Positions 1 to 44,810 of a stretch of DNA of 44,810 nucleotides are shown here, in pieces (the first letter of the stretch is position 1; every line of letters starts with the position of its first letter). The position numbers were made by a program, and so were the translations under genes. The stretch spans positions 1 through 44,810 of the forward strand of contig CAIXIX010000301.1 in assembly GCA_903919615.1 (NCBI GenBank), read 5' to 3'. The notes beneath the pieces were generated by a model. It saw nothing but the letters and a program-made list of their open reading frames with translations, was not told where the DNA came from and did no database searches. The stretch comes from an uncultured Chthonomonas sp. Lineage in GTDB: Bacteria; Armatimonadota; Chthonomonadetes; Chthonomonadales; Chthonomonadaceae.

Positions 1-101
1 CATTTGCTCGCTAGGGCTCACGGAGAGGGGACTAAATGCGCGCCTCCGGGCCGAAGGTCGGATCTAGCCGAAGATATGATACATGCGTAGGCAGACTGGA
101 A

Positions 102-185
102 GGGGGACGCGGCTGAAGTTGTGCGATGTCCCAAGCATCACAGAGTCTATCGCAGCGCCCCTACAGAAATGCGCGCCTGCCGGAT
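102..185 (+). repeat. partial copy of dispersed GC-rich repeat (right-half module)
   Basis: Box GGGGGACGCGGCT (102-114), 34 bp of unique DNA (115-148), then box ATCGCAGCGCCCCTACAG (149-166) and tail ATGCGCGCCTGCCGGAT (169-185). The same boxes at the same spacing occur at 4597-4658 and, inverted, at 4426-4488. A second tail-like stretch, ATGCGCGCCTCCGG, lies at 36-49. The rest of 1-243, downstream of the gamma-glutamyltransferase gene, shows no convincing gene and no clear terminator. The family is recognised only from its copies within this window. Confidence 0.6.
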
Positions 186-243
186 GAAAGCGGCGTGCCT
201 TACGGGACCTACGAACAAGATACTGCATGCTGGCCGCGTCCGG

Positions 244-1878
244 TTAGAAGCCCGCCGCATGTCCATCGCAGCGCGGATCCGATCCACCGTGAAGCGCTCC
301 TGTCTCTGGATCGACGGAGATAAGCTGATAGCTGCTACCATGCCCCAATTCTGGCAGCGCTGCCACATTGTGCCCCTTCGCTTTCAGAGCTTCGCGTACA
401 GGTGCATCACCGCTTCTCTCCTCAAGCGCCAGCACTTCAGCCGCTGTTTCTCCCGGGGCCCCAACTGAGCCACCATGTTGCCATCTTGCGGCCTCTATGG
501 CCTCTTGCGAGTTCATCTCAAAGTCGATTACGTTACACACTACCTGAAGATTGCTCTGTACCTGGATGTCACCTCCCGGTGTGCCGCCCACAAAGGCCAG
601 CTTCTCCGAAGGTGACTCGATCGTACTCGACTGCCTTGTGACGAGGTAGGCATTCAATGTGTGCGCAGTACGTTTGCCGGGTGCAAGCACATTCGGGCTC
701 TCTGGGTTCAGTGAGAAACCTGTCATACGGTTATTGAACAGTATTCCTGTGCCCGGCGCCACGGCAGCGGACCCGAACACCCAGAACACACTCTGAATAA
801 AGCTGATGGCATTGCCTTCGCCATCTACGACGCAGAAATAGGTTGTGTCGTGTTCGATGCTGCCAGCCTGTGGAACCGGGTTTGCAAAATCACGCGAAAT
901 GGATTTGCGCCTCTTCTCCGCATAGGATTTCGTCAGCATGGTATCGATAGGCACATCTATGAAATTGGGGTCGCCCAGATACGCGTGCCGATCCGCGAAG
1001 GAGAGTTTCTTTGCCTCCACCTGTAAGTGGATGGTTTCGGAAGAGTTGTGCCCAAGACCGGCCAGGTCATAACCCTCGACAAGGTTAAGCTGCTGGAGGA
1101 GGATGTGTCCCTGGGACACAGGAGGTTGTGCGTGGACGGTGTAGCCGCGGTAGGTAGATCTGATGGGGTCGGATACCTGCGTCCTGTGCGCATCGAAATC
1201 ATCGGCGCTGAACAGTCCGCCCGTGCGTCGGCTATACTCAAGGATTCTCTCCGTTATGGCGCCTCGATAAAAGGCATCGGTCCCGTTTGCTGCTATCTGC
1301 TGGAGCGACCAGGCCAGGTCTGGCTGTACAACACGTTTACCAGCCACCATATTCTCTGGTTTGACTCCGCCGCTGAGCGACTCAATGCACTCTGGCCGAT
1401 CGTTTAATAGTTCCGCGTTATCCCTGAAAACGCGAGCGTGCCTGTATCCCGCAGGGAAACCTTCGGTTGCATATCGAATTGCTGGGGCAAGCAGATCGGG
1501 CAATGGCCGGGAGGCATAACGTTTGTGTAGTGTGGACCAGCAGTCGACAAGGCCTGGCACCGACGCGGCCGCAATGCCACGAATAGGAATGCCATCCTTG
1601 AGCGTCTCGAGAGTTGCAGCTGCAGGCGCAGCGCCGGATGCGTTCAAGGCGACAGTGCGCCCCGTAGCTGCCTCATAGACGATGACAAAGGCGTCACCTC
1701 CAAGGTGGCTCGCGAACGGTTCCGTAACAGCCAGCACGGACGAGACGGTAAGTGCGGCATCCACAAAGTTGCCGCCATTCATCAGTGTATTCAGCCCGGC
1801 GCTCACCGCCAACGGCTGTGACGCCGCCACCATTCCACGCGATGCGACAACGACGCCTCTATTCTGCTTGCTTGCCAT
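244..1878 (-). CDS. ggt: gamma-glutamyltransferase (Ntn-hydrolase)
   Basis: Predicted gamma-glutamyltranspeptidase, which cleaves gamma-glutamyl bonds (glutathione, gamma-glutamyl amides) and transfers the group to water or amino acids. The 544-residue product has the family layout: an N-terminal large-subunit region with the early VTEPFASHLGGDAF motif (about residues 51-64), then the autoprocessing/nucleophile threonine in HDTTYFCVVD (Thr345, aligned to the TTHYSVVD motif of characterised enzymes), PGKRTAHTLNAYLV, and a C-terminal GGSDPRCDG signature. No signal peptide is visible (the N-terminus is MASKQNRG), so a cytoplasmic location is inferred, unlike periplasmic E. coli Ggt. A GAGG Shine-Dalgarno precedes the ATG. 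The gene is divergent from the histidinol-phosphatase gene, with a 144-bp intergenic region. Confidence 0.93.
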   Translation of the reverse strand: MASKQNRGVVVASRGMVAASQPLAVSAGLNTLMNGGNFVDAALTVSSVLAVTEPFASHLGGDAFVIVYEAATGRTVALNASGAAPAAATLETLKDGIPIRGIAAASVPGLVDCWSTLHKRYASRPLPDLLAPAIRYATEGFPAGYRHARVFRDNAELLNDRPECIESLSGGVKPENMVAGKRVVQPDLAWSLQQIAANGTDAFYRGAITERILEYSRRTGGLFSADDFDAHRTQVSDPIRSTYRGYTVHAQPPVSQGHILLQQLNLVEGYDLAGLGHNSSETIHLQVEAKKLSFADRHAYLGDPNFIDVPIDTMLTKSYAEKRRKSISRDFANPVPQAGSIEHDTTYFCVVDGEGNAISFIQSVFWVFGSAAVAPGTGILFNNRMTGFSLNPESPNVLAPGKRTAHTLNAYLVTRQSSTIESPSEKLAFVGGTPGGDIQVQSNLQVVCNVIDFEMNSQEAIEAARWQHGGSVGAPGETAAEVLALEERSGDAPVREALKAKGHNVAALPELGHGSSYQLISVDPETGALHGGSDPRCDGHAAGF

Positions 1879-2022
1879 TTGGTATCCTCACTACGAATCG
1901 AACATGACAATCAGTATACGGCTTTTGGTCGCAGACACGGTAAATGGTGTCAATCTATCTGGGAGATTTCCGGTAAAATGGAAACGAATTTATCATGTTC
2001 AAGTGCGATGGAGTAACAGAAT

Positions 2023-2946
2023 TTGACAGGTTTATCAGAGAGACGCAGTGTGCAGCCGTGGATGGTATCTTTACACGGCGGCCATAGCAGCGCCTATTGC
2101 GATCATGCCGCGGACTCGTTGCGGGATATTCTGGATGCGGCAATCGCTGCAGGGTACCACTCGTTTGGCGTTAGCGAACATGCGCCACGAAGTGAAGCGA
2201 GGTTTCTCTATCCTAACGAGCATGAACTTGGATGGACCCTTGAGAAGACGATTTCAGATTTTGATCAGTACATGATCGATCTTCCCGCGATTGCCGCTGA
2301 GTATGCCGATCGCCTGGATGTCATCTGCGGATTTGAAGCCGAAGTTGTCCCAGCATCTACGTATGTCGAGAAGATGCTGGATTTTCGAAGAAGATCGCGA
2401 CCGAATGGCAAGCCGCTGTTCGACTTTTTCGTTGGATCGGTCCACTTCGTAAACGAAATTCAGATCGATGGTGAGGTTGAGGACTGGGTAAAGGCGATGG
2501 AAGCGTGTGGCGGGCCTGAAGCGCTGGCAACGGCATATTATGATGAGATCGCGACTATGGTCGACGCCCTCAAGCCGGACGTCGTTGGGCACCTGGATCT
2601 CATCAAACGCAATGTTTTGCTTGCCGGCATCGAAGGCTGGACTTTACAGACAGCGAAGGCTCGAGCAGCAGCAGATCGCGCGCTAGAGGCGATCAAGGCG
2701 AACGACGGTATCTTAGACTTGAACACAGCGGGGTGGAGAAAGGGGCTGGGCGAGCCCTATCCTGCTCCCTGGATTATTGAGCGTGCGGTTAAGATGGACG
2801 TTTCATTCTGTTTTGGTGATGACAGTCACAGAATATCGCATGTTGGAGAAGGTGTTGCGGCAGCAAGAGAGTATCTGCTCCAAAACGGAGTCATCTCAGT
2901 TACAACCGTGAGGCAGGGTGGAGAGCGAGTTGTGTACCTGCTGTAG
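2023..2946 (+). CDS. PHP-family histidinol-phosphatase (HisJ/HisK type)
   Basis: Predicted to dephosphorylate histidinol phosphate in histidine biosynthesis, or to be a related PHP-domain phosphoesterase. The 307-residue protein carries the PHP metal-site signatures: SLHGGHSSAYCDHA near residues 16-29 (the HGGH variant of the usual HxH), GVSEHAPR, GFEAEVV, GSVHFV, VVGHLDLI and the C-terminal FGDDSH. The TTG start at 2023 is preferred because GGAG lies 9 nt upstream. GTG 2050 and ATG 2062 are in frame, but ATG 2062 has no good Shine-Dalgarno. No other his gene is nearby, so the substrate rests on family resemblance alone. The stop codon lies inside a copy of the CTGTAGGGGCGCC repeat. Confidence 0.85.
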   Translation: MTGLSERRSVQPWMVSLHGGHSSAYCDHAADSLRDILDAAIAAGYHSFGVSEHAPRSEARFLYPNEHELGWTLEKTISDFDQYMIDLPAIAAEYADRLDVICGFEAEVVPASTYVEKMLDFRRRSRPNGKPLFDFFVGSVHFVNEIQIDGEVEDWVKAMEACGGPEALATAYYDEIATMVDALKPDVVGHLDLIKRNVLLAGIEGWTLQTAKARAAADRALEAIKANDGILDLNTAGWRKGLGEPYPAPWIIERAVKMDVSFCFGDDSHRISHVGEGVAAAREYLLQNGVISVTTVRQGGERVVYLL

Positions 2947-2956
2947 GGGCGCCGCG
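2941..2956 (+). repeat. solo repeat end overlapping a stop codon
   Basis: CTGTAGGGGCGCCGCG matches the left end of the 4426-4658 element (TGTAGGGGCGCCGCGAT). The TAG inside the repeat is the stop codon of the upstream phosphatase gene. No second box or inverted partner is seen close by. Confidence 0.5.
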
Positions 2957-2982
2957 TGGTGACGTGCAAGCGTACGAAAAAC

Positions 2983-3021
2983 AGTATCGCCCTGCATGGA
3001 GGAACCATGCAGGGCGATACT
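2983..3021 (-). terminator. intrinsic terminator of PEP-CTERM gene 1
   Basis: A perfect 17-bp stem (AGTATCGCCCTGCATGG pairing with its complement, 5-nt loop at 3000-3004). On the - strand it is followed by GTTTTTCG, a U-tract. It lies 26 nt past the stop of the 3048-3731 gene. On the + strand the tract after the hairpin is weak, so it may also stop, less efficiently, transcripts of the convergent phosphatase gene. It resembles the hairpin at 4772-4805 (shared CTGCATGG stem centre). Confidence 0.88.
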
Positions 3022-3047
3022 CGTTTCAACTCACGCAGAGGTAGAGA

Positions 3048-3731
3048 CTACTTCCTGAGCGAGCGTCGACGTCGCAGGCCCGCGAATGTTACCGTGCCGC
3101 CTGCCAGCAGCAAAGCAACGGAGCCTGGCTCGGGGGTGTGAACAGCAGGAGTGTATGTGTAATCGATCACCACAGAGCCGTTGAGGTTTTCAAGGCCGCC
3201 GTAGGACAACCCGCTCGGTCCATCAGCGGTTGCTGACATATAACCGGCGCTAACGGATAGACCGCCATGGGCAGTGCCTGGACCGATGAAACCTGTCAAG
3301 TTTGATGTGATCGTGCTAAACGAGGAATTGGATACCGATACAGGTGTTTCGGGCACATAGGTATCGCCTGCCACAGTGGTTCCAGCGTATGGCCCAATGG
3401 TAACAGCGTTATTCGTTGTTACCACGCTGCCAAACAACGTCGCGGTTGAGCTGCTCGTAACATTGAAGTTTGAGTAGGACAACCCCCCGTTCTGATTGAA
3501 CACGTCGTATAGAAAGCCCTGGACGGTACCGTTAACGGTTAAGGTCTCGGTAACCGCGGTCAAGGTTCCTAGTGACGGGGTGAATTTCGCGAAGTCGAGA
3601 TTGTATACCGTGCTTGTCGTAAACGGTCCAAAGTTTATCGTTTGTGACTCGTCGCCTGAAGCGAGCGCGCCGCTGGATGCAGCAGCGATTGCGATTGCGG
3701 ATAGACCCAATGTTGCTAGGTTCCTGAGCAT
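3048..3731 (-). CDS. PEP-CTERM secreted protein, choice-of-anchor E type (copy 1)
   Basis: A 227-residue exported protein. Residues 1-25 form a signal peptide (MLRNLATLGLSAIAIAAASS, cleavage near ALA-SG). The body starts with SQTINFGP and continues FAKFTPSLGTLTAVTETLTVNG, the pattern of the choice-of-anchor E domain. The C-terminus has TPEPGSVALLLAGG, a hydrophobic segment and an Arg-rich tail (RRRRS), which is the PEP-CTERM sorting signal cut by an exosortase/archaeosortase-type enzyme. No exosortase gene lies in the window. AAGGA precedes the ATG. A clear paralogue is 4832-5506, and the degraded partner gene lies immediately upstream. The biological role is unknown. Surface attachment or release is inferred from the sorting signal. 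Confidence 0.85.
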   Translation of the reverse strand: MLRNLATLGLSAIAIAAASSGALASGDESQTINFGPFTTSTVYNLDFAKFTPSLGTLTAVTETLTVNGTVQGFLYDVFNQNGGLSYSNFNVTSSSTATLFGSVVTTNNAVTIGPYAGTTVAGDTYVPETPVSVSNSSFSTITSNLTGFIGPGTAHGGLSVSAGYMSATADGPSGLSYGGLENLNGSVVIDYTYTPAVHTPEPGSVALLLAGGTVTFAGLRRRRSLRK

Positions 3732-3760
3732 GAATGTTTCCTTCTGGGATGTTAGGCGTT

Positions 3761-4052
3761 CTATAGAACGATGTATCTCCGGTATCTGGCACAGTGCCTG
3801 GAACCAGAGTCTCGTAGTAGGTTAACGTGATTGTTTCACAAGTAGAAAGCCCGGCCACCAGTTGAAACGATTCCCTGCGGGTTCGGCATAACCGGTCAGG
3901 TTGCAAACGATGCCGTTACTCGCAGGAGCAATCTCTTATAGAGACAGCGCTACTGTGAGAATGTCTGTGATTGTCGTCTGCGCGTCAGACTTGCGTACCA
4001 TATTGAAGTCTAATATGGTAAATGTTGCTATTAGCGCAGATATTCGAATCAC
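3761..4052 (-). pseudogene. decayed paralogue of the VPES protein gene (5564-6085)
   Basis: Reading the - strand, AGGAG then a GTG start (4050-4052) begins a 38-codon frame (MIRISALIATFTILDF..., ending AQTTITDILTVALSL) that stops at 3936. It resembles the start of the intact protein (MVRKPARITAIAALGII..., AQKIIQTPTHRSVTLSL). Past the stop, another frame reads ETLVPGTVPDTGDTSFY, matching AVGVVPESGITSLY near the C-terminus of the intact gene, and there is no hydrophobic anchor after it. Distance from the promoter -10 to the start is 228 nt here and 226 nt in the intact copy. I infer a truncated, frameshifted duplicate. An alternative is a short functional 38-residue peptide encoded in the leader of the PEP-CTERM gene. 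Confidence 0.55.
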
Positions 4053-4274
4053 ATTCACTCCTATCGTCCTGAATCTCTGAATTGGGCAACAGCTATGCTC
4101 AACTCGAGTGCGAGATCAGGATCTCCCAATGATATTGCCATCCTAATGGAAGGTCATGACTATTGGAGACCGAAGAGTTACCGTAACGAGTCCGATGAAG
4201 TAACTTAAAAGAGAAAGTTCTCAGCCCTGCAGACGTTTGGGGGTTCGTCTTGAAGAAACATCCTGACACATTCG
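4053..4274 (-). other. long 5' leader of secreted-protein unit 1
   Basis: An untranslated stretch between the promoter at 4275 and the remnant gene. Its first ~40 nt match the leader at 6086-6305 (shared TGTCAG, TGT, CTTCA, GACGA in order), and so does its last stretch (AGGA...GGAGTGAA). The centre has diverged. No known riboswitch consensus was recognised. Confidence 0.4.
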
Positions 4275-4303
4275 ATTATAACACGGCTTTACTGGACCAG
4301 AAC
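4275..4303 (-). promoter_or_regulatory. putative promoter of secreted-protein unit 1
   Basis: - strand TATAAT (4275-4280) within CCGTGTTATAATCGA, nearly identical to CCGTGGTATAATCGA at the intact unit (6306-6311). The -35 at 17 nt spacing (GTTCTG, 4298-4303) is poor. The shared block is the main evidence. Start of transcription would be near 4268. Confidence 0.5.
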
Positions 4304-4425
4304 GAGCGGGCAGAAACTATTTTCATAATTCTTTCATAATTTGGATTCGAGGTACGAAACTATGCCCTGCAGGAACGGAGCATGATGTTGCAATTTGAAA
4401 CCAGCCGTGGCCAATGAAACAGATG

Positions 4426-4658
4426 TGTAGGGGCGCCGCGATGGGCTGGATCGGTCTTCAGTTTAGGATGAGTTAAGCTGCGTCCCCCTTGCAGATCCGA
4501 GCCCCTTTGAAAGATGGGAATCGAAATCAGGAGCGGCGTGCGAACCGTCACCCTCCGCCCTTCATCGCTCGTTCCTCGCGCGGGCGCAGTGAACCCGGGA
4601 CGCGGCTTTTGCAGTTTGTCAGTCAGAGCGTTTCAGAATTTATCGCAGCGCCCCTACA
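4426..4658. repeat. 233-bp MITE-like element with 17-bp terminal inverted repeats
   Basis: Left end TGTAGGGGCGCCGCGAT (4426-4442) and right end ATCGCAGCGCCCCTACA (4642-4658) are inverted repeats with one mismatch. Inner boxes AGCTGCGTCCCCC (4476-4488) and GGGACGCGGCT (4597-4607) are also inverted relative to each other, 33 and 34 bp inside the ends. The core 4489-4596 holds no credible gene. A GC-rich tail, ATGCGCGCCTCCGG, follows at 4662-4675, and a diverged tail at 4710-4724. I infer a non-autonomous mobile element or REP-like repeat. No transposase was seen. It lies between the two duplicated secreted-protein units. Confidence 0.6.
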
Positions 4659-4771
4659 GGGATGCGCGCCTCCGGACAGTGGCTGCGTACGATAAACAGT
4701 GATCAGTGACGCTCGCCTGCCGGAAGGATGCATGTGCAGCGAAGGGATGTACTCCACACAAGCAACAAAAA

Positions 4772-4805
4772 AATCGCTCTGCATGGAGAACCATGCAGAG
4801 CGATT
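4772..4805 (-). terminator. intrinsic terminator of PEP-CTERM gene 2
   Basis: A 15-bp perfect stem (AATCGCTCTGCATGG with its complement, loop AGAA 4787-4790). On the - strand it is followed by TTTTTTTGTTG. It lies 26 nt after the stop of the 4832-5506 gene, the same distance as in the paralogous unit. Confidence 0.92.
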
Positions 4806-4831
4806 AAGTTTCACTCATTAAGAAGCAGAAG

Positions 4832-5506
4832 CTACTTCTTGAGGGAGCGGCGTCGTCGCAGACCCGCGAAGGCTGTGGTGCCGCCTGCAAGAAGCAGAGC
4901 CACAGAGCCTGGCTCGGGGGTGTGAGCAACGGCAGGAGTATAGGTGTAGACGATGGTTACGCTGCCACCAAGGCTCTGCGTGCCACCAAAGCCGAGACCC
5001 ACGTTGTCGATGTCGTTACCACTAAGAGTGGCGACTGAACCCAGTGAAACAGACAGACCATCGGTTACCGTGCCAGGGCCGATGAACCCGGAAAGCCCAG
5101 AAAACAGATGAGTTGTGCTGCTATTCGATACGACAGTGGGAGTCTCCGGGTTTATAACTGTTGTTGTTACTCCCGCAAACGTTGCACTGGAAACCGAACT
5201 GGTGGCAGTCAATGCGGTGCTAGTAATTGACGCAGTTGCGCTGCTATCAATGGCGAAGTTCGAATAATGGTCGCCGCCGCCATTTCCGTCGATTACTCTC
5301 GCCGTCAGTGTACCGTTGACAAGGAGCGTCTCGGTTACTTCCGTCAAAGTCCCCAAGGATGGATCGAACTTTGCGTAGTTGAACGAGTGAACCAAAGAGT
5401 TCGTGTATGGACCGAAGTTGATCGTCTGCGACTGTGCGAATGCACCGCCACTGATGGTCGCGACTGCGAGTGCAGCGAGACCGAGTTTTGCCAGGGTTTT
5501 TAGCAT
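4832..5506 (-). CDS. PEP-CTERM secreted protein, choice-of-anchor E type (copy 2)
   Basis: A 224-residue paralogue of the 3048-3731 product. Signal peptide MLKTLAKLGLAALAVATISG, likely cleaved after AFA. The body opens SQTINFGPYTNS and continues AKFDPSLGTLTEVTETLLVNG. The C-terminus is HTPEPGSVALLLAGG, a hydrophobic stretch, then RRRRSLKK, a typical PEP-CTERM sorting signal. The ATG at 5504-5506 is preferred over the upstream one at 5557 because AAGGA lies 8 nt before it and the signal peptide then begins properly. It is probably co-transcribed with the VPES gene, 57 nt upstream. The role is unknown. The N-terminal halves of the two copies are about half identical by eye. Confidence 0.87.
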   Translation of the reverse strand: MLKTLAKLGLAALAVATISGGAFAQSQTINFGPYTNSLVHSFNYAKFDPSLGTLTEVTETLLVNGTLTARVIDGNGGGDHYSNFAIDSSATASITSTALTATSSVSSATFAGVTTTVINPETPTVVSNSSTTHLFSGLSGFIGPGTVTDGLSVSLGSVATLSGNDIDNVGLGFGGTQSLGGSVTIVYTYTPAVAHTPEPGSVALLLAGGTTAFAGLRRRRSLKK

Positions 5507-5563
5507 GAAGTTGTCCTTTGGGAGTTGTAATGACTTACTTAGAACGATGACGTGCACCCGATG

Positions 5564-6085
5564 TCAGTTGTCGCCGACCACGGAGCTTTTTCTGCGCTTG
5601 CGCAACAGAATCGATGAAACCGCACTTCCAAATACAAGTGCAGCATATAACGACGTAATTCCCGACTCTGGCACTACGCCAACTGCCGGGGAGTACGTAT
5701 AGTCCGACCCTGCCGTTTGACCGGGTACTCCGAAGAAGAGCTTGCCTTCGGAGTTAGCCGACTCTGCACGGGCGTCACCAGACATCGATTTAACAATGCT
5801 TGTGGTTGCCGGTAGAGCAGGATCAGGCGAACTCAGGTTGTTACCAGAAATGCCGTCATGGGCACTGATTTGCGCTCCTAGACTACCCGAAAGAGAGTCT
5901 GACAGCGCCAGATTGTACAGGCTCAAATCGTAAACAGACACGCGTTCATCAGCACCCGCCTCATTAAGAGAGAGAGTAACCGAACGATGCGTTGGCGTCT
6001 GAATGATCTTCTGCGCCCAGGCTGAATGAGCCGTAATGATACCGAGCGCTGCGATTGCTGTTATACGAGCAGGTTTTCGGACCAT
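5564..6085 (-). CDS. small secreted protein with PEP-CTERM-like VPES anchor
   Basis: A 173-residue protein with a signal peptide (MVRKPARITAIAALGIITAH, cleavage near AWA-Q), a polar body rich in Ser/Ala/Asp (SLSGSLGAQISAHDGISGNN), then SDYTYSPAVGVVPESG, a hydrophobic segment (SLYAALVFGSAVSSILL) and a basic tail RKRRKS. This has the architecture of a PEP-CTERM sorting domain, but the motif is VPES in place of VPEP. The family of the body is not recognised. GGGAG precedes the ATG. First gene of a unit with the PEP-CTERM gene downstream. It is driven by the promoter at 6306-6333 after a ~220-nt leader. A decayed copy sits at 3761-4052. Confidence 0.75.
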   Translation of the reverse strand: MVRKPARITAIAALGIITAHSAWAQKIIQTPTHRSVTLSLNEAGADERVSVYDLSLYNLALSDSLSGSLGAQISAHDGISGNNLSSPDPALPATTSIVKSMSGDARAESANSEGKLFFGVPGQTAGSDYTYSPAVGVVPESGITSLYAALVFGSAVSSILLRKRRKSSVVGDN

Positions 6086-6305
6086 AGTTCACTCCCGTTA
6101 TCCTTAACGGTCTTGCCGGACAAGCATTCTACTTGCCTCAAAACTTAGTAAGGAAGACTTGCACAAAGGTAATGTGCAAGATTCGTGCCAGAGGAGCAGG
6201 AACTGCTCAAGTAACCGCAACATTGTGGTTGAGACGACTTGATTAATGCATAGGTGATTGCTGTCAAATTGGCGGCTCGTCATGAAGCGACAAACTGACA
6301 AATCG
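6086..6305 (-). other. structured 5' leader of secreted-protein unit 2
   Basis: The leader between promoter and start holds two clear hairpins: CTTGCACA/TGTGCAAG (6158-6180, loop 7) and GAGCAG/CTGCTC (6194-6208, loop 3). Length matches the leader of unit 1 within 2 nt, and both ends are similar. No named riboswitch class was recognised. Confidence 0.45.
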
Positions 6306-6333
6306 ATTATACCACGGAATCAAACAGGTGCAA
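6306..6333 (-). promoter_or_regulatory. putative promoter of secreted-protein unit 2
   Basis: - strand TATAAT (6306-6311) with TTGCAC (6328-6333) at 16-nt spacing. The block CCGTGGTATAATCGA is shared with the promoter of unit 1. Confidence 0.6.
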
Positions 6334-6373
6334 CATGTGCATACCAAGAGATTTAGTGATTTTACGGTTAATC

Positions 6374-6811
6374 TTAGCTCTGTTTCTTCCAATACCGTTC
6401 TGCAAGGATCACGGCAACATAGTCGTCATAGGCCCTATTAGGCGTTCGAAGCGATGCAGGCAATAGTCTCTGCCATCCACGGGGCTTGTGATCTTGCAGG
6501 AATCGGGCACGTGCCTCCAGGGAGCTGTGCGCCTCATCCGTAACAACGGCCTTAAGCGAGGGATAGGAGGAGCGTATCATCGCAGAAGCCATGTTGCTTC
6601 CAGTACCATCTCCAATTACTACCACTGGCTCGCGCCCGGCGGGGAAATAGGTATCCACAAGCTTCTGGACCTGATTGGCCGCGTTCGGTGTGGTGACAAC
6701 AGCGCGATACAGAATCTCGCCGTTGCGGCATACGACTGCCATCCCGCACTTGGAGAGCCCGGGATCAATTGCAATGACTCGGTCTCGTTCGGGGCCAGGC
6801 TCATGACTCAT
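6374..6811 (-). CDS. RuvC/YqgF-like RNase H-fold protein linked to DUF3084
   Basis: A 145-residue protein with the RNase H-fold nuclease pattern of RuvC/YqgF: IAIDPGLSKCGMAVV (Asp16) as strand 1, VVVIGDGTGSN (Asp68), VTDEAHSS (Asp92/Glu93), and AYDDYVAVILAERY (Asp129/Asp130) at the C-terminus. The four acidic positions suggest an intact active site, but the substrate is unknown. Its start overlaps the stop of the DUF3084 gene (TGATG), implying translational coupling. It is distinct from the canonical ruvX at 21333. As far as I recall, a similar DUF3084 plus YqgF-like pairing exists in cyanobacteria. Last gene of the lpt operon. Confidence 0.72.
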   Translation of the reverse strand: MSHEPGPERDRVIAIDPGLSKCGMAVVCRNGEILYRAVVTTPNAANQVQKLVDTYFPAGREPVVVIGDGTGSNMASAMIRSSYPSLKAVVTDEAHSSLEARARFLQDHKPRGWQRLLPASLRTPNRAYDDYVAVILAERYWKKQS

Positions 6812-8385
6812 CAGGGCGCCTGCAGCACCTGCGATTCCGTCCGCAGGCGCGATACATGAAAAGTGAGATTTAGCTGATCGGCAGATGAGAGATCGACTCT
6901 CGCTCTGGCCGATAGCACCACCGGACCATGCATTCTCCTGACATGATCGGTCAACCGGAAGAGATCCGCAGTTCCGAGAACTCCTACTTCCATCCCACCA
7001 GATTCTGGATCTACCCTGGGAATAGTCCCAGCTCGAATAGCTGATTCTTTTACGTCCTTCTGAAGGAATGCCATCAGCGCCGCGATGATGGTATCCACTG
7101 AAGAGTGGCCATCGATGACACGCGATGCGACTTCGGCGCCTTTTGGAAAGACTCGTACGATGCGATAGGGGTGAAGCGCAACGTAGGCTGGCTCGCCATC
7201 GAGGCAGTTCGCCGCCGTTGTAGCGACGATCACATAAGCATCATTTTGCCCCGACCACTGGTCGGCGTAAGAATCTAGTTGCGAGTTCTCGTCGGTTACT
7301 TCGTAGCCTGTTAGCGTCACCTGGCGGCGAGGCAGGAGTTGCACGGCTCTTCCGCCTCCGCTTGGAGCGGCGCCATGAGACTTGGCCTGTTCAGATGCCG
7401 CAAGAAGCAGGTTTTCGACCTGGCGCTTGATGGCTTCCGGGCGAAGATGCGCATCAATGGAGAGCCGGCCCAACTCTACGCCGGCTCGCAGCACAACATG
7501 TCCCGTTCTAAGAACGGCATTTTGCTGGCGAATTTGCTGGTTTAACGAGCTGATCTGCTCTGCGAGTTCGTCGCGGCGCCTCATCAGATCCAGAGTTTCG
7601 TCTCGATCTCGGGTCAGCTCAGCGACCTCTTTTTCAAGAGCGTTCTTCTGTTTTTCGAGCTCGACGCTGCGGTTATAGAAAAGGTCGTTTGCGCTGCGTT
7701 GCGTATCTCCAATTCGTTTTAAAGTAGCGTTAACCTCGTTTAGAGTGGTATTCGCCGATGCAAGATTTTTGTTTGTGCGCTCAAGCTCCTCTTTTTGTGC
7801 TTCGAGCCCGTAGTTCCGATCCGATAAGGTTTTGTTAATCGCAAAGACGTTCTGGTTCTCGTCCTGGAGTGTTTGGTTGCTTTTATGCAACACACGAGAA
7901 ACTTGCTGCAGTTTAACGAACCTGTTATTCGCGGTTACGAGGCTCTGAATGGACAGGGCGAGTCGATTTTTCTCAGTACGTAATTGCCCTTGCGCGACCC
8001 TAATTTCCTCACGACGCTGTGCGAGCTTTAAGTCATTTTCGGCCTGCACGCGATGGCTATCGGCTTCCGCACGCCCTCGTTCAAGTTTTAGCAGGATCTG
8101 CTGCTGTTTCTGATCGGCGATGAGGCGTTTGTTGTCCTCTATTGCCTTTTCACCACGCAGCATTACATGGCGTACGTTGGGCGCGATCAGCATCAACGAG
8201 ATGATGCTGCCCAACGCGATAACTCCGCCCGTAATGCTCGTGATTAGAATCGCCGTATGTTTGGGACGCAGGCCTAGCCATGAGACGCGCTTTTTACCCC
8301 AGCGCCGTCCCTGAAGATCCCCATAGTATGAAATAAACCCGCCCAACACTACCCAGAGCAGGAGGGCGAGTAACGTCCAGAACAT
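6811..8385 (-). CDS. DUF3084 domain membrane/coiled-coil protein
   Basis: A 524-residue protein of the DUF3084 family, function unknown. Two N-terminal transmembrane helices (about 3-22 and 45-67) flank the basic loop GDLQGRRWGKKRVSWLGLRP, typical of the family. Residues about 75-290 form a long coiled coil rich in Glu/Gln/Lys/Asn. A globular C-terminal domain follows (about 300-524), with no recognised catalytic motif. AGAGG lies 6 nt before the ATG. It is placed after lptF/G with an 86-nt gap and is coupled to the RuvC-like gene. Position in the operon suggests an envelope role, which is inference. Confidence 0.85.
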   Translation of the reverse strand: MFWTLLALLLWVVLGGFISYYGDLQGRRWGKKRVSWLGLRPKHTAILITSITGGVIALGSIISLMLIAPNVRHVMLRGEKAIEDNKRLIADQKQQQILLKLERGRAEADSHRVQAENDLKLAQRREEIRVAQGQLRTEKNRLALSIQSLVTANNRFVKLQQVSRVLHKSNQTLQDENQNVFAINKTLSDRNYGLEAQKEELERTNKNLASANTTLNEVNATLKRIGDTQRSANDLFYNRSVELEKQKNALEKEVAELTRDRDETLDLMRRRDELAEQISSLNQQIRQQNAVLRTGHVVLRAGVELGRLSIDAHLRPEAIKRQVENLLLAASEQAKSHGAAPSGGGRAVQLLPRRQVTLTGYEVTDENSQLDSYADQWSGQNDAYVIVATTAANCLDGEPAYVALHPYRIVRVFPKGAEVASRVIDGHSSVDTIIAALMAFLQKDVKESAIRAGTIPRVDPESGGMEVGVLGTADLFRLTDHVRRMHGPVVLSARARVDLSSADQLNLTFHVSRLRTESQVLQAP

Positions 8386-8413
8386 TTCGAGCCTCTTGTG
8401 AGCTCGCCGCAGT

Positions 8414-8438
8414 GAGTCTCATTTATACTACGAGACTC
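8414..8438. other. hairpin between lptF/G and DUF3084 genes
   Basis: GAGTCTC and GAGACTC pair (7 bp) around an 11-nt loop. No U-tract follows on the - strand, so it may be a processing or attenuation site and not a full terminator. Confidence 0.3.
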
Positions 8439-8471
8439 GTGTGACGCTCATTACCGCTTAGCGCGACGCTT

Positions 8472-9623
8472 TTAGCGAGACGCCTTCACTGCAAGCGCAG
8501 TCGCGATTACCATTCCGACAATATCTGCCAGAAAGCTCGCGAGTATCGGCGGCATTCCGCCGTTTTGCCCAACTACCCACATGGATCGATAGAAAACGTA
8601 GTAGAGGAACACGATAAACACGGCCATGCCAAAGCCGACCGTTTTGCTCCCGCCGCGCTGGGTATTACACCCTAGCGCTGCGCCAAGCAGGCCGAAGATA
8701 ACACCTGCAAGCGGCAGAGCAATTTTACCATAGAGGTTTACTTCCTTGCCGCGAGCTTCGACGATGCGACCCTGCTTTCTGTCCTGCAGAACCTCTTTTC
8801 GAAGATCTCGAAAGTTAAGAGCGCTAGGGTCTGTAATATCGGAGCCCATCACATCAACAAAGCTGCGACCCGGTGATAGTGATTGTGGTGACGACTTGAG
8901 CTCAGCGAACAGTGTAACGCTTACATCGTTGACTGCTCCGGTTACGTTGTCTGGCGTAAAAACTGTTAGCCTGCCATCATAGTAAGCCCAGTCATTGATC
9001 GCTTTCAGGTCTTTCGCGACGGCGCGCTTGCAGAAGAGCTCCGCTTCGATCTCTCCTCGGCGCTTTTCGTCCCGTGAGTACTGTATGATAGTGACGTCCT
9101 TAAGTGAGTGCGTTGGGGCGTCAAAACCGGCGATCGTGACATATTTATCAATATTGCCGTCATTGTTTCGTATCGGATAGTCCAGCGGTCGATCCGACTT
9201 CATGACTTTGCTTGCAAGCTGCTGCCTCGACTTCACAAATTCAAGCTTGCAGGGTGGAACCACGACATCGTTCCAAACAAAAGCAACCAGCGATACCAGT
9301 GCGCCGCCAACCACCACGGTTCGTGCTGCTCTGGGGAAACTGATGCCGGAAGCAAATATCGCCACGGCCTCGGAGTCTCCCGAGAGCCGGCCAAATCCAA
9401 GCAGGCCGGAGAGCAGCATTGCCATAGGCAATGTCTGTGTTATAACCTCCGGAATCATGAGCAGAATGAGCTTCAGTACAATGCCGACACCGGCGCCCTG
9501 AAGCAGCGCATCCATCGCCTGGGGTAAAAACGCGACTGAGAACACAAGGATAGTGAACATTGCGAGGCCATTGATGAAGGGACCAATCAGGTCTCGCAGA
9601 AGCAGCTTGTCAATGAGACGCAT
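8472..9623 (-). CDS. LPS export permease, LptF/LptG (YjgP/YjgQ) family
   Basis: A 383-residue inner-membrane component of the Lpt ABC transporter that extracts LPS from the inner membrane. It starts MRLIDKLLLRDLIGPF, has N-terminal helices (FINGLAMFTILVFSVAF and a second), a large periplasmic beta-jellyroll region in the middle, and C-terminal helices (ALPLAGVIFGLLGAALG, FIVFLYYVFYRSMWVVG, and a last one). The start at 9623 is chosen because AAGGAGG lies just upstream. It overlaps lptB by 14 nt. Only one permease gene is present here, so a homodimer (as in cyanobacteria) or a second permease elsewhere are both possible. The sequence alone does not separate LptF from LptG. Confidence 0.88.
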   Translation of the reverse strand: MRLIDKLLLRDLIGPFINGLAMFTILVFSVAFLPQAMDALLQGAGVGIVLKLILLMIPEVITQTLPMAMLLSGLLGFGRLSGDSEAVAIFASGISFPRAARTVVVGGALVSLVAFVWNDVVVPPCKLEFVKSRQQLASKVMKSDRPLDYPIRNNDGNIDKYVTIAGFDAPTHSLKDVTIIQYSRDEKRRGEIEAELFCKRAVAKDLKAINDWAYYDGRLTVFTPDNVTGAVNDVSVTLFAELKSSPQSLSPGRSFVDVMGSDITDPSALNFRDLRKEVLQDRKQGRIVEARGKEVNLYGKIALPLAGVIFGLLGAALGCNTQRGGSKTVGFGMAVFIVFLYYVFYRSMWVVGQNGGMPPILASFLADIVGMVIATALAVKASR

Positions 9624-10389
9624 TGCTGCCTCCTTGGGGATCGGCTTCATGAGTATGGCCCGGAAGCTCAGTTCCGTATCGATCTCCAAAATAGAAGTCT
9701 CTCGCGTCCTTGTTCCCAAGAAGCTGATCGGACGTACCCTCGAAGCGCATCTGACCCTCCGCAACGATATATGCGCGTTCGGTGATGCGGAGCATTGCCT
9801 CTACATGGTGATCGGTAATCAAAATGCCGATGTTTTGCTCCTTGGACAGCTGATGGACGATCAATTCGATGTCCTCAATGGCCTTCGGATCGACGCCAGT
9901 AAATGGCTCATCCAGCAAAATAAAGCGTGGATTCGATGCAAGGGAACGGGCAATCTCAACGCGTCTCTTTTCTCCACCCGATAAGGTTTTGCCAAGATTA
10001 TTACGTCGGTGCGTGATATGAAGGCTTTCCATCAGCTCTTCGACCCGAGTTTGCCTGTCTGCCTTTGTGTATGGCTGCATCTCGAGAACGAGCATCAGGT
10101 TCTCTTCTACGGTGAGATTGCGAAAAACCGATGTCTCCTGTGGTAGATAACTGATGCCCGCGCGAGCACGCTGGTACATCGGCATCCGTGTGATATCCTG
10201 GTCGTTTAGCATCACGTGGCCACTAAGCGGCTTTACCAGCCCTACAATCATATAAAATGTGGTTGTCTTGCCAGCGCCATTTGGGCCGAGCAGCCCTACG
10301 ACTTCACCCTCTTCAACACTCAGGCTAACGCCGTTCACGACGCGTCGCCCGCGGTATTCTTTGACAAGATCCTGCGCCGTTATTTTCAA
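9610..10389 (-). CDS. lptB: LPS export ABC transporter ATP-binding protein LptB
   Basis: A 259-residue cytoplasmic ATPase powering LPS transport. Walker A GPNGAGKTT (about residues 35-43), Q-loop YLPQETSVFR, signature LSGGEKRRVEIARSLA, Walker B FILLDEPFTGVDP, and the H-loop region TDHHVE, all characteristic of LptB. The start codon is TTG (10387-10389), with AAGGG about 9 nt upstream, 19 nt after the stop of the lptA-like gene. The C-terminus extends ~15 residues (GHTHEADPQGG...) past the usual end and overlaps the permease start. Confidence 0.95.
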   Translation of the reverse strand: MKITAQDLVKEYRGRRVVNGVSLSVEEGEVVGLLGPNGAGKTTTFYMIVGLVKPLSGHVMLNDQDITRMPMYQRARAGISYLPQETSVFRNLTVEENLMLVLEMQPYTKADRQTRVEELMESLHITHRRNNLGKTLSGGEKRRVEIARSLASNPRFILLDEPFTGVDPKAIEDIELIVHQLSKEQNIGILITDHHVEAMLRITERAYIVAEGQMRFEGTSDQLLGNKDARDFYFGDRYGTELPGHTHEADPQGGSNASH

Positions 10390-10408
10390 CTCTTACAACC
10401 CTTCCTGC

Positions 10409-13400
10409 TCACTTAACGCCATGCTCCGCATCTCGCTTCCTGGCTTCTGCGGGTCGTGGCCTCACCTGTACTGTCATCTGTCCACCAGCCGCGTTCCAGG
10501 AGATGCGCTGATCTGATCCGAGATCAACATGCAACGTTTGGCCCGCCCTTCCCACAATTCTGGCTGGTTCAAGGAGCCGAACGCTGTTTGTGAGCGTCAC
10601 ATCCATGGGTCCGGATGCGTCCATAGAATCCTTAAAATCATTGCTTACAGCCGAGACCATCGAAAGCTGGAGCGCCGTTCCCGTGCACGTCTGCACTAAA
10701 GCCGGGCCAGCAGGCAGTGTGTGCTCACCCACAGGCTCGACAATGGGCGACGTGTAAAGGAAATGAACGCCGCCTTCCGCCCTGGCCAGGGTTGTCGTCG
10801 ACTGGGTATCATCGAGATACGCAGATATGGTTGGAGCCAGTATTTCGGTATGACTGCCCCTTACAGACTCATCCACAACCAGACGGGAGCCCGGGCCAGT
10901 TAGTCGGGCGCCGCTGCCTGTTTGCATCAACGCAAATTGGAAGCCAGCACCGGCAAGGTGCGTTATCGGCGGTGCGCCAGGAGCTGTTGACTCAGCCTTA
11001 ATATTGTTTTTGCGCGTTAACTGCTTTCCGATAAGTTTGCAGTCAAAACTCGCTGGAGCTCCTGAAATCGCGACGATCGTTTGGCTGAGTTCTGCAGTGA
11101 TATCTACGTTTGCACCTGTAATTAACGCTGGCTCCGCTAGATTTTCCTTGTCCGCAATTGTAGCCGAAACGGCGTCGGTAAGCTGCAGATGCGAACTGTC
11201 ACGGTCAAAGTGCATCCCTTGTGATACTCCAACCACGTTCGAAATGGAACCCTGCGCATTCAGTCCCGTGATGTCGTAGTGTACATTTCCGTGGGCATCT
11301 GCGCTGTCCAGGTCAGACTGGTCTGCCTTGAGGAAAGCTGTAACCTCAGAAGCTGCAATCCTGACGTGATTTCCGCCATGGATATAATCAACAACGGAGT
11401 TCGCGCCCTTCGTCGAAAAGCGAAATCCCGGCTCCATTTTGAAGGAATCGAAATGATCAATCGCTATCTGGTCGTTTTCAGCCGGCTTTTTCGCTTTCAT
11501 CGTTCGCGTGTTAGGTGTAGCTGGCGCCTGTGAGGGCAATAACGAGAGATGCAGCGAGCCGTCGACTCGTTCCAAAGCCGGGCTCAATATTGTCAGGTCT
11601 TGAAAAGGCTGTCCTGTGGATATTGAGATATACGAGCCGCTCATGGTTGCTGGAGAAGCAAGGCGCTCAGAATCGGTGAGTGTACAAGCCACATGTCCTG
11701 TAAGTTCGGTCAACTGCTTTGCTGCTAGAAAATGTACGCGATCGCTGGATGAAGTCATGGATCGCTTCAACGGCTTCTTGCCGGTTGATGTTACCGTGGA
11801 GATATCCGCCAGGTGTACGTTTCCTTCAGCCGCGGTATCGGCAACCAGTCCTGACGAGCTATCAATGGAACCTGCAACCTGAGCACAGTTCAGCTCCTGT
11901 AAGTGGATCGTCTGCTGTGCCCCGAGTGTTGCTATCTCCGTAATCAAACCGATAAGGCGATCGCCTTTCGCCCAGAAGCTCTTTCCAGGCGCAAATTCGG
12001 CGTATGTGAAACGTGTTAATTCTATCGTGCGCGTGCCGCCTGGAACTGCAAGTGGAGCGACGATCTTGGTCGTGTCTACTCTGCCGCCGAGCGTAATGTG
12101 TGGCTGGCCATCTTTTGCCTCGGAATAGGTGCCACTCTCCGCGACAGCCATGCCGGGTGAAGTGAGCCTGTTTGGCGCATCGACAGAGCACTGGAAGTGA
12201 ATTAGCTGAAGCTCTTGATTTTGAACGGGCGCCTTCGGATTTCCGGTTATTGCCCCAAGCTGGGGGTGGTAGTCTATTCGATCTGCAGTGCCTTTTAGGC
12301 TCAAAGGATCTTGTAATTTGGGCGTATGGGGCGGGCGGTAAAGGCGGTAACGAACTTTGCCACTGGCGATGACCCTCTGAACCTGGTGATCGAAAGTTCG
12401 GAACTCAAGCTTTAACTGGTCGGAGTGAATAACCAGACTGCGTGATGCAGAGTTCGTTGGAGACCCAATGGTCGCTGTTGTATCGGGGCCTGTGAATGTT
12501 GCCGATTTCGCGGTAAGTTCTGGGATAGATTTATAACCCTCAATTCGCACCGGCAGCGACGAAACCGTACCATCAGGGCTCAGTTGCTTTAGGCTGAACT
12601 CGATAACATTTGTCGTGCGGTCGCCCGAAGCGGTTAGCTTGTAGGGCGACGCATTCAAGTTTAACTCGACGGAATCTGACTCAAAAACGCCTGGACCAAC
12701 AAGCTTCTCTTGATTTTCAAATCTCGTTTTCGAACTTCCTGAGAGGTCAAGCAGCTGCGTATCGGTGTGGTAAACGGCAGTATTCGCCGATCCTGCGGCA
12801 GATTGAACCTGCTTTCCCAATATCGTTTGTTCGGCTCGAAATTCAACAGAGGCGCCCGTTCGAATAGTCTGCAAAACTGCATTGTCGTAATCCGAAAGCA
12901 GGTGTGACGAACGCATCCAAACGCGATTCCCGGCGGCATCTCGGTCCGATTCAACAATCACTCCCGGGCCAGTGAACTCGCCGATATGACCGGGCTGAAA
13001 GCGCGCCTCCGAAAACATACTGAAGTTGTAGGCGCGCGGTGCGCTCGACTGTTTTGTCGAACCGGCATTCACCGCATTCGCAGGGGCAACGACAAGCGTA
13101 TTGCGCCGCTCAGCTCCTCGCAGGATCAGCGTTGCGGGCTCTGTCTTCAGGTCTGCTTCTGCGGTGTCGGCGGTAATTCGAGCTGGGCGAGCAAGACTAA
13201 GGCGTTCAGTGACTGTCGCGCGCACACCCTGGGTCAGTGTAATGACTCCGGTGGCGCGCACATAGGTTATATGCCCGGCAGAACCATCGAGCGTCGATGG
13301 CTGCACCAATTTGCTGTGCGATTTGGATGCCTGTGCTGCCTGTCTCGTGACGTGAAAATGGACATGCCCCTGTACGTCGATCTTGCCAACAGGGTCCTTT

Positions 13401-13726
13401 TCAAATGGGGTTCCGTTTACGGTGTCCGCTACCAGCTCGACAATAGAATGTGATTCTGGATCCGGCGCAACCACTCTTACCCCAGGACCGAGAATTGTAA
13501 ATCCTCGTTCGCCCTGCGCTGCCCTGCTAGACGAAAACCCGGTAATAACCACGTCTCCAATCACAACGCGCTTTTCGGTATGTCCTGCAGACGGTGGATT
13601 ATCGGCATACGCGTTCGCCACTGAAGCGATTGTGAGGCTGGTTAGGTACAGACCGGCGACCGCTGCCGAAATAAGACCGCGATTGCCATTAGGATAGGAT
13701 ATGGGTGCTGGACTGCTCTTAGTCAT
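10409..13726 (-). CDS. giant OstA/LptA-like periplasmic protein
   Basis: An 1105-residue exported protein between lptC and lptB, the position of lptA. Signal peptide at residues about 16-39 (GLISAAVAGLYLTSLTIASV, cleavage near ANA). The rest is beta-strand-rich, with repeated OstA-like patterns: GPGVRVV (80), TGPGVIVES (252), VGPGVFES (343), and a diverged TGPGSRLVVDES near 960, alternating with short 'A.G.V.Y' strands such as ASGKVRY, AHGNVHY and AEGGVHF. LptA of E. coli is about 185 residues, so this looks like several jellyroll modules in one chain that could span the periplasm. It overlaps the end of lptC by 8 nt. No transmembrane anchor at the C-terminus, and no LptD-type barrel seen. 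Confidence 0.75.
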   Translation of the reverse strand: MTKSSPAPISYPNGNRGLISAAVAGLYLTSLTIASVANAYADNPPSAGHTEKRVVIGDVVITGFSSSRAAQGERGFTILGPGVRVVAPDPESHSIVELVADTVNGTPFEKDPVGKIDVQGHVHFHVTRQAAQASKSHSKLVQPSTLDGSAGHITYVRATGVITLTQGVRATVTERLSLARPARITADTAEADLKTEPATLILRGAERRNTLVVAPANAVNAGSTKQSSAPRAYNFSMFSEARFQPGHIGEFTGPGVIVESDRDAAGNRVWMRSSHLLSDYDNAVLQTIRTGASVEFRAEQTILGKQVQSAAGSANTAVYHTDTQLLDLSGSSKTRFENQEKLVGPGVFESDSVELNLNASPYKLTASGDRTTNVIEFSLKQLSPDGTVSSLPVRIEGYKSIPELTAKSATFTGPDTTATIGSPTNSASRSLVIHSDQLKLEFRTFDHQVQRVIASGKVRYRLYRPPHTPKLQDPLSLKGTADRIDYHPQLGAITGNPKAPVQNQELQLIHFQCSVDAPNRLTSPGMAVAESGTYSEAKDGQPHITLGGRVDTTKIVAPLAVPGGTRTIELTRFTYAEFAPGKSFWAKGDRLIGLITEIATLGAQQTIHLQELNCAQVAGSIDSSSGLVADTAAEGNVHLADISTVTSTGKKPLKRSMTSSSDRVHFLAAKQLTELTGHVACTLTDSERLASPATMSGSYISISTGQPFQDLTILSPALERVDGSLHLSLLPSQAPATPNTRTMKAKKPAENDQIAIDHFDSFKMEPGFRFSTKGANSVVDYIHGGNHVRIAASEVTAFLKADQSDLDSADAHGNVHYDITGLNAQGSISNVVGVSQGMHFDRDSSHLQLTDAVSATIADKENLAEPALITGANVDITAELSQTIVAISGAPASFDCKLIGKQLTRKNNIKAESTAPGAPPITHLAGAGFQFALMQTGSGARLTGPGSRLVVDESVRGSHTEILAPTISAYLDDTQSTTTLARAEGGVHFLYTSPIVEPVGEHTLPAGPALVQTCTGTALQLSMVSAVSNDFKDSMDASGPMDVTLTNSVRLLEPARIVGRAGQTLHVDLGSDQRISWNAAGGQMTVQVRPRPAEARKRDAEHGVK

Positions 13727-14354
13727 TTCGCATCTCTTTCAGACGCGAGTCAAACCTTAACCTGTCTCCCTGAGTGAAGGACGTTTTGTTGCCGGCGCCT
13801 TTTTGCATCGCAGTGGCATGCCCCGAGGCTATCATGATATTTGTGTTGGTATTAAAAGTGATCGTATTAGCCGTAACTACGGTATCTGGTGGATTCGTAA
13901 GTGAGACGACTCGTGCATGGCCGGTCGCAACGAGTTCGTGCTCCTGCTGATTTCCACGCATTGTATCGGCTGTAATTGTTGCCGTGTGGATGCCTTCCAG
14001 AAATATCTCCGCACGAACATCGTGGAGCAGAACTGTTGGGTTCTGCGGATCTGTTATGGATCCTTCCGAGGAGTATGAAACAAGCTCGAGTTTGAGCGCC
14101 TTGTTGCCTTTTACTGAGCGTTTGAACCACTTGATGGTCCAAACTCGCCCGGATATCTCTCCCGGGATCTCCTTGCGGGCCTTTAGCGCCAATTCCTCTT
14201 TTGTGGGCTTTTTGTCAACGACGTTTTTGCGTTTTGCACAGCCATTTGAGGCTGATACGCAGAGAATGATTACCAAACAAATCGCAGCGCTGTACTTTGG
14301 GGCATCAAACCACTTCTCGGGTTGACAGCGGCCTGCGCGCGCATGTATCAACAT
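13719..14354 (-). CDS. lptC: LptC-like LPS export periplasmic protein
   Basis: A 211-residue protein with one N-terminal hydrophobic segment (about 21-37, SAAICLVIILCVSAS) ending at Cys39, then a periplasmic beta-jellyroll region (VWTIKWFKRSVKGNKALKLE, VLLHDVRAEIFLEG, ITADTMRGN, ELVATGHARVVS, VVTANTITFNTNTN, ASGHATAMQKG) resembling LptC/OstA repeats. LptC docks on the permease and hands LPS to LptA. The start overlaps the end of rlmN by 7 nt, and the stop overlaps the next gene by 8 nt. The sequence before Cys39 (SNG) is a poor lipobox, so a membrane anchor is more likely than a lipoprotein. Confidence 0.75.
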   Translation of the reverse strand: MLIHARAGRCQPEKWFDAPKYSAAICLVIILCVSASNGCAKRKNVVDKKPTKEELALKARKEIPGEISGRVWTIKWFKRSVKGNKALKLELVSYSSEGSITDPQNPTVLLHDVRAEIFLEGIHTATITADTMRGNQQEHELVATGHARVVSLTNPPDTVVTANTITFNTNTNIMIASGHATAMQKGAGNKTSFTQGDRLRFDSRLKEMRND

Positions 14355-15424
14355 TTGCCCATTCCCAACTCTGTCAATTCGATCGTAACGCTGCGCTTAT
14401 CGCTCTCGTGCATTCGGCGTAACTGGCCGCAGGCTGCGGATACCTGTTGGCCGCGCGTCATCCGCTGCGTAGTCGTTCGGCCCCTCTTTTCCAGTTCCGC
14501 TCGGAAAATCCCAATGCTGTCACGACTCGGTCTTCGGAAACCCTGTTCTGTTTCCACATAGTTAAACGGAATGAGATTCACGTTTCCAGGTAGGTGATAC
14601 CGATTCAATACGCGTGCCAGTTCGGCTGCCTGCTCCAGGCTATCGTTAACGCCGCCAATAAGCAGATATTCAAATGTCAGGTTGCGCTGGGTAATCTGTG
14701 CATACTGTGCGCATGCCGACAAAATCTCATCGATTTTCCACTTGCGCCCGGTTGGGATCATTCGGCTTCGCGTCTCGTCGTCTGGCGCATGAAGCGAAAG
14801 GGCGAGCGTGACCGGGATGTTCTCTTTTGCCAGAGCAACGATGCCAGCGGGAACGCCAACGGTTGAAACCGTTATGTGACGATATGAGAGCCCGACCTCA
14901 TCTCCCAGCAATCGGATGCTCTTGATAACCTCGTCGTAGTTCCACATAGGTTCGCCCATGCCCATGTATACGACGTGAGAGATGCGTCGCTCACTTTCGG
15001 ACTGCATTCTCAGGTACTGGCCCACGATTTCGCCAGCAGTTAGATTTCGTGCGAGCCCACCCTGGGCAGTGGCGCAGAAGGTGCAGCCTGCAGCACATCC
15101 GACCTGACTGGATAGGCACGCTGAAACACGGTCCTCATACGGCAGGTACACGCTTTCAACAGATTGACCGTCATGAAACGCCTGCACATATTTAACTACG
15201 CCATCATCCGACTTTGCACGATGCTGAGGCTCAGGCAATCCAACGGAGGATTGCTCGGCCAGACGCTGACGAAGGGACGAAGAAAGATCCGTCATCTGAT
15301 CAAAAGAGGTTGCCCCTCGTCGATAGATCCATGCCGAGATCTGTTTGCCACGATAAGACGGCTGACCGATTGAAGTCAACAATTCGGTAATTTCAGATGT
15401 CGTCATGCCTACAAGAGAGTTCAT
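14348..15424 (-). CDS. rlmN: 23S rRNA (A2503-C2)/tRNA methyltransferase RlmN
   Basis: A 358-residue radical-SAM enzyme that methylates C2 of adenosine 2503 in 23S rRNA and A37 of some tRNAs. The [4Fe-4S] motif is C110-AAG-C114-TF-C117. The two mechanistic cysteines of RlmN are present: Cys103 in the CLSSQVGC context and Cys332 in SAACGQL. Other family motifs include GMGEPMWNYD, TVSTVG, ALSLHAPDD and FEYLLIGGVND. It is the first gene of the rlmN-lptC-lptA-lptB-lptF/G operon. Only a weak Shine-Dalgarno (AGAAAG) precedes the ATG. Confidence 0.95.
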   Translation of the reverse strand: MNSLVGMTTSEITELLTSIGQPSYRGKQISAWIYRRGATSFDQMTDLSSSLRQRLAEQSSVGLPEPQHRAKSDDGVVKYVQAFHDGQSVESVYLPYEDRVSACLSSQVGCAAGCTFCATAQGGLARNLTAGEIVGQYLRMQSESERRISHVVYMGMGEPMWNYDEVIKSIRLLGDEVGLSYRHITVSTVGVPAGIVALAKENIPVTLALSLHAPDDETRSRMIPTGRKWKIDEILSACAQYAQITQRNLTFEYLLIGGVNDSLEQAAELARVLNRYHLPGNVNLIPFNYVETEQGFRRPSRDSIGIFRAELEKRGRTTTQRMTRGQQVSAACGQLRRMHESDKRSVTIELTELGMGKC

Positions 15425-15546
15425 TAGTTCTTTCTAAGAGGATGTGGATGCAGGCCGCGACCCACCATTGTGCGGCTCGCATGCCGGCAGATAACAATTA
15501 AGGTTACTCGATGGGACGCCTGTAGTGCCGCCAATGTGACATTTTT

Positions 15547-15595
15547 ATCCCCCTGCTTCTCGTTCGGGTTGCGCCCATAGCGGAAGGAGGGGGAT
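15547..15595. other. GC-rich hairpin between flotillin and rlmN genes
   Basis: ATCCCCCTGCTT (15547-15558) pairs with AAGGAGGGGGAT (15584-15595) with one mismatch. The tract on the + side is ATATTTT and the left flank is ATTTTT, so a weak terminator on either strand is possible. For the - strand flotillin transcript it would be the first strong structure after the stop. The rest of 15425-15656 shows no gene. Confidence 0.4.
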
Positions 15596-15656
15596 ATTTT
15601 AGAGATGAAAGACAGCCGGTTTAGCGCCTACAAGAGGCACCCATCAGCGCCCATGG

Positions 15657-17000
15657 CTATCTCGGCATTTGCGGCGGCGCCTTTTGTGCCGGTTTCAACG
15701 GCGGAACTGCCACGTTCTTTGATGCCACCGGAGGGTCTGGGGGCGCATCCGGCGGGGTTACGTTCTGAAGCGGATTGCCTGGTCCACCGAATCTGCCAGT
15801 AATCACCTGTGCCGCCATAAGAGTCTGGACTACCCGAAGGACGTCCTCAGAGCCAGAAGCGGCTGCACTGCTGCCGTCGCCGCCACCCGAGAAGTTCACA
15901 AACTGGCCGTTTGAAAGCGCCAGCGCGACCTCCTTGGTGAGTGCGGGAGCCAGTTCTAGTCGGCGCAGATCGAGATAAGACTGTCCGGCTGCAACCAGCG
16001 CCTCCGCCTTCATGCGGATGGCGCTTGCCTCGGCTTCTGCAATCGCTTTAATACGTGCTGCCTGGGCGCGACCTTCCGCCTCTTGTTGGATAACGTTTTG
16101 CTCGGCATCGGCTTGAGCCTGAGTAATCTGGCTCGCGGCGAGCTCCGCTTCGCGCTGTTGTCGAACAGCCGCCTGCTTTTCTGCCTCTGCTCTCGCGATT
16201 GCTGCGCCGTTAGACGCGATCTGCATGTTCAGGTTCTTTTCCTGATCGTTAACCTTCTGCTGGGCCTCAAGCTGAGCTATGCGTGAGCGCTGCTCTTCTT
16301 GCGCCTGGACAACATCGGCGCTGGCTTTTGCGCGTGCAGCTGATTCTCGTCTCCTCGCCTCAGCGACCTCGCTGAGAACCGCTTTGATGTTAAGACTGTT
16401 AAAGGCCAGACCAAGATCAAGCAGCTCACGAGAACATGCATCTTTGATGATAACAGCGAGTTCATCATCATCCGGCTCAAGCGCGCGGCCAGTTATGGCT
16501 GCGGTTTCGATGCGGCCGGCTGCAGTCGCAGAGCCCGATCTTGCGTTGAAGAGCTGATCGTGCTTTAGGAGGTTGATAGCTCTCCTGCCTGCCGAAGAAA
16601 GCACGTCAGTTAGTGTCGAGAGCTGATCCATCTGCGGTTTAGAGAAGAACTTGTTGGCCGCAGTGTTCACCATCGAGTCGTTTTCACCAACGCTAACAAT
16701 GGCAGATGCGCGAACGGTTACTTTAACTGGCGCTGGTTTGCCGTTTACGTCAACATCCGCTGTCTGGTCTGTGATCTCAATATCGACATTGATTGCCGAA
16801 GCAGGGATTACACGCGTCGAGGTCATTAGCGGAATAACCCATGCTTTGCATGGTCCACGATAGACTCTCAGGCCCTTCTGGCCCCAGCTAACGAGTCGAA
16901 TCTCTCCGGCTTCAACCGTTCGATAGAATGCGCTCGCAATGAGCGGAAGAACGATAAATACACTTAATAGACCAACCGTAAGTCCGACGATCCACTCCAT
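15657..17000 (-). CDS. flotillin-like SPFH-domain membrane protein
   Basis: A 447-residue bacterial flotillin homologue (FloA/FloT/YqiK-like), thought to organise functional membrane microdomains. One N-terminal transmembrane helix (about 3-24, WIVGLTVGLLSVFIVLPLIA), an SPFH/Band 7 domain (about 30-200: VEAGEIRLVSWGQKG, VIPLMTSTRVIPASAINVDIE, VTVRASAIVSVGEND), then a long Ala/Glu/Gln-rich coiled coil (about 210-350) with AEAEKQAAVRQQREAEL-type repeats. The C-terminus is Pro-rich (PPDAPPDPPV, PPLKPAQKAPPQMPR). The ATG at 17000 has AGGAGG 5-6 nt upstream and is preferred over a start at 17042. It follows the NfeD gene by 57 nt, the usual partner. Confidence 0.9.
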   Translation of the reverse strand: MEWIVGLTVGLLSVFIVLPLIASAFYRTVEAGEIRLVSWGQKGLRVYRGPCKAWVIPLMTSTRVIPASAINVDIEITDQTADVDVNGKPAPVKVTVRASAIVSVGENDSMVNTAANKFFSKPQMDQLSTLTDVLSSAGRRAINLLKHDQLFNARSGSATAAGRIETAAITGRALEPDDDELAVIIKDACSRELLDLGLAFNSLNIKAVLSEVAEARRRESAARAKASADVVQAQEEQRSRIAQLEAQQKVNDQEKNLNMQIASNGAAIARAEAEKQAAVRQQREAELAASQITQAQADAEQNVIQQEAEGRAQAARIKAIAEAEASAIRMKAEALVAAGQSYLDLRRLELAPALTKEVALALSNGQFVNFSGGGDGSSAAASGSEDVLRVVQTLMAAQVITGRFGGPGNPLQNVTPPDAPPDPPVASKNVAVPPLKPAQKAPPQMPR

Positions 17001-17057
17001 GGGATCCTCCTGTTCAGCGCCCTGACAATGGACGCTGTCCAAATGCGCACATGTTGA

Positions 17058-17699
17058 TTACGAATAGCAGATCGAGACTGTGACGCGCTCGTTCTGAGAA
17101 TCGACCTGTTCAATTACCAGCTTATCGCCAACATGAACTTCCACCGTCTTCTGGTCGTCACGCAGGTGCGCCAGGAGTTGTACAGCACGTTCATCGCGTA
17201 TAACTGTCACCATTCCCTTGCCGTTTCTAAACGGCGTAACTGCCTCAGCCTCCGTCATTACAAGCTCTTCTAGCGGTGAACTCGGCTTTCCCTCAAACTG
17301 CATTAAACTGTTCCATGCAGGCGTTACCGCGTATTTTTCGACGAGAACGGCAGGGATGATTGCGATTAACGCTGCGAATGGCTCATGTAGATGAGCGCCA
17401 GATTCTAGCGCAAACCCGAAAGCGCCAAAAAGAGTGATCAAACTGAATACCATCCGCGGAGATGGAAACCAGCGCAGAGATGACGCCATAGCTGCTTCCG
17501 CATTGGTTGAGTTGCCGTTTGAAGGGGATGCATGGGCGCCAGGAGCATGGGCTGCTGGCCCATGTGCACCGCCGACATGTACGGGCCCATGCGTTGTGTG
17601 CATGCCAGCATGAACTCCATGGCCCCTGCCAATTCCTGGAATCGCCATCAATCCCAGTCCAACCATACCTAGAAACATTACGATCAGGAATACGGACAT
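17058..17699 (-). CDS. NfeD/YuaF-like membrane protein with His-rich segment
   Basis: A 213-residue partner of the flotillin gene. N-terminal helix (about 1-20), a His/Gly/Pro/Ala-rich linker at 26-57 containing eight histidines spaced 3-5 residues apart (27, 30, 34, 37, 41, 46, 51, 56), two further helices (about 80-95 and 108-122), and a C-terminal OB-fold-like NfeD domain (EAVTPFRNGKGMVTVIRD... VHVGDKLVIEQVD). NfeD-type proteins usually accompany SPFH proteins and modulate raft assembly. The His-rich part is not a usual family feature and may bind a metal, which is inference. AGAGG precedes the ATG, and a good promoter lies at 17774-17802. Confidence 0.82.
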   Translation of the reverse strand: MSVFLIVMFLGMVGLGLMAIPGIGRGHGVHAGMHTTHGPVHVGGAHGPAAHAPGAHASPSNGNSTNAEAAMASSLRWFPSPRMVFSLITLFGAFGFALESGAHLHEPFAALIAIIPAVLVEKYAVTPAWNSLMQFEGKPSSPLEELVMTEAEAVTPFRNGKGMVTVIRDERAVQLLAHLRDDQKTVEVHVGDKLVIEQVDSQNERVTVSICYS

Positions 17700-17773
17700 G
17701 CGTGATTCCTCTCTTTCACACTAGCGCAAAACTGCGCAACCCTGCAAAACTACCTTACACTTGATATGACGTG

Positions 17774-17802
17774 ATTATACTTCGTCCGGCTTCACTTTGC
17801 AA
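17774..17802 (-). promoter_or_regulatory. sigma-70-type promoter of nfeD-flotillin operon
   Basis: - strand TTGCAA (17797-17802), 17-nt spacer, TATAAT (17774-17779). It lies 75 nt upstream of the NfeD start codon. Confidence 0.75.
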
Positions 17803-17826
17803 AAATAAAGGTTGGCTGTTTACGTG

Positions 17827-17852
17827 AAAAAGGGGCGCCGATCGGCGCCCCT
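17827..17852 (-). terminator. intrinsic terminator of transketolase gene, built from repeat
   Basis: A perfect 22-bp palindrome (17831-17852; arms AGGGGCGCC around GATC). Read on the - strand it is followed by TTTT (17827-17830), a classic Rho-independent terminator 70 nt past the transketolase stop. The flanking text CTGTAGGGGCGCC and the tail at 17861-17876 (TTCGCTCCTGCCGGAC on the + strand) match the dispersed repeat family seen at 102-185, 2941-2956 and 4426-4675. Confidence 0.85.
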
Positions 17853-17921
17853 ACAGTAATTCGCTCCTGCCGGACGTTTACGTGTAATTCGTCAAAGCGC
17901 TGACCGGCGGCGCGCAACGGA

Positions 17922-19778
17922 TTAAACGGCGATGGCTGCCTTCACCGCTTCGACGATGTGCGGTGCGCTGATGCCCGCTGCGTCGAGCAGTTCTGCGGGC
18001 TTTCCGCTGGTAGGCATATCCTTTACCGCGAGGCGCGTAATGTTAGGATGAATGCCAACCGGTCCCCCGAACACTTCCAGAACCGCGTCGCCGAGACCGC
18101 CTTCTGGCCAGTGGTCCTCGACCACGATCAGCTTCCCACCGCTTAGTAAAGCGGCAGTTCTAACTGTCTCCGCATCGATCGGCTTAACCGTGTAGAGGTC
18201 GATGACGCGAATGTTGATACCTTCGGCTTTCAGCGTCTCATACGCCTTCAGCGCCTCATGCAGCGTAATGCCTGCTGCAATAACGCAGGCCACATCGCTA
18301 TCGGAATGCCGCAGTACCTTGGAGCCACCAATCGGGAAGCTTTCATCCGGACCGTACAGGACGGGCGTTTTCTCACGGGTCGTCCGCATGTACACGATCC
18401 CTTTGCGTGTCGCCATCTGTGCGGTAAGATGCGCGGTGGTGGTGGCGCACGAAGGATAGAGGACCGTGCTGCCATGAACGCCGCGTATCATCGCCAGATC
18501 TTCCAGGGCCATTTGAGATGCGCCATCTTCGCCAATGGATACGCCAGCATGCGAGCCGACGAGCCTCACGTTAGCGCGAGATATGGCTCCCATACGGATT
18601 TGATCGTAAGCTCGGCTAAAGAACGCCGCGAAGGTAGATGCGAATGGGATTTTGCCAAGAGCCTGCATTCCCACTGCCGCGCTTACCAGTTGCTGCTCTG
18701 CGATAAAGCTTTCGAAGAAGCGCTCTGGGTAGGCATGTTTAAACTTATCGGAGAAGGTTGAGTTACTCACCTCGCCATCAAGCACAACCACTTCCGGCTT
18801 GGCCGCTCCCAGGGCCTTAAGGGCATCGCCGTAGGCTTCACGAGTCGCCACCTTTGAGCCAAGCTCATATTGAGGCGGAATGAAGGCTGCTGGATCTGCG
18901 CCCACTGCAGGAGTTCCTGGTCGAGGCGGATTCGGTTTGTAGATAAGATCGCAAGTAGGATTACCTAGTTCAGCAAGCGCTTTTTCGGCATCAGCGGGAG
19001 GCAGCGCCTTGCCGTGCCAGTTGTCGTGGTCTGCAAGAAACGAGACTCCAGCGCCTTTCTTCGTTTTAGCGACGATACATACCGGTTTATCGCTCGCGAG
19101 AGCTTCCTTGTAAGCCGCATCAACTGCATCTACATCCAGTCCGTCTATCTCGATCGCATGCCATCCGAACGCGCGTGCACGAGCCGCATAGACATCGGAT
19201 TGCCATTCGAGCATTGTCGGGCCCCTCTGCCCGAGCCGGTTCATATCGATGATGGCGATGAGGTTGTTAAGTTCGTAGTGTCCGCCAAGTTCAAGGGCTT
19301 CATAAACGCTGCCCTCAGCCATTTCGCTGTCACCCAGCAAAACCCAAACCTTAAACGGAAGTTTGTCGAGATACTTGCCTACGTAGGCCATGCCGACGCC
19401 TGTTGGGAGACCTTGACCGAGTGAGCCTGTGGCAACGTCTACCCATGGCAGAATGGGTGTGGGGTGACCCTCAATGCGGCTGCCAAATTGGCGCAGTGTT
19501 AACATCTCGGCGTCTGTAATTGCGCCTGCAGCCTTGTACACGGCATAAAGTAGGGGTGCGGCGTGGCCTTTTGAAAAGATAAGTCTGTCGTTATTCAGGC
19601 TATGAGGATTGTCAAAATCATAGTAAAGGTAGTCTGCGAGCAGAACTGCCAGCAAGTCTGCGGCAGACATGCTGGAGGTCGGATGCCCGGATCCGGCTGC
19701 CGTCGTAGATCTAATGCTGTCCGCACGTAGCTGCGTGGCTAGCTCTTTCCATTCCCTACTGCGGGTTGTGGGCGACAT
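17922..19778 (-). CDS. tkt: transketolase
   Basis: A 618-residue thiamine-diphosphate enzyme moving two-carbon units between sugar phosphates in the pentose phosphate pathway. It has the full three-domain chain in one polypeptide. The N-terminal part has GSGHPTSSMSAADLLAVL, SKGHAAPLLYAVY, GSLGQGLPTGVGMAYVGK and the ThDP motif starting GDSEMAEGS and ending with IAIIDMNRLGQ. The central Pyr domain has the catalytic FFESFIAEQQLVSAAVGM region and SHAGVSIGEDGASQM. The C-terminal domain starts near GGSKVLRHSD. The length and GDSEMAEGS motif resemble the shorter (~620 aa) transketolase class also found in animals. GAGGAG lies 11 nt before the ATG. The promoter is at 19911-19939. Confidence 0.95.
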   Translation of the reverse strand: MSPTTRSREWKELATQLRADSIRSTTAAGSGHPTSSMSAADLLAVLLADYLYYDFDNPHSLNNDRLIFSKGHAAPLLYAVYKAAGAITDAEMLTLRQFGSRIEGHPTPILPWVDVATGSLGQGLPTGVGMAYVGKYLDKLPFKVWVLLGDSEMAEGSVYEALELGGHYELNNLIAIIDMNRLGQRGPTMLEWQSDVYAARARAFGWHAIEIDGLDVDAVDAAYKEALASDKPVCIVAKTKKGAGVSFLADHDNWHGKALPPADAEKALAELGNPTCDLIYKPNPPRPGTPAVGADPAAFIPPQYELGSKVATREAYGDALKALGAAKPEVVVLDGEVSNSTFSDKFKHAYPERFFESFIAEQQLVSAAVGMQALGKIPFASTFAAFFSRAYDQIRMGAISRANVRLVGSHAGVSIGEDGASQMALEDLAMIRGVHGSTVLYPSCATTTAHLTAQMATRKGIVYMRTTREKTPVLYGPDESFPIGGSKVLRHSDSDVACVIAAGITLHEALKAYETLKAEGINIRVIDLYTVKPIDAETVRTAALLSGGKLIVVEDHWPEGGLGDAVLEVFGGPVGIHPNITRLAVKDMPTSGKPAELLDAAGISAPHIVEAVKAAIAV

Positions 19779-19910
19779 AATATTGAATTCTCCTCGTGTG
19801 CGTTCGCATAACCTAACCTGGATTGCTCACCAATGGTAGTGGCGCTGCTTGCTGCGCCCGTGCATTACGAATTTCATGAGTAATCCATACTAACTGGTTG
19901 TGCGCAGCAA

Positions 19911-19939
19911 ATTGTAGCAGATGCGGGGCTTTGATTCAA
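19911..19939 (-). promoter_or_regulatory. putative promoter of transketolase gene
   Basis: - strand TTGAAT (19934-19939), 17-nt spacer, TACAAT (19911-19916), giving a leader of about 130 nt. It lies in the divergent region before the MFS gene and supports the downstream start for that gene. Confidence 0.6.
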
Positions 19940-20064
19940 GCTCCATCGGGGTGTTCGATGCTCCTGATAGGCTGCTGTTAAGAATACGTATCGGGACCGT
20001 GCGGTATACTCAAACGGTATCTTTTTGTAATTACAGGCAGCGTCGTGCAGACGTGCGCATCTGG

Positions 20065-21336
20065 ATGGAGACAATACTGGAATTCGCTATTACCGAAAGC
20101 AGCATATGTGCCGATGAATCAGAAATAGCCTTTAAAAATGAGCCGATTCTCAAGGGTGGCAGGGGCCGAATTGTGGCCGCCAGCTTTGCTGTAAATGCAG
20201 TCTACGGAGCGTATCTGGGTGCGATAGGGCTTTTATTGCCGCAACTTGGTCGTGCCTTTCACCTTGATCCTGCCCACCAGGGACGGATTATGTCTGCCAG
20301 CTTCATTGGCTGCATCGCAGGGGTTTTGATCTGTGGTTACCTTGCAGACCGCCTTGGTAGTAAGCGCGTACTTACCGCTGCAGGAATAGCATTTGGAGCA
20401 GGAGTTTTTCTCGTTAGCATCTCCCGGGGTGAGTTGGCGGTTCTGTGCGCTGCACCTCTCATGGGTGCGGGCGGAGCCGGCATGCAAACTGCGGCGAATG
20501 TGCTGATTGGCGACCTGTTTGTTGCGCGACGGGGAAGCATGCTAAATGCCTGCCAGGTTGCGTTTGCGTGCGGCGCCGTTATCGGGCCAGCCATTGTTGC
20601 GCATTCACTCGATAGCGGAACCTCATGGCGGCAAGTTTATGTAGGCATCGCGCTGTTCGCTGCATTGCTCACTCTTGTTGCAGTTTTCCAGAAGAGCGTG
20701 GTCAAACGGTCTGCTGGCCCCGCGCTGGACCGGCGTGCCCTGTTAAAGTTGTTCCTGCAGCCGGCTTATGCGCTCCTTTGCATTGCTCAGCTCTTCTATG
20801 CGGGCGCAGAGGTAGGATTTTTCGGCTGGATGCCCACTTTTTTCAGAGACCAGATTGGCAGTCCACTGTGGGCGGGGCGGGTCGTAAGCGTCTTCTGGCT
20901 CGCGATGACTTTCGGTCGGCTAGCAATGGGGCCCTTACTGCTGCGGTTTCGGGCGACCTCTATTGGGGCAGTACTGGCATTCTCAGGAGCGATTGGAGCG
21001 GTGTTGGCTGTTAGCTCCTCGAACGCACACGCTACAATGCTATTTGTATTTCAGACAGGGCTTTGCTTCGGCGGGATCTATAGCACAATTCTAGTTGAAG
21101 CTGGGAATCGATTTCCCGGTAACTTGGGCAGCGCCATTGGCGGCATTGCCGCAGCGAGCAGCGCTGGTACCTCGACAATTCCCTGGTTGGTTGGCGCGCT
21201 GTCGATCGGTTCGATGGGATGGCGTGTTGCCCTGATGGTAATACCAATTAGTGTAAGTATTTCGGGAGTTTTTCTAATCCTTTTAAAACGGCTGCCTGTT
21301 GGATTCAGTCCTTCTGGAATAGGACAACTGCGATGA
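20065..21336 (+). CDS. major facilitator superfamily transporter
   Basis: A 423-residue inner-membrane protein with about 12 hydrophobic segments. The loop 2-3 MFS signature reads GYLADRLGSKRVL, and a related GRLAMGPLLLRF sits in the second half, giving the usual two six-helix bundles. The substrate cannot be told from the sequence. The frame is open back to 19921, but that upstream part overlaps the transketolase promoter and has polar, non-transporter sequence. The ATG at 20065 (or GTG 20053) is preferred, though its Shine-Dalgarno is weak. The stop overlaps the ruvX start (ATGA), so it leads an operon with ruvX, mltG, yqeG and aroE. Confidence 0.85.
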   Translation: METILEFAITESSICADESEIAFKNEPILKGGRGRIVAASFAVNAVYGAYLGAIGLLLPQLGRAFHLDPAHQGRIMSASFIGCIAGVLICGYLADRLGSKRVLTAAGIAFGAGVFLVSISRGELAVLCAAPLMGAGGAGMQTAANVLIGDLFVARRGSMLNACQVAFACGAVIGPAIVAHSLDSGTSWRQVYVGIALFAALLTLVAVFQKSVVKRSAGPALDRRALLKLFLQPAYALLCIAQLFYAGAEVGFFGWMPTFFRDQIGSPLWAGRVVSVFWLAMTFGRLAMGPLLLRFRATSIGAVLAFSGAIGAVLAVSSSNAHATMLFVFQTGLCFGGIYSTILVEAGNRFPGNLGSAIGGIAAASSAGTSTIPWLVGALSIGSMGWRVALMVIPISVSISGVFLILLKRLPVGFSPSGIGQLR

Positions 21337-21791
21337 TGCGAGCGCTAGGCCTGGATGTTGGGTCAAAGACAATTGGAACGGCGATAAGCGATGAGCGCCA
21401 GAGAATGGCTTTCCCGGGTGAAACTATTATTCGGCAGGAGGGATGGCGCAAGGACATGGCTGCCATCCGTGACCTTGTCGCTGACAAGGGCGTCGGATTG
21501 ATCGTCGTTGGAATACCCGTGATGATGGACGGCAGTGAGGGGATCCAGGCCGAAAAGGTACGTGACTTCGTATCGACATTGAGGCGAAACGTTCGGATTC
21601 CTATAGCATTTCAGGATGAAAGAATGTCGACACGTGAGGCCGAACGACTATTGTATCAGGCTGGCAGGGACCACAAAGAGGTGAAAAAAGTGGTCGATTC
21701 TGTTGCAGCCTGCCTGATTTTACAGGCCTATCTCGACAAAAATGAATCCGCGAGTGATCGGGTGGCACATGAGGAAAAGGTACGAGTGTGA
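21333..21791 (+). CDS. ruvX: putative pre-16S rRNA nuclease / Holliday junction resolvase RuvX (YqgF)
   Basis: A 152-residue RNase H-fold protein of the YqgF family, essential in E. coli and linked to 16S rRNA 5' maturation. Motifs: LGLDVGSKTIGTAISD (Asp8), VVGIPVMMDGSEG, FQDERMSTREAER and the C-terminal DSVAACLILQAYLD. Two consecutive ATG codons open the gene. The first overlaps the MFS stop by 4 nt. The stop overlaps the GTG start of mltG. RuvX next to MltG is a common bacterial arrangement. Confidence 0.93.
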   Translation: MMRALGLDVGSKTIGTAISDERQRMAFPGETIIRQEGWRKDMAAIRDLVADKGVGLIVVGIPVMMDGSEGIQAEKVRDFVSTLRRNVRIPIAFQDERMSTREAERLLYQAGRDHKEVKKVVDSVAACLILQAYLDKNESASDRVAHEEKVRV

Positions 21792-22894
21792 GTTCAGGCA
21801 GCAAGAAAAATGGCTCAGAAAACAGGCTGCGGAAAGCGGAGCAGCAGCGTCGAAAGACGCTGATATCTCGCATGCTCGCCTATATCATTGTGCCAATTGT
21901 TGCGGCTGCAATTGCATGGATTTACCTTTGCCGGCCGGCCCACGTAGGCGATCGACCGATACGATTCTCGGTGCCCGCCCATACGGGCATTCTTGGAATT
22001 GGCCAGGCTCTGGAACGAAACAACGTAATCCATAGCGCCTATGTGTTTGTTATCCGTGCAAGGCTTGATGGCAAAGGCAGTGCATTAAAATCTGGCCAAT
22101 ACAAGTTTTCTGGTGACGTTACGCTCGAGGCTGTCATCGATCGGCTCGCTGCTGGTCCGAACGATAGCGCGCAAGACCGTACACGGGTCACGATCCCTGA
22201 AGGTTTTACGCTGGAGCAGATCGGCCGGGTTCTGGAACAACGTAAGATTTTAACTTCAGCAGAATTTATGAAATATGTGTCCGATCCTGCGGTGTATACT
22301 GCAATTCCAGTAGAGTTTCCACTTCCAGGGCACACACTTGAGGGATATCTTTTCCCCGACACGTACAGTTTCGTGCCGCACACCACACCAGCACAGGTAG
22401 TTACTGAGATGCTATTGAACTTTGGCAAACGTTTCTATCGTCCTTACCAGCACGAAATAGATTCTGCTCCTGGCGGCCTACATGACATCGTCGTAAAGGC
22501 ATCACTTATTGAGCGGGAAGCGCGGGTGGCGGCAGATAGACCGCGCATAGCCGGCGTGATCAACAATCGCCTGCAGCGAAAGATGAAGCTTCAGATCGAC
22601 GCGACCGTGTTATATGGGATTCCGCATAAGTCGCGAGTCGTTGATGCCGATCTCAAGAGAGCGTCGCCGTACAATACCTATATTCATGAAGGTCTGCCTC
22701 CTGGCGCGATTGCCTGCCCCGGAGCGAGCTCGCTCGAAGCAGCGCTTCATCCCGAAAAGAGTGAATTCCTCTATTACGTGGCCAGACCAAACGGAGAGCA
22801 TATCTTCTCGGCGACTTTTGAGGAGCATCAGCGAGCAATACGCAAAGCACGAGCAGAAGCGAGTAGCCAGGCTGCTGGTGGAGGTGACCAATGA
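21788..22894 (+). CDS. mltG: endolytic murein transglycosylase MltG
   Basis: A 368-residue membrane-anchored enzyme that cleaves nascent peptidoglycan glycan strands and limits their length. One transmembrane helix at about 30-47 after a basic N-terminus, then a LysM-like subdomain (FSVPAHTGILGIGQALERN) and the YceG domain with TIPEGFTLEQIG, LEGYLFPDTYSF, the catalytic Glu242 in KASLIEREAR, INNRLQRKMKLQIDATVLYG and SPYNTYIHEGLPPGAIACPG. The start is GTG, overlapping ruvX by 4 nt. The stop overlaps yqeG by 4 nt. Confidence 0.95.
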   Translation: MSSGSKKNGSENRLRKAEQQRRKTLISRMLAYIIVPIVAAAIAWIYLCRPAHVGDRPIRFSVPAHTGILGIGQALERNNVIHSAYVFVIRARLDGKGSALKSGQYKFSGDVTLEAVIDRLAAGPNDSAQDRTRVTIPEGFTLEQIGRVLEQRKILTSAEFMKYVSDPAVYTAIPVEFPLPGHTLEGYLFPDTYSFVPHTTPAQVVTEMLLNFGKRFYRPYQHEIDSAPGGLHDIVVKASLIEREARVAADRPRIAGVINNRLQRKMKLQIDATVLYGIPHKSRVVDADLKRASPYNTYIHEGLPPGAIACPGASSLEAALHPEKSEFLYYVARPNGEHIFSATFEEHQRAIRKARAEASSQAAGGGDQ

Positions 22895-23463
22895 GCAGCG
22901 AAAATCATGAGCGGCCCAATCCGCCTGCGCGCACCGCCCGGCATGGCTGGGTAAAACTGTGCCCGCATTGGTCGGTGAACAATATTCATGATGTGCACAT
23001 CAACGCTCTGCGCGAACTTGGAATTGCCGGCGTCCTACTTGATCTCGATAATACGCTCGTTCGATGGCATCAGGAAGAGATGACGGCTGAGACCCTTGCC
23101 TGGATTACGGAGCTTCAGGAAGCAGGCATGAAGCTTTGCATTCTTTCTAATTCGGTCTTAAGCACGAGATCGGAAAGAATTGCGACGCGCCTCGGATGCT
23201 TTTTCGTTCGATCTGCGCGCAAGCCAGGCATCCAGGGATTTCGCAAAGCAATGGAGTTGATGGGCACTACGCCGGATACGACTCTGATAGTGGGCGATCA
23301 GATGTTCACAGACATCCTGGGAGGCAACCGGTCTGGTGTATACACCGTGATGGTAAAGCCGCTTGAAAAGCACGAATTTGCCTATACCCGATATGTCAGC
23401 CGGCCGCCAGAGCGTGTGCTGCTAGCGATGCTGCGTAAGCGTGGGCACCTGAAGCACCTGTGA
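22891..23463 (+). CDS. YqeG-family HAD IIIA phosphatase
   Basis: A 190-residue HAD hydrolase. Motif I DLDNTL has nucleophile Asp51 and Asp53. ILSNS is motif II, RKPG is the lysine motif III, and VGDQMFTDILGGNRSG is motif IV. An unusual N-terminal ~20 residues (NPPARTARHGW) precede the family's usual start (LCPHW). Members resemble Bacillus YqeG and the mitochondrial phosphatidylglycerophosphatase Gep4, so lipid or nucleotide phosphates are possible substrates. The exact substrate is unknown. It overlaps both neighbours by 4 nt. Confidence 0.88.
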   Translation: MSSENHERPNPPARTARHGWVKLCPHWSVNNIHDVHINALRELGIAGVLLDLDNTLVRWHQEEMTAETLAWITELQEAGMKLCILSNSVLSTRSERIATRLGCFFVRSARKPGIQGFRKAMELMGTTPDTTLIVGDQMFTDILGGNRSGVYTVMVKPLEKHEFAYTRYVSRPPERVLLAMLRKRGHLKHL

Positions 23464-24404
23464 TTTGGAACGGCCGCAGCAGGCAGGGAGCAGGAACTTT
23501 GACCGTGTCGTCGGAGTCTGACAATAGAGTTGACGAAGTGAGCGTTCCAATACAGGTTGTCAATGGCGCCACCAGGGTTGTCGGCGTATTCGGGTATCCG
23601 ATTGAGCACAGCAGATCTCCTGCTATGCACAATGCTGCGTTTAGACAGCTAGGGCTTCCTTATATTTATGTTCCATTCAGCGTGCATCCGGATCAGCTAT
23701 CCACAGCGCTGTTTGCCTTGCAGTCGCTTGGAGTTGTTGGAGTTAATCTGACGATTCCACATAAAGAGGCGGCTCTCGGACTGGTGCGCCATATTACCCG
23801 GGAGGCCGCCGAAGTTGGGGCAATAAATACTATTCATTCCACTTCGGACGGGCTTGTTGGTGACAATACGGATGGATTCGGTTTCTATGCGCCTCTACAG
23901 AGCCTATGGCAGCCTGATTCGAACTCTCGGGCCATTATTCTTGGGGCTGGCGGCGCGGCGCGATCCGTCGCATTCAAACTTGTGAGCGAAGGGGTTCACG
24001 TAACGATAGCCAACCGATCGTTAGATCGAGCGCAGAAACTGGCGGACGCAATTCAACAGGCGGGATATCGCAGTGTGGATGCAATCGCACTTGCGGATAG
24101 ACCTGCAGTTGCTGCCAGTATAGATTCTTCCGAGTTAGTTGTGAATTCGACTCGGGTCGGAATGTATCCCGAAATCGGCGAAATTCCGGAAATTCCGATC
24201 GATGCGCTCCGATCAGGGCAGATGGTTTACGATCTTATTTACAATCCCATTCAGACGAGGCTTCTGCATGAAGCAGAGAGCAGGGGATGTCGGACTCTGA
24301 ATGGAGCAAAAATGCTCGTGTATCAAGGCGCTGCAGCTTTCGAGCGCTGGACCGGTGTGTGGCCACCGGTAGATATAATGGAAGAGGCAGTTTTGAAGGG
24401 TTAA
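23460..24404 (+). CDS. aroE: shikimate dehydrogenase
   Basis: A 314-residue NADPH-dependent enzyme reducing 3-dehydroshikimate to shikimate. Shikimate site EHSRSPAMHN (SxS), catalytic lysine in NLTIPHK, DNTDGFGF, the nucleotide-binding GAGGAARSV and NRSLDRA (preference for NADPH), and C-terminal YDLIYNP, LNGAKMLVYQGAAAFERWTG. A ~37-residue N-terminal extension precedes the usual start (TRVVGVFGYPIEHS). The GTG at 23460 overlaps yqeG by 4 nt (GTGA), consistent with coupling. An internal GTG before SVPIQVVNG is an alternative. Last gene of the operon. Confidence 0.93.
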   Translation: MIWNGRSRQGAGTLTVSSESDNRVDEVSVPIQVVNGATRVVGVFGYPIEHSRSPAMHNAAFRQLGLPYIYVPFSVHPDQLSTALFALQSLGVVGVNLTIPHKEAALGLVRHITREAAEVGAINTIHSTSDGLVGDNTDGFGFYAPLQSLWQPDSNSRAIILGAGGAARSVAFKLVSEGVHVTIANRSLDRAQKLADAIQQAGYRSVDAIALADRPAVAASIDSSELVVNSTRVGMYPEIGEIPEIPIDALRSGQMVYDLIYNPIQTRLLHEAESRGCRTLNGAKMLVYQGAAAFERWTGVWPPVDIMEEAVLKG

Positions 24405-24461
24405 GCCCTTTCCAATGTGGAAGCATTGTCGGCGATTTCGATCTGTGTGGCAAAGCCGCGC

Positions 24462-24490
24462 TTGCGGTAATCGGGCGTGTGTGATATAAT
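24462..24490 (+). promoter_or_regulatory. sigma-70-type promoter of the pil locus
   Basis: TTGCGG (24462-24467), 17-nt spacer, TATAAT (24485-24490) preceded by TGA, giving an extended -10. It lies 58 nt after the aroE stop and 139 nt before pilB. It makes the pilus genes independent of the upstream operon. Confidence 0.78.
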
Positions 24491-24524
24491 CGGGCGATCA
24501 TCCTGGCCGTTTTGCGGTCAGCCT

Positions 24525-24558
24525 TACTACCGTTATGCCCTGGCGCAATACGGTAGTA
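24525..24558 (+). other. hairpin in the pilB leader
   Basis: TACTACCGT (24525-24533) pairs with ACGGTAGTA (24550-24558) around a 16-nt loop, within the 130-nt untranslated leader. A second small stem (GCCGG/CCGGC) lies near 24590. There is no U-tract, so this is not a simple terminator. The consensus of the c-di-GMP-I riboswitch was looked for by eye and not found. Confidence 0.4.
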
Positions 24559-24629
24559 CTCTCAGATTCAATGCCTGCAGAAATTAGGGCCGGCCATCCG
24601 GCATTGAGCGAATAGGCGAGGGAAATTTC

Positions 24630-26414
24630 ATGGTAATGGCACGCAAGAGTCTTGGCGACTATATGGTCGAAAAGGGATACGCTTCGTCGATCGAGATCGA
24701 GGAAGCGCGCAAGGCGCAGGCGACGACAAAAGGCGACCTTGCAAAGATCCTTGTTGATCTGGGACTCAATCCTAAGCACGTTTATGAGGCCAAAGCTCAG
24801 GAGATGGGGGTTCCCTTTGTAGACCTGACCGTCTATAAACCCGATGCCAGCGCAATCAACCTTGTTCCGCAGCATGTGGCCAAAAGGCATAATGTTCTGC
24901 CGGTTAAGAAGGATGGCAACATCCTGTACGTTGCCATGGCCGATCCTAACAACATTACCGCCTCAGATGACCTCCGACTCGTCTCCAGGTGTTCAGTTCG
25001 CGGTGTTCTTGCCTCTCCCGATGAGATTGAGCAGGCCATTGGCAGGCTTTATGGCGGCACAACCGTCGAGGGTGTTCCGGGTGTAGCGCCAGCCAAAGGC
25101 GGAATGAACCCGATGAAGGGTGGGGATCTCGTCGATTCCGATGCCCAATCTGTTATGAAAGAGGCGATGGCCCAGTACGCATCGCGTGGCGAGGCTGCTT
25201 CAGCCGAAGATGATGCAGAGGACGGCATAAAGGCCGCAGATGACGCGCCAATTGTGCGATTGGCCAACACGATTATTCAGCAGGCAATTAAAGAGCGCGC
25301 TTCTGATATTCATGTCGAACCGGATAAACGCGGAGTTCGGGTGCGGTACCGGATTGATGGTGTTCTTCACGAAACCATGATGATGCCGAACTATATCAAA
25401 ATGCCTCTTACAGCACGTTACAAGATTATGGCGGAGATGAATATCGCTGAACGGCGAGTCCCGCAGGACGGACGCATTGGAATTCGGTACGATGCTAAGG
25501 ATTACGATCTGCGAGTCTCTTGTCTCCCGAATCTGCATGGCGAGAAGATCGTTATGCGAATTCTCGACAAGAGCAGCGTTATGATCGGTTTGAATAAGCT
25601 TGGCTTTACCGACGACATGCGGCTGCAGCTCGAGGAGCTGTCCAATCAGCCGAACGGAATGCTTCTATCGACAGGACCTACTGGATCAGGAAAAACCACC
25701 ACTCAGTATTCACTCCTCAACAAATTGAACAGCGTTGAAACGAACATTCTAACTATCGAGGATCCTTGCGAGTATCAGCTGAGCGGCATTACGCAGGTGC
25801 AGGTAAACAAGAAGGCCGGTCTTAGCTTCTCAACCGCGCTTCGATGCTTCCTTCGACAGGATCCTGACATCATCATGGTTGGAGAGATGCGCGATCTTGA
25901 GACGGCTGAAATCGCGATTGAATCTGCACTTACGGGCCACCTTGTTCTCTCCACGCTGCACACTAATGATGCGCCCTCCGCGACGATCCGACTTATCGAT
26001 ATGGGAATTGAACCCTTCCTTATCGCCGCGACTGTTCAGGGAATTCTTGCACAGCGTCTCGGACGAAAAATCTGCAGCAACTGCAAAGAGGCTTACGAGG
26101 TGCCGGCCACAGATCTTCACCGATTTGGCTTCGTGCCCGACTCAGCGAATCAGATGGTTCAATTGTGGCGTGGTGTCGGTTGCGAGGCGTGCAGGCACAC
26201 CGGTTACAAGGGCCGCGTCGGCTTTTATGAACTGATGTGCATGAATGCAGAGCTTGCCGAAATGGTCGTGAGGCGATCGCCGCTAACTGAGCTGAAGGCT
26301 GCGGCGAAGGCAGCAGGTATGCGTGAACTGAGAGAGGACGGACTGGTTAAGGTTCTCGCTGGCATGACGACTCCTGAAGAGGTTATGCGCGTCGTCTTTA
26401 CCGCTGGGTTCTAG
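24630..26414 (+). CDS. pilB: type IV pilus extension ATPase PilB
   Basis: A 594-residue hexameric secretion-type ATPase that powers pilus/pseudopilus polymerisation. The N-terminal MshEN/T2SSE_N domain is at about 5-150, followed by a ~60-residue Gly/Met/Ala/Asp-rich linker (KGGMNPMKGGDL, EDDAEDGIKAADD). In the ATPase domain: DIHVEP, Walker A GPTGSGKTTT (349-358), the Asp-box region, Walker B DPDIIMVGEMRD (from 411), and the His-box HLVLSTLHTND. The zinc tetracysteine motif is Cys482/485 and Cys518/521 (CSNC, CEAC). AGGG-type Shine-Dalgarno upstream of the ATG. First gene of the pil operon. Confidence 0.96.
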   Translation: MVMARKSLGDYMVEKGYASSIEIEEARKAQATTKGDLAKILVDLGLNPKHVYEAKAQEMGVPFVDLTVYKPDASAINLVPQHVAKRHNVLPVKKDGNILYVAMADPNNITASDDLRLVSRCSVRGVLASPDEIEQAIGRLYGGTTVEGVPGVAPAKGGMNPMKGGDLVDSDAQSVMKEAMAQYASRGEAASAEDDAEDGIKAADDAPIVRLANTIIQQAIKERASDIHVEPDKRGVRVRYRIDGVLHETMMMPNYIKMPLTARYKIMAEMNIAERRVPQDGRIGIRYDAKDYDLRVSCLPNLHGEKIVMRILDKSSVMIGLNKLGFTDDMRLQLEELSNQPNGMLLSTGPTGSGKTTTQYSLLNKLNSVETNILTIEDPCEYQLSGITQVQVNKKAGLSFSTALRCFLRQDPDIIMVGEMRDLETAEIAIESALTGHLVLSTLHTNDAPSATIRLIDMGIEPFLIAATVQGILAQRLGRKICSNCKEAYEVPATDLHRFGFVPDSANQMVQLWRGVGCEACRHTGYKGRVGFYELMCMNAELAEMVVRRSPLTELKAAAKAAGMRELREDGLVKVLAGMTTPEEVMRVVFTAGF

Positions 26415-26439
26415 TCTCCAACTCGATCCTTGATTGTTT

Positions 26440-26477
26440 GCTTCCTGCCTTACCAAATCCATGGTATGGCAGGAAGC
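26440..26477 (+). other. long hairpin between pilB and pilT
   Basis: GCTTCCTGCCTTACCA (26440-26455) and its complement (26462-26477) pair with one mismatch around a 6-nt loop. It is followed by TGGTCCAAATAATCC, with no U-tract. A 3' stabiliser of pilB mRNA, or a processing site setting the PilB:PilT ratio, is plausible. A terminator is less likely. Confidence 0.55.
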
Positions 26478-26551
26478 TGGTCCAAATAATCCTGTTTCCG
26501 TCGTTTCAATAAGTGTTTCAACTGAGGCCCGTAAACGGGGAGAAAGTATAG

Positions 26552-27835
26552 ATGTCCAACAACCAGTTCCCGAATCAGCCTGGCGTGCCACCGGTACCCG
26601 GGATGAACCCAGGAGCGCAGCCCTACAACCCGCTCGCACCACAGGTTCCCACCGCATATAACCCGTTGGCTCCTGGTCAAGGCGGGGTGACCCAGCAGGT
26701 GCCATCTGCCGCAACGAGACCTGCGTCAGTTGACGATGCTCATATTGATGACTTGCTTCGCGCAATGGTCGACAAAGGCTCTTCGGACCTTCATATTGCT
26801 GTAGGCATTCCTCCCATTATTCGTGTCGATGGTGCGCTTGTGCCGATGCCATGGGAAAAGATGTCTCCACAGCACACGCAGAGACTCATTTACGACATTT
26901 TAACAGATGATCAGATCCAGAGGTTTGAAACCGATTTAGAGCTCGACTTCTCGTATCAGCTCGCACGCATTGCCCGCTTCCGCGTTAACGTATTCCGCGA
27001 TAAGGGTAACTGCGCAATGGCCTTCAGGCAGATTCCTCAAAAGATCCCAACTCTGCAGCAGCTTGGTCTGCCTCCTGTGCTCGAGGAGTTGACAAAACTT
27101 CCCCGCGGTCTGGTTCTTGTTACCGGGCCAACAGGTTCGGGTAAATCGACGACGCTTGCCGCGATGATTAATCGCATCAACTCTGAAGAGAGCAAGCACA
27201 TCATTACCATCGAAGACCCTATCGAATACCTGCATAACCATAAGTTCAGTGTTATCAATCAACGTGAAGTTGGCCAGGATACACTCGAATTCAAGAACGC
27301 TCTGCGCGCCTCTCTTCGCGAAGATCCGGATGTAATTCTCGTTGGTGAAATGCGAGACCTTGAAACCATGCAGATGGCAGTCTCTGCCGCTGAAACGGGT
27401 CACCTTGTCTTCGCCACACTTCACACCAACTCTGCGGCCACATCTGTTGAACGTATCGTTGACTCTTTCCCTGGCGGCCAGCAGGAACAGGTGCGACTGC
27501 AGCTATCCAACAACCTGCAGGCAATTCTTTGCCAGCAACTAATTCCCCGAGCAAACCAGCCCGGCCGCGTCTGCTGCCTGGAGATCATGCGCGCCTCCCC
27601 TGCAATTCGAAACCTGATTCGAGAAGCTAAAGCCCACCAGATCACCTCGATGATTCAGACAAGCGCCAGCCTGGGAATGACCACTATGGATCAGAGCCTC
27701 CGGGACCTGTACGTACGTGGTACGATCTCGTTCGAAGAGGCGATGACTCGAGCCCAGAACCCGTCGGAGCTTGAGAAGATGATTAAGACTGCGACCATGC
27801 CCCAGCCAGGGCAGCCCGGATACCAACGCCAGTAG
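26552..27835 (+). CDS. pilT: twitching motility retraction ATPase PilT
   Basis: A 427-residue ATPase that depolymerises pili. The first ~58 residues are a Pro/Asn/Gln-rich extension with YNPLAP twice (25-30, 36-41), not part of the usual ~350-residue PilT. The core has DDLLRAMVDKGSSDLHI, RFRVNVFRDKG, Walker A GPTGSGKST (192-200), DPIEYLH, Walker B DPDVILVGEMRD, GHLVFATLHTNSA, FPGGQQEQVRLQLS and the PilT signature AIRNLIREAKAHQI. GGAG about 10 nt upstream of the ATG. It sits between pilB and pilC. Confidence 0.96.
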   Translation: MSNNQFPNQPGVPPVPGMNPGAQPYNPLAPQVPTAYNPLAPGQGGVTQQVPSAATRPASVDDAHIDDLLRAMVDKGSSDLHIAVGIPPIIRVDGALVPMPWEKMSPQHTQRLIYDILTDDQIQRFETDLELDFSYQLARIARFRVNVFRDKGNCAMAFRQIPQKIPTLQQLGLPPVLEELTKLPRGLVLVTGPTGSGKSTTLAAMINRINSEESKHIITIEDPIEYLHNHKFSVINQREVGQDTLEFKNALRASLREDPDVILVGEMRDLETMQMAVSAAETGHLVFATLHTNSAATSVERIVDSFPGGQQEQVRLQLSNNLQAILCQQLIPRANQPGRVCCLEIMRASPAIRNLIREAKAHQITSMIQTSASLGMTTMDQSLRDLYVRGTISFEEAMTRAQNPSELEKMIKTATMPQPGQPGYQRQ

Positions 27836-27861
27836 ACGTGAGGGAACTGTAGGAGACTGCT

Positions 27862-29118
27862 ATGCCCGTTTACCAGTACACGGTTAGAGATACCACCGGT
27901 GCGGTACGCACCGGAACTTCGGAGGCAGAGAACCAGGATATCCTGAAAAAGCGACTTCAGGAACAGGGCTTTGCCGTAAGCGACCTGAAACAGACTGCCG
28001 CAGGCAAGAAAAAGAATGCTGGCGGCGGGTTTGGCCGCGTCAAATTGAAGGACCTCTCTATTTTTTGCCGCCAGTTCTCAACAATGATTGACGCTGGCGT
28101 TTCGCTCGTTCGCGCACTTGATGTGCTCGGCGAGCAGACTCAGAACCCAAAACTGAAGCGAATCCTGCGAGAGATCCAGGTGGAGGTCGAAAGCGGCCAG
28201 ACACTTTCCAAGTCGATGCAGAAGTATCCAAAAGTCTTCAGCAACATGTTCATCGGACTTATCCGCGCAGGAGAGGTCGGTGGAGTTCTTGAAGAATCGC
28301 TGCAGCGCCTGTCGCACTTCCTTGAGAAGGATATGGAGCTTCGCCGTAAGGTTAAGGCGGCGCTTACCTATCCTGTCATCGTCGTTATCGTCGCGATCCT
28401 GATCGTTCTTGGCCTCTGTACATTCATCGTCCCGAAGTTCGTTGAACTTTTCCACGACCTTGGTGTTAAAGAGCTGCCAATGATGACGCAGTGGCTCGTA
28501 GACTTCAGCGACTTCTTGAAAACGAAGTGGTTTATTGGTCTGGGCATCATTGCTGCGATCTGGTTCAGCATCAAGTATGCAGGTACCACTAAAATCGGAC
28601 GGCGAGTTATCGATCGCCTGAAGCTGAAGGTTCCTGTTTTTGGCAAGCTGGGCCACAAGATCTGTCTCGCCAAATTCTCGCGAACGCTTTCTACGCTGCT
28701 CGTCTCTGGCGTACCTATTTTGCAGGCGATGGAAACCGTTGCTGGCACCGTTGGTAATGAGATCATTGCAGAAGCGATCATGAACGCACGCGCTCGAATT
28801 CGTGAAGGAGACAGGATCAACGAGCCTCTCGAGAAGAGCAAGATGTTCCCGCCAATGGTGGTGCATATGATCTCGATTGGCGAAGAGTCTGGAGCTCTTG
28901 ATCAGATGCTCAGCAAGGTCGCGGAGTTCTACGAAGGTGAAGTGGAATCTGCACTTCAGTCGTTGACCTCAGCTATCGAACCTGTTATGATCGTTTTCCT
29001 TGGCGTATGCGTTGGGTTTATCGTCATAGCGATGTTTGCCCCGCTGTTGTCGGTTATCTCAAACCTCTCAGGTGGTCAGGACGACGATGCCAAGTCCGGC
29101 GGAGCCACAAAGGAGTAG
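27862..29118 (+). CDS. pilC: type IV pilus inner-membrane platform protein PilC
   Basis: A 418-residue polytopic protein that couples the motor ATPases to the pilus. N-terminal cytoplasmic region VYQYTVRDTTGAVRTGTSEAEN, then two T2SSF domains (about 70-195 and 270-395), each with the FCRQFSTMIDAGVSLVRALDVL or FSRTLSTLLVSGVPILQAMETV pattern, and hydrophobic helices near 170-190 (VIVVIVAILIVLGLCTFIVP), 220-240 and 375-400 (IVFLGVCVGFIVIAMFAPLL). GGAG lies 6 nt before the ATG, and pilT ends 26 nt upstream. A terminator-like hairpin follows. Confidence 0.96.
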   Translation: MPVYQYTVRDTTGAVRTGTSEAENQDILKKRLQEQGFAVSDLKQTAAGKKKNAGGGFGRVKLKDLSIFCRQFSTMIDAGVSLVRALDVLGEQTQNPKLKRILREIQVEVESGQTLSKSMQKYPKVFSNMFIGLIRAGEVGGVLEESLQRLSHFLEKDMELRRKVKAALTYPVIVVIVAILIVLGLCTFIVPKFVELFHDLGVKELPMMTQWLVDFSDFLKTKWFIGLGIIAAIWFSIKYAGTTKIGRRVIDRLKLKVPVFGKLGHKICLAKFSRTLSTLLVSGVPILQAMETVAGTVGNEIIAEAIMNARARIREGDRINEPLEKSKMFPPMVVHMISIGEESGALDQMLSKVAEFYEGEVESALQSLTSAIEPVMIVFLGVCVGFIVIAMFAPLLSVISNLSGGQDDDAKSGGATKE

Positions 29119-29138
29119 AGGGCAGTAGCATGGATGAA

Positions 29139-29180
29139 AGACCCGGCGAATTTGCACAGGGTGCGCGCCGGGTCTCTTTT
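29139..29180 (+). terminator. terminator-like hairpin between pilC and pilD
   Basis: AGACCCGGCG (29139-29148) pairs perfectly with CGCCGGGTCT (29166-29175) and is followed by CTTTTG. It lies 20 nt past the pilC stop and just before pilD. Partial termination would lower expression of the downstream pilin-processing and pseudopilin genes. Confidence 0.65.
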
Positions 29181-29185
29181 GTGCG

Positions 29186-30265
29186 ATGCATGATCGAAAC
29201 GGTATGACACGAGAAGTATGGTTCGGCTGCATTGTCACATTTCTGCTCGGAATATCTGTCGGCAGTTTCTTAAACGTAGTCATCTGGAGATTGCCACGGA
29301 ACGGCTCGCTCGTTTCGCCGCAATGGTCCTATTGCCCGAACTGCAGCCACCGCCTGATGGGGGGAGACCTGATTCCCCTGTTAAGCTATCTGATCTGTGG
29401 CCGTAAATGCCGGTATTGCAAGAAGCCAATTTCGTCCCGTTACTTCTGGGTCGAACTGCTAACGGGCGTGCTATTTGTGGTACTGTATCTCCGGTTCCAG
29501 CCGGATATGGCGAATGTTATCGCGTTAACTATGTTTGGCGCACTGCTTGTGCCAATTTACAGTATCGATATGGAGCTGTTTCTCATTCCGAACCAGCTCA
29601 ACCTGCTTGTGTTTGCGATCGCCGTAGGCAGAGATGTCTACGGCATTGCCACGCATGAACCTGGGCACGCGCTGTACCACGGCATTTTGCCGACTTCGAT
29701 ACTTGGCGCGCTTACTGGGATTGCAATTTTTGGTTCCGTTCGCGTTGTCGGATGGATCTGGAAACGCGTTGAGGCGATGGGGCTCGGCGACGTCCTTTTG
29801 GCTCGCGCGATGGGAGCCATGCTGGTGTCCATCGTGCCGCGTGGTGCAAACTCGCTGCGGCTGGTACCTATCTGGGTCGCACTGAGCATAGGTTCAGGGG
29901 CCATTGTAGGGCCGGCGATGATCATGCTGCGACGAAGAGCCCGTAAAGCAGGGAAATCAAGTCCGGCATCCGAAACCATTACGGATGTAGAAGACGAGGA
30001 TCCGTCGACTCTGGGCAGAGAACTTCGTGACATTCTCTATGTAGTCTGGCTAGAAGATGCTGTGGAGTATGTTCGTTACCTGTTTCAGCGCAGGGAGATC
30101 AACACTCCCGGCCTCGCTGAAGAGGACAACTGGAAACCAGCGGATACCGCGATTCCATTCGGTCCTTTTATGGTTATAGGGTTTTTGGCAGCGATCTTCG
30201 TGGGGGAGTGGCTAACGTCGATGTACCTCACCTATGCGCTTCCAGTTCATAGTGCAGCACCGTAG
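29186..30265 (+). CDS. pilD: prepilin peptidase / N-methyltransferase PilD (A24 family)
   Basis: A 359-residue polytopic aspartic protease that cleaves and N-methylates prepilins. The N-terminal domain has GSFLNVVIWRLP and the zinc cysteines Cys50/53 and Cys75/78 (CPNC, CRYC). The catalytic aspartates are Asp128 in SIDMELFLIPNQL and Asp202 in GLGDVLLARAMGA. The C-terminus is ~90 residues longer than typical: a basic/acidic cytoplasmic stretch (RRRARKAGKSS, DVEDEDPS), then an extra hydrophobic helix (FMVIGFLAAIFVGEWL). The start is ATG 29186 (ATG 29204 also possible). Neither has a strong Shine-Dalgarno. Its substrates are probably the four prepilin-type proteins downstream. Confidence 0.94.
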   Translation: MHDRNGMTREVWFGCIVTFLLGISVGSFLNVVIWRLPRNGSLVSPQWSYCPNCSHRLMGGDLIPLLSYLICGRKCRYCKKPISSRYFWVELLTGVLFVVLYLRFQPDMANVIALTMFGALLVPIYSIDMELFLIPNQLNLLVFAIAVGRDVYGIATHEPGHALYHGILPTSILGALTGIAIFGSVRVVGWIWKRVEAMGLGDVLLARAMGAMLVSIVPRGANSLRLVPIWVALSIGSGAIVGPAMIMLRRRARKAGKSSPASETITDVEDEDPSTLGRELRDILYVVWLEDAVEYVRYLFQRREINTPGLAEEDNWKPADTAIPFGPFMVIGFLAAIFVGEWLTSMYLTYALPVHSAAP

Positions 30266-30383
30266 TTGCCATCGCAAAATTGTTACGGCCTCGCGCATTG
30301 CGCGGAACATTGACTTTATGGCATTAGTCAAACAACCGGTCGTGTGGATTGATGGCCCTGGTGGCCAGAGTGGAAGGACGGAG

Positions 30384-31148
30384 ATGACAGCGATGCGAAT
30401 TGGCGCAAGCAGAAGCATGGGGCGAAGAGGCTTCAGCCTGATTGAGCTCCTCGTCGTCATAGCGATAATTGCAATCCTTGCGGCGATTCTCTTCCCGGTC
30501 TTTGGCCGAGCGCGAGAGGCGACGCAAAAGACAGCCTGTATGTCTCAATTGCATTCGATTGGCGAAGCTGTAAAGCTCTATCATGAAGATATGCAGAAGT
30601 ATCCCCCGATTCTACTCTGCAACCCATACATAAACACAACGACGCTGTATACCGGAAGTGGAACGCCGCTGCCTGCCGGCAAAGTGCGAAATCGCCCGCT
30701 TGCACTTGGCAAGTACGCGAACGATACAAGTCTGTTCCATTGTCCCGATAATCCCAATAACGACCCATCCAAGGTGTTTACAGGCGCTGTGTATCCGCCA
30801 GGAACCTTATCAGGAACCTCTAACGCGTATTTCTACAGCTATGATAGCTACGATACGGGTCTGCAGCTAAATGCTTCTGGGCTGCCTGTTTCTCCTGCAG
30901 TACAAGAAGTTCACTACGCGCTGGATTGGACGGGAACAATCGGAGCGAACGACCCGCCCAATCAGTTGAAATACCCAACGCCGCCTGACGATAAAACGGT
31001 CATCACCTGGTGTACCTACCATGTTGCGATTGCTCGCGGCGACCAGATCCCGGTACTGCTCTTGAATGGTACAGCCAAGTCGGTACCGTACTCACAATTT
31101 GTTTATAAGAGCGCCTCCGTTCCCAACGGGCCTCTTCACAGCTTCTAA
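30384..31148 (+). CDS. type IV pseudopilin, minor (paralogue A)
   Basis: A 254-residue prepilin-like protein. Leader of 16 residues ending RRG, cleavage before Phe17, Glu21 at mature position 5 (FSLIELLVVIAIIAILAAIL), then a helix (GRAREATQKTACMSQLHSIGEAVKLYHEDM). The globular part has CPDNPNNDPS and the C-terminal module VHYALDWTG, KYPTPPDDKTVITWCTYHV, LLLNGTAKSV, shared with the next gene. AAGGA precedes ATG 30384. The longer frame from 30234 adds a non-pilin leader that overlaps pilD. Two cysteine pairs may form disulfides. Probable role: minor pilin or pseudopilus subunit. Confidence 0.85.
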   Translation: MTAMRIGASRSMGRRGFSLIELLVVIAIIAILAAILFPVFGRAREATQKTACMSQLHSIGEAVKLYHEDMQKYPPILLCNPYINTTTLYTGSGTPLPAGKVRNRPLALGKYANDTSLFHCPDNPNNDPSKVFTGAVYPPGTLSGTSNAYFYSYDSYDTGLQLNASGLPVSPAVQEVHYALDWTGTIGANDPPNQLKYPTPPDDKTVITWCTYHVAIARGDQIPVLLLNGTAKSVPYSQFVYKSASVPNGPLHSF

Positions 31149-31237
31149 ACGGAGACACGGTTAAGGCCGAAAAGTTCGCCGTTAAAGCAATCTGCTCGCA
31201 GCATCAAGACACCAGAAGGTCAGCCTGGTGATCACGG

Positions 31238-32245
31238 ATGGAGACTATACGAACCATGGCAACCTGGCAAAAGAACCGACTTATACGTGCGTTCACACTT
31301 ATCGAACTGCTCGTGGTCATAGCCATTATCGCGATTCTGGCGGCGATCCTCTTCCCGGTGTTCGGGGTTGTTCGTGAGCAAGCCAGACAGAGCAACACGA
31401 TCTCCAATCTGCATGATGCATATGTTGGCTACCATCAGTATCTGCTGGATGAAGGCAAGCCGCCGCCAACACTGTTTCCTTATGCGGAGACACTTACGGG
31501 TTCTGCCACACCACCGGCCAATCGGCCCCTGCTTGGTTGCACTCCTTCCGGGGGAGGATGCAGCACGCTCACATCCGACACGCCCATTGTTCCAATGAGC
31601 CAGGCGACAGGTAATTTTACAACCACTACAGGCGTGCAGCGTGGTGTTCTTTATCAGGAGCAGATTAAGGATTCAATTACCTTTCTGAATTCTGACAATG
31701 TGCTCAAGAAGCCGACCCAGATAACGCTGGCCTACTGGCCGCTTAATTCGCCAGTCTCAATCGCGCTCGGCGGCACGGCGTCTAACCCGATTCCTGTCGT
31801 GTGGCAAACACCGGGGAATAGTGGCGCCTGCCCTGCAACGGGCGACAAGAATATTCCGCTGTTCGGAGCGCTCAACTACCCGGGAACCGCAAAACTCTTT
31901 TATGTGTTGGACAGTCTCGACATCGGTCCGATGCTTAACACGGATGGCTCTATCATCTACCAGCCAGGTTCGAATAACACGATACCGCTGTACGAACTGC
32001 ACTACAGCCCAGACTGGACCGGCCTGTATGGCGTCAACTGTGATGTTGATGGGTCCGGTCATCCTTACGTAGCGCAGTTGAAGTATGCCAATCCGCCATC
32101 GGATAGAACCGTTATCACCTACGTAACGCATCACGTGGCGACAGCAGGCAGCTCAAAGGTGATGGTTCTCACATTAAATGGCAACGTGCGTAAAGTAGAT
32201 AAGCAGGTCGCCGGGCAGACGTTGCCGCTTGCTTACGGTCCGTAG
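31238..32245 (+). CDS. type IV pseudopilin, minor (paralogue B)
   Basis: A 335-residue prepilin-like protein. The leader ends RLIRA with alanine at -1 in place of the usual glycine, then FTLIELLVVIAIIAILAAIL with Glu23 at mature position 5. The globular domain is larger than in paralogue A (Ser/Thr/Pro-rich insert, residues about 75-190). The C-terminus repeats its module: LHYSPDWTG, KYANPPSDRTVITYVTHHV, LTLNGNVRKV. Start ATG 31238 or 31256, neither with an ideal Shine-Dalgarno. It follows paralogue A after 89 nt, consistent with tandem duplication. Confidence 0.84.
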   Translation: METIRTMATWQKNRLIRAFTLIELLVVIAIIAILAAILFPVFGVVREQARQSNTISNLHDAYVGYHQYLLDEGKPPPTLFPYAETLTGSATPPANRPLLGCTPSGGGCSTLTSDTPIVPMSQATGNFTTTTGVQRGVLYQEQIKDSITFLNSDNVLKKPTQITLAYWPLNSPVSIALGGTASNPIPVVWQTPGNSGACPATGDKNIPLFGALNYPGTAKLFYVLDSLDIGPMLNTDGSIIYQPGSNNTIPLYELHYSPDWTGLYGVNCDVDGSGHPYVAQLKYANPPSDRTVITYVTHHVATAGSSKVMVLTLNGNVRKVDKQVAGQTLPLAYGP

Positions 32246-32405
32246 GTATCGACTGGAACTGGAACACGGTGAGACGTCGTCTCGTCGAAGATATCGACCG
32301 GGATACACAGTGAACCGCGCCACTCCGGCGTCGAGCTTTAAGTAGCTCTTACTCGATCAACATACAGTTGACAGTCGACGCTCCGGACTTTGCCGAGGGC
32401 TTAGT

Positions 32406-34514
32406 ATGGAAATGATGAGAGCATTGAAAACGAACAGGTATCACCAGGTTCTTAACGCAAACCGCAGCAGCTATGGCACAATCGGCCGCAGATCCCAATC
32501 GGGCTTTTCGCTAGTTGAGATCATGGTGGTTCTTGTAGTTCTGCTGATCGGTATCCTGGCTGTGGTGCGCATCTACCCCGGCGGGTTCTTGAGCATCGCA
32601 CATACTGCAGAAATGACCGCTGCTGATGCACTCAACAGGCAGCAGCTTGATGCGCTGAAGCGCGCCGCGAATCAGCCAGAAGCGATCTACGCCACCGATG
32701 CCTCAGGCAATGTAGTCAATACCATCCTGCCCACAGACCTTTCTGATCTGTCGGTCGGCAACCCAATCCTTTCAGGCGGCGATCCCTGGTACTACTCCAA
32801 CGTTAACAGGTTCCGCAATATCATGGGAGAAACGTTCAGAGTACCCGCGCCAACGAGTAACACAACCGTTAACGGCAATGTGGCCATCTATCCTTTGCAA
32901 TATGGGCCGGTCGAGAATGTCTTAACGGCAACGAGTGACAAGATCCTCGTATACGGAGTTGGGCTCCAGAGAACGGCTCAGAGTTCTCTAATCACAACCG
33001 GCAACCCCACTGGAACCGCGGTTCTCCGCAGTGAGTCGGAGTACGCAATCGATTACGATCACCTCTTGATCGCGTTTCAACCCAGACTCATTGATCCATC
33101 GCGCGGATCGAATAACTTCAGACAGTTTACGGTCAGCTACGATTACTACTACCTTAACGGGGTTACCGGAGCTGTCAACGTTCAGTTTCAGCCGAATGCC
33201 TATGACCCTTCGACGGCAACAGTTACAACGGTCATAACGGTTCCCGACGTTAGCCCGACGCCGGCTGGCGGCCTTCCCGCCCCGGTATGGCAGCCAATCT
33301 TCACCGGATTATACACTCCAGACCCGGTTGCCGCAGCAGGATACACGGGAATGACAATCCCGACCACTCCTGCGCTCTACCTCGGCCCCTCCGGAGCCTT
33401 TCCGCCTGCGGCAAATTCAAGCTTCGCTTTTGGAATCGTGCACGACAGTGAAGAGGTCTCCCGCAAGTTCAGGTTAGCGTTGCCGGGTACCTCTGTGGAA
33501 GCTGGCGGCGTACCGGTCTGGTCTAATGGCGATCCTTACGAGTACGCCTGGTATTCTCGACAAAACGCGGGCAATACTGCAAATGTCGGAATCCTGATCT
33601 TTAACCCCGGCGCGCACAATCAGAGCCAGACAGTTGGAGGAGTCGCTCAGCCGCTTACAGCGCGGGTCGACTATAAGATCTACGATAATCACATCTTACG
33701 TGACGATCGAACGGTACCGACCGCCGCGCCGTACATCGTTTCGCTGTCTGTACCGTTTCTTAAGCTCAATGGCGATATTCTAGATAATCTGAATCCGCTC
33801 AATAACTTCAGCACCGCCCTGAATCCTTATAACGGGATCAGCCGCGACCCTGCCAACACAACCCCCGATGTGATCATCTACAACATCGCAACCGGTGTTA
33901 ACGTCGGTACATGGACGAATGTCGCCTCCAACCCTGGAACAGGCGTGCTTACACAGGACAATACGGATGTGGTCCCTGTCGATCAACGAACGGGCGTACT
34001 CACCTTAAATGCAGGAATGGTTGCCAGCATGAACCTGCAGGGCGCATCCCTGAGAATTCTTTACCAGGCGCAGCACGACTGGGGCATGCAAGTTCTAAAG
34101 GCCTCGGCGCACTACCGTGAGGCCACAACGCCTACTAATGTAGACTTTCGACATTACTATATCGGAGATGGAACGACCGGAGGCGTATCTCGCATCTACT
34201 TCGCTCCATGCGACGCGGGCAAGACCGTTGAAATCGGCGAATTCTATGCCGTTGGAAACTCTCAGCCATTCCGAAACCAGTCCTATCAGATCACTTCGGA
34301 TTCGGCCCAGTTCGACTCCAGCGTATCGCCAGCCTTGCCGTATATCGATGTTTCGAGTACGACTGGCGGCGCGGGATTCTCCGCTGCGCAAACAGGCAGA
34401 AGAGTTAGTAACGTCCAGGGGCTATCTGTGAAATCGCGCGTTATCTGGGAAGATACCAAGCGCTGGCGTCACTCGGATAACGATTCCGTTCTCATACAGG
34501 CGCCCTCTCAATAG
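32406..34514 (+). CDS. large PilV-like pseudopilin
   Basis: A 702-residue protein with a type III signal: a long 33-residue leader ending QSG, cleavage before Phe34, Glu38 at +5 (FSLVEIMVVLVVLLIGILAV), then RIYPGGF. The N-terminal core resembles PilV/GspI-type minor pilins, but the exported domain is ~630 residues of beta-rich, Asn/Thr/Pro/Gly-rich sequence (PVWQPIFTGLYTPDPV, YDYYYLNGVTGAVNVQF) with no recognised enzyme motif. GAGGG precedes the ATG. It may be a tip or adhesive subunit of the pilus. Family of the C-terminal part not recognised. Confidence 0.78.
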   Translation: MEMMRALKTNRYHQVLNANRSSYGTIGRRSQSGFSLVEIMVVLVVLLIGILAVVRIYPGGFLSIAHTAEMTAADALNRQQLDALKRAANQPEAIYATDASGNVVNTILPTDLSDLSVGNPILSGGDPWYYSNVNRFRNIMGETFRVPAPTSNTTVNGNVAIYPLQYGPVENVLTATSDKILVYGVGLQRTAQSSLITTGNPTGTAVLRSESEYAIDYDHLLIAFQPRLIDPSRGSNNFRQFTVSYDYYYLNGVTGAVNVQFQPNAYDPSTATVTTVITVPDVSPTPAGGLPAPVWQPIFTGLYTPDPVAAAGYTGMTIPTTPALYLGPSGAFPPAANSSFAFGIVHDSEEVSRKFRLALPGTSVEAGGVPVWSNGDPYEYAWYSRQNAGNTANVGILIFNPGAHNQSQTVGGVAQPLTARVDYKIYDNHILRDDRTVPTAAPYIVSLSVPFLKLNGDILDNLNPLNNFSTALNPYNGISRDPANTTPDVIIYNIATGVNVGTWTNVASNPGTGVLTQDNTDVVPVDQRTGVLTLNAGMVASMNLQGASLRILYQAQHDWGMQVLKASAHYREATTPTNVDFRHYYIGDGTTGGVSRIYFAPCDAGKTVEIGEFYAVGNSQPFRNQSYQITSDSAQFDSSVSPALPYIDVSSTTGGAGFSAAQTGRRVSNVQGLSVKSRVIWEDTKRWRHSDNDSVLIQAPSQ

Positions 34515-34604
34515 AATGGCTCCCAGATCTGACCGTCACCAGTTTATTTAACTATCCCTGGCGCAGCGCCACTTTGTGGCTGCACCTCGGAGGCGTAGAC
34601 AGGC

Positions 34605-36896
34605 ATGAATGATATGCTAAACAATCGGGCTGAATTCGCTAACGCCAGTAACGGCGCTGCAGATCGTAGCATACGCAATCGATCGAGAACTGAAAATAGC
34701 CAGCTTCACCAGAGTGGATTTACACTCGTGGAACTGCTCGTTGTAATTGCGCTGACATCGATCCTGTTCACGATCATCTTCAGGCCACTTGTCAGCAGCC
34801 TTCAGCTTTCGAATCGCGCTGCTACACAAACAGAGGGTCAGGCAGCCGCGCGAGATCTTACAGCGCAGTTGAATTCTATTCTGTCCAATGCTGAGTACGT
34901 TCAGGACCAGACGCCCGCGACCTCGACCGTTAACCTCTGGTTAACGGATGCGAATGGCGCGACGTTTGTAGTTCCTTCGTATTTCACTATGATTGAGTAC
35001 GTTCCACCGGCTCATCAGCTCGATCAATATGCCTATTCTCCGGGGTCTGGTGTGCCGATCGATCCAACTACAGGTCTTCCGTCCTATGGAGCGACCGGAT
35101 TCACGCCCGGACAATCTGGACTTGCCTTTCCACTCGTTAATGGCCTCGTGCTCGGCCGTATCTTTTACGGCTTGACAGATAACAAATCCGTCAATGGCCT
35201 ATACGGCCAAAACGGTACGCCAGCGAAGCCGTACTTTAACTTCTATGAGTGGGCAACCTCAGATTCAGGTTTACGAACCGGCAACTACAGCATAAAGAAC
35301 CATAACACCTATACACTGTACAAAGCGGAAGTGTCGACTTCAATTTCGGACCCTAATAACGTTGGCAGCTTCATTCCGAACCTGATGTTGTTCCATACCG
35401 GGCCAGATAGTTCAAGCCAGACCGACATGACGGATGGACCGATCCTCATCCACGACCCCAACTTCTTTTACGATAACTCGCTGGCGGGTGGCAATGCACC
35501 CAACGCGGGAGATCCGAAGTTCTGGGCAGTCTCGGGATGGAAAGATCTGAATGGCGACGGCAAGGTCGAGATCTGGGAGAACTGGAGAGCGGTGTCTAGT
35601 TCGCTGATCCGTAACGACAAGGTGGACCTGTTGTCGTATCAACGAGACACGATTACCAATATTCCAACCTACGACGGCGCGAACCATCCCATTTACAACG
35701 TTTTGGCGACCTTCAAGCCCGCCGCCGTACAGAATGACCCGGGTGTAGGAACCAGTGTGGACAATGCAGGCAACGAAGCGCCGAATGCGACGCCGGCGAA
35801 CTTTACCACGCAGTACGACCATTGGAATAGCAACTATCGTGTCTTTATCTACCGAGCGACGGGATCTGGTGGAGACCCGACTCAGACCAATCCGCTGAAC
35901 TATTACGAAGGCATCATCGATCCGTCGACGGGCCTTCAGAAGATCGTACACGTAACAGGGCTTGCCCCTGGTGCTCCCGCGCCGGATCCCACAACTCTAC
36001 CGGACGTTAGCGGGCAGTTAACCAACGGGATCTTTACGACAAAACCTGCTGGTGACTCGATATTTTCGTTCAACGTTAGCATGAACCGTGGACTGATCGG
36101 TTTCGGATATCCATCGACAACCGTCGTGCACCTGCCAGCGTCGCCCTATTCTCCTCTGCCGCAGAGATATAGCCCGGACGATGTAAACAATGCAGATGCC
36201 GGTTTCGGAGCGCTAGGTGTCGGTTCAAAACGGCATCTCAGCTTAAGCGCTGGACTCTCGACGGGTACCTGGGGTGGGGGACAGCTCAACCCAGCCGGAA
36301 TCTATTCGCCCCTTAACCCGGCAAGTGGCATCGCGCCAACGGTGTCGATTGTGCCAGGGACCGAACAGGTCTTTGGACCAGATCAACGCCCAGGCATCCA
36401 TTATGGACACCGAATACAGTACACACGCGTTGCATCTGCTGCCGGATTTACGGGTCCGAACCAGTACTGGATTAATTACACCAATAACTCGAACATTCCC
36501 GGCGGGATAACGGCATCGACGCCTGCCAGCCTGCTGGCCGGCTACATCCAGTTCGACAGCCAGATGGACTACGCGCAGCAGTTTAATGCTGGAACGCTAA
36601 GCGTGAATGCCGGAACCGATGTGAACACAGGGCAGCCTGCCGCGGGAACGCATATGCTGCCGATATTCAAATTTGACCCGAGCCTGGGCGCAATCAATAG
36701 TTCGATGCCAGCAGACCCGATTGAGGTCTACTATAACTTCCAGATGAATCAGCCGTCGGATGTCGTTCGCGTGGACTACATGTCCCGAACCATGATGATC
36801 TTCTCGCTGGAGATGCGGCTATACGATGTAGGTTCGGGCAAGCCGCAGGTAACTCGCCTGACAGACAAGATCAACGTTGGGAACCTGCAGCACTAA
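34605..36896 (+). CDS. large PilW-like pseudopilin with EF-hand-like loop
   Basis: A 763-residue protein. Its 38-residue leader ends HQSG, cleavage before Phe39, Glu43 at +5 (FTLVELLVVIALTSILFTIIF), then LVSSLQLSNRAATQTEGQAAARDL, a pattern typical of PilW/GspJ. The extended exported part is beta-rich. At residues 314-325 DLNGDGKVEIWE fits the 12-residue EF-hand calcium loop (D1, N3, D5, G6, E12). The C-terminus (VRVDYMSRTMMIFSLEMRLYD) again resembles pilin-type beta strands. GGAGG lies 11 nt upstream of the ATG. Sits between the PilV-like and PilX-like genes. Confidence 0.78.
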   Translation: MNDMLNNRAEFANASNGAADRSIRNRSRTENSQLHQSGFTLVELLVVIALTSILFTIIFRPLVSSLQLSNRAATQTEGQAAARDLTAQLNSILSNAEYVQDQTPATSTVNLWLTDANGATFVVPSYFTMIEYVPPAHQLDQYAYSPGSGVPIDPTTGLPSYGATGFTPGQSGLAFPLVNGLVLGRIFYGLTDNKSVNGLYGQNGTPAKPYFNFYEWATSDSGLRTGNYSIKNHNTYTLYKAEVSTSISDPNNVGSFIPNLMLFHTGPDSSSQTDMTDGPILIHDPNFFYDNSLAGGNAPNAGDPKFWAVSGWKDLNGDGKVEIWENWRAVSSSLIRNDKVDLLSYQRDTITNIPTYDGANHPIYNVLATFKPAAVQNDPGVGTSVDNAGNEAPNATPANFTTQYDHWNSNYRVFIYRATGSGGDPTQTNPLNYYEGIIDPSTGLQKIVHVTGLAPGAPAPDPTTLPDVSGQLTNGIFTTKPAGDSIFSFNVSMNRGLIGFGYPSTTVVHLPASPYSPLPQRYSPDDVNNADAGFGALGVGSKRHLSLSAGLSTGTWGGGQLNPAGIYSPLNPASGIAPTVSIVPGTEQVFGPDQRPGIHYGHRIQYTRVASAAGFTGPNQYWINYTNNSNIPGGITASTPASLLAGYIQFDSQMDYAQQFNAGTLSVNAGTDVNTGQPAAGTHMLPIFKFDPSLGAINSSMPADPIEVYYNFQMNQPSDVVRVDYMSRTMMIFSLEMRLYDVGSGKPQVTRLTDKINVGNLQH

Positions 36897-36954
36897 GATG
36901 ACATCTAACAACTGTACAACAAACTTTGTTTTGACGCAGGGAGCCACAGACACG

Positions 36955-39900
36955 ATGTCTCACCTAGCAACCCGGCCGATAACTCGCACGCGCCAACGGG
37001 CGCAGCGCGGTCAGATGCTTGTAGTAGCGATTGCGATCCTGTTCGTTTTGCTGGTTATTGGCGGCATCTTTGTCGCCTCGATCGGCCGTAACTTGATTGC
37101 GGCGGGGCGAAGCCGCGACGATCAGAGTGCACAGGCTTTCGCAGAAGCTGGCATTAAGTTTTGCAACGACAATTTAAACACAAGCCCCGAAGGCGCAGAC
37201 TGGCGACCGGTACCTAATGCACCACTTGGCCCTAATTCTGGAGTGACCGACCCAGATTACAGGTGGCTCTCCGTTGGGTTCACACGACTCTTCTACCAGG
37301 GCGGACGAGCGCTGGTGCGCGTTGTGTACGATCCTCATGCAGACGATCCGAAGAGCCAGTACATTCGTATCGAATCGGTTGGCCGCGCCGGTGACCTTAA
37401 TCAGGGCCTGGACCCAACGGTCTTTGTAGCTAACGGCAATGCTATCAGGCAGCGGCGTGAACTGATTGCCTACAAGCAGATTGGGCTTACCGATTACCTT
37501 CGTTTTTTCACTAACCATGATCATCGCAACGTCGCCAACTTCCTTGGCATCCCAGCGATGGAGAATGGCGGCGGTTCCGGTTCTGGCTACAACGATGTGT
37601 CGATGGTGCTTGGCGATACCTATCTCGCAGGCAATCCGGGAGGCGTAGACAACGCGGGGAATATCTATTTTGGCGCGCCGATACGATCCAACTCAACGCT
37701 TACGCTTGGCGGCGAACTGCATATTTATGAGAGCCAGCGTGGACTTACGCCGATATCCCCTGAGGCCGTGCTTACCAATGCAGACATTACGCTTGCGCCT
37801 AACCAGGATATCGACGGGAATAACCTTATCGACGGTAACGACCATCAAGTTTTTATCAACCAGCCGCTGAACGCGACGCCAACAACTTCGGGCACACCTA
37901 ACTATGTGCTGCCCACGGCAGCCCAAAACTTCTACTCGTTCTTGGGATTGATTCGTGATGGCAGCCCCCTGCCAGACTCCGCAGGTGTATCTAGAGCGGT
38001 ACCAACGCTCGATGCGCCTGTTATGGATGGTTACGTATCCGGTACCGGCACAATGCGTTACCGCGAGCTAACACGTAATTCAGGATACTGGAATGGAACC
38101 GTCAACACAGGTTTCTACGGATGGGGCACCGGGGTATATGTGGATAACACGTCCGACCAGCAGCCGGAAACCCAGAACGCGAATGGCGTCTACTCTTTGA
38201 GGGCCGACTGGCTAAATCCGCAGGCCTCCTTTGGACTGTCCTACTGGAGCGGTCCCTTCTACCGTCCGCCTGGCGTTCTAATTGAACTTTTGGGCAACCA
38301 CATCCGCATGACGCGCTCCGACGGAAAGACCTTCCGCAAGCCGGATGGCACGCCGATAACCGCGACTGCCGGCAATGTTGTGGATATACCTTTGAGCAAC
38401 TCACAGCGCTTTCCACAACAATTCGTATTTGCAGATGGCACCTCGGTTACTCTCCCGGCTCTTCCTCAGGACGGCGATGCTACAGGCTCACCGACGAGGA
38501 ATCCAGATCCTACTGCCTTCCCGGTTGATAAGAACTCGTATGGCGTCAATCTGGTGATTATGGCCGAGGGTAACGTCCGCATTAAGGGCGTCTACGGCGC
38601 AGTGACAGATGCCACCAATCCTAGTGGGGACCATCTGGGTAGAGTTCACCTTACTATCGTCAGCGGTGGCACGGCCTACATCGATGGCAACATCCTGAAG
38701 GGCGACGGATATTGGGACGGCACGCGAGTTAACTACGAGAAGGCGTCTACTTGCTCTATTCTGGCGAAGGACTATGTAACGGTTAACACTACGATGTTCA
38801 TGGCGGCAAGCCAAACGCCGAACTGGTCTTCTGTTTCTGGTTCCGATCTCAAGTACATCAGCCTGCCGACCGATCTCGCATCTTACGATGCTACCGTTGC
38901 CTTTGGGTTTAATCCTTATCTGTACACAACAGGTGGAACGCAAAGCCCACTATACCTGTTTGTTCGCCACGCCTCGATGACCGACAACTCCGGGGGCGGC
39001 TCAACTGGCCTCAACCTGGCGATTAACCCGGGCCTTGGCGTGTACTCTCAGTACCTTTTTGATGGCATAAACGTACAGGAATCGGCAATGCCGTTTGGCT
39101 TCCCAAAAGATACCTACCTGCTCGGGCAGAAGTACCAGAGCCTTGCCTTCGTACCCGAAAGCAGCCAGGTTGTGCCGAACTTTGAGCAGCGGGTCTTCCC
39201 ACTGATGGGGACACCCGGTGCACCAGGTTCTTTTAGCGGCAGCTTTTCGAGCACCGCCTTGGATCCTAGCCTGAATCCTTATGGCACAGACAATGTTTTC
39301 CATTTCAACAAGGACACCACGGCTGCAGCGATCGTCGCTTCGCTAGGTTATACAGGCTTCAGCGAAACTGAGGACTACCTCTTCAGCGGCGCCATGGTAG
39401 CGCCGTTGGATATTCGAATAGAAGCGATGCTCTATGCGCAGGAGCGCTCGTTCTTCGTAATCCCGGGTTACTCGTTCAACCAGAATCCGAACGATACGCG
39501 AACAAACTGGCTTTTGACCCACAAACGCCCAATCTTCAATGTGGCGGAAGCGCAAGCCGGCGGCTCCGTGACCAAGGATCCGTTCCCGTTCTACAACGAA
39601 CCGATGGACGTAAAGATCACGATCTTCGGGTCCGTAGCTGAAAACTACAGTGCGTCGCCTGGCGATCAGGCTGCATGGATATCCAAGTGGGGTTACATCC
39701 CCACGAAGTATGGTTCGTCCACGGGACTTGTCATTCCTGACCAGCACATGGTGCTTCAGACACCGAAAGAAGCAAGCGATGGCATCGTTCGTGGCCTGGA
39801 GTTCAAGTACGACCCGACCTTCCCGTTACCCTACGATGCAGCCTACAAGACAGACTTGCTCGGCTTCACGAATGCGGCGACGCAGGCCCGGCAGATGCGC

Positions 39901-40035
39901 GCAGTGCGTACAAAGTACGTTCCTGCTGCAGGCTCCGCGCCTGCCGTGGTGCAGACACTGCCGTCGATACCACGACTGCCAGTCTGTCCGGGTATGCTCT
40001 ACTTTGGCCCGCCGGATAGCCCGGTAGTACCATAA
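36955..40035 (+). CDS. large PilX-like membrane-anchored pilus assembly protein
   Basis: A 1026-residue protein beginning with a basic stretch, one hydrophobic helix (QMLVVAIAILFVLLVIGGIFVASI) and then QSAQAFAEAGIKF, the pattern of PilX/GspK N-termini, which lack a perfect prepilin cleavage motif (here QRGQM, without the +5 glutamate). The exported part is long and beta-rich: IYFGAPIRSNSTLTLGGELH, an EF-hand-like DIDGNNLIDGND (residues 285-296), VHLTIVSGGTAYIDGNIL, and a Pro-rich C-terminus. ATG 36955 is chosen for AGGGAG ~11 nt upstream. ATG 36898, 1 nt after the preceding stop, is an alternative. Probably part of the minor-pilin complex. Confidence 0.74.
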   Translation: MSHLATRPITRTRQRAQRGQMLVVAIAILFVLLVIGGIFVASIGRNLIAAGRSRDDQSAQAFAEAGIKFCNDNLNTSPEGADWRPVPNAPLGPNSGVTDPDYRWLSVGFTRLFYQGGRALVRVVYDPHADDPKSQYIRIESVGRAGDLNQGLDPTVFVANGNAIRQRRELIAYKQIGLTDYLRFFTNHDHRNVANFLGIPAMENGGGSGSGYNDVSMVLGDTYLAGNPGGVDNAGNIYFGAPIRSNSTLTLGGELHIYESQRGLTPISPEAVLTNADITLAPNQDIDGNNLIDGNDHQVFINQPLNATPTTSGTPNYVLPTAAQNFYSFLGLIRDGSPLPDSAGVSRAVPTLDAPVMDGYVSGTGTMRYRELTRNSGYWNGTVNTGFYGWGTGVYVDNTSDQQPETQNANGVYSLRADWLNPQASFGLSYWSGPFYRPPGVLIELLGNHIRMTRSDGKTFRKPDGTPITATAGNVVDIPLSNSQRFPQQFVFADGTSVTLPALPQDGDATGSPTRNPDPTAFPVDKNSYGVNLVIMAEGNVRIKGVYGAVTDATNPSGDHLGRVHLTIVSGGTAYIDGNILKGDGYWDGTRVNYEKASTCSILAKDYVTVNTTMFMAASQTPNWSSVSGSDLKYISLPTDLASYDATVAFGFNPYLYTTGGTQSPLYLFVRHASMTDNSGGGSTGLNLAINPGLGVYSQYLFDGINVQESAMPFGFPKDTYLLGQKYQSLAFVPESSQVVPNFEQRVFPLMGTPGAPGSFSGSFSSTALDPSLNPYGTDNVFHFNKDTTAAAIVASLGYTGFSETEDYLFSGAMVAPLDIRIEAMLYAQERSFFVIPGYSFNQNPNDTRTNWLLTHKRPIFNVAEAQAGGSVTKDPFPFYNEPMDVKITIFGSVAENYSASPGDQAAWISKWGYIPTKYGSSTGLVIPDQHMVLQTPKEASDGIVRGLEFKYDPTFPLPYDAAYKTDLLGFTNAATQARQMRAVRTKYVPAAGSAPAVVQTLPSIPRLPVCPGMLYFGPPDSPVVP

Positions 40036-40045
40036 CAAAACATGC

Positions 40046-40066
40046 AACAAATGCACCGCATTTGTT
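40046..40066. other. hairpin after the PilX-like gene
   Basis: AACAAATGC and GCATTTGTT pair (9 bp) around ACC, 10 nt past the stop codon. The 3' arm ends TTTGTT but no longer U-run follows, so only weak termination is expected. The remaining 40067-40189 shows only a Shine-Dalgarno for the next gene. Confidence 0.35.
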
Positions 40067-40189
40067 CCATTGCCAGAGAATTTCAGATTGGTGCAGATCA
40101 AGTTCGGCACCTGTTTATCTCTCAGTGTGAAAATGCTGCTTGAGAGATCGTGTGAAGGGCGGCTATGCCGCAGCCAGAAGGTGACAAAG

Positions 40190-43100
40190 ATGACGAGAAG
40201 CTTCGCCCGAAAGCGGGTAAGCCTTGTATATATTGCGTTTGCGCTGCTCGGTGCACTACTCGCCGACCAACGCACACCGGCCGTCGCCGACACGCACAGT
40301 TACGCCAGCACGAAGAGACAGATACGCGCGTGCGTTCTCGTTTCCAATGCAGCGTCACTGGTGTCTGGCGGAGTCGTAATTCCCGAAAACGCAGTGCCTT
40401 ACACTTTCTACTTGCTGGATAGGCGCACTGATCTGAAGCCGGCTGGCTGGGAGTTCGTTAATCCTCTTGCGTCGTCGACCGTTACTGGTTCGATACGGCA
40501 GCGTTGGCTGGCGCGCGATACGTCTAGCATCGATGCCACATTGGCGAATCCAGCATTTGCGCTTGGGGCTCCTCTTACAAAGAACCTCGGCGCCTACTGG
40601 GAAGTAAACCTTGATCTGATAAACGCATCGGATCTACAGCAGTTCGATGTGATCCTGATGGCATACCACACGGCTTCTACGGGCTTTACCCCAACGGAGC
40701 GCGAGGCGCTAAGAAAGTACGTTGATGGCGGCGGGACGATCTGGCTTGAAGACGAAGGCGGCTTTGACATTAAATCTGGTGGAAACCACACCGTAAACCA
40801 GTTCATTATCGACACCGCATTTAACGGCGCCGTCGTGGCGCCCTCTACGCCGCCAACACTCGGCTCATTGCATCACCCTATCGTTAACTTCCCATACCCG
40901 ATTACAGCTCAAACCGTCGCTGCGCTTGGTGCGGCCGGGCAGGGTACGCACCATGTTGCACTCGATCCAATTTCAGGACCCGTGAACCCAAGAGTCGTTG
41001 TTCCCGTAATCTGGAGTGGTCTCGGAACTACGAATACGCCGCTGGTACTCGCCGGTGATTACGGTGCAGGGCACATCGTAATCAGCTCTGCAGGCATTGC
41101 AACTGGTATTAACAGTTACGCTGGCGGCAGTTCGGTTGCAAACGAGTATGGCAACTCTGGCGCCGTTAGCGGTGAGAATATTCTTGGCGTACAAAACATA
41201 GACGCAGAATTCGCCTACAACCTGATTGCATGGACCAGCACCGTATCCACCGGACAGTTTAATGCCCGCCGCACGGGCGGCTCGATGGAGAACATCGGCA
41301 ATGGCCTCGGTGTGAGATGGAGCACGATTCCGAATAATGCTCCTACGACATCGCACGACTCGGGCGTTGCAATATTTAAGAACTGCGCGTTCTATGTAGA
41401 CGGCAACAACGTTCTTCGCTGTTACGACCTGGCTCCATCTGAAGATCTGGACAACGACTTTAATCCCGACGACGGTTTCCCAGACTATATTAACGGTGCT
41501 CCATACGATGAGGTTTGGGAGCAGCCGCTTGACGGATTATCCGGATCCGGCTTTTCATCGTCAACGCGGTTTGGGCCCCCAACCCTCTTTAGCGTAAATC
41601 ACAACGGAACCGTTGTTGACGAAATTGCCGTACAGGGCAGCAACGGTGTAACCGCAGTATTCAATGCGTTCACTTTTAGTGGAGGCGTTCTTGCGGCGGC
41701 TCCTGCCTTTTTATATACTGTAGTTGGCGCAGGTGGCAATAATGCTGGTGACTACGCTCCCGGTCTGGTAAATCAGCATGGCGGTCAGCCTTTCTCGGCT
41801 CCTTCCGCAACTGTCAGTGAAGGCGTTCTCTTCTCGCTTGTCTTCGATAATTCGGCTGGCGCCATCAACACCGGGAACGACGCCTGGCGAATAAGCGCGA
41901 CAGATGTGCTTACGCAGAATAATGTGTTCGGTGATAACAAATACGGCACAGCGCCAAGTCCAATTAACTCGGCAGGCGCAACGAATGGAATGCCGTATCC
42001 GATTGGTTCACCCGCGATCGGCTACATGAAGGATGTAACGTCCGGCGCTCTCGACAAAGTCATCCAGGTTCCGACGCTCCCGGATCAGAACATTACGCTC
42101 TCTGGCGGGGCTGGAGAGGTGTACTCTCTCCTGTATTCCGCGAAAAATGATACGCTGATCGATGTGACTACCACGACGCAATATATTCCGACCACGGGTG
42201 GCTTCGTAGCGCCGACACAGGGACAGGCTTTCCGCGCGATGATCCGCCGCGGCAATCTTCCCTGGTTTGCTCCCTCACTGCCGTTTAATGGTAACCGAGG
42301 CATGCTTCCTGTTTGCCACGTAACACACAACGGTGTCGCGACGGACTACGCGTACAGTACGTCCGGCGGAGTGAATACCTTCAGTGTCGCTATTCTAAAC
42401 GATGCAACTGCTGGTGGCGGCAACCATCAAATATGGATTTTACCGAATCCAGCACTTCTTCCTGGCGATACAATAACGGCGGACTACACAATCGACTGGT
42501 CTGGCCAATCTATTCCAGGATATAACGGTGGACCGACAATTAGCCCATCGACTCGCGATCTCGCTAGCGCTTTTTACACCTTTAAGATCGTGAATCCCGC
42601 GGGAACCGCTCCAGGAACCCCGTCGCTCGACTTTGTTGGTGGAATCGCATTCACCCCGGATGATATGGTGCTCGCAAATATGGGCGACGCCCCATTTGCA
42701 GATCGCATCTACGCGATTAACAACCATTTCCAGGTATCGAATGGCACTGTCTCTGGTTCAAGCCGAGCAGAAGGTCCTGCCGTTCGTTGGATGTTCTATC
42801 CTAACGGGCCTGTCCCGGATGAGGGACCCTATACGGGTGCCCAGGGTCTAACAGCGAGGCTAATCAATACAGACACATTTGGCGGCCTGTACAATCCCAG
42901 CGGCGCCGTTATCGCAACGGACCTCGAAACTATTGGCGCTCCCGCTTACAGCAATGGCGTTGCTTACCAGGTTGGATGGGGCCACATGCACTATCCCACA
43001 GGTCTAGCCGTTAACGAGTGGGATGCAGCGTTTATCCTGGCTTATAAGGCGAACCCGAACATGACGTTCGTGCTGACGAACAACGACGGCACGGTCGTGG

Positions 43101-44810
43101 ACATGAGCCAGTACACTTCGACGGACAATAACGGCAATATCGTTAACAACAATCGCCTCCAGATCAAACAGGTCAACATCTATAACCTGGCGCCCGGTCA
43201 GACGCCGCAACCGACGATCACGCTAACCGAAAATGCTCAATTCGTCTGTGACAGAGCCACCAGCACGATCACGATTTTCGATTGTCGACAGGGCAATACG
43301 GGTGATTCACTCAATCTTGCGATGCCGTTCCAGGTATCTATAAACACCGGTGCAGGAACCACGAACATTGGCGGCTTGCAGGTGAATCCGGCTGGATATG
43401 GACTTCTCGATAATCTCTTATGGTGGATGATTGTTCCGATGCAGGAGAGCATTACAGGCGTACTGAACCCCAATGCACCACCGATCGCACAGGTCGTTCC
43501 CGATGTTCTAGATGTTCAGCCAGCGAGCAGCCCAACTGTAATAGGCAACTCTCTCTACTATGGAACCCAACATGGGCATATCGCCTCGATTGACCTTTCC
43601 AATATGCCGCAGGACGGTTCACAAGCAACGCTGTTTGCGCAAAACCTGTTGGCTCAACCGCGAATTCATACGACGCCTGCCCTGTGGAACACGTCGGCCA
43701 ATAACGCGATAGACACGCCAATTGTCAACCCACCGGTTGGCACTACCGATGTCGTTGTGGCGTCATCGCCAAACGGCCTGACCGCGATGGACAACCAGCT
43801 GACCATGATCGCTGATAACAACCGGTTGGTTGAAGTCAATCACTCGGTTCAAGCGACATGGTCGGTGGATGCCACACAGACGCAGACCCTCGTCGGCGGC
43901 CCATTGCTGGGCAACGGAAACATTGCCTCTGCCAAGATCTCGCTTTCGCGGCCGACAAAGGTACAAAACGACAGCCTCAATACGTTTGTAGTGGCTGATA
44001 GCGGAAACAACCGTGTTATGGAAGTTAACCGGGGCGGCGTCGTTGCCTGGGAACTGCAAAAATTCAATGATCGAATGAACTTCCTTCGACCTGGTGATCC
44101 CGTTACGCTTAATTCACCGACCGACGTGCAGTTCTTTACTCAGGTTGGGAATGGGCCGATCACGTACACAAGTCCTAATACGGGCGTAACCTACTCGTAC
44201 AACGGCTATTTCTACGCATATCACTACATTATTGCGGATAGCGGCAACTTCAGAATGCTTGAAGTAGTCGACGTCGTCGATATCAACGGTAACCCGATTG
44301 TGCTATCGAGCAGCGTTGGCAACGTTACCATGCAGCGGCTTCTTGTCTATGTCTCACAGACGGCAGCGGAACAAAGTAAGGCGTTGCGATATCGAACTGT
44401 ACAGCAGTTCTACTATCCGGGCGGACTTCAATACCTGGCGACGACGGTTGATAACACGGCTATTGGCGGCCAAGACCCGGGCAGTCCAATTCCGCTCACA
44501 GGTCTGCCATCCGTAGATGCTGGCGGCGGATCCTTGCTTGTATATGCTCGCAACGGACCAAAGGCAGGAAATGTTGTCGCAAAAATCACATCGCTGTTCG
44601 ACCCGAAACGCGGGACGCACACTCCTATTGCGGGTCCAACCTTCTTCCAGGTTTATACTGCGATAGATGGAACCCGACATTCGCTTCTATGCGACGCGAA
44701 CGGCTGCTACGACCTGCTGCAGTTGGATCTTACAACCCCGGTGGGACTGCAGGACAGCGAAGCCGTGATATCTTGGGCACTCTACTCGTCCGACTACCTT
44801 TACATGACGG
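40190..44810 (+). CDS. very large secreted beta-propeller protein in the pilY1 position (partial)
   Basis: An open frame of 1540 codons that continues beyond the window. AAGG lies 9 nt before the ATG. Residues 1-33 form a signal peptide (SLVYIAFALLGALLA, cleavage near AVA). Residues about 45-330 resemble a ThuA/glutamine-amidotransferase-like fold (FDVILMAYHTAS, ALRKYVDGGGTIWLEDEGG, GAGHIVISSAGIATG). At 419-432 DLDNDFNPDDGFPD fits a thrombospondin-3-like calcium site. Residues ~1100 onward contain PQQ/NHL-type blades: YYGTQHGHIASIDL, then TMIADNNRLVEVN (1205), VVADSGNNRVMEVN (1267), IIADSGNFRMLEV (1347). Order after PilV/W/X-like genes matches pilY1, but no PilY1 family homology is claimed. 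Confidence 0.75.
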   Translation, partial: MTRSFARKRVSLVYIAFALLGALLADQRTPAVADTHSYASTKRQIRACVLVSNAASLVSGGVVIPENAVPYTFYLLDRRTDLKPAGWEFVNPLASSTVTGSIRQRWLARDTSSIDATLANPAFALGAPLTKNLGAYWEVNLDLINASDLQQFDVILMAYHTASTGFTPTEREALRKYVDGGGTIWLEDEGGFDIKSGGNHTVNQFIIDTAFNGAVVAPSTPPTLGSLHHPIVNFPYPITAQTVAALGAAGQGTHHVALDPISGPVNPRVVVPVIWSGLGTTNTPLVLAGDYGAGHIVISSAGIATGINSYAGGSSVANEYGNSGAVSGENILGVQNIDAEFAYNLIAWTSTVSTGQFNARRTGGSMENIGNGLGVRWSTIPNNAPTTSHDSGVAIFKNCAFYVDGNNVLRCYDLAPSEDLDNDFNPDDGFPDYINGAPYDEVWEQPLDGLSGSGFSSSTRFGPPTLFSVNHNGTVVDEIAVQGSNGVTAVFNAFTFSGGVLAAAPAFLYTVVGAGGNNAGDYAPGLVNQHGGQPFSAPSATVSEGVLFSLVFDNSAGAINTGNDAWRISATDVLTQNNVFGDNKYGTAPSPINSAGATNGMPYPIGSPAIGYMKDVTSGALDKVIQVPTLPDQNITLSGGAGEVYSLLYSAKNDTLIDVTTTTQYIPTTGGFVAPTQGQAFRAMIRRGNLPWFAPSLPFNGNRGMLPVCHVTHNGVATDYAYSTSGGVNTFSVAILNDATAGGGNHQIWILPNPALLPGDTITADYTIDWSGQSIPGYNGGPTISPSTRDLASAFYTFKIVNPAGTAPGTPSLDFVGGIAFTPDDMVLANMGDAPFADRIYAINNHFQVSNGTVSGSSRAEGPAVRWMFYPNGPVPDEGPYTGAQGLTARLINTDTFGGLYNPSGAVIATDLETIGAPAYSNGVAYQVGWGHMHYPTGLAVNEWDAAFILAYKANPNMTFVLTNNDGTVVDMSQYTSTDNNGNIVNNNRLQIKQVNIYNLAPGQTPQPTITLTENAQFVCDRATSTITIFDCRQGNTGDSLNLAMPFQVSINTGAGTTNIGGLQVNPAGYGLLDNLLWWMIVPMQESITGVLNPNAPPIAQVVPDVLDVQPASSPTVIGNSLYYGTQHGHIASIDLSNMPQDGSQATLFAQNLLAQPRIHTTPALWNTSANNAIDTPIVNPPVGTTDVVVASSPNGLTAMDNQLTMIADNNRLVEVNHSVQATWSVDATQTQTLVGGPLLGNGNIASAKISLSRPTKVQNDSLNTFVVADSGNNRVMEVNRGGVVAWELQKFNDRMNFLRPGDPVTLNSPTDVQFFTQVGNGPITYTSPNTGVTYSYNGYFYAYHYIIADSGNFRMLEVVDVVDINGNPIVLSSSVGNVTMQRLLVYVSQTAAEQSKALRYRTVQQFYYPGGLQYLATTVDNTAIGGQDPGSPIPLTGLPSVDAGGGSLLVYARNGPKAGNVVAKITSLFDPKRGTHTPIAGPTFFQVYTAIDGTRHSLLCDANGCYDLLQLDLTTPVGLQDSEAVISWALYSSDYLYMT

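Follow-up and report, generated by a model that had tools for sequence, protein, structure and literature searches.

PilY1/PilC proteins, which have been called predominantly proteobacterial (PMC4471445), are encoded in clusters of the type fimU-pilV-pilW-pilX-pilY1 (PMC7541494, PMC13190605). The minor-pilin complex that primes pilus assembly in M. xanthus has PilY1 at its tip, seated on PilX (PMC7541494), and in models the extreme C-terminus of PilY1 contributes an additional strand to PilX (PMC11046646, PMC13190605). The PQQ-like propeller of the protein includes an EF-hand-like calcium loop (PMC3123361), which is important for piliation in Pseudomonas (PMC3123361, PMC4471445). PilY1 has been described mainly from Proteobacteria. 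The Fimbriimonas genome paper names PilB, C, D, Q, M and T and many pilins, and no tip protein (PMC4072686).

Here we analyzed a 44,810-nucleotide stretch of DNA from an uncultured Chthonomonas sp. (the window), in which a giant gene occupies the place that pilY1 has in Proteobacteria. By analogy, we propose, with a probability of roughly 0.6, that Armatimonadota have in its product their equivalent of PilY1, secreted, distinct from the pilins and seated on the type IV minor-pilin complex. It belongs to a real, phylum-wide and apparently undescribed family. In the open-licence literature searched, we found no description of it and no paper joining Armatimonadetes with PilY1, or DUF4159 with a pilus.

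The gene and the pilus operon upstream

The open reading frame is preceded by AGAAGGTG a few bases upstream of its ATG and is still open after 1540 codons. The window is the entire contig C301 of a 7.4 Mb assembly in 614 contigs, so that the end of the gene is cut off; from a comparison with the relative in L071, we estimate that about 120-160 C-terminal residues are missing. By eye and hydropathy, residues 1-33 form a typical Sec signal peptide. With this signal peptide, the open frame at the contig end and full-length relatives of 1300-1860 aa, the original prediction of a large secreted protein of more than 1540 residues was borne out. The features of the locus are collected in Table 1.

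Table 1. Features of the candidate tip-protein locus; positions refer to the window unless a locus or contig is named
Feature	Position	Strand	Remarks
PilB	24630-26414	+	Pfam T2SSE, MshEN; motor part of the type IV pilus operon
PilT retraction ATPase	26552-27835	+	NCBIfam TIGR01420, 505 bits, cut-off 319
PilC	27862-29118	+	Pfam T2SSF; motor part of the operon (block 24630..29118)
PilD prepilin peptidase	29186..30265	+	Pfam A24_N_bact, E 5e-30
Two pilins	30234-31148 (DUF1559 start), 31238-32245	+	Pfam N_methyl, SBP_bac_10; TIGR02532
PilV-like large minor pilin, 702 aa	32406..34514	+	N_methyl; weak TIGR02523 PilV, E 2e-4
PilW-like large minor pilin, 763 aa	34605..36896	+	N_methyl; position; weak GspH
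PilX-like protein, ~1026 aa	36955..40035	+	RGQMLVVA N-terminus and C-terminal LPxLPV[SC]Px tail, both conserved in relatives
Candidate pilus-tip protein	40190..44809	+	1540 aa visible, truncated at contig end
Type I signal peptide	40190..40288	+	Cleavage after AVA, before D; by eye and hydropathy; hydrophobic core LVYIAFALLGALL
GATase/ThuA-like (DUF4159-like) domain	40307..41242	+	AlphaFold2 model; Foldseek 2gk3, prob 1.00
PQQ/BamB-type propeller, long insertions (predicted)	41243..43800, end approximate	+	8 blades in compact relative L120
EF-hand-like loop DLDNDFNPD, residues 419-427	41444..41470	+	Turn connecting strands in the first PQQ blade
NHL/YWTD-type propeller, end missing (predicted)	43801..44809	+	6 blades in L120; repeats at 43811, 43991, 44231
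Second giant gene, relatives	L075:14787-23345; L072:7802-15541; L071:14988-23702		
Second giant gene, window's own genome (G000)	C435:114-8075 (L160)		Start of contig C435

Upstream of the gene lie four N-methyl pilins and then the PilX-like protein. The latter keeps the G(-1) cleavage site and lacks Glu5, as do the N-termini of relatives and the PilX homologs of P. aeruginosa, N. gonorrhoeae and M. xanthus (PMC7541494). The window copy matched no Pfam or NCBIfam family; the PilX-like family is present in 250 of the 255 Armatimonadota genomes searched. The minor-pilin-like proteins encoded at 32406-40035 are large (700-1050 aa, several-fold above usual minor pilins), and they are large throughout the phylum. 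The PilX-like tail is highly conserved (LPP.P[RK]LPV[SC]P.L.YFGE). It was rejected as a marker of tip-protein genomes, as it is also recognizable in lineages lacking the candidate, in degenerate or even good versions. Elsewhere in the window, the minus strand encodes two small secreted proteins that resemble each other (QTINFGP...; 3048-3731 and 4832-5557) and are apparently paralogs.

Secretin(s) are present in the genome alongside PilB, PilC, PilD, the pilins and PilT, which completes the type IVa pilus set. The nature of this machine bears on the first alternative, in which the candidate is a surface or released protein exported like a type II secretion system (T2SS) substrate and acting outside the pilus, the operon then encoding secretion machinery for two giant cargo proteins of its own. 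Two giant secreted propeller proteins are indeed encoded consecutively, the second with Golvesin_C and sialidase-like repeats. Moreover, the GspI-J-K and PilV-W-X minor pilins are hardly separable by sequence, and systems of Armatimonadetes, among others, have been reassigned to T2SS (PMC6668835). However, the operon encodes a PilT-family retraction motor scoring far above its cut-off (Table 1), and a T2SS has no retraction ATPase, which argues for a type IVa pilus. The PilB score also exceeds that for GspE (638 vs 590 bits, both below cut-off), the order of pilX followed by a giant gene is that of type IVa pili with pilY1, and the candidate occurs almost as widely as the minor pilins. We therefore consider export as T2SS cargo unlikely.

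Predicted architecture and relation to PilY1

Modelling predicts that the signal peptide is followed by a non-catalytic amidotransferase-like domain, a PQQ/BamB-type propeller and an NHL/YWTD-type propeller. The AlphaFold2 model of residues 29-879 of the window protein (pLDDT 80, pTM 0.84) comprises an alpha/beta domain and a propeller, and the alpha/beta head matches the GATase-like structure 2gk3. For the compact relative L120, the whole propeller part was modelled (pLDDT 82, pTM 0.83) and gave two propellers. The first, with 8 blades, resembles Cake8 (Z 26.7, rmsd 2.0 over 313), YxaL (25.4) and BamB (about 22), and the second, with 6 blades, resembles LRP6 E1 (Z 23.1, rmsd 2.7 over 244). 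We infer that the window copy has the same blade numbers. Family matches were weak, with DUF4159 found in 18, NHL in 8 and PQQ_2 in 6 of 20 relatives, along with weak GIFT matches and, in some relatives, weak NCBIfam BamB matches; in the window copy, NHL scored 19.4 against a cut-off of 20. Together, the profile and structure matches confirm the ThuA-like N-terminal fold and the NHL/PQQ-like blades that had been read from the sequence. No full-length homology to an unrelated secreted enzyme was found.

The propeller motif IADSGN..R..EV had been reported three times; it occurs twice in exact form (VADSGNNRVMEV at residue 1268 and IADSGNFRMLEV at 1348), whereas the copy at 1208, ADNNRLVEV, is looser. 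The D, N and R columns of these NHL-type repeats are invariant in relatives. The calcium-type loop was also correctly recognized: its acidic pattern D-x-[DN]-x-[DN]-x3-[DE] is kept in 38 of 52 relatives and incomplete in 14, many of them from the window's own family, and the glycine that follows is invariant. At the other end, 69 of 81 complete relatives finish with P-x-[FYSCL]-[ASG]-x-[RQ] within the last 16 residues, against 0.4 expected, an excess that is partly by construction as the motif was derived from the same tails in which it was counted. Two enzymatic functions were considered and rejected. An active amidotransferase does not fit the head domain, in which no cysteine column is conserved among 52 sequences, and an active quinoprotein does not fit matches to quinoproteins that are at the level of the fold only.

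A second alternative is that the candidate is a true but highly diverged PilY1, sharing its ancestor, with an extended propeller, a second one added and a sequence to which PF05567 is blind. Its operon place is identical to that of pilY1, PilY1 too has an EF-hand-like loop in a PQQ-like propeller (PMC3123361), and what little aligned between the two proteins was a PQQ blade. Against this, PF05567 matched nothing in the window protein, in 20 relatives or in 255 Armatimonadota genomes, so that the PilY1 position in the phylum would otherwise be empty. In a control, the same profile found a PilY1 (1438 aa, 42 bits) in G308, out of 59 genomes searched in another phylum; the search thus works, at least at that divergence. 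This protein is encoded at L144:1161-5474, and its genome, of the same phylum as G260, was reached via a record titled Verrucomicrobia. Aligned with it by hhalign, both halves of the candidate gave probabilities below 4%, a weak test with one sequence on the PilY1 side, and the single stretch that aligned was a generic PQQ blade. The PilY1 structure 3HX6 was absent among the structure matches listed and from profile searches of PDB sequences, which is not proof. The best folds are of the 8-bladed BamB and 6-bladed YWTD types, and the head is GATase-like, not vWA. The sequence searches thus support that the candidate is not a member of the PilY1 (PF05567) family, and we regard a diverged PilY1 as rather improbable. 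The original prediction of a non-homologous replacement went further; although no PF05567 protein was found in 255 genomes, both proteins have PQQ-like blades, and non-homology is unproven.

Spread, gene order and a second giant gene

Relatives of the candidate were found in 50 of 61 genomes by BLAST and, by profile search, in 224 of 255 Armatimonadota genomes (a few with weak scores), or 175 of the 194 of good quality. The gene is mostly single-copy. Wherever both genes could be read (57 of 57 loci), it directly follows the PilX-like gene on the same strand, with a 4-base overlap in 11 loci. The predicted position after the PilV/W/X-like genes, as for pilY1, is therefore general, and linkage to the minor pilins extends across the phylum. 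When about 85,000 species were scanned with an alignment of relatives as the query (the single window protein returned no matches), the titles of the matching records were nearly all Armatimonadota, some just "bacterium", and included Chthonomonadales, Fimbriimonadales, Armatimonadaceae and Zipacnadia. A homolog outside the phylum was considered and discarded: a MAG fragment titled Verrucomicrobia (L141) matched in the NHL part alone, and its genome had no match to the first half.

A second giant gene, for a secreted product that reaches 3206 aa, lies directly downstream in 54 of the 56 loci whose flanks were long enough. Some of these products have PQQ-propeller and Golvesin_C parts, and sialidase-like repeats occur as well. 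In the window's own genome, this gene lies beyond the window, on another contig, as C301 ends before it. Among 255 genomes, both giant genes were found in 203, the first only in 21, the second only in 8 and neither in 23, counts obtained by matching the genome list of one gene against that of the other, with absence from a list read as a negative, and in which several mixed cases are fragmented assemblies. The two genes tend to occur together (odds ratio 28, Fisher p 2e-14, relatedness ignored), and the second giant protein is probably a partner of the candidate.

Several lineages do without the candidate. Families f7, f12, f21, f26, f33 and part of f45, as well as the small genome G138, have the whole or part of the PilV-PilW-PilX-like cluster and neither giant gene at the cluster position. 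We looked there for a replacement giant gene and, where tested, found PilM, ATP-sulfurylase or other unrelated genes next; the sole replacement candidates are a 1101-aa Big_5 protein (L152) and a PD40 propeller protein (L157). The loci of these lineages (L145-L159) carry a PilV-PilA-PilW-PilX cluster and neither giant gene; f7 has a longer PilX-like protein, of 1240-1340 aa, and the cluster of L148 is followed by PilM. In these lineages, the tip protein was either lost or has diverged past detection. As minor pilins are kept without it in several families, the candidate is not a universal priming factor, and any pili in the families that lack it do without. The retained minor pilins could also suggest that the candidate works in the envelope or at the cell surface independently of the pilus and has only the operon in common with it, but we find this highly improbable given the adjacency in 57 of 57 loci of many families, often with start/stop overlap, and the fact that lineages without the candidate mostly lack the second giant gene as well.

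Proposed role and comparison with known systems

Based on the PilY1 precedent, a pathway can be proposed for the candidate as a pilus-tip protein. It would cross the inner membrane via its Sec signal peptide and fold in the periplasm, aided by calcium bound in the first-propeller loop. It would then dock on the PilX-like minor pilin and so join the complex that starts pilus assembly, and the conserved last residues (P-x-[FY]-A-x-R) could be the docking strand, as modelled for PilY1. On the growing pilus it would pass the secretin and reach the tip; there, attachment might use the amidotransferase-like head and both propellers as binding surfaces. One point against a tip role is that two giant proteins, not one, come after the minor pilins. 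It is possible, and we suggest this only tentatively, that the pilus tip of the phylum is made of two giant propeller proteins of independent origin that replace PilY1. If so, the same minor-pilin platform acquired a tip adhesin and primer on two or more separate occasions.

From a biological perspective, conservation in nearly all Armatimonadota makes the candidate a single-gene handle on pilus capping. If its role is confirmed, the minor-pilin complex would be a platform of general use that can bear different tip proteins. It would also suggest a mode of surface attachment for a poorly cultured phylum of soil, lakes and hot springs.

Finally, parts of this system resemble several known families. 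Large pilin-like proteins are shared with the Verru_Chthon cassette of Verrucomicrobia (TIGR02596, 02599, 02600), and 2 of 29 PilX-like proteins match TIGR02600, weakly (best E 0.006). The N-terminal fold is that of DUF4159/ThuA/IFT52-GIFT amidotransferase-like domains, without a conserved catalytic cysteine. In the L120 model, the first propeller shares its fold with BamB/PQQ_2 (PF13360), YxaL and the designed Cake8 (Z 22-27), but in the Armatimonadota protein it has large insertions, a calcium-type loop and a pilus operon around it. The second shares its fold with NHL (PF01436) and YWTD (LRP6) propellers (Z 23), together with the ADxGNxRxxEV repeats, whereas the Armatimonadota protein is bacterial, secreted and fused to a PQQ-type propeller. 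The closest likeness is to PilY1/PilC of Proteobacteria and Myxococcota, whose gene also directly follows pilV-pilW-pilX and whose product also has a type I signal peptide, a large size, a propeller with a Dx[DN]xD-type loop and a distinct N-terminal head. However, the PilY1 head is a vWA or DUF4114 domain and the candidate head is GATase-like; PilY1 has one modified 7-bladed, C-terminal propeller (3HX6), whereas the candidate is predicted to have two, of 8 and 6 blades in the L120 model; and in Armatimonadota a second giant gene follows downstream.
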